A stretch of DNA of 29,702 nt from positions 1-29,702 of the IMG/VR virus record IMGVR_UViG_3300040811_000940; one strand, written 5' to 3'. A program made the translations under genes and the position numbers. This DNA is from a virus. Below the pieces are notes generated by a model, which saw nothing but the letters and a program-made list of their open reading frames with translations, ran no database searches and was not told the DNA's origin. Below, piece after piece: positions 1 to 29,702 of this stretch (positions within the stretch are counted from its first letter, which is position 1; every line of letters begins with the position of its first letter).

Positions 1-417
1 TATAATGCAGAAATAGTAGAAAATAGTGATAGAACTAAAATTTTCCAGCCTCCAGGCTCTGTTAAATGTGGAGAATATAAAGGTCTTCCTATATTTGAAG
101 CTAATCCAGATGTTAGTAATGAACCGCCTGAAGAATCTTCTTCTGTAACAAGTAACGCCAGCGGCACAACAACAAAAACAACACAAAACACAAAGACCGG
201 AGAAACAACAACTACTACAGAAACAACTAGTGAAACTGAAGATCAAGAACCAGATGCAGGTCCAGCAACTCCTAATACTGAAACAACTACTCCTTCTACT
301 GTTACTGAACCTCCTCCAACTGCATCTTCAGGAACAGTATATAATTACGAAGTACTAAAGCCTGGGTTTGACAGATATGATTTTAAAAGTGGAAAAAAGG
401 TTTTTACAACTCCTTAA
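1..417 (+). CDS. C-terminal part of an unrecognised structural protein with Thr-rich linker (5' end outside window)
   Basis: An open frame runs from the first base to a TAA at 415-417, giving 138 residues with no start codon visible, so the gene begins upstream of the window. The first 40 or so residues look globular (motif KCGEYKGLPIFEANPDVSNE). They are followed by about 65 residues very rich in Thr, Glu, Ser and Pro, a flexible linker, and a short C-terminal module of about 27 residues (VLKPGFDRYDFKSGKKVF). The stop is 11 bases before the gp5-like start and the ribosome site of gp5 overlaps it, so the two are probably co-transcribed. In T4 the gene next to gene 5 is 53, a wedge protein, but I see no sequence reason to call this gp53. 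Presumably a baseplate-associated virion protein, inferred from position only. Confidence 0.75.
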   Translation, partial: YNAEIVENSDRTKIFQPPGSVKCGEYKGLPIFEANPDVSNEPPEESSSVTSNASGTTTKTTQNTKTGETTTTTETTSETEDQEPDAGPATPNTETTTPSTVTEPPPTASSGTVYNYEVLKPGFDRYDFKSGKKVFTTP

Positions 418-428
418 AGGAATAATTA

Positions 429-2906
429 ATGGCTTCAAGTTACCAAAGAACTAGACATACAGAAAAGAAATTCAACGATCCAGGACCGTATGAAGCAATC
501 GTAGTAAATAATCTTGATACAAAGTATATGGGCGGATTGACAGTTGAACTTTTAAAATATACTTCAGCTGGTGGCACACCAGAAAGAACAGGACAATTAT
601 TAAACGTAAAGTACCTAAGTCCGTTTTACGGAGTAACTCCTAATAATGCACTTACAGCAAATGAAGGATATCAGCATACACAAAAGTCTTACGGTATGTG
701 GATGGTGCCGCCAGATGTTGGAACCCGTGTTCTTGTTATTTTTGCAGAAGGCAATGCAAACTTTGGTTATTGGATAGGATGTATACCTGCAGATTATATG
801 AACTTTATGGTTCCTGACGGCAGAGCATCAACAGAAAAAACAACCCAAGCAGATTTACCAGAAAATTTAAAAGGCAGAAAACTTCCTGTAGGAGAATATA
901 ATAAAGCAAACGAAGATGGTGCTTTAATTGACCCTACGCTATTTAATAAACCATATAATAAAGATTTTACTGAAACATTAGAAGTCCAAGGTTTATTAAA
1001 TGACGAAGTTCGAGGAACAACAACTACTAGTGCTAGACGTGAAATACCTAGCATGGTTTTTGGTGTTAGTACGCCGGGCCCTAAAGATTATAGAGATGGT
1101 GCTCCAACGGCTGCAATTGGTTCTGCAAAACAAAAGATTTCAGTTCCTTCTAATAGATTAGGCGGAAGTAGTTTTGTAATGGACGACGGTGATGATAGGT
1201 TTGTAAGAGCTACTCATGCAGAAGACGGCCCGCCTATTTACAAAAATGTAAAAGAAGGTCAAGAAGGCGATAATACAATTCCTCAAAATGAATTGTTACG
1301 TTTTAGAACACGCACTGGACATCAGCTTCTATTGCATAATTCGGAAGATTTAATTTACATAGGAAACGCTAGAGGCACTACATGGATAGAAATGTCTAGC
1401 GATGGCAAAATTGATATTCACGCACAAGACAGTGTTAGTATTATGACTGAAAATGATCTTAACGTTACTGCCGAACGTGATATTAATTTAGAAGCAGGAA
1501 GAAATGTTAATATTAAAGCAACTGCACGTTACAATGATGGTAGTGCAACAGATAAAAATGATGCTCCTAGCGGCAGGGTGCAAATAGAATCTGCATATGA
1601 TTACAATTTACATATTGGTGCTGATAGTAAAGTAACTATTGCAAAAGATCATCATATGAAAGTAAAGAAAAATCAATATATTGACACTGCTGGAAATATG
1701 AATATTAAATCAGTCGGTGATAATAGATTAACTACAGGTGCATATACTCATATAAGCAGCAAAAAAGAACACAGAGAAACAGCAACGTTTGTTCATATGA
1801 ATGGACCAAAAGCAGCAACAGCACAAACTGCAAAAGAAGTTGATATATTAGGTACAGTAACTTTACCTCGTGTTAAACCAGGCGGCATAATTGAACCTTA
1901 TGAAAGTATTTTATGTAGAGCTCCGCAACACGAACCTTGGCCACATCATGAAAATTTAGATCCTTTATCTTATAAAAAAACAGAAACTGACAGAGAAACA
2001 CCTGGAGGATTACCGTCAGCTAATAGGGTACTAACTCCTGATACATTCTTTAAAAATACAGGCGGTAGGAAAGCAAGTGCATATGTTGCTGGCAGCGGCG
2101 GCCAGATTAATTCAGGTACAACTTCTCTTGCAGGAAGAAAGGATTTAAATGGAGACGAATTAGGTTTTACAGGATCAGATGATTATGCAGCAAATCCAAA
2201 TTTTGAATTTAGTGAAGAATTAGGATCATTGAGTGCAAAATATGAGTCTAGAGGAGAGCCATCTGCTATTGGTTATGACAGAACTGGCGGCTGGAGTTAT
2301 GGAACATATCAAATTGCTGCTAATACAGGTGCAATGGGTAATTTTATTAAGTATTGTGAACATAATTATTCCAGTTTGTATGACGGAATAAATGCATTGG
2401 GCGGAGAAAATGCAGCAAGATCAGGATCTGATACTTTTAAACAAGGTTGGCAATCTTTAATGTCCGATGCTGCTAATGCAGAAGCACAACATTCGTTTGC
2501 TGTTAAAACATACTTTGAACCTGCTGCAAAACGTATTAAACGAGCTACTGGAATTGATCCACGAGAACGTTCTAAAACGCTACAAGATGTTGTTTGGTCT
2601 ACAGCTATACAACATGGAAATTCAGGATGCCAGCGTATATTTGAAAGAGCAGTTAAAACCATTGGCGCAGATACACCATCTGATAGAGCAATGGTCAAAA
2701 TGGTATACTTAGAAAGGGCTGCAAGTAACGGAATGAAATATTTTGGTTCAAGTACTCCTGCTGTTAGAAGATCAGTTGTGTCTAGATTTAAAAATGAATT
2801 AGCAGATGCACTAAAAAGTTTAATAGATGAGCAAGAATCGCAAGCAGATGTAACAATAAGTCCGGATGATAATTTAGCAGAAATACCGCCAATTGGACCA
2901 TTTTAA
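429..2906 (+). CDS. gp5: gp5-like baseplate hub / tail spike protein with C-terminal muramidase-like domain
   Basis: 825 residues. Residues about 20-130 fit the gp5-type OB-fold that joins the spike to the hub. Residues about 290-480 are a beta-helix of short alternating strands (for example INLEAGRNVNIKA), starting after a conserved RTRTGHQ segment at 293-299. A linker of about 110 residues leads to a muramidase or lytic-transglycosylase-like domain at about 595-800. That domain holds the candidate catalytic Glu606 in AKYESRG and the motif GGWSYGTYQIA at 620-630, resembling the peptidoglycan hydrolase domains of phage and VgrG-type spikes. In T4 gp5 (575 residues) the lysozyme lies between the OB-fold and the beta-helix, so the domain order here differs. 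The start is supported by AAGGA at 417-421, seven bases before the ATG. It would pierce the outer membrane and locally cut peptidoglycan during sheath contraction. Overall assignment is strong; the enzyme class is inferred from motifs. Confidence 0.9.
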   Translation: MASSYQRTRHTEKKFNDPGPYEAIVVNNLDTKYMGGLTVELLKYTSAGGTPERTGQLLNVKYLSPFYGVTPNNALTANEGYQHTQKSYGMWMVPPDVGTRVLVIFAEGNANFGYWIGCIPADYMNFMVPDGRASTEKTTQADLPENLKGRKLPVGEYNKANEDGALIDPTLFNKPYNKDFTETLEVQGLLNDEVRGTTTTSARREIPSMVFGVSTPGPKDYRDGAPTAAIGSAKQKISVPSNRLGGSSFVMDDGDDRFVRATHAEDGPPIYKNVKEGQEGDNTIPQNELLRFRTRTGHQLLLHNSEDLIYIGNARGTTWIEMSSDGKIDIHAQDSVSIMTENDLNVTAERDINLEAGRNVNIKATARYNDGSATDKNDAPSGRVQIESAYDYNLHIGADSKVTIAKDHHMKVKKNQYIDTAGNMNIKSVGDNRLTTGAYTHISSKKEHRETATFVHMNGPKAATAQTAKEVDILGTVTLPRVKPGGIIEPYESILCRAPQHEPWPHHENLDPLSYKKTETDRETPGGLPSANRVLTPDTFFKNTGGRKASAYVAGSGGQINSGTTSLAGRKDLNGDELGFTGSDDYAANPNFEFSEELGSLSAKYESRGEPSAIGYDRTGGWSYGTYQIAANTGAMGNFIKYCEHNYSSLYDGINALGGENAARSGSDTFKQGWQSLMSDAANAEAQHSFAVKTYFEPAAKRIKRATGIDPRERSKTLQDVVWSTAIQHGNSGCQRIFERAVKTIGADTPSDRAMVKMVYLERAASNGMKYFGSSTPAVRRSVVSRFKNELADALKSLIDEQESQADVTISPDDNLAEIPPIGPF

Positions 2907-2921
2907 TAGGGTAAATACAGT

Positions 2922-3362
2922 ATGAGTCAATTAGAAAAAAATCTATATAAACGTGTAACAGTACAGCCAAACTCTAAAAAATCACTTGACGGTAGAACCT
3001 ATAGAGGATTTTCTACAGTTTCACCTGATGCAAAAAACTTTGGATTGTACGACTATGACTTAATTAAGCAAGATTTAATAAATCATTTTCATATTAGACA
3101 GAGTGAAAAATTAAGCGATCTTACATTTGGAACTATTATATGGGATATCTTATTTGAACCGTTTACAAAAGAAGTACAAGAAGCAGTAGTTAATGATGTT
3201 ACTCGTATTGTTAACTATGATCCTAGAACCAAAATAGATCAAATTATAGTTGATACATACGAGCAAGGCATACAAGTTGATATATCCCTTATATTTTTAC
3301 CCTACAAAATTCAAGATCAGTTACGTTTTAGATTTGATAAAGAAAACGGTCTATTAAGTTAA
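2922..3362 (+). CDS. gp25: gp25-like baseplate wedge protein
   Basis: 146 residues, close to the usual gp25 size (132 in T4). The core TFGTIIWDILFEPFTKEV is the signature of the gpW/gp25 family, shared with TssE of type VI secretion. The family EPR motif is represented by Asp100-Pro101-Arg102 (NYDPRTKID), a conservative Glu-to-Asp change. In T4, gp25 sits in the inner wedge with gp6 and gp53, where its core lines up with the first sheath ring and helps start contraction. The gene follows gp5 by 15 bases and precedes gp6, a wedge-gene cluster unlike T4, where gene 25 lies elsewhere. The ribosome site is weak (TAGGG at 2907-2911, about ten bases upstream). Confidence 0.93.
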   Translation: MSQLEKNLYKRVTVQPNSKKSLDGRTYRGFSTVSPDAKNFGLYDYDLIKQDLINHFHIRQSEKLSDLTFGTIIWDILFEPFTKEVQEAVVNDVTRIVNYDPRTKIDQIIVDTYEQGIQVDISLIFLPYKIQDQLRFRFDKENGLLS

Positions 3363-3420
3363 AATTAAATACGCACTTTTTCTATTCAGATAAATATCAT
3401 TAGTAAACAAGGAAAAGCAT
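3363..3420 (+). promoter_or_regulatory. Intergenic leader of gp6 with putative T4-type late promoter (GATAAATA at 3389-3396)
   Basis: This 58-base gap is among the largest in the window. It contains GATAAATA at 3389-3396, one mismatch from the T4 late promoter box TATAAATA, which is recognised by the phage sigma-like gp55 together with gp33 and gp45. A start a few bases downstream would leave a short leader carrying AAGGA at 3409-3413, seven bases before the gp6 ATG. Promoter activity is inferred from the motif and its position; in an AT-rich genome the match could arise by chance. Confidence 0.5.
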
Positions 3421-6400
3421 ATGTCTGCAACTGATAGGCAGTCACGGTTATTAGTAGCTGAGGACTGGAAAAGAATTTATCAATCATATCGTAACGCTGA
3501 TTTTCAATCATACGATTTTGACAATTTAAGACGCACAATGATTAATTATCTGCGTCAAAATTATCCAGAAGATTTTAACGACTATATTGAATCTAGTGAA
3601 TATCTTGCACTGATTGATATGATTGCTTTCCTTGGGCAAAACCTATCATTCCGCATTGATCTAAATGCAAGAGAAAATTTTCTTGAAACAGCAGAACGTA
3701 GAGAAAGCGTCTTACGTCTAGCTCGTATGCTTGCATATAATCCAAGACGTAATCAAGCAGCTAATGGTTTGATGAAAATTAATACAATTAAGACTACAGA
3801 AAATGTTGTAGATAGTACTGGATTAAATTTAGCAGGAATTACAATAAAATGGAATGACCAAACTAATTCAAGTTATTTTGAACAGTTTTTAAAAATAATG
3901 AATTCAGCGTTGCCTGTACAGAACTCTGTTGGTAATCCTTTAAAGTCGGCATCTATTGCCGGCGTCTCAACACAAAAATATAAATTTAATTCTACTAATA
4001 CAGCTTCGGCAATTTACCCATTTACAAAAAGAATTGAAGGCGTTAACACAAGATTTGAAGTTGTAAGTACAGATATTATAGGAGATGCACTTGTTGAAGA
4101 ACCTCCGCTCCCAGGCAACAACCCTGCTATGTTATTTAGAGATGACGGACAAGGTGCTGGCAGTGCTAACACAGGATTTTTTATGGCTTTCCGACAGGGA
4201 AAGTTAGACAGCGGAAAATTTTCAATTACAAATCCTACTCCAAATCAATCAATTGCTATTGATGCAGAGAATATCAATAATACTGATATTTGGTTATACG
4301 GTTTGAATTCCGGAGGATTTGAAAATGCAGCTTGGACTAAAATTGACTCAGTAGAAGGAAACAATGTTGTATATAATAGTTTGTTTAACAGTACTAGAGA
4401 TGTATTTGCAGCAACAACGAGAATTGGCGATAGGATTAATCTAGTCTTTAGTGATGGCGTTTTTGGTAATTTGCCAGCAGGAGATTTTAAAGTTTATTAT
4501 AGAACAAGTTCTGGAATAAGAGCAATTATTACACCTAGTGCAATAGGACTTGTACAAATAGAAATACCTTATCAAACAAGAACAGGTAGCAAAGAAACAT
4601 TAACACTTGGCTTAAAATTAACATCTACTGTTAGTAACGGCACAGCAACAGAATCTAATGAAGAAATAAAAGCAAATGCTCCTGCAACTTATTATACACA
4701 AGATAGATTAGTTACAGGAGAAGATTATAATATTGGTCCTCTTGCAGTAAGTCAAGAAATTATTAAAACTAAAAGTACAAATAGAATTTCTAGCGGTATA
4801 AGTAGGTATTTTGATTTAAAGGATGCTAGTGGAAAATATTCAAACACTAGTTTATTTGTAGATGACGGAGTTATTTACAAAGAAAATTATGAAGAAAAGC
4901 AAACTTTTACTTTTTCAACACAAACAGATATCGAAGGCGCGATTTATAATATAATTGAAAAGATTATTCAGTATCCAAATAGTAAAAACTTTTATCTATC
5001 GCAATATCCAAAAATTATTGTTAGTGACTTAAATGCTTCTTGGAAAGCTGTAACAACAGAAACAAATTCTTATTCTGGAATTCTTCAAGATGTAAGTGAA
5101 AATGCATATGCTGTTGGAAGTTTTACTGCTAATAGTTTAAGATTATTAGAAACGGGTACAATGATAAAGTTTGTTCCGCCAGCAGGAAAACATTTTATGC
5201 CAAATGGCACATTAATGGACGATGATGGTAATGAACATTTAGGCAAAACAATGTATAAGTGGGTCAAAGTAATGTCAGTTACTGATGACGGCACATCAAT
5301 AAATCCTGATAGCGCAGCAGGCATTATTATTAATGACTATATTGATAGTGGTGCTTTAGTTGAGCAAGTAATACCAAAATATTCCTTAAGACTAATTAAT
5401 GATGTAAAAACGCAGCTTATTGATCAAGCATTTGAATTAAGAAACTTTGCATTAAGATATGACATATACGATAGACAGTGGAAAATAGTAGTAGGCGAAG
5501 ATGTTAACACTATAAGTAATTTTGCAACAGGTAAAGCAGGCGACATATCAGGTGATAATTTAGATGCTAGTTGGATGTTGTACTTTAAAACTGACGGTCA
5601 AAAATATACTGTTACATATCGACAGACAAGATATGTAATGGAAAGTGAAGATGAAATACGTTTCTTCTTTGATAATGCAGATAAAATTTATGATCCTTCT
5701 ACAGGAAAAACTGTGCGTGATAAAATTGATATTCTAAATATTAATCGTAAACCAGGAGAACTAACACCGTTTACAAGAGATTATTCTTGGACAATTACAG
5801 ATCAATATAAAGATAGTGAAGGATATTTAGATAGTAGAAAAATACAAATCCAATTCATTGATTTAGACGACGACGGAGTATTTGACGATCCAGATATATT
5901 TGAACAAATAGTTGGCGAACTTGCTGATTCTGTTTCTATCGGTGAGAAAGTAATATTTCAAAAGAAATATACTACATCTGATGGAGTAGAAGATTACAAG
6001 TTTTTTAATAACTTAAACAATGAAATTGTTATTGTACAAAATGAAGCTGCAATAGCACCTTATAGTTCTCGCACCGAAGGACAAGTATTTTATCTTCAAG
6101 ATGAACAAATATTTAGAAAATTAAATAAGCAATTGAATAATACACAAATTAATACAGACTATAAAGCATATTTTGGACGTTCTAATTTAAAGTTCCATTA
6201 TGTTCATGTTGCTGATGGCAATTTTAGAATTGACCCAAGTTCGAGCAATATTATAGATACTTACATATTAACAAAAACTTATAACGAACAAGTTAAACAA
6301 TATATTACAGGTGACCTTCTAACTCAACCGTTGCCACCAAGTAATGATGAATTGCTAAGAAATTATGGCAATTCTATTAACAGAATTAAAAGTATTAGTG

Positions 6401-6957
6401 ATGATATCATTTATCATCCAGTAAAATATAAAATACTTTTTGGAAGCAAAGCAAGGCCGAGCTTACAAGTTAAATTCAAAATAGTTAGAAACAAAAATTT
6501 AGTTATTAACGATAATGAATTAAAAGCAGATATTATCGATGCAATAAACAAGTTTTTTGATATTGAAAATTGGGATTTTGGAGAAACATTTTACTTCCAA
6601 GAACTTAGTGCATATATTATGAATCAATTATCACCAAAACTTGTTAGCTTTTTAATAGTTCCAAGACAAACAATTCAGTCGTTTGGTAGTTTATTTGAAA
6701 TAAAAAGCGAACCAGATGAAATTTTTGCAAGTGCAGCAACAGTTGGCGATATTGAAACTATAGATGAAATTACAGCAACACAAATACAATCATCAGGCAA
6801 CGTAATTAGTTCAGCAGCAACTACAGTAGTATCTGGTATAGTATCGAGCGTATCTAATACAACTAATAGCAGTAGCAGTAGCACCAACAATAGCAGTAGC
6901 AATAGTAGTAGCAATAGTAGTAATAATAGCGGTAACAGCGGAGGATATAGTTACTAA
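3421..6957 (+). CDS. gp6: gp6-like baseplate wedge protein, enlarged, with Ser/Asn-rich C-terminal tail
   Basis: 1178 residues against 660 in T4 gp6. The N-terminal part (about 20-115) is alpha-helical and carries conserved gp6 segments such as YLALIDMIAFLGQNLSFRI and ENFLETAERRESVLRLARM. The following region to about residue 1120 is mixed alpha/beta and fits a baseplate J/gp6-type wedge protein with added domains. From about residue 1149 the protein ends in a low-complexity Ser/Asn/Gly tail. In T4, gp6 forms heterotrimers with gp7 that close the inner ring around the hub. The start is supported by AAGGA at 3409-3413. The TAA stop (6955-6957) overlaps the ATG of the giant gene by one base (TAATG), suggesting coupled translation and related stoichiometry. 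Identity as gp6 is firm; the function of the extra length is unknown. Confidence 0.92.
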   Translation: MSATDRQSRLLVAEDWKRIYQSYRNADFQSYDFDNLRRTMINYLRQNYPEDFNDYIESSEYLALIDMIAFLGQNLSFRIDLNARENFLETAERRESVLRLARMLAYNPRRNQAANGLMKINTIKTTENVVDSTGLNLAGITIKWNDQTNSSYFEQFLKIMNSALPVQNSVGNPLKSASIAGVSTQKYKFNSTNTASAIYPFTKRIEGVNTRFEVVSTDIIGDALVEEPPLPGNNPAMLFRDDGQGAGSANTGFFMAFRQGKLDSGKFSITNPTPNQSIAIDAENINNTDIWLYGLNSGGFENAAWTKIDSVEGNNVVYNSLFNSTRDVFAATTRIGDRINLVFSDGVFGNLPAGDFKVYYRTSSGIRAIITPSAIGLVQIEIPYQTRTGSKETLTLGLKLTSTVSNGTATESNEEIKANAPATYYTQDRLVTGEDYNIGPLAVSQEIIKTKSTNRISSGISRYFDLKDASGKYSNTSLFVDDGVIYKENYEEKQTFTFSTQTDIEGAIYNIIEKIIQYPNSKNFYLSQYPKIIVSDLNASWKAVTTETNSYSGILQDVSENAYAVGSFTANSLRLLETGTMIKFVPPAGKHFMPNGTLMDDDGNEHLGKTMYKWVKVMSVTDDGTSINPDSAAGIIINDYIDSGALVEQVIPKYSLRLINDVKTQLIDQAFELRNFALRYDIYDRQWKIVVGEDVNTISNFATGKAGDISGDNLDASWMLYFKTDGQKYTVTYRQTRYVMESEDEIRFFFDNADKIYDPSTGKTVRDKIDILNINRKPGELTPFTRDYSWTITDQYKDSEGYLDSRKIQIQFIDLDDDGVFDDPDIFEQIVGELADSVSIGEKVIFQKKYTTSDGVEDYKFFNNLNNEIVIVQNEAAIAPYSSRTEGQVFYLQDEQIFRKLNKQLNNTQINTDYKAYFGRSNLKFHYVHVADGNFRIDPSSSNIIDTYILTKTYNEQVKQYITGDLLTQPLPPSNDELLRNYGNSINRIKSISDDIIYHPVKYKILFGSKARPSLQVKFKIVRNKNLVINDNELKADIIDAINKFFDIENWDFGETFYFQELSAYIMNQLSPKLVSFLIVPRQTIQSFGSLFEIKSEPDEIFASAATVGDIETIDEITATQIQSSGNVISSAATTVVSGIVSSVSNTTNSSSSSTNNSSSNSSSNSSNNSGNSGGYSY
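6868..6940 (+). repeat. AGY/AAY trinucleotide repeat encoding Ser/Asn tract at the gp6 C-terminus
   Basis: About 24 codons made almost only of AGC, AGT, AAT and AAC encode a Ser/Asn run at gp6 residues about 1150-1173. The codon-level regularity suggests growth by replication slippage, and the tract could differ in length between relatives. On the opposite strand it produces a spurious leucine-rich reading frame, which I do not treat as a gene. Confidence 0.8.
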
Positions 6958-9900
6958 TGGCATATAATGACGATCAAAATGTATCTCCACTTCCGGTGCC
7001 CGGAAAAGATAATAAAATCACAGCATCTGATTTTTTACCTGCATTCTTTAGAACAAAGGCTAACAAAAAGTTTTTACAAGCAACACTTGATCAACTTATA
7101 CAGCCCGGCGTGGCAGAAAAAATAAATGGCTATTACGGCAGAAAAACAGCAAAAGCATATAAACCAACTGACAACTATGTTGCAGATGTTAGTAAAAATA
7201 GAGAAGATTATCAATTTGAACCAGCTGTTGTTATTAAAGACAATTATGATAATGTAACTTTTTATAAAGACTATAATGATTATATGGGACAACTTAATGT
7301 ATTCGGCGCAAATACAGATAATCATAGTAGGATAAACTCACAAGAAACATACGGCTGGAACCCAAATATTGATTGGGATAAATTTGTAAACTTCCGTGAA
7401 TATTATTGGTTGCCGACCGGTCCTTTAAGTATTCCTGTGCGAGGTCAAAGTAGAGAGATTGTTAGTACTTATACAGTTACTACAGAAGATCAAGGAGACA
7501 ATATTGCATATGTGTTTAATGATGGATTAACAAGAAACCCGTCACTAAAACTGTACAGAGGTCAAACATACCGCTTTGAAATTAATACACCTGGACACCC
7601 TCTTGCATTTGCAATTACTAGAAATTTTACACCAGGCAGTGCAGTATTAACTGCTGGTAATGAAGGAATTAGAGGCGAAGGTCTTTTTGATGCAGTATTA
7701 TATGGCAATGAATATGACCAAGGCGAATATATTGTATTACCGTCTAGTGGCAGTGTAACATTTGAAGCTGACGATAATGTTTCAACATTATACCCGGATG
7801 GTATTCGTAAGTTAGGAGATGATGGCGAAGAAGTAGCAGTTGCTTATATTGAAAAAGGAACAATAGAATTTACTATTCCTGCAAACGCTCCTGATAGATT
7901 ATATTATATCAGCAAAAATGAAATCGACACTAGTGGTTTATTTAAAATATATGACATTGAAGAAAATAGTTTTTTAAATGTTACTGATGAAATTTTAGGT
8001 AAGAAAACATATAAAAGTGCAAATGGCGTTGAATTATCTAACGGAATGCAAATTCGATTCCAAGGTGATACTGAGCCAGCATTTTATAATCAAAACAATT
8101 GGTATGTTGAAGGTGTTGGCGACAAGATTAAATTAATTAAAGATCAAGATTTAATTATTCCTGCTGTCTATAGTGAAAATAAGACTGTTCCTTTTGATAG
8201 CGAAGAATTTGATACTTTACCTTTTTCAAATGCAGGAAACTATGCTGCAAATAAAGATTATATAGTTATTAATAGAGCAAGTCAAGATAGGAATGCATGG
8301 AGCAGGTATAATTGTTGGCACCATAAAGATGTAATTTTAGCAAGTTATGAATATAATAATATATCTGAAAACTTAGACGAGTCAAAAAGAGCATTGCGTC
8401 CTATTATTGAATTTGAAGCTGGTCTAAAACTTAATAACTTTGGTGCAAGTGCTAAACAAGATGTTGATTTGATTGACACTTATACTACTGATGTTTTTAG
8501 CACAATCGAAGGCCAAATAGGATACAATATTGACGGTATTGATTTAGCTGAAGGTATGAGAATCTTATTTACTGCTGACACTGACATACGAGTTAGCGGC
8601 AAAATCTTCAAAGTCAAATATGTTGATATTGGAAACAATAGGCAAATATCTTTAATTGAAACTTCGGACACAAATCCAATTGATCTTGAAACTATTTTAG
8701 TTACACAAGGTTTAGTAAATGCAGGTAAAAGTTATCACTACCACGGCGATGCATGGGTAATAGCACAAGAAAAAACAAAAACTAATCAGCAGCCGTTATT
8801 TGAAGTTTGCGATAATGCTGGTAATAGTTACAGTGATCCAGTATACTATCCTCAAACAGACTTTAAAGGAACTAAGTTATTTTCATATGCAGTAGGCGAG
8901 GGTAATGTAGATACTGAACTCGGATTTCCGCTATCATATAGAAATATTGATAATTCAGGTGACATATTGTTTAGTTTTGATTTGTTAAATGATACGTTTG
9001 AATATGAATTAAATAATTCTGTAATTAACGGATCGATTAATGCTGGTTACTTGAAAAAGTATAAAACTTTATCTACATTTGATTATGCAAATGGTTTTAG
9101 TAGCACACCTCAAAAATCTAAACAGTTTGTAGTAAAGGAATATACAGCAACAGATTTAAAATTTAATAACTTTGATATAGATGTATACGATGAATCATCT
9201 TCAATTACTGATTTAAAAGTTGCAGTATTTGTTAACAACAAAATAAAATTAAAAAATACTGATTATATTATTAACACAGACAACAAACTTGCTCAAATAC
9301 AATTTACAACAGACTTAGCTGTTAATGATATTGTTAAAATTAAAACAGATTCTAAGAAAGTAAAAAATTCAAACGGGTATTACGAATTTCCATATAACTT
9401 AGAAAGAAATCCGTTAAATGAAGACATTACACAATTTACGTTAGGCGAAGTAATCGATCATGTAGATAGTATGTTAGAAGATTTACCAAATTTTACTGGT
9501 AAATTTTTAGGACCTAACAACTTAAGAGATTTAGGCGACTTAGATCGTTACGGTAAACGTTTTGTAAAACATAGTGGCCCACTGAATTTGCCACTTTACC
9601 ACATAACAAGCAAAGACTTTAATATTGTTAAAGCAGTAAAATATGCTAAAACTGAATATGCAAAATATAAGAGAAATTTTATTGAAACTGCTACTAACTT
9701 AGGGTTTGACGGAGCAACGAAGACTCATGTAGACTTAGTGTTGTCTACTATTAATAAAGATAAAGTTAAGACACAACCGTTTTATTTCTCAGATATGATA
9801 CCCTATGGTTCATCTAACAGAATTGAATATGCTGTATTAGATTCAAGAACCAAAGATTACCCTTTAACAGATAGTTTTACATTAGACTCACTACAGCCAA

Positions 9901-12900
9901 AAGGATTATTGGTCTATTTAAACCAATCTCTTTTAACACATGGTAAAGATTATAATTTTAATAATCTAGGTTATATTACAATTACTGCTAACCAAAAAGA
10001 AAACGACATAATTGAAATATATGAATATGAATCTTCGGACGGATCTTTTATAGCTCCTACACCATCAAAGTTAGGTCTGTATCCTAAGTATCATCCAATG
10101 GTAGTAATTGATGATACCGTACAACCTAAATATCCTTTAGATCCTAATGTCGCCGGTCCATATAAAATATACGGACAGATTGAAGCCACATCAAAAGAAA
10201 ACGTTAGTACAGAAGCAATTGGGTGGACGTATCCAATTTACACATCTAAAGCAGTTGCAAAATCTATGTCGACAGATGGAAAAGCTCACACTATAACATT
10301 TAATGGTTTAAACACATTATTATACATTCCTAATATTAATAGCACACAAGTTATTTTAGGAAACGACGATGTTGAAATTAATGAATATCCAATAGGTGTT
10401 GCATTTGTAAAAGGACACGACGGAAGTTATATTAAAGCATATAAAGATTATAGAGATCATTTGCTACTTGAATTTGAAAAAAGAATTTATAATAATATTA
10501 AAGTTGAATATTCTAACAACAGATTAGATGTTAATCATTTTATTGGCGGCGAATATAAAACAAATGACTTTAGCCGCCAGGATATAAACAATGCTTTACT
10601 AACTGACTTTCAACAGTGGTTACAAACAAGTTTAAACAATCAAAATTTTAGTAATAATACTTTTTATGATAGAAATAATGATTGGACATTTAACTACTCA
10701 GATACAAACTCTCCAAACGGTAATGAGAATCCAGGATTTTGGAGAGGCATATATCAACATGCATACGATACAGATCGTCCCCACAGCCATCCTTGGGAAA
10801 TTCAAGGCTTTAGTTCAAAACCGTTTTGGTGGAATACAGTATATGGTCCCGCTCCATATACAAGCGATAATTTAATATTGTGGAAAAACATTGAAGAAGG
10901 TAGAATAGCAAATCCAAATAATACTACAGTAGATGAAAAAGTTGCTCGACCTGGCATAACAAGACATTTACCAGTTAGTCAAGATGGTTCTTTACTTTCT
11001 CCATTGCGATCAGGCTACGTACAAGATTTTGTTTTAAATCGTACTGTAAGAAATTTTAAATTTGGTGATCAAAGCCCCGTAGAAAATGCATGGCGCAAAA
11101 GTTCTGAATATCCATTTGCTGTTATGAAAGCAATGCTAGTAAATAATCCTGCAAAAACAATGGGATTAGGTTTTGATGTTTCTAGAATAACTAGGAATTT
11201 AGTAGGTCAATGGACATATACTGAAACTAATAAGCAAATAGTAATTAAAGACTTTTTAGTGCCTAATACTAACGAGTCTACTTTAAGAACAATGACATCC
11301 GGTTTTGTAAATTACATTTATAACTTAGTTGCTAGTGATATTCTAACTGTATATAATAGCTATCAAAATGATTTGAAAAACCTAGATAATCAAATAGGAT
11401 TAAAAATTGCTGGATTTACAAGCAAAGAAAACTTTAATTTAATTTTAGACAGCAGATCGCCAACACAATCTCTTACACGTGACGGCATTTTTATACCCCA
11501 AGAAAATTATCAAGTTTTTCTAAACACAAGTAGTGCAACAGAATTGGCAACATATAGTGGTGTTATTATAGAAAAGGCAGACGTAGGATATGTACTTAGA
11601 GGATATAGTATAGAAAAGCCTTACTTTGAATATTATGAAACAGTGCCTGGATCTTCTTTTTACGAAGTTACAGTCGGCGGCAGAAATGTAAGAGCATCTG
11701 AATTTGCATCCAATGCTGAATACAGATCAGGCGAAGTAATATTTGCTGGAAATAATTATTTTAGAGCTGTTAATAATTTTATTACTGGCGGAAGTATAGA
11801 TAAAACGTTTGATGCTAACACAGTTAAACTACCAGCACTGCCTATAGAAGGCGGCAGGACAGCAAAGTTTAAAAAAGATTTTAGAAGAACAAACGTTAAA
11901 AAACTAAGTTATGGAGCAAAATTTAATACAGTACAAGACACTGTTGATTTTCTGTTGGGATATGCTGCACGTTTAGAAGATATAGGGTTTAATTTTGATA
12001 AATTTGATTCAGAAGCAAACGTTGTAGAAAATTGGAATACTTCAACTAAAGAATTTATGTACTGGACAACTCAAGGCTGGGCTGCAACAGCATTAATTGC
12101 ATTAAGTCCGGGCGCAAACTTTTTAAAATTTAAGAAAGATTACCATGTAGTTGATGATATAAAAGATGCATTTTACGGATATTCAATTCTCAAAGCTTCT
12201 GGAGAATTTTTAGATTCCGATTTTAGTAGTTTATTAAGAAATGAAAATTCTTTTGGGATTGAAATAACAAATACCGATGACGGATTATATCATGCATCAT
12301 TACCATTAGTTCAAAAAGAACATGTTGTACTATTAGATAATAAAACAGTATTCAATGATACTATATATAATCCTAGCACAGGATACAGACAAGAAAGAAT
12401 ACGTGTAAACGGATATAGATCTGATAACTGGAATGGTGGATTAAATATTCCAGGATTTATATTTGACGATGCAAAGTACGGTGATTGGGAAAAATGGAAA
12501 GACTATACAATTGGCGATCTTGTAAAATACAAACAGTTTTATTATGTAGCATTAAGAAATGTTATTGGCGAAGAAAAATTTAATCCTAATTTTTGGTACA
12601 GATTAAATGAGAAACCAGTATCTGAATTAATAACAAACTTTGATTATAGAATTAATCAATTTGCAGATTTTTATGATTTAGACTCTGATAACTTTGATAG
12701 TGAACAACAAAAAATGGCGCAACACTTGTTTGGATATCAAAAACGCCAATATCTTGCTAATATTATCAACGACGATGTAAGCCAATATAAATTTTACAGA
12801 GGTGCTATTTCTGACAAAGGTACTATGCGAGTGTTTACTAATTTGTTTGACGCATTAGGCAACACCCAAGATACTTTAGAATTTTACGAAGAATGGGCAA

Positions 12901-15900
12901 TACAGGCAGGACGATATGGTTCAACAGAAGATGTACAGCAAGTTGAATTTCAACTTAATGACAAAAAGTTTGTAGAGACTTCTCAAGCATTTGAACTTGT
13001 AAAAACATTACCACCTACAAATGTTGACAACCATTACAGAATATTACCAAACGAAGTTTACAGCAAACCAGAAGGTTATGTACATACTCCGTTTCCTACA
13101 AAAGTATTAGATAGAGAATTTGTTAAAACAGGCGGATATGTAAGAAATGAAGATGTCAATTTCCTTGCAGGAGACATTTCAACTTTAACTGGTGTTAATA
13201 TAAACCAAATAGGTTTAGGACAAACAGTTTGGATTACAAATACTGCTAATGATGATTGGGATGTTGCCCAGCTAACAACACCAAATATAAATTGTATTGA
13301 ATTAACTAAGGTTGTAAATATTCCTGTAAATAGAGATTTAACTCCAGGATATATTAGAGTTGAAATTACTACAGACGCATGGGCTGATAATTTAGTCGAT
13401 GTCGAAGATTTTATTGGATTTAAAGCTGCAAATAAATATGACCTTAATGGTCTTTATAAAGTAGCTGCTGTATTATTAGACAAAATAGTAATTGAAATAC
13501 CGTTAGATAACGACATTAATGTATTTGACAGCGAATCGTTTCTTATAGTTAGATTAATTTCTGTTAGGATTCCTACAGTCCCAGAAATTAACACTGTAAT
13601 TGGACAAAATTTATATGAAGGACAAAGGCTCTGGATTGACAAGTATGACGATGACTGGGCAGTATTAGAAAACAGTCCTGCATATTCTAACCAACAAACA
13701 ATTGAAAATCCAGCAGATTACGACAGTACAGATCAAGGGTTTTCTGATAGTATTGCAGTAACAAGTAATAATAATAATGTCTTTGTTTCAGCGCCTAATG
13801 CAGGTAACGGACAAATTTCATATTACAGAAGATCTAGAGATGTAGCTAATTTAAATTTATCACAAGAAATAACTATCGATGAAACTAATTTGTTTAATCC
13901 AGTTAGTTGCGACTTTGGTAAAAGCATAGACGTTTCACCTGATGGCGAATACTTAGTTGTTGGTATTCCAAAAGCAAGTAATATTAAAACTAAGTTAGCA
14001 TATAAAGACGACGGCAATGGTCAACAGACGTTTGATTTCCAACCCGACGCTAGTTATGTTAAGGGTGATATAATACGTTATAGAGAAAGTCTATGGAAAG
14101 CTAATAGAGAAATTTTACCTGAGATAGCTAGTCAGCCTTTTTCAACATTTGACTCTTATATTAACATTGCAAATTCTGCAGATGCAGATAGCACAACACT
14201 AAATTTATTAGTTGCAGGTAATCCTGGGTTAACAAATTATGCTAACACAGATCATATGTTAGTACGTGCTCCTAAAGATCAATATTTAGGAACATCTTTA
14301 GGTGATAGGATTAATTTATTTTGGAATCAACGCAGTTTTTCATATCCGACTTTAGATAATTATATACCGTTTGATGGAGAAATACCAGAACTTAATACTG
14401 CATTTATTACAGGCGAACATACTATTTTGGAAAAAATTGACCACATTATGTTTGTTGATACTTTTGTAACATTGCCTGTAGCGGGTCAACGTATAACTAC
14501 TGACACAGGTAGTGCAGATGTATCCTATGTTGCATTTAAAGGCGACAGTGCAGTTATATATCTTAAAAGTTCAAATGGTATTTTTGATATATCAGGCGAA
14601 CTTTACATTGACGATACTGATTTTGTAGGATTTTATACCGAAGAAGACACATATTCTACATCAAATGCAGTTGGCGGATATTGGCAAATAGCAACACCTA
14701 CATATAATAATAATTCACGTTATTATGATGTAGGAAGAGGGTTAGTGTATGCCGATGTTTTGTTACAATCGTCAGTACGTGACACTAATTTATACTATAA
14801 TGTTCAAGCCACAGTAGGTGATATTGGTTTATATGTAACAAATAAAAATAGGGTTAGCTTTTTATCACACTTGTCATATCGCGGTGATCCAACACCTGCT
14901 GACGGACAAGACGGCGTTGAAGCAGATCAACCAAGTAATAAATGGATAGCACGAGTTGGTAGACAATATTCAGATCAACTTAGTATCGGCGACACTCCAA
15001 CCTTTAATTTTTATAATCTTGATAATAGAGATATTAATTTAGATGCTGCCGGTTTATCTTACGATATTTTAAACAAGCAACATACTGTTATTGATCTATG
15101 GGACGGATATATTGATATAACTCTTAGTGAGTTTGACTTTTCAGGTTTTGCGTTTCAGCCACAAGTTAACGATATAATTGAAGATGTACAAAGTCCAAAA
15201 GATGGACAAGGTGGATTAGCATTAACAACAATTACTACAAGTACAGCATCAGTTGTATATGTACAGCGTAACTTTAATAGTGTTAGATTGTATGTAAAAG
15301 TATTAACTGGTGATTTTGTTGAACAGTCTAATATTGGAAAATATGAAATTAGAAGAAAAGCAAATACTGTACTAAGAGGAGCAACAGATACTGATCGTAT
15401 ATGCGGTACAGTAGAAGACGTAAACAACGATATTGTCGTCCAAACTAGTTTAGTTGGAAAATTAGTAGTCTTTGAACATACTTCTAATTTTAACATTGTA
15501 TCTAATCCTGAAATAATTGATGAAGAATATTCATTCTTTACTGAAGTGACCGAGTCGGGAATATCTAGAAGTTCTAATCCTCCATTTAGTTTAAACAAAG
15601 ATTATACACAAGTGTTTAACATTCCTGCTATGGAATTAGGAATATCTAATGACTTAACAAACGAAGGTGCTGTTGCAATATATAGAAGATTGAATAACGG
15701 CACATATAGAATTAAAGATATATTTGTATCTGAGTATAGAGCAAATAATAGACAGTTTGGTAGCAAAGTTAAGATAGTACAGTCTGGAAATTACTACACA
15801 TTATTAGTAGGAAGTAAAAGCGACAGCGGCATTGCAGAAAATGATTCCGCAGGTAGAAGAACACAGCCAGGGTCAATTGAAATATTCCGCCACGGCGTAT

Positions 15901-18900
15901 CACCGCAGCAAGAATTCCTTGGTGTATATAGACTAAATGCATATTCTAAAGGAGATGTAGTTCTTTATAAAGATGATTATTATGAAGCACTAAAAGATGT
16001 TCCAGAAACTATGAATGAAATATTAAACACAGTTTATTGGAATAAAATTAGTTGGCGTTACGGAAAAGATCCTGAGTTTATGGGCGAGTTTAATAACGCA
16101 TATGCATACAGACAAAATAATATAGTCTCATACGATAATGATTTATGGAAAGCAACAACTAATATTGACGCTGCTAGTGCTGTTCCTTCAAGCACAAATA
16201 ATTCTTGGACATCATTAACTACAAGAATTGACTATGTAGGATATTTGCCAAATTTAACTGCAAATGCATTTTATGATGAAACAGTATTTGATCCGTTAGA
16301 AAATATATTAGAATTTAGTGAAAGTTTTGATGTAAGTGACGATTCGAATGTATTAATCGTAACAACAAAGTTGGCACAGGCTGATAGTACTACTGACTAT
16401 AACATAGTTGTATATAGAGAAATTGATAACAAATATTCAGTATCACAAGTCATACCGGCGCCAGTTGACGGTGATGATTGGGCAAAGTCAGTATCACTAA
16501 GTCCAGATGGAACACAAATAGCAATCGGCGCCCCATTAAACGATGACGTTAAAGTTAATCAAGGCATAGTATATATTTGGACACAAAATAGTGACGGCAT
16601 TTTTAGCCTATCTCAAACAATCAAATCACCTAGTAACGAAGAAAGTGAAAAATTTGGATTTAGTGTTGATTTTGGAAAAGACGATTTACTTATTTCAAGT
16701 TTAAATGGCGATCAAAAAATACCAACAACTTTTGATAAAGATAATGAAATTCAAACTACATTTGATAAAGAGTTTACTACATTTAAGAATACAAAACTAG
16801 ACAAAGGCTTAGTTTATGTTTATGAAAAAATTGGTACTACTTTAGTGTACGGTGAGCAGTTTGTTTATCCAATGACACAAACTACATTTGGTGAAAATGT
16901 TTATTCAGTAAACAATCATGCATATATAGGTGTTCCAACACAATACGTTGATGGCAGAGATCATAAGGGAATTTTACTGAATTATAGGAAGAAACCTAAT
17001 ACAAGGTCATGGAGTATAATAAGTCAGGGTATTACGCCCGTAGATATTAAACAACTTGACGGAGCACTTATTTACAATAAGAGAACCAATAGTATTGTTT
17101 CATACATCGATTATGTTGATATTATACAAGGTAAAATACCAGGTCCGGCTGAACAAGAAATATCTTATAAGTTACCAGCTGATCCTGCGTTCTATAATAC
17201 AGGAACAATAGCTGATCCGTTGGTTGAACCTGATTTAGGATGGACTGACAAGTATGTTGGTAAAGTTTGGTGGAATACCCAAACAGCTAAATTTGTTAAT
17301 CCTTATCAAGGTTCAACAACGTTCCAAAGAGATAATTGGAATAAATTAACACCAAGTTCTGCTATTATTATTTGCGAATGGGTAGAAAGTATTTTCTTAC
17401 CAAGTCGTTGGGATCAATTATCAGGATCAACAGAAGGAACTGCTAATGGAGTAAGCGGAGTGTCGATTTACGGCGACACTAGATATTCTACAAAAATTAC
17501 TTATGATAATATAAGCAAGACATTTAGTAGAAAATATTACTATTGGGTAATTAATAAAAGGACTATTCCAGTTGGCAGAAAACTTAATACTATTACAATT
17601 GCAAATTTAATTTCTAATCCAAGAACTTCTGGATATAAATTTATAAGTTTCTTAGGAAAGGACAAGTTTGTTCTTAATAACTGTAACGATTTAGTACAAG
17701 GTGATGACGTTGTTCTGCAAATTAAATATCACACGTTAGACAAAACTGCACAAAAATATCATAATCAATATAAGTTGTTTGCTGACGGATCTAGCGATAG
17801 TGTACCAGATCCTAGTTTAGAGCGCAAATGGTTTGATAGTTTAATTGGTTTTGACAGTAATGGTAAGGCAGTTCCTGATCCAAACATTCCCGTAAGCATG
17901 AGATACGGCATCCAGTCTAGACCTAGGCAAAGTTTATTTGTTAATAGAACTGAAGCATTAAAACAAGCAGTTGAAAGAATTAATATAGTTTTAAAAGAAA
18001 ACTTAATTACTGACGAATATAATTTAACTAGATTGTCGTATAAAGATGAAATTCCTACAATTAATTCTCAAACATGGGATTTAAGTGTTGACAGTGTAGA
18101 TGAATTACAGTATATTAGTACTAATAAATTGGAGACTGCTGCACTAACTCCTGTTATTGTAAATGGCAACCTTGTAAGAGTTAATATAGATAATTCGGGT
18201 CGTGGATATAAAGCACCTCCTAAAATAAAAGTTATTGGTGCAGGCAAAGATGCAGATATTAAGGTTGAAATTAATAATCTAGGACAAATTACATCGGCAA
18301 CTGTTGTTGATGACGGTATAGGATATAACGATCAAACAACAATCAGTGTTAGACCATTTACAGTACTAGTAACAGCAGATGCTAATATTAATGGTAAATG
18401 GGCTTTATATTCGTACAACACTGGTACCAAAGAATGGTATAGACGAGCATTACAAAGTTTTGATACATCGTTATACTGGGAATATGTAGATTGGTATGCA
18501 GAAGGCTATAATCAATTTACTCCGATTGCAACTAGTATTGAAGGATCTTATCAACTCTTTCCTTTAGATTTAAATATTAACGATGTTGTTAAAATTAATA
18601 ATGTCGGAACTGGCGGTTGGTTATTATTAAGAAAAATTGCTGATGAAAAGACTGAAGATTATACAGTAAATTTTGAAACAATTGGTAGACAAAATGGAAC
18701 GATAAAACTTAAACAAAGTCTTTATAATTTCCTTGAAAATACTGTAGGATTTGATAATAGAAGATTTGATAATACTTTCTATGATAATAATCCTTCTCAA
18801 GAAATAAGAACTATTTTAGAAACTCTTAGAGATAATATTTTTATAGGTAATTTAAAAGTTGAATACAATAAATTGTTTATGTCTTCACTTCGATATTTAA

Positions 18901-21900
18901 TGGCAGAACAACCAACTGTAGATTGGCTGTTTAAAACTAGTTTTGTAAAAGCAAAACATATTAGAGGAACACTAAATCAAGACGATATTACCTTTAACAA
19001 TGACAACTTGTCAAGTTACCAAGAGTTTGTAGAAGAATTTAAACCTTACAAAACTAAACTAAGAGAGTTTGTAAGTAATTATGATGTTCTTGACAATACT
19101 AGTTCTCGAACAACTGACTTTGATTTAAGCCCAGCATATAATGAAGTCACAGGTCGAATTGAATCAAGCACAGCACGTATATTAGACAATGTTATTGTAA
19201 ATGAAAACTTAGATAGTACTGTTAATCCAAGACAAAATTGGAAAAACAATATAGGCCAACAAATAACCGAAATTAAAATCGGCGATGGCGGCAGCGGCTG
19301 GACATTTGAACCAATTGTTAAAATACAAGGCGGCGGTGGCACAGGCGCAACAGCAAAGGCATATCTCGGTTATGGAAAAATAACTAAAATTGAAATTGTT
19401 ACTCCTGGAAGTGGATATACAAGTGCTCCAACTGTTGTAATTGAAGGATCGCAAACCGACGATGGCACTCCTGCAAAGGCAACAGCAGTCTTAGGTAGCG
19501 GATTAGTAAGGTCAACCAAAGTTGCAATGAAGTTTGATCGTAACGCAGGTAGTTATACTTTTGATACACTTGAAGAAACAGAAACACTAACAGGTACAGG
19601 TGCTAGATCAACATACGATTTAATATGGCCGATGGACCTTGATTTAAAGAAAGTTTCAGTTTTAGTTGATGGTGTATTACAATTACGTAGCAAATATACA
19701 TATGAAAATTTTGAAGATACAACAAAAACGTATAATAGAGAAAGAGGCAGAATTAAATTTAATGTTCCTCCTAAACTAAATTCTGTAATAACAGTAAATT
19801 ATTTAAAACCTATAAGTTTATTAAGTGCTGAAGATAGAATTAAATTTGCATACCAACCCGGCGCAAATATGTTTGGTAAAGAGTTGTCTCAGTTACTAGA
19901 TGGTATTGATTATGGCGGAGTAGAAGTACGCAGTTTTGACTTCTCAGGCCCAGCAGGTTGGGATACATCAGGTTGGTATACTGATAATTGGGACACTTTT
20001 GAAAATACATTTGAAGATGAAATTTTTGTATTAGATGGAAGTACAGTTGCTATTGAATTGTCAAAACCTTTAGAAAATACAATTGAGTACAATGTTTACA
20101 GAAACGGTATAAGAATTGACGCAACTGATTTTGTAGCAGGAACACCGGCAGTACCGGGTGTTCCAGCAGTACCTGGTGCGCCAGCAGATGCAGAATACAA
20201 CAATGGTGCATTAATTACTGAGAACAATGGTACAGTGTTTGACAGAGCCTTAACTGTAAACGGATTGAAACTAGTTGTTGCAGGAGCAGTAGGCGGACAA
20301 CTTGCAGTACCAGATGAATGGGCAAAGAAAACTGCAAGAACATTTGAATTAATAACTGATCCTAACGGTGCTGGCATTAACACCACACATCAACGTAACT
20401 TTATTAAAACACTACGTGGTGACGCAGGAACATATCACGCAGGAATACCTGCAATACAAAGAGTTGCATATAACGGTGGTAGTACATATACACCTAACTG
20501 GTTAGAAGATGTTAACGTGGCAAGTTATGCAGGACTACAAGCATTTAATGATAGTGTTGCTCAAAAGGATATGGTATGGTATAAAAATATCAACGGAAAC
20601 AATCCTCCAACACAGCGTAGAGATATTGAAGAAATATTCGAACACGTATTCCACACCGTACACGCATTTGGTATTCCGGGTGCAGTGCCTGGTAGTATAG
20701 ACGCAGTGGAAATGAATCCAGATATTAGAATTAATAATGAACCAAGTTTTGATTGGAAAAACACAGCACTACATTTAGCAATGAAAGAAGCAATTGATGC
20801 AGGATTATATGATCCAAGTGGTTATGCTACTGATTGGAATACAGATCCAGAGAAAGCAGCAGTTGCATACACAGAATACACCTACTTGGTAAACTGGTCA
20901 ATGTGGGATATGAGTGTATACTGGGATGGCGGCAGTCTTAGTCCTGAATGGGATGATAGTTTAAAAACACCAGCAGGTATGTTAGCAAACAACCCATTAG
21001 GTTATGCATTGTTCAATACATACTTTGCCCCAGTGTTGAGCAAACCAGATTTTGCTACAATAGAAAGTATTTTTGGTGAAAATGATACAGGCGTGTCAGG
21101 ATATGTTGTTGATGAATTAGTAGGCGGAACTCCGGAAGTAGCAGCTATTCCGGAAGTTCCGGGATCATCCGCTACTAATCCTAGTGCAACTTGCACTACT
21201 ATTGTAGGTAACGGTGTACAAACTACAATATATCTTGACAATGATGGACTTAATTTAACAAATTTAGTTGATGGCGATGTAATTGCTGTAAGAAAATCTA
21301 CAAGTGATGGAGCAATACAGTTAGATCCAACAAGTTATGATACACAAATTAACGGCGGAGATTTATTATATTCGTCGGCTACTGGTCTAAATGCTGAAGA
21401 CATTGTTGTAGATGGTGACGGATTTGTTACGCCGACAACATCTAAAGGTCCAGAAGAACTTGTACCAGGACAAATACTTGATACGTTAGATATTAAAGTT
21501 TATACTAGAGATAGTGACGGGCAAGGACAAATCTTTAGCCAAAGCTATATTATGGATAGCACATTGACTTATAGTCTTGGCGCACTACCAAGCACTAGTG
21601 ATGCAATATTTGTAAAATTAAACAATCAATTATTACCGAGCACAGATTATACAGTTAATTGGACAGACAAAACTATTACGTTTGCTAGTGCAACAGTAGG
21701 TGCTGAACTTAATATAGTAGCAGCGGCACAAGGAATACAAAGTATACTAGATTTTGGAACGTTAATTACTGACGGAACGTCAGAAGAATACACACTTCCT
21801 ATCAAATATGTAGAAGGAATGCAAGTTTCTGTTACAGTTGACGGTACTCCTAAAACTGTAGATGTTTTAGAAACAGAAACAGTAGGATTATTTGCAGCTA

Positions 21901-23417
21901 TTAGATTTGATGAGGTACAAGATGCAAATAAAACTATTCACTTTACAGCATTTGGTAATTCAGATACTGTAAATTATAGTCAAATTACTAAAGATACATT
22001 TACCGGTAACGGCACGTTAGCTGATTTTGAATTACTACAATCGCCGTTTTACTCAATTCCAACAGAACACAACTTAATTGTAAAAGTAAATAATACAATT
22101 TTAAAAGCAGGATACAATGTTGAATTTGTAATTCCGCAAGCAGGACAAAAAGAATTTGCTGTTGAAACATTCCAGCATCCGTCAGGAAGTCTTGAAGTTA
22201 ATGATATTAAAGTATTCTTAAATGGAATTGAAAAAACTACACCAATTGACTGGAGATTTGAAATTTCAAATAGTAGTATTATATTTGCAGATGATGTAGG
22301 CGTCCCGGGAGATGTTGTTGATATATTTGTAATTACTGACGGTGATTATAGAGTTACAGGCAAAACGGTTACATTTGACACACCCCCTGCATTGGATGAT
22401 ACTATTGAAATATTCCAATTCTCTAATCACAATATAATTGACATTGATAGAATTAACTATGATGTTGTATCTAGAAAACTAATGTCTCCAGATGAATTAG
22501 ATTATGTAAATTATATTAGATTAACAACTGGTGAAATTAGTTTACGCTCGCCTGCTCCTGATGCACAGTATGTTTGGGTATCTGTAAATAACGAATTGTT
22601 AACACCTAGTGTTGATTACTATGTTACTAATGACGGTATGAAAGTAAGATTAATTAGACAACCGTCAACTAACGATAAAATTGATGTTATACATTTTACT
22701 TCTCCTGTAAGTAAGCCTAAATTTGCATTTAGACAGTTTAAAGATATGTTAAATAGAACACACTTTAAGCGTTTAGATGCACCGGCTACTAAATTAGCAA
22801 ATCCGTTAAATTATTATGATTTAAGAATTGAAGTAGAAGATGCAAGTATGTTGTCAGAACCAAATAAGCCTCAAAATTTACCAGGTATTGTTTTTATTGA
22901 CGGCGAACGTATTGAATATTTTGTAAAAGAAGGTAATATATTACGTCAATTACGCAGAGGAACGCTAGGAACAGGAGTTAAAAACTTACATGCAGCAGGA
23001 TCAAAGGTATTTGATCAAAACGTAAGTAAAACTGTTCCGTACACAGATGCTACAATGACACATACGTTTAGAGAAGAAGTTGACGGTGCGCAAACAACGT
23101 TTGCTATACCATTTACAGTTGATTCGGTTAATGAAGTTGAAGTATTTGTTGGCGGAATTAGACAAAGAAAAAATACGTTGGAGGTATTTGATCCAACAAT
23201 AGCACTTGATAGTCCAGAAGGCGATGTTACACATTCGATTGATTTTACTATTAGTGCAAATGCGTTAATACTTACTAATGCGCCTGCAGAAGGAACAGCA
23301 GTAACAGTAGTGAAAAAACAAGGAAAAAGCTGGACAGAGTCGGGTGTATCATTAGGTGATTCAAAAAATGCAATATCTAGATTCTTACGTGCCGGCACAA
23401 CAGAGCTACCTGAATAA
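6957..23417 (+). CDS. Giant modular virion structural protein (5486 residues), probable outer baseplate/fibre scaffold
   Basis: One open frame without internal stops. ATG overlaps the gp6 stop and GGAGG lies at 6940-6944. Modules by approximate residue: 1-150, conserved N-terminal region (SDFLPAFFRTKANKKFL; WNPNIDWDKFVNFREYYWL); 190-310, cupredoxin-like beta-sandwich; 752-800 and 973-1030, beta repeats of the form VxVFVNxxxL; 1259-1400, Trp-rich segment (RPHSHPWEIQGF, WWNTVYGPAPYTS); five CBM5/12-like units between 1589 and 3087; seven FG-GAP-like blades from 2263 to 3345; two GxGY blocks near 3742-3801 and 4103-4186; an alpha-rich insertion at 4394-4738; beta repeats to 5462 with a conserved GERIEYF...LRRGTLGT segment at 5295-5345. 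It sits where T4 encodes gp7 and other wedge genes. The family appears, from memory, in marine T4-like phages as a virion structural protein; I cannot equate it with gp7. Very few Cys and no membrane segment. Confidence 0.85.
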   Translation: MAYNDDQNVSPLPVPGKDNKITASDFLPAFFRTKANKKFLQATLDQLIQPGVAEKINGYYGRKTAKAYKPTDNYVADVSKNREDYQFEPAVVIKDNYDNVTFYKDYNDYMGQLNVFGANTDNHSRINSQETYGWNPNIDWDKFVNFREYYWLPTGPLSIPVRGQSREIVSTYTVTTEDQGDNIAYVFNDGLTRNPSLKLYRGQTYRFEINTPGHPLAFAITRNFTPGSAVLTAGNEGIRGEGLFDAVLYGNEYDQGEYIVLPSSGSVTFEADDNVSTLYPDGIRKLGDDGEEVAVAYIEKGTIEFTIPANAPDRLYYISKNEIDTSGLFKIYDIEENSFLNVTDEILGKKTYKSANGVELSNGMQIRFQGDTEPAFYNQNNWYVEGVGDKIKLIKDQDLIIPAVYSENKTVPFDSEEFDTLPFSNAGNYAANKDYIVINRASQDRNAWSRYNCWHHKDVILASYEYNNISENLDESKRALRPIIEFEAGLKLNNFGASAKQDVDLIDTYTTDVFSTIEGQIGYNIDGIDLAEGMRILFTADTDIRVSGKIFKVKYVDIGNNRQISLIETSDTNPIDLETILVTQGLVNAGKSYHYHGDAWVIAQEKTKTNQQPLFEVCDNAGNSYSDPVYYPQTDFKGTKLFSYAVGEGNVDTELGFPLSYRNIDNSGDILFSFDLLNDTFEYELNNSVINGSINAGYLKKYKTLSTFDYANGFSSTPQKSKQFVVKEYTATDLKFNNFDIDVYDESSSITDLKVAVFVNNKIKLKNTDYIINTDNKLAQIQFTTDLAVNDIVKIKTDSKKVKNSNGYYEFPYNLERNPLNEDITQFTLGEVIDHVDSMLEDLPNFTGKFLGPNNLRDLGDLDRYGKRFVKHSGPLNLPLYHITSKDFNIVKAVKYAKTEYAKYKRNFIETATNLGFDGATKTHVDLVLSTINKDKVKTQPFYFSDMIPYGSSNRIEYAVLDSRTKDYPLTDSFTLDSLQPKGLLVYLNQSLLTHGKDYNFNNLGYITITANQKENDIIEIYEYESSDGSFIAPTPSKLGLYPKYHPMVVIDDTVQPKYPLDPNVAGPYKIYGQIEATSKENVSTEAIGWTYPIYTSKAVAKSMSTDGKAHTITFNGLNTLLYIPNINSTQVILGNDDVEINEYPIGVAFVKGHDGSYIKAYKDYRDHLLLEFEKRIYNNIKVEYSNNRLDVNHFIGGEYKTNDFSRQDINNALLTDFQQWLQTSLNNQNFSNNTFYDRNNDWTFNYSDTNSPNGNENPGFWRGIYQHAYDTDRPHSHPWEIQGFSSKPFWWNTVYGPAPYTSDNLILWKNIEEGRIANPNNTTVDEKVARPGITRHLPVSQDGSLLSPLRSGYVQDFVLNRTVRNFKFGDQSPVENAWRKSSEYPFAVMKAMLVNNPAKTMGLGFDVSRITRNLVGQWTYTETNKQIVIKDFLVPNTNESTLRTMTSGFVNYIYNLVASDILTVYNSYQNDLKNLDNQIGLKIAGFTSKENFNLILDSRSPTQSLTRDGIFIPQENYQVFLNTSSATELATYSGVIIEKADVGYVLRGYSIEKPYFEYYETVPGSSFYEVTVGGRNVRASEFASNAEYRSGEVIFAGNNYFRAVNNFITGGSIDKTFDANTVKLPALPIEGGRTAKFKKDFRRTNVKKLSYGAKFNTVQDTVDFLLGYAARLEDIGFNFDKFDSEANVVENWNTSTKEFMYWTTQGWAATALIALSPGANFLKFKKDYHVVDDIKDAFYGYSILKASGEFLDSDFSSLLRNENSFGIEITNTDDGLYHASLPLVQKEHVVLLDNKTVFNDTIYNPSTGYRQERIRVNGYRSDNWNGGLNIPGFIFDDAKYGDWEKWKDYTIGDLVKYKQFYYVALRNVIGEEKFNPNFWYRLNEKPVSELITNFDYRINQFADFYDLDSDNFDSEQQKMAQHLFGYQKRQYLANIINDDVSQYKFYRGAISDKGTMRVFTNLFDALGNTQDTLEFYEEWAIQAGRYGSTEDVQQVEFQLNDKKFVETSQAFELVKTLPPTNVDNHYRILPNEVYSKPEGYVHTPFPTKVLDREFVKTGGYVRNEDVNFLAGDISTLTGVNINQIGLGQTVWITNTANDDWDVAQLTTPNINCIELTKVVNIPVNRDLTPGYIRVEITTDAWADNLVDVEDFIGFKAANKYDLNGLYKVAAVLLDKIVIEIPLDNDINVFDSESFLIVRLISVRIPTVPEINTVIGQNLYEGQRLWIDKYDDDWAVLENSPAYSNQQTIENPADYDSTDQGFSDSIAVTSNNNNVFVSAPNAGNGQISYYRRSRDVANLNLSQEITIDETNLFNPVSCDFGKSIDVSPDGEYLVVGIPKASNIKTKLAYKDDGNGQQTFDFQPDASYVKGDIIRYRESLWKANREILPEIASQPFSTFDSYINIANSADADSTTLNLLVAGNPGLTNYANTDHMLVRAPKDQYLGTSLGDRINLFWNQRSFSYPTLDNYIPFDGEIPELNTAFITGEHTILEKIDHIMFVDTFVTLPVAGQRITTDTGSADVSYVAFKGDSAVIYLKSSNGIFDISGELYIDDTDFVGFYTEEDTYSTSNAVGGYWQIATPTYNNNSRYYDVGRGLVYADVLLQSSVRDTNLYYNVQATVGDIGLYVTNKNRVSFLSHLSYRGDPTPADGQDGVEADQPSNKWIARVGRQYSDQLSIGDTPTFNFYNLDNRDINLDAAGLSYDILNKQHTVIDLWDGYIDITLSEFDFSGFAFQPQVNDIIEDVQSPKDGQGGLALTTITTSTASVVYVQRNFNSVRLYVKVLTGDFVEQSNIGKYEIRRKANTVLRGATDTDRICGTVEDVNNDIVVQTSLVGKLVVFEHTSNFNIVSNPEIIDEEYSFFTEVTESGISRSSNPPFSLNKDYTQVFNIPAMELGISNDLTNEGAVAIYRRLNNGTYRIKDIFVSEYRANNRQFGSKVKIVQSGNYYTLLVGSKSDSGIAENDSAGRRTQPGSIEIFRHGVSPQQEFLGVYRLNAYSKGDVVLYKDDYYEALKDVPETMNEILNTVYWNKISWRYGKDPEFMGEFNNAYAYRQNNIVSYDNDLWKATTNIDAASAVPSSTNNSWTSLTTRIDYVGYLPNLTANAFYDETVFDPLENILEFSESFDVSDDSNVLIVTTKLAQADSTTDYNIVVYREIDNKYSVSQVIPAPVDGDDWAKSVSLSPDGTQIAIGAPLNDDVKVNQGIVYIWTQNSDGIFSLSQTIKSPSNEESEKFGFSVDFGKDDLLISSLNGDQKIPTTFDKDNEIQTTFDKEFTTFKNTKLDKGLVYVYEKIGTTLVYGEQFVYPMTQTTFGENVYSVNNHAYIGVPTQYVDGRDHKGILLNYRKKPNTRSWSIISQGITPVDIKQLDGALIYNKRTNSIVSYIDYVDIIQGKIPGPAEQEISYKLPADPAFYNTGTIADPLVEPDLGWTDKYVGKVWWNTQTAKFVNPYQGSTTFQRDNWNKLTPSSAIIICEWVESIFLPSRWDQLSGSTEGTANGVSGVSIYGDTRYSTKITYDNISKTFSRKYYYWVINKRTIPVGRKLNTITIANLISNPRTSGYKFISFLGKDKFVLNNCNDLVQGDDVVLQIKYHTLDKTAQKYHNQYKLFADGSSDSVPDPSLERKWFDSLIGFDSNGKAVPDPNIPVSMRYGIQSRPRQSLFVNRTEALKQAVERINIVLKENLITDEYNLTRLSYKDEIPTINSQTWDLSVDSVDELQYISTNKLETAALTPVIVNGNLVRVNIDNSGRGYKAPPKIKVIGAGKDADIKVEINNLGQITSATVVDDGIGYNDQTTISVRPFTVLVTADANINGKWALYSYNTGTKEWYRRALQSFDTSLYWEYVDWYAEGYNQFTPIATSIEGSYQLFPLDLNINDVVKINNVGTGGWLLLRKIADEKTEDYTVNFETIGRQNGTIKLKQSLYNFLENTVGFDNRRFDNTFYDNNPSQEIRTILETLRDNIFIGNLKVEYNKLFMSSLRYLMAEQPTVDWLFKTSFVKAKHIRGTLNQDDITFNNDNLSSYQEFVEEFKPYKTKLREFVSNYDVLDNTSSRTTDFDLSPAYNEVTGRIESSTARILDNVIVNENLDSTVNPRQNWKNNIGQQITEIKIGDGGSGWTFEPIVKIQGGGGTGATAKAYLGYGKITKIEIVTPGSGYTSAPTVVIEGSQTDDGTPAKATAVLGSGLVRSTKVAMKFDRNAGSYTFDTLEETETLTGTGARSTYDLIWPMDLDLKKVSVLVDGVLQLRSKYTYENFEDTTKTYNRERGRIKFNVPPKLNSVITVNYLKPISLLSAEDRIKFAYQPGANMFGKELSQLLDGIDYGGVEVRSFDFSGPAGWDTSGWYTDNWDTFENTFEDEIFVLDGSTVAIELSKPLENTIEYNVYRNGIRIDATDFVAGTPAVPGVPAVPGAPADAEYNNGALITENNGTVFDRALTVNGLKLVVAGAVGGQLAVPDEWAKKTARTFELITDPNGAGINTTHQRNFIKTLRGDAGTYHAGIPAIQRVAYNGGSTYTPNWLEDVNVASYAGLQAFNDSVAQKDMVWYKNINGNNPPTQRRDIEEIFEHVFHTVHAFGIPGAVPGSIDAVEMNPDIRINNEPSFDWKNTALHLAMKEAIDAGLYDPSGYATDWNTDPEKAAVAYTEYTYLVNWSMWDMSVYWDGGSLSPEWDDSLKTPAGMLANNPLGYALFNTYFAPVLSKPDFATIESIFGENDTGVSGYVVDELVGGTPEVAAIPEVPGSSATNPSATCTTIVGNGVQTTIYLDNDGLNLTNLVDGDVIAVRKSTSDGAIQLDPTSYDTQINGGDLLYSSATGLNAEDIVVDGDGFVTPTTSKGPEELVPGQILDTLDIKVYTRDSDGQGQIFSQSYIMDSTLTYSLGALPSTSDAIFVKLNNQLLPSTDYTVNWTDKTITFASATVGAELNIVAAAQGIQSILDFGTLITDGTSEEYTLPIKYVEGMQVSVTVDGTPKTVDVLETETVGLFAAIRFDEVQDANKTIHFTAFGNSDTVNYSQITKDTFTGNGTLADFELLQSPFYSIPTEHNLIVKVNNTILKAGYNVEFVIPQAGQKEFAVETFQHPSGSLEVNDIKVFLNGIEKTTPIDWRFEISNSSIIFADDVGVPGDVVDIFVITDGDYRVTGKTVTFDTPPALDDTIEIFQFSNHNIIDIDRINYDVVSRKLMSPDELDYVNYIRLTTGEISLRSPAPDAQYVWVSVNNELLTPSVDYYVTNDGMKVRLIRQPSTNDKIDVIHFTSPVSKPKFAFRQFKDMLNRTHFKRLDAPATKLANPLNYYDLRIEVEDASMLSEPNKPQNLPGIVFIDGERIEYFVKEGNILRQLRRGTLGTGVKNLHAAGSKVFDQNVSKTVPYTDATMTHTFREEVDGAQTTFAIPFTVDSVNEVEVFVGGIRQRKNTLEVFDPTIALDSPEGDVTHSIDFTISANALILTNAPAEGTAVTVVKKQGKSWTESGVSLGDSKNAISRFLRAGTTELPE
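7524..7886 (+). other. Cupredoxin-like beta-sandwich module within the giant protein (residues about 190-310)
   Basis: Residues 199-214 read LKLYRGQTYRFEINTP, followed by GHPLAF and, about 80 residues later, IEFTIPANAPDRLYYI. This pairing of a strand-turn 'RGQTYxF' with a later 'xFxIPxxAPxxLYYxS' resembles cupredoxin-type or periplasmic copper-protein folds. The Cys and Met ligands of true copper proteins are not evident, so a purely structural role is likely. Fold assignment is by motif only. Confidence 0.4.
11721..11831 (+). other. CBM5/12-like module 1 (residues about 1589-1625)
   Basis: YRSGEVIFAGNNYFRAVNNF fits the start of the chitin-binding type 3 (CBM5/12) pattern, Y-x2-G-[DE]-V-[IV]-x4-x-Y-x-A. 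The usual closing Trp is not obvious, so this is the weakest of the five copies. Confidence 0.35.
12501..12611 (+). other. CBM5/12-like module 2 (residues about 1849-1885)
   Basis: DYTIGDLVKYKQFYYVALRN, then Asn-Pro-Asn-Phe-Trp with Trp1880, matches the CBM5/12 layout of a GD[IV]V strand, an aromatic pair, an Ala strand and a closing Trp after a short loop. In other proteins these domains bind chitin or related polysaccharides through exposed aromatics. Binding here is inferred. Confidence 0.5.
14046..14141 (+). other. CBM5/12-like module 3, at the start of the propeller insertion (residues about 2364-2395)
   Basis: ASYVKGDIIRYRESLWKANR matches the Gly-Asp-Ile-Ile strand, aromatic-x4-Trp and Ala pattern. 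It lies just after blade 2 of the propeller, so it may be displayed on its surface. Confidence 0.45.
15942..16055 (+). other. CBM5/12-like module 4 (residues about 2996-3033)
   Basis: YSKGDVVLYKDDYYEALKDV followed by a closing Trp at 3028 (VYWNKISW) is a close match to the chitin-binding type 3 pattern. It sits between propeller blades 3 and 4. Confidence 0.5.
16101..16217 (+). other. CBM5/12-like module 5 (residues about 3049-3087)
   Basis: YAYRQNNIVSYDNDLWKATT, ending with NNSWTSL (Trp3084), is a second copy in tandem with module 4, separated by about 16 residues. The Asp of the GD strand is Asn here. Confidence 0.45.
18180..18359 (+). repeat. GxGY beta repeat block A (residues about 3742-3801)
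   Basis: Two half-repeats, IDNSGRGYKAPPKIKVIGAG and TSATVVDDGIGYNDQTTISV, share the pattern of a strand, Gly-x-Gly-Tyr, a short Pro- or Thr-rich turn and a second strand. Similar GxGY-x-xxP units occur in other phage structural proteins. The block is related to block B at 19263-19514. Confidence 0.6.
19263..19514 (+). repeat. GxGY beta repeat block B (residues about 4103-4186)
   Basis: KIGDGGSGWTFEPIVKIQGG and EIVTPGSGYTSAPTVVIEGS are two copies joined by a Gly/Ala-rich hairpin. The motifs align with block A, pointing to duplication inside the giant gene. Confidence 0.65.
20136..21170 (+). other. Alpha-rich insertion domain with EHxxH motif, bracketed by Pro-Val-Gly linkers (residues about 4394-4738)
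   Basis: The linker AGTPAVPGVPAVPGAPA (4394-4410) and a related linker GGTPEVAAIPEVPGSS (4723-4738) bracket about 310 residues unlike their surroundings. The interior is rich in helices, Trp and Ala and contains EEIFEHVFHTVHAFG with Glu4562, His4563, His4566 and His4569. It is followed by LHLAMKEAIDAGLY and a segment from about 4615 to 4690 rich in Trp and Tyr. The clustered His/Glu on one helix could bind metal, and I loosely associate this pattern with phage-borne peptidase-like domains, but it is not the standard HExxH zincin order. A catalytic role is unproven. Confidence 0.5.
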
Positions 23418-23420
23418 ATA
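23413..23420 (+). promoter_or_regulatory. Putative late promoter AATAAATA upstream of the 200-residue virion gene
   Basis: One mismatch from the T4 late box TATAAATA. It overlaps the stop of the giant gene and lies 17 bases before the ATG at 23438. A start near 23425 would still include the TAGGA ribosome site at 23425-23429. The 12-base string TAAATACAGTAT at 23415-23426 recurs at 2912-2923 before gp25. Confidence 0.45.
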
Positions 23421-23437
23421 CAGTATAGGAAAATTAA

Positions 23438-24040
23438 ATGAGCGACAACATGAAAGATACAAATGGAGTAGTAGTGCAAGGACACATTAAAATACATGAT
23501 CCTGAATCTAAAAAAGTTTACGTTGACAAACGTAATGCAATTCACTATGAAAATATGAGTATTGCACTTGCAGAAAGTCTAAGCAATTCAGGACAAGGAT
23601 TTATTAACAAATTAAGCCTTGGTAACGGTGGCACGAGCGTTGATCCTACTGGGGTAATCACATATCTAACACCAAACAGCACAGGTACTAATGCAGGTTT
23701 GTATAATGAAACATATTCAAAGGTTGTCGACGATAGAAGTGTAAACAATACAGACCCTGCTAGGAATAAATTAGAAACTAGGCATGTTGCAGGGACAAAT
23801 TATACTGATATTATTGTAACTTGTTTGCTTGATTATGGAGAACCAAACGGCCAAGATGCGTTTGACACTGCCGCAGCAAGCGATAGTCCTTATGTATTCG
23901 ATGAATTAGGATTGCGCAGCTACAGCACAACCGGCGAAGGAAGATTAATAACCCATGTTGTTTTCCACCCAGTACAAAAAAGTTTGAACAGATTAGTTCA
24001 AATTGATTATACTGTTCGCATACAGAGTTTGGCAGGGTAA
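23438..24040 (+). CDS. Conserved virion structural protein (200 residues), baseplate/fibre-associated
   Basis: Conserved-looking blocks are VQGHIKIHDPESKKVYVDKR, NAIHYENMSIALAESLSN, LSLGNGGTSVDPTGVITYL and, at the C-terminus, VQIDYTVRIQSLAG. I recognise this arrangement, from memory, as a family that accompanies the giant structural gene and the fibres in marine T4-like phages, but I know no defined function and no T4 counterpart. The protein looks mostly beta with no signal peptide or membrane segment. Its position between the giant protein and three fibres suggests a connector, adaptor or small baseplate component. TAGGA at 23425-23429 lies eight bases before the chosen ATG. A downstream ATG at 23450 is possible but has no good ribosome site. 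It ends 13 bases before the first fibre gene. Confidence 0.8.
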   Translation: MSDNMKDTNGVVVQGHIKIHDPESKKVYVDKRNAIHYENMSIALAESLSNSGQGFINKLSLGNGGTSVDPTGVITYLTPNSTGTNAGLYNETYSKVVDDRSVNNTDPARNKLETRHVAGTNYTDIIVTCLLDYGEPNGQDAFDTAAASDSPYVFDELGLRSYSTTGEGRLITHVVFHPVQKSLNRLVQIDYTVRIQSLAG

Positions 24041-24053
24041 AGGGAGTATATAG

Positions 24054-26108
24054 ATGCCATATACAGTAAATTACACTGACATAGTTAACAAAGGTTCGAT
24101 TATTGTTGAAGATAATACATTAAATGATGAAACAAGTTTAATGCTACCGGGCCGTAACACAACAGCATACGGTCAAGCAATTGCAGAAGACTTATTACAC
24201 TTATTAGAAAACTTTGCAAGTCCTAATGCTCCAGCAAAACCTGTAGAAGGACAACTTTGGTATGACACTACACAAAACGTAGATCAGCTAAAAGTTTATG
24301 ACGGTACTAATTGGGTTGCTAGTGGCGGCCTTAAAAAAGCAAGTGCAGAACCGGCAGTTGCAAATTCAAATGCAGGAGACCTGTGGGTAAACACAGAAAG
24401 TCAGCAATTATATTTGTTTACCGGTAGTACTTGGGTACTAGTTGGACCAGACTTTAGTGACGGATTATTAACAGGCGCAGCAGCACAGTCTATAGTTGGT
24501 ACAGACGATGTTACTTATAGTGTGTTATCAATTAAAGTAAAAGATAAGCCGGTTGCTATTGTTAGTAGTCAAGCATTTACACCTAAGACATCTATTACAG
24601 GATTTAGACAAGGAATACAACCAGGAATAAATCTTGCAAATGAAGCAATTGTAGGATTACAAACATTAAAGTTTTATGGTATTTCAGAAAAAGCAGAAAA
24701 CTTAATTGTTGGCGGCGACATAATACCTGCAAGTAATTTCCTAAGAGGTAATGCAGCAAGTACAACAGACTTCCAATTAAGTATTAAAAACAACGATGGC
24801 ATTAAAATTGGTACAGGCGGTCAACTAAGTTTAGGTATTGACGGTGAAACTGGCATTATACAACATAATACTAGCGGTTCAAGTATTGACTTTAGATTAC
24901 GTGAAGGTAATTTAACACCTACTGTATTAAGTATTAATAGTTCAGGCAATATTGGTGTAAACACATCAGCGCCAGAAGAGGCATTTGATCTTAAAGGTAA
25001 TGCTAAAATTTCTCCTAAAACAGGTGAACCGGGCACTGGAGTTTTAAGTGTTGTTAATCCTTTAAATTCAACATCAGTAGGAACTGGTAGTATTGTTACA
25101 ACAGGTGGTTTAGGTGTTGCACTGAACGCCTATATTGGTGGCGATGTAGATATAGGTGGAATTCTATATACAGGAAACATTGTTCCTGATTCTCCAAGTG
25201 TTAGAAATATTGGTACTGTCAATAATAAGTATGACCAAATTTATGCTACTACATTCTATGGAAATATTCAAGGTAACGTAAGTGGTACAGTTTCAGGAAG
25301 AGCTGGCTCAGCAGATAGACTAGCAAGTGCAACAACCTTTGCAGTTGCTGGAGATGTAAATCCTACTAGTTTTGAATTTGATGGACAAACAGGCGGAAGT
25401 ACAAAAACGTTTAATATAAGCATTGCAAATAGTTTTGTTAGTAATAAAGAAACAGTTTTTGCGGCAGAAAATGCAGACGAACTATTAATAAACAGAACTA
25501 CTGGCGTTACAGGTGCATATAAAATATCTAAACGTAATTTCTTAAAAGATATTCCGTTAGTACCCCCAGGCGCAATCATGCCATACGGCGGTGAAGAAGC
25601 ACCAGCAGGTTGGTTATTATGCGACGGCACAGAAGTTTTAAAATCAGACTATAATGAATTGTGGTTAGCAATACAATACAACTTTAAAGATCCGTCATTG
25701 TTAAACAACAACGGAGTTAGTTCTTTTGCACTTCCTGATTTAAGAGGTAGATTTGCAATGGGACTTGATAACATGGGCGGCCCAAGTGCTAATCGTGTTA
25801 CAGATATTGCTGCAGATGCAATTGGCGGGAACGCAGGGACTGAATCTAAAACAATTACTACTAATAACTTACCAGAACACGAACACGATCTAGAAGGTGA
25901 ATCAGGAACACAGTTCTATGGTATACGAGTTGGCGCAGGCGAACCTGTTGACGACAATGCTATTGAACTTCCAATAGAACCTGGACTAGGCGGAACACAA
26001 GGTATCGCTTCAAGCGGCGGCATAAAAACTGAATCGTCAGTTGGCGATCCACTTGATGTTATGAACCCGTTCTTAGCAGTGAATTATATAATTTATACGG
26101 GGCAATAA
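24054..26108 (+). CDS. Tail fibre protein 1 with C-terminal phage tail collar domain (gp12-type)
   Basis: 684 residues. Residues 1-210 are the N-terminal module shared with the next two genes, containing two tandem glycine/tryptophan units (GQLWYDTTQNVDQLKVYDGT and GDLWVNTESQQLYLFTGSTW). Residues about 210-500 are a beta-rich shaft including YGNIQGNVSGTVSGRAGSA near 402. The C-terminus is a tail collar domain: PPGAIMPYGG at 504-513, GWLLCDG with Trp520 and Cys523, LPDLRGRF at 560-567, and HEH at 609-611 before the closing NPFLAVNYIIYTGQ. In T4 the collar-type protein gp12 is the trimeric short tail fibre that binds lipopolysaccharide, and its HxH motif holds a metal ion on the trimer axis. 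Here the protein is likely a trimeric receptor-binding fibre. AGGGAG at 24041-24046 supports the start. The N-terminus differs from gp12, so it is not a simple orthologue. Confidence 0.88.
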   Translation: MPYTVNYTDIVNKGSIIVEDNTLNDETSLMLPGRNTTAYGQAIAEDLLHLLENFASPNAPAKPVEGQLWYDTTQNVDQLKVYDGTNWVASGGLKKASAEPAVANSNAGDLWVNTESQQLYLFTGSTWVLVGPDFSDGLLTGAAAQSIVGTDDVTYSVLSIKVKDKPVAIVSSQAFTPKTSITGFRQGIQPGINLANEAIVGLQTLKFYGISEKAENLIVGGDIIPASNFLRGNAASTTDFQLSIKNNDGIKIGTGGQLSLGIDGETGIIQHNTSGSSIDFRLREGNLTPTVLSINSSGNIGVNTSAPEEAFDLKGNAKISPKTGEPGTGVLSVVNPLNSTSVGTGSIVTTGGLGVALNAYIGGDVDIGGILYTGNIVPDSPSVRNIGTVNNKYDQIYATTFYGNIQGNVSGTVSGRAGSADRLASATTFAVAGDVNPTSFEFDGQTGGSTKTFNISIANSFVSNKETVFAAENADELLINRTTGVTGAYKISKRNFLKDIPLVPPGAIMPYGGEEAPAGWLLCDGTEVLKSDYNELWLAIQYNFKDPSLLNNNGVSSFALPDLRGRFAMGLDNMGGPSANRVTDIAADAIGGNAGTESKTITTNNLPEHEHDLEGESGTQFYGIRVGAGEPVDDNAIELPIEPGLGGTQGIASSGGIKTESSVGDPLDVMNPFLAVNYIIYTGQ

Positions 26109-26111
26109 TAA

Positions 26112-28004
26112 ATGAGTTATCAACTAAACAAAACAAACGGAACATTACTTACAGATTTAATTGACGGACAGATTGATACAAATAGTACTAATCTTGTTTT
26201 AGTTGGTAGAAACTATAGTGGCTACGGTGAATACTTTAATGAAAACTTTATTAAGTTACTTGAAAATTTTAGTAATACTGCTGCACCGAGTAATCCGTTA
26301 CAAGGCCAAACTTGGTGGGATAGTGCAGAATCAAGATTAAAAGTTTATGACGGTAATGCATGGAAATCGTCAGGCGGTCCTTTTGTAGATGATACAAGGC
26401 CTCAAATGGTTGCAGGAGATTTATGGATTGATAATGAAAACAACCAAATGCATGCCTACGACGGCTCCGACTTAATTTTAGTAGGTCCGTTATATACAAA
26501 AAACCAAGGAGTTAGTGGCTTTCAAATTGAAAGTATACTTGATACACAAAGTAGATCACGTACAGTTGCTAATCTATATATTGGCGGCACTTTATCAGCA
26601 GTAATTAGTAACATTCAATTTACGCCAACCTATGCACAAAGAATTACAGGACTTGTTACAGCAGATAACCCAGATGGGATAATTTATCCAGGATTTAATT
26701 TAATTGATCCTGGTAATTTTAAATGGAAAGGTACAGTAGAATCTGCAAATGCTCTAGTTACATCTAGCGGCCAAGTTAGAACAGCTGACTCGTTTTTACC
26801 TTCTACAACTGACGGAGTTACAGTTGGTACATTAACCATACAAAACTCAGGTGGATTAACAATTGGACTTGGACAAAACCATGTGCAAAAAGTTGTTGGT
26901 CCAAGATTTTATTTTGAAAATCAGCTAACTGACCACGATATTAGTATGCGTGTAAAATCAACAGCATTTGGTTCTGTTAGTGTTGATGCAATATATGTAG
27001 ATGCAAGTACAGCTAGAGTAGGTATTTTCAATAGAACAGATGCTGGCGATTTTAGACTACCTGAATATACATTTGATATTCAAGGTGATTTAAGAGTTAC
27101 AGGTAATATGGTAATTGAAGGCGATACAACAAGTGTTGATGTTGCTACATTACGAGTAGAAGATAAAAACATTGAAATTGCTAAGACAGCAGACGGAACA
27201 ACACTAACGGGTGCTAATGCTAACAATGCCGGCTTTGTATTAGATACAAGTGATGTAGGTCAAAAATTATGGACATGGCAAACAACAGCAAATGCATGGA
27301 CATCTAATGTTAATATTGATGTTAGCGATACAACTAAAGCATACAAAATCGGCGGCGTAGATAAACTTACAGATGATACACTTGTAAATGTTACAAAAGC
27401 ACTAGATTTAGACCAAATTGGTACACTTACAGTATTACAAGTTGATGAAATTAATATTAATAGTAAAACTATTAGCTCAACTAACGATATGATCTTAGCA
27501 TCAACGTCGGGTATTTCTATAACAGCATCCGGTGACATTAATATTACTGACAGCCAAAAAATTACTGGCATGGCTGACCCAACTGCTGCACAAGATGCTG
27601 CAACAAAAAATTATGTAGATACACAAATATCTACTGAAGTAATAGCATTTAGTATGGACATTACTGGTTTAGGTGTAGGAGCAACATTAGAAAACAATGT
27701 TGCTGCTTATCTAGGAGATTTATATCCTGCTAATGCAAATAATAACGGAAAAATTGCTCGCATACATACAACATCATATGCAGGGGCTACGGTAGAAGGG
27801 GTTGATGTAGAATCAGCAAAGAATATTTCATTTATTCCTGTTGATTCTAATGGAACACAAAATGAATCAGTTGTACAAAGTGTTACATTTGCTGCTGAAG
27901 GTGCTAGTGGTACAGTTATTCTGTCACCAGCTAGAGCATTAATGCAGTATATATCAAATGGAACAGCTTGGGTAATTGACCAGCCGACATCCAACTATCC
28001 GTAA
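26112..28004 (+). CDS. Tail fibre protein 2, paralogue with repeat-built C-terminus
   Basis: 630 residues. The N-terminal 205 residues match fibre 1 and fibre 3 (LVGRNYSGYGEYFNENF, GQTWWDSAESRLKVYDG, GDLWIDNENNQ). The shaft contains a strand array from residue 325 (GDLRVTGNMVIEGDTTSVDV, then LRVEDKNIEIAK), a common fibre motif, and MADPTAAQDAATKNYVD at 487-503, often found just before a trimerisation or head module. The last 125 residues form a distinct C-terminal domain that I do not recognise. Spacing from fibre 1 is three bases. The ribosome site is poor (CGGGGC at 26099-26103), so expression may depend on coupling to the upstream gene. Likely role: a second adhesin or a fibre segment. Confidence 0.85.
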   Translation: MSYQLNKTNGTLLTDLIDGQIDTNSTNLVLVGRNYSGYGEYFNENFIKLLENFSNTAAPSNPLQGQTWWDSAESRLKVYDGNAWKSSGGPFVDDTRPQMVAGDLWIDNENNQMHAYDGSDLILVGPLYTKNQGVSGFQIESILDTQSRSRTVANLYIGGTLSAVISNIQFTPTYAQRITGLVTADNPDGIIYPGFNLIDPGNFKWKGTVESANALVTSSGQVRTADSFLPSTTDGVTVGTLTIQNSGGLTIGLGQNHVQKVVGPRFYFENQLTDHDISMRVKSTAFGSVSVDAIYVDASTARVGIFNRTDAGDFRLPEYTFDIQGDLRVTGNMVIEGDTTSVDVATLRVEDKNIEIAKTADGTTLTGANANNAGFVLDTSDVGQKLWTWQTTANAWTSNVNIDVSDTTKAYKIGGVDKLTDDTLVNVTKALDLDQIGTLTVLQVDEININSKTISSTNDMILASTSGISITASGDINITDSQKITGMADPTAAQDAATKNYVDTQISTEVIAFSMDITGLGVGATLENNVAAYLGDLYPANANNNGKIARIHTTSYAGATVEGVDVESAKNISFIPVDSNGTQNESVVQSVTFAAEGASGTVILSPARALMQYISNGTAWVIDQPTSNYP

Positions 28005-28008
28005 AAAC

Positions 28009-28016
28009 GATAAATA
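28009..28016 (+). promoter_or_regulatory. Putative late promoter GATAAATA upstream of fibre 3
   Basis: Same octamer as upstream of gp6 at 3389-3396, lying in the 43-base gap after fibre 2 and 31 bases before the fibre 3 ATG. A start near 28022 would leave the AGGGG ribosome site at 28033-28037 in the leader. A weak AT-rich inverted repeat (28020-28033) lies next to it. Confidence 0.5.
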
Positions 28017-28047
28017 ATATAATAGCACTATTAGGGGTTACACAAGA

Positions 28048-29529
28048 ATGGCTTATTCAATTGATAGATATAACAATACACTGTTAACAACAGTGGAGGA
28101 CGGCACAGTTGATCAAACAACTGACCTTAAATTCATAGGTAAAAACTATGCAGGATATGGTGAAATTCAAAATGAAAATTTCCTATTTTTGCTAGAAAAC
28201 TTTAGCGGAGCTAATGAACCAGCAAGACCATTAAGCGGTCAAGTTTGGTTTGATAGCGGTTCAAGTAAATTAAAGTTCTTTGACGGAACAAAATGGCGCA
28301 CAACTGGCGGCGCTGAAATTGGTGCAACAGAACCTACAGGATTAGCAACAGGTGATTTTTGGTGGGATAGTGCAAACGATCAACTTTACGTATTTAATGG
28401 TGTAAGTTTTATTTTAATTGGTCCACAAAACGCAGGCGAAGGTGTAACCCAAATGCAAAGCCGAGAAGTTGTGGATGCTCAAGGCGGAACAAAAAGTATT
28501 ATTACTGCTACAATTGAAGATGAAATTATATTTGTTATTAGCCCGCACGAGTTTGATTTAAACTCAAGTGAAACTGTTGTAAAAGGACAAGGCTATGATA
28601 GATTAAGAAAAGGTATTACACTAAAAAATACTAAAACAGCAACAGGTGGAGTTACAAGTACAGATCATTATTTCTGGGGTACAGCATCGAACGCATTAAA
28701 ATTGGGCGGCATTGATGCAAGTAACTTTATTCAAACTTCAGATGGAAACATTCAGTTTACACAAGGTTTAGAATTACCAGATGCAGGTTTATTAGTCGGC
28801 GATTCAAATGATTTACATATTAAAATTGATGATAACGGTTATGATGGTGTTATTCAAAATGTAACTAACAATAGTAGCATTAAATTTAAAGTTACTACAT
28901 CTGGCGGAACACTTACACACGTAGCAACAATAAACGATAGTACAGTAGTACCAGCAGCGGATAATACATTTTCATTAGGATCAGCAAGTTTAGGCTGGTC
29001 TAATGTTTATGCAGCAAATTTTACAGGCGAAGCATCAACTGCTACTGCACTGAGAGTAGGAAGTGATTTCCGCACTTCGAGTGTTAGTGCATCAAATAAT
29101 ACAGTTGCAGTTAGAGATGCTACAGGAAACATTGCAGCAAACTTATTCCAAGGTACAGCAACTACAGCACGTTATGCTGACTTGGCAGAAAAATATTCTA
29201 CAGCAGAAGAACTTGCTCCTGGCACAGTAGTTTGTGTTGGCAGAGGCGAGGCAGAAGTACAACCAGTTAATTCAGGTTGCATAGCAATTGGTGTAGTTTC
29301 AACTGATCCTGCACTAATGATGAATAGCGATGCAGATGGCCAGTACATTGGCTTAAAAGGCCGACTACCAGTACGTATTGTTGGTTCTGTAAATAAGGGC
29401 GATGCAGTATATGTCAACGATAACGGATGTGCAGGGACTGCAATAAACGGCGGTTCGTTAGTAGGTATTGCCTTAGAAGGTAGCAGCGACGAGGGTGAAA
29501 AGCTAATTGAATGTGTACTCAAAGTATAA
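28048..29529 (+). CDS. Tail fibre protein 3, paralogue with DLAE/PGTVV-type C-terminal domain
   Basis: 493 residues. The N-terminal 195 residues are the shared module (IGKNYAGYGEIQNENF, GQVWFDSGSSKLKFFDGTKW, GDFWWDSANDQLYVFNG). The middle is a beta-rich shaft with FSLGSASLGWSNVYAANFTG near residue 310. From residue 378 (DLAEKYSTAEELAPGTVVCV) to the end is a domain I recall, from memory, as common at the C-termini of marine T4-like phage fibres, with GVVSTDPALMMN and GRLPVRIVGSVNKGDAVYV. Its strand-turn pattern could be a tip domain or an intramolecular chaperone-like module, but no catalytic residues can be named. AGGGG at 28033-28037 supports the start. Confidence 0.85.
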   Translation: MAYSIDRYNNTLLTTVEDGTVDQTTDLKFIGKNYAGYGEIQNENFLFLLENFSGANEPARPLSGQVWFDSGSSKLKFFDGTKWRTTGGAEIGATEPTGLATGDFWWDSANDQLYVFNGVSFILIGPQNAGEGVTQMQSREVVDAQGGTKSIITATIEDEIIFVISPHEFDLNSSETVVKGQGYDRLRKGITLKNTKTATGGVTSTDHYFWGTASNALKLGGIDASNFIQTSDGNIQFTQGLELPDAGLLVGDSNDLHIKIDDNGYDGVIQNVTNNSSIKFKVTTSGGTLTHVATINDSTVVPAADNTFSLGSASLGWSNVYAANFTGEASTATALRVGSDFRTSSVSASNNTVAVRDATGNIAANLFQGTATTARYADLAEKYSTAEELAPGTVVCVGRGEAEVQPVNSGCIAIGVVSTDPALMMNSDADGQYIGLKGRLPVRIVGSVNKGDAVYVNDNGCAGTAINGGSLVGIALEGSSDEGEKLIECVLKV

Positions 29530-29541
29530 GGAACAATAAAA

Positions 29542-29702
29542 ATGGCCGTCGGCGACACTATTACAGCAGCAAGAATTAACAACTTACAATCTCGTATAGA
29601 ACTTATTTTAGGAGCCGGCTCCGGACAAAATGGATACGGACAATCATTATCGAGTGCGCAAGTGGCAAATGATACAACCGCAACAGCAAATGACTTAAAC
29701 GC
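29542..29702 (+). CDS. N-terminal part of a further virion structural protein (runs off the window)
   Basis: ATG at 29542 with AAGGA at 29528-29532 just after the fibre 3 stop. 53 complete codons begin MAVGDTITAARINNLQSRIE and continue without a stop to the window end. The opening and the GSGQNGYGQSLSSAQV stretch resemble a family of short virion proteins near fibre genes in marine T4-like phages, as I recall it. The function is unknown. Confidence 0.8.
   Translation, partial: MAVGDTITAARINNLQSRIELILGAGSGQNGYGQSLSSAQVANDTTATANDLN

Follow-up and report, generated by a model that had tools for sequence, protein, structure and literature searches.

The gene at positions 6957 to 23417 of the viral sequence analyzed here (the window, a virus record of 29,702 bases) probably encodes one giant wedge protein in the baseplate of a jumbo-type myovirus and lies after gp6, where T4 has gp7. 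Residues 1 to ~2000 and ~3345 to 4077 of this protein would form a conserved structural core. This core is most likely attached to gp6 and makes up the periphery of the wedge in place of gp7 and perhaps also of gp8. Long internal and C-terminal stretches would expose surface modules that can be exchanged (CBM5/12, FG-GAP type, cupredoxin-like, and a module of ~320 aa) and that probably touch extracellular matter or the surface of the host. Few phage machines are understood as well as the baseplate wedge, yet in a whole branch of the jumbo-type myoviruses it seems to be made with a single chain of 3,300 to 5,600 aa that shows no link to gp7 or gp8 of T4. A structure of the giant chain would tell whether gp7 has been replaced or is only disguised.

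The giant gene and its surroundings

The giant gene starts with an ATG at 6957, ends with a stop at 23417, encodes 5,486 aa, and has zero internal stops. It was assigned by its frame and by a profile match to the family phrog_10938 and is located on the plus strand, as are gp6, the following gene, and the regions of the giant protein given below. The preliminary description had reported a single uninterrupted frame of 5,486 codons that fills over half of the window and follows gp6 with an overlap of one base, and this was confirmed. The gene takes up 16,461 of the 29,702 bases (55%), and the TAA of gp6 (3421 to 6957; a baseplate wedge subunit that matches phrog_10646 with an E value of 1.4e-286 and phrog_219 with 2.6e-23) ends on the A at 6957 that also starts the ATG of the giant gene. 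With the base composition of the giant gene itself, 5,486 open codons would occur by chance with a probability of ~10^-202, and the second-longest frame overlapping 6957 to 23417 has 176 aa (frames of at least 80 aa considered). An assembly artefact joining separate genes, which had been named as the finding that would overturn the description, was ruled out. Two further IMG/VR contigs agree with the window without gaps, one with 99.991% DNA identity over 6974 to 29196 (L099) and one with 99.980% over 395 to 20585 (L018), their samples being possibly related to that of the window, and the relatives described below are single frames. Therefore, the giant frame is real.

The following gene (23438 to 24040) encodes 200 aa and matches the profile of phrog_11259, a family with no assigned function. 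The window also contains genes for a gp5-like hub and a gp25-like wedge protein as well as three fibre-like or structural genes. The gp5-like hub (429 to 2906) has a VgrG3-like C terminus (Pfam T6SS_VgrG3-like_C, E 7.5e-31), and the same Pfam scan gave no match to a T4-type lysozyme family. The three consecutive genes at 24054 to 29529 are likely a paralogous set, with N termini that are similar by eye (LLENF...P..G..W.D) and matches of all three to phrog_15511 and phrog_14394. A Ser/Asn-rich tandem repeat (6865 to 6934, period 6/12), unlike the remainder of gp6, closes the gp6 gene.

A giant structural family of jumbo phages

The window gene belongs, as a long version, to an already known family of giant structural proteins, phrog_10938; such a gene is standard in the lineage and no singularity. 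The N-terminal half of the protein had phrog_10938 as its sole PHROG match (E 4.4e-228), and the C-terminal half matched the same family (E 4.8e-67) in addition to repeat-driven matches. The PHROGs category of phrog_10938 is "head and packaging." When residues 1 to 2000 were used in a tblastn search, 60 of 50,697 phage records were matched, 58 of which are 284 to 490 kb in size. Each of the eight jumbo isolates examined has a homologue encoded by a single annotated CDS (3,326 to 4,555 aa), and hmmsearch with the core regions matched all eight. Named members of the family are RaK2 ORF070w, GAP32_230, CBB_236, PA5oct gp355, and Atu_ph07 gp180, and the family is also present in SCTP-2.

Most of residues 1 to 2015 and 3345 to 4077 of the window protein have homologous counterparts in the isolates. 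These stretches include an N-terminal block present in all eight isolates (residues 1 to 170; 6957 to 7466), the strongly conserved block of the family (residues 1147 to 2015; 10395 to 13001), and its second conserved block (residues 3345 to 4077; 16989 to 19187). The window protein is 931 to 2,160 aa longer than the versions of the eight isolates, mainly via its C terminus and the long internal region from residue 2020 to 3345 (13014 to 16991), for which tblastn gave no match in the phage collection even at an E value of 1e-3. It also differs from them in carrying the mobile module described below. The C-terminal part (residues 4800 to 5486; 21354 to 23414) is kept in the IMG/VR relatives and partly in PA5oct.

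Two scans of the viral contigs yielded at least 575 and at least 573 confirmed relatives. Among 160 fetched IMG/VR loci, not all of which are distinct contigs, the longest frame was closed at both ends in 72 (60 distinct starts), and 71 of these 72 frames are 4,561 to 5,583 aa long. Thus, the exceptional size claimed for the gene holds in comparison with T4, whose gp7 has 1,032 aa, but not within the lineage. The sole exception among the closed frames, L069, is broken once, into frames at 6938 to 13921 and 13759 to 21702; this split of the giant frame (6938 to 21702) is either a sequencing error or genuine. Removal of near-copies left 58 frames that were aligned and found to be conserved over nearly their full length.

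The position of the gene is conserved as well. All 75 IMG/VR loci that could be tested, 67 of them distinct, have gp6 upstream. Its stop lies at most 28 bases ahead of the earliest possible start codon of the giant gene and at most 13 bases past it, and the one-base overlap seen in the window recurs in 58 of the 75. Also, the giant gene lies directly 3' of gp6 in seven of the eight isolates, and CBB_236 is beside gp6 according to the genome record. The exception is SCTP-2 (L004), where gp6 is matched at 231 kb and the giant gene is located at 127.8 to 139.2 kb, ~92 kb apart; therefore, adjacency is not obligatory. In SCTP-2, a gene encoding 3,096 aa precedes the giant gene instead of gp6.

Occurrence in virions has been reported for two relatives. 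The record of PA5oct gp355 carries the note ESI-MS/MS, and the CBB paper lists 21 unique peptides of CBB_236 (PMC5259590). A "structural protein" of 4,455 aa directly after a wedge protein of 1,198 aa in Sinorhizobium phage AP-J-162, as given in PMC11242549, fits the family. ORF070 is not named in the available part of the RaK2 paper (PMC3622015), nor is gp180 in that of the Atu_ph07 paper (PMC6102473), and the accessible part of PMC6892783 holds nothing on the family or the module. Going by titles and the beginnings of abstracts, no description of a function of the phrog_10938 family or of the module was recognized among the papers listed by the literature searches.

Surface modules and repeats of the giant protein

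The preliminary description had proposed carbohydrate-binding and propeller modules, and both were indeed found in the long internal region. CBM_5_12 was matched at residues 3048 to 3084 (16098 to 16208) with 29.7 bits (Pfam cut-off, 26.2), and FG-GAP_2, a propeller-type module, at residues 3171 to 3207 (16467 to 16577) with 30 bits (cut-off, 23). When residues 2020 to 3345 of the window protein and 28 relatives were searched at an E value of 0.01, FG-GAP_2 was present in 28 and CBM_5_12 in 25 of the 29 members. Judged by these profile matches, the FG-GAP and CBM5/12 modules are real.

Residues ~166 to 337 (7452 to 7967) have a predicted cupredoxin-like fold. This domain was modelled with AF2 within residues 1 to 1100 (59 sequences, pLDDT 74.6) and gave VIA Z scores of 8.9 to 10.2 over ~100 residues in the best 50 rows listed, with a best Foldseek E value of 4.8e-4. 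Loop 226 to 278 of the domain has a pLDDT of <50, and the expected cupredoxin ligand loop reads, by eye, LYYISKNEIDTSGLF.

GSGY-type repeats are located at residues ~3728 to 3813 and ~4098 to 4190 (the latter at 19248 to 19526) and recur in several giant phage proteins, including the cyanophage giants. The repeats at 19248 to 19526 attract matches to Hc2 and baseplate wedge families in giant proteins and are a possible source of wrong annotations. The window protein itself matches phrog_460 ("head closure Hc2") and phrog_438 ("baseplate wedge"), but these matches extend over the stretch of GSGY repeats and were disregarded. In phrog_438, the stretch best matched by the window protein is at positions 190 to 275, which is the GSGY-repeat part; T4 gp8 matches phrog_438 at positions 3 to 86 and also matches phrog_977.

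Comparison with the wedge proteins of T4

The window gene shares with T4 gp7 and gp8 the position directly after gp6, but its product is five times as long as T4 gp7 and has no homology to either above threshold. It had been suggested that the polypeptide merges scaffold and peripheral-baseplate roles at a position where T4 has the separate genes 7, 8, 9, 10, and 11, and profile searches of consecutive slices against gp7, gp8, and gp10 had been proposed as a check. Such a comparison was run with 13 region profiles and did not support derivation by a merger of these T4 proteins: hhalign probabilities against T4 gp7, gp8, gp9, and gp10 were at most 6.7% (at most 1.7% for gp8 alone), and addition of the jumbo homologues to the region profiles gave no better values. 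Homology to T4 gp7 to gp10 above threshold was not detected by PHROGs, Pfam, BLAST, hmmsearch, or hhalign; in PHROGs, the window protein matched neither gp7 nor the gp8 core nor gp10 (phrog_958), and gp11 was not matched above threshold by BLAST or hmmsearch. As a positive control, the N terminus of cyanophage gp7 was linked to T4 gp7 with an hhalign probability of 95.8%, and jumbo gp6 was linked to T4 gp6 with 38.7%. Thus, links of this kind can be found by the test, though its sensitivity is limited. Pfam Gp7_5th was matched below its cut-off (E 0.011 and 0.027; 18.4 versus 27 bits over 23 residues) and, at an E value of 0.01, in 1 of 29 members.

The gp6 profile was present in all 12 genomes searched (eight jumbo phages, T4, and three cyanophages). 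Two gp7 profiles matched all four T4 or cyanophage genomes, with short stretches in the cyanophages, and none of the eight jumbo genomes; one of the two, phrog_964, was not free of control matches (1 of 14 genomes). gp8 was found at full length in the three cyanophages and in pieces in T4, and neither form was detected in the eight jumbo genomes. Matches of the gp8 profile in Atu_ph07 and Phosso sit within the giant gene and cover profile positions 185 to 301 only. With a gp10 profile, a clear match was obtained in PA5oct and a weak one in the Vibrio phage, and the gp10-like gene of PA5oct is a separate gene further downstream. The scaffold or wedge role proposed earlier is thus favored by a gp6 in all eight jumbo genomes along with no gp7 and no full-length gp8 in any of them, a pattern that would fit replacement; but this argument rests on absence, which is weak evidence because of the limited sensitivity (38.7%) and the control match of phrog_964.

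A PDB sequence search with the halves of the protein and three family profiles gave only E values of 0.08 to 0.23, one of the matches being the chitin-binding domain of a chitinase. In a fold search with residues 1 to 1100, T4 wedge chains were absent among the rows listed, and since one domain filled this list, the search says little about a wedge fold. No wedge protein was a convincing match to the N-terminal model; Foldseek placed 9f4b_FA, a chain from the baseplate cup of a Klebsiella phage, at rank 3 (E 3.3e-3, probability 0.57, TM 0.06), and the best BFVD rows for residues 1 to 1100 were family members of uncultured phages and of Atu_ph07, some of them named "YHYH domain."

Comparison with the giant gp7 of cyanophages

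Giant proteins encoded in the same gene position are found in cyanophages (P-SSM2 gp7, 5,195 aa; S-B43, 4,337 aa; Syn33_092, 6,376 aa). Like the window protein, the giant gp7 of the Kyanoviridae, including Syn33_094, comes after gp6 and has GSGY repeats, and S-B43 and Syn33_094 carry the mobile module at 44 to 49% identity. Homology between the core of the window protein and cyanophage gp7 was not found; the GSGY repeats match with hhalign probabilities of 29 to 37%. There is a weak and unconfirmed hint of similarity between window residues ~5280 to 5350 and residues 64 to 126 of cyanophage gp7 (hmmsearch 1e-3, hhalign 7.5%), and another such hint between region 2500 to 2960 and both Syn33_094 (5e-5) and Syn33_096 (1e-4). 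In contrast to cyanophage gp7, with its 95.8% link to T4 gp7, the window protein has no such link.

Role of the giant protein

Gene position and exclusion argue for a gp7-like wedge role. On the sequence comparisons, the giant protein holds the place of gp7 and probably does its job, and kinship or fusion is unsupported.

If the giant gene merely lay beside gp6, its product could be a peripheral appendage such as a whisker, a spike, or a fibre-like adhesin. The surface-binding types of its modules, the lack of a profile link to gp7 or gp8, and the distance of the giant gene from gp6 in SCTP-2 would agree with this, as would the whisker-like structures of unknown gene origin described for CBB (PMC5259590) and apparently also present in Atu_ph07 (PMC6102473). 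However, the core of the protein and, in all 75 testable loci, the gp6 junction are conserved, and both gp7 profiles are unmatched in the eight jumbo genomes, and we therefore consider an appendage rather unlikely. Alternatively, the polypeptide might be a precursor from which several wedge proteins of conventional size are released at assembly. In line with this would be the gene annotated as ATP-dependent protease next to that of the giant protein in RaK2, GAP32, PBECO4, and CBB, the prohead protease encoded by RaK2 (PMC3622015), and the peptide coverage of only 7.72% for CBB_236 (PMC5259590); but the single frame in eight isolates and in 71 of 72 closed IMG/VR frames makes it quite improbable. 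A true fusion of T4-type gp7, gp8, and gp10 that has diverged past recognition, to which gene position, the missing gp7 and full-length gp8 matches in the jumbo genomes, and the subthreshold Gp7_5th matches could be ascribed, is hardly credible given hhalign values of no more than 6.7% for all 13 regions against gp7 to gp10 when the cyanophage gp7 control reached 95.8%, the separate gp10-like gene of PA5oct, and a Gp7_5th match of 23 residues, below cut-off, in a single member.

A mobile module in wedge and other proteins

Apart from its probable wedge role, the giant protein contains a module of ~320 aa (residues ~4411 to 4735; 20187 to 21161) that is flanked by Pro/Val/Gly-rich linkers. As judged from sequence comparison, this module is exchanged between proteins, and the exchange is the new part of this analysis. 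Of the 58 aligned relatives, 56 are without the module and have a slot of 99 to 121 aa; the slot has ~430 aa only in L128, L173, and the window. The G+C content of residues 4404 to 4768 is 0.40, versus 0.328 in the rest of the gene. The core of L128 has an identity of 0.51 to that of the window (rank 26 of 58), but its module is 89% identical, with flanks at 48% and 41%, and sits ~30 residues further along the host sequence than that of the window. L103, the nearest of the 58 relatives (core identity, 0.70), is without the module. An incomplete but closer relative, L021, has 94.5% DNA identity to the window over 395 to 20144. At 19751 to 20018 of L021, the slot starts with a module of the other type, L173-like by eye and 58% identical to that of the window. 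In this position, L021 apparently carries an allele class of the module other than that of the window; because its locus ends there, it may instead be a chimera.

In the phage collection, the module was present in 85 of 50,697 records, all of them Synechococcus phage, Cyanophage, or Prochlorococcus phage by name, and in S-B43 and Syn33 it lies within proteins annotated as baseplate proteins. The cyanophage isolates Syn33, S-RIM2, and S-B43 offer the module for study. From 92 viral module loci, 80 were kept, and the carriers in these were 29 giants of the phrog_10938 type, 37 proteins like the subtilase-like frame of L258, 12 others, 1 protein matching the cyanophage giant, and 1 short frame. 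One of the 12 others, the carrier in L183, is a wedge protein of the gp7 type that matches phrog_17744 (E 1.3e-99), a family also matched by T4 gp7 (E 3.6e-4); the module of this carrier has 93.5% DNA identity to that of the window. The carriers in L187 and L185 match tail-fibre and structural families. Bacterial genome contigs, for which binning errors are possible, contained 13 relatives of the module. Five of these are short proteins with lipoprotein-like starts by eye (two from Flavobacteriaceae and three from Actinomycetota or Acidimicrobiia), one of which is encoded on a contig of 1.13 Mb. The others are one short protein from Opitutaceae and two from gammaproteobacteria, two subtilase-like frames from a Rhodobacteraceae bin, a frame of >2,970 aa, and two fragments.

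When carriers of the five kinds were placed on a tree with 69 rows of the module, 12 changes between them were needed; for the giants, no fewer than 3 are required by well-supported branches. Chimeric contigs could mimic such a spread. Indeed, 31 of the 80 loci end within the module, as happens with shared repeats during assembly, and L269, a contig of a Pirellulaceae bin, begins inside a 100% identical piece of the module; for single contigs, a chimera may thus be the cause. However, isolate cyanophage genomes carry the module, and its copies in wedge, fibre-like, and subtilase-like carriers (L183, L185, L187, and L195; the module clade of the window) have 90 to 94% DNA identity. Therefore, chimeras are unlikely to be the full cause of the spread.

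The module was not matched in Pfam, NCBIfam, PHROGs, or a PDB sequence search. Its model (29 sequences, pLDDT 79, pTM 0.79) gave a best Foldseek E value of 0.42. By VIA, the first 22 of 32 rows were zinc peptidases, many of them repeat entries of few proteins, with PPEP-3 as the top row (Z 6.7 over 171 residues, rmsd 5.1), and Z values of <8 may reflect a common arrangement. The predicted fold thus weakly resembles that of zinc metallopeptidases of the PPEP/M34, M30, and M1 types. In the alignment of 29 rows, HExxH is absent, and the invariant pattern is E156..E159-H160..H163-T164.H166 (module numbering). Since this pattern differs from HExxH, we do not claim that the module is a peptidase; it may hold a metal site in a long helix. 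An intein was considered and dropped, because by eye the same alignment has no conserved nucleophile at the start and no His-Asn at the end; moreover, copies in bacteria are also found as the terminal domain of short proteins.

We tentatively propose, as a somewhat doubtful reading, that residues ~4411 to 4735 are a new enzyme domain of metal-site-like type, not named in the libraries searched, which is passed on as a cassette among surface lipoproteins of bacteria and virion proteins of phages that are not related to each other, the latter proteins being of the giant wedge, gp7-type wedge, subtilase-like, and fibre-like kinds. If so, giant wedge proteins would be platforms for swapping enzymes that process host surfaces. 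The module offers a testable case of domain traffic between bacterial surface proteins and virion proteins. In L201 (5479 to 8037), a subtilase-like phage protein has the module inserted within its subtilase domain, by eye between the Asp and His motifs.

Follow-up and report, generated by a model that had tools for sequence, protein, structure and literature searches.

The baseplate of phage T4 carries gp10, gp11 and gp12 at its periphery, trimeric proteins that are paralogous in fold and are encoded by adjacent genes following gp6–gp9 (PMC3004832). A different type of tail protein is gp12 of phage ϕ29, whose mature form in the virion, gp12*, ends at residue 691 (PMC6542822), and whose chaperone is absent from the virion according to a review (PMC9863714). 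We analysed a virus record of 29.7 kb (the window), which contains a baseplate block ending in three tandem fibre genes, F1, F2 and F3. Among isolated phages, those nearest to it are Atu_ph07, Phosso, PA5oct and the RaK2/121Q/GAP32/XaC1 group, with genomes of 286–490 kb. A literature search for work on the F1–F3 genes found no paper, and an NCBIfam search returned nothing useful. We consider it fairly probable that F1–F3 are ancient tandem duplicates, and that they are trimeric, fibre-like proteins with specialised roles at the baseplate periphery of a contractile-tailed, jumbo-type marine phage.

Immediately upstream of P4-F1-F2-F3 are the genes of the hub, of a gp25-like and a gp6-like wedge protein and of a giant protein, and the ORFs of the three adjacent fibre genes, listed in an earlier note on this DNA, were confirmed at their positions:

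429–2906: hub protein, gp5/VgrG-like, containing an OB domain and, at its C-terminus, a VgrG3-like domain
2922–3362: gp25-like protein
3421–6957: gp6-like wedge protein
6957–23417, + strand: giant virion protein of 5486 aa in the gp7 position (ORF; context for the baseplate location)
23438–24040, + strand: P4, 200 aa, a conserved neighbour (phrog_11259) and candidate adaptor
24054–26108, + strand: F1, 684 aa, with N-module, shared proximal shaft, own shaft and collar/Gp10_C-type tip (ORF, Pfam)
26112–28004, + strand: F2, 630 aa, with N-module, shared proximal shaft, repeat-built shaft and a C-terminal domain after an AATKNYVD segment (ORF, profile, model)
28048–29529, + strand: F3, 493 aa, with N-module, shared proximal shaft and DLAE domain (ORF, model)

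In the hub protein, the domain resembling the C-terminus of type VI secretion VgrG3 (E = 7.5e-31) replaces a lysozyme of the T4 type. Homologues of the giant protein, 3857–4555 aa long, occupy the same position in PA5oct, Atu_ph07 and Phosso, and the marine version is at least about one fifth longer than these counterparts.

The shared proximal half and its candidate partner

The three proteins have in common a module at the N-terminus (N-module), about 195 residues long and 35–40% identical:

24054–24638, + strand: N-module of F1, residues 1–195 (window search, shuffles; profile E = 8.9e-53 with F2)
26112–26711, + strand: N-module of F2, residues 1–200 (window search, profile comparison)
28048–28623, + strand: N-module of F3, residues 1–192 (window search; profile E = 2.1e-59 with F2)

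When the F1 N-terminus was used as a query against the window, the other two were recovered with E-values of 8e-32 and 4e-30 at 33–36% identity, and profile–profile comparison of the three pairs of modules gave E-values of 1e-50 to 1e-59. Local alignment scores between N-termini ranged from 279 to 357, and none of 300 shuffles scored above 69 (Z = 39–60), whereas the C-termini reached Z values of only 1–5 in the same test, which bears out the expectation that the N-termini are more alike than the C-termini. The homology is thus real, but the limit of 195–210 residues originally set for it is too narrow, as profiles extend it to about residue 300. The 100–170 residues that follow the N-module are also homologous in all three pairs, with profile–profile E-values of 6.6e-20 for F1 and F2 (to about residue 367 of F1), 1.1e-15 for F1 and F3 (core at about residues 204–298 of F1) and 1.1e-06 for F2 and F3 (probability 91%). 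The description of the C-termini as unrelated consequently holds for the distal ends (about residues 440–684 of F1, 370–630 of F2 and 345–493 of F3) but not for the proximal shaft, which is shared. The motif given as common to the three N-termini fails in F2 at its QLYxFxG part, which reads QMHAYDG.

Nucleotide similarity among the three genes is nearly lost, with a codon-aligned identity of 50–53%. The third codon positions are only 40–42% identical, which rules out a recent duplication and shows that the duplications are old. Homology at the protein level supports the origin of the three genes by duplication of one gene with a common N-terminal module, as the earlier note had proposed, although the event is ancient.

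A docking function of the N-module is plausible. A shared NENF motif prompted comparison with the N-terminal domains of T4 gp9 and gp10, but single-sequence and profile comparisons gave no significant support for this candidate homology (hhalign probability 8–9%; no significant match by hmmsearch). A search of solved structures with the three-sequence alignment gave no match. Short pieces of the module (residues ~48–88) superpose on residues 583–623 of CBA120 TSP3 (37 residues, 1.1–1.2 Å) and also on the N-terminal 50 residues of the major tropism determinant; these superpositions are too little for a family assignment. The anchor itself is unreliable in the F3 model, which has a pTM of 0.33 and, over residues 1–50, pLDDT values below 60.

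With a mean identity of 79%, P4 is better conserved than any other protein of the cassette, and its gene is located directly upstream of an N-module gene in most related phages examined. With N-modules at their N-termini and P4 encoded beside them, F1–F3 belong to the jumbo-phage N-module gene family. A P4 homologue adjoins an N-module gene in nine of the phages examined, and the genomes of XacN1 and RAS14 encode one as well. As a result of this adjacency across phages, P4 is the first candidate for a partner of the N-module. A solved-structure search with the P4 alignment returned nothing significant. In RAS14 and XacN1, P4 has an enlarged form of 398–402 aa. In the records of PA5oct, an ESI-MS/MS mark is attached to the giant protein, to P4 and to the counterparts of F1 and F3, which identifies them as virion proteins in that phage. 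By analogy with T4 gp10, gp11 and gp12, the common proximal half, composed of the N-module and the first shaft segment, would most likely anchor each protein to the wedge at the baseplate rim, with P4 and the giant upstream protein as the likeliest partners.

Distal ends of F1, F2 and F3

Three regions of the distal ends could be delineated:

25569–25754, + strand: collar domain of F1, residues 506–567 (Pfam PF07484)
27624–28001, + strand: C-terminal domain of F2, about residues 505–630, candidate receptor-binding end (variability)
29179–29526, + strand: DLAE domain of F3, D378 to V493, with the fold of the ϕ29 gp12-type intramolecular chaperone and a predicted cut between A377 and D378 (fold, Pfam, motif)

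The collar domain of F1 was identified with an E-value of 3.6e-14 (52.9 bits, cut-off 24) and is likewise present in eight F1 orthologues; the collar part has a mean identity of 49% among relatives. The match of F1 to Gp10_C is below the cut-off of 27 (19.5 bits, E = 0.0021), while the PA5oct counterpart of F1 carries a Gp10_C domain with an E-value of 9.8e-24 (85.3 bits). F1 would represent a gp10-like part with a collar, and is perhaps a plausible receptor binder.

The tip of F2 is the most variable of the three, with a mean identity of 38% and lengths ranging from 119 to 274 aa among relatives. Matches of its C-terminal domain in sequence searches are confined to the AATKxYVD segment. No fold match above chance was obtained, and the domain was not folded alone, so that it is not called a new fold. 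The variability of the sequence fits a tip that contacts the host, and F2 is the best candidate for this role among the three proteins, from which we infer that it may bind the receptor.

The end of F3 has a more defined relationship. A Foldseek search with the F3 model, in which the DLAE domain has pLDDT values of 83–93, returned ϕ29 gp12 (3suc and 3gqh) as top matches, and structural comparison with VIA, in which gp12 again ranked first, yielded a Z-score of 14.8 for 3suc (r.m.s.d. = 2.5 Å over 113 residues) and 14.5 for 3gqh (r.m.s.d. = 2.1 Å over 107 residues). D378 of F3 aligns with residue 692 of gp12, the start of the solved C-terminal fragment and the first residue after the cut, and the sequences at this site are S691-D692-F-A-E in gp12 and A377-D378-L-A-E in F3. 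The DLAE motif is invariant in 58 of 58 sequences, including those of Atu_ph07, Phosso and PA5oct, and the mean identity of the DLAE part among relatives is 55%. Pfam scores of the domain are mostly under the cut-off: the window F3 matches Peptidase_G2 with 19.8 bits (cut-off 25), 36 of the 58 family members match it (best E = 1.1e-8), and the curated cut-off is exceeded in two of 15 records.

The gp12 fold match, the alignment of D378 with residue 692 and the invariant DLAE motif make self-cleavage before Asp378 the likeliest reading. F3 would accordingly fold and trimerise on an intramolecular chaperone of the ϕ29 gp12 type, and this domain, judging from the model, is probably removed by self-cleavage, or is at least an assembly domain; mature F3 would then consist of residues 1–377. 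The fold alone is no proof of cleavage, as uncleaved capsid cement proteins have it as well. Like them, the DLAE domain could escape cleavage and persist as a trimeric cap or knob on the tip of the fibre. The cement proteins of HFTV1, XM1, Pam3 and T1 and the base of ϕ29 gp8.5 share the fold with Z-scores of 8.5–12.4, and eight of the 58 DLAE members weakly match Phage_cement. The best fold match, however, is the gp12 chaperone, the D-x-A-E sequence of the gp12 cut site does not vary in the family, and, as in gp12, the domain terminates a fibre shaft. We regard an uncleaved cap as possible but rather doubtful. The predicted cleavage before Asp378 is the most useful outcome of the analysis. If true, it would change the annotation of the many tail proteins of the DLAE type that marine and Campylobacter phages encode.

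Conservation of the cassette and gain of members

Two scans of viral contigs yielded 156 loci, based on the best 80 of each scan, and the results below hold for this lineage rather than for all relatives. Within this set, 73 non-redundant complete loci read P4-F1-F2-F3, and another tip type was not found at any of the three positions in the complete loci. The remaining loci are truncated where the contig ends, contain a split gene, carry an additional gene that separates F2 from F3, or come from isolated phages, which have one or two copies. Exactly three copies of the N-module are present in each of eight contigs of 113–201 kb. A tree of 117 N-modules sets F1 and F2 apart, each by a supported branch, and places F3 together with the extra gene (100/99). 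The first 85–90 residues of the N-module have a mean identity of 65–74% among relatives. In pairs with N-modules more than 80% identical the tips are still homologous, with lowest identities of 0.62 for F1, 0.44 for F2 and 0.50 for F3, and no unrelated tip was found at the same position in close relatives, with the extra F2/F3 gene as sole exception. Divergence of the F3 tip is somewhat decoupled from that of its N-module (rank correlation 0.21), which would fit some recombination.

Two single contigs have split genes, F2 in L116 (5393–7323) and F1 in L040 (3196–5219), each as two ORFs that are possibly sequencing errors or broken genes. Downstream of F3 there is a second family, whose members begin with DYNxLQxRIxxxLGxGxxxxGYGQ (L054 11507–12601; L163 17518–20741, in tandem; L007 21437–22657); the window ends before it.

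The fourth gene between F2 and F3 is found in one group of loci (L054, L055, L059, L061, L066, L135, L142 and L159) and in L163. Its N-module is the sister of the F3 N-module (99/95 support), and in L054 and L055 its distal part has LDGLDS-type repeats and a different end. Three small ORFs of about 150–175 aa accompany the extra gene in one sub-lineage (L054 8484–9918, L055 16022–17468). Six tandem N-module genes are present in XacN1 and RAS14 (L169 1522–10578 and L167 7674–16351), and these are one-to-one orthologous between both phages. The encoded proteins have small and quite different end domains and long linkers rich in Thr, Pro and Ser, which are unusual for phage fibres. One gene of these arrays is annotated as a D-Ala-D-Ala carboxypeptidase, an assignment without Pfam support. 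Judged from these sequences, members with new ends can be added to the family, and the arrays are then kept.

These data bear on the proposal of the earlier note that F1–F3 form a modular receptor-binding set, in which tips are exchanged on a constant docking module to provide three potential host specificities. A shared front with different ends is what such a set would display, and the F3-type module joined to a new LDGLDS-shaft tip in one sub-lineage, the diverse ends of the six-gene arrays and the strong variation of the F2 tip all point in this direction. Against it, each position in the complete marine relatives keeps its own homologous tip type, even in the close pairs with the lowest tip identities, and the N-modules group by position; the one-to-one pairing of the six N-modules of XacN1 and RAS14 indicates that those arrays are stable, too. 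Three receptor specificities are also at odds with the end of F3, which has the fold and motif of the ϕ29 gp12 chaperone, and with the collar/Gp10_C-type end of F1, leaving only F2, and perhaps F1, as plausible receptor binders. We therefore judge tip swapping with three specificities to be unlikely and mostly wrong for this lineage. Less probable still is an assignment of F1–F3 to long tail fibres or the neck, with genes that merely lie beside those of the baseplate. PA5oct does have two further N-module genes outside its baseplate block, so that the module is not exclusive to the locus, but the order hub-gp25-gp6-giant-P4-F1-F3 is kept in this phage and its F1 counterpart carries the C-terminal domain of T4 gp10.

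The preferred reading, that of specialised baseplate proteins, would start from an ancient tandem duplication of one gene that gave rise to F1, F2 and F3, which were then fixed as distinct parts, like T4 gp10, gp11 and gp12, with host contact falling to the variable tip of F2. Proteins with a common front and different ends are not necessarily a sign of fast host-range switching, and here they would belong to old, fixed baseplate machinery.

Comparison with other phages

The closest described arrangement is that of PA5oct gp357–gp359 (also PAC2, MIJ3, Callisto and others), where the giant protein and the P4 homologue are accompanied by one protein with N-module and Gp10_C and another with N-module and DLAE end. 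PA5oct differs in having no F2, in a module similarity of only ~90 residues and in an overall F3 identity of ~23%. Atu_ph07 and Phosso also encode an N-module protein with a DLAE end directly after P4, which is ~53% identical, but they have one such fibre gene (607 and 626 aa, respectively) instead of three, and extra WxD hairpins in the module. In RaK2, 121Q, GAP32, XaC1 and Vibrio 2.275, the gene after P4 encodes a protein that shares the first 75–80 residues, is present in one copy and has an unrelated remainder of ~290 residues.

We tentatively suggest, with less confidence than for the role of F1–F3 themselves, that the first 75–90 residues constitute a widespread wedge-attachment module, which plugs one to six proteins into the baseplates of jumbo phages of the Atu_ph07/RaK2/PA5oct/XacN1 type beside a universal adaptor, P4, and that one of these plug-ins is self-cleaved in the manner of ϕ29, such that the virion would lack part of the fibre. 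P4 and the N-module would then be a candidate attachment pair in large phages with poorly described baseplates.

The likeness of F3 to the ϕ29 gp12 chaperone (Peptidase_G2; 3gqh, 3suc) comprises the fold of the DLAE domain and the D-x-A-E sequence at the cut site, while the rest of F3 is unrelated to the β-helix of gp12. With T4 gp10–gp12 the proteins share their arrangement as side-by-side paralogues, and F1 its collar end and weak Gp10_C match. The common part is the C-terminal flower fold in T4, in contrast to the N-terminal half in F1–F3. The best reading, drawn by analogy, is that F1–F3 are counterparts of T4 gp10–gp12 in a tail of the Atu_ph07/RaK2/PA5oct type.
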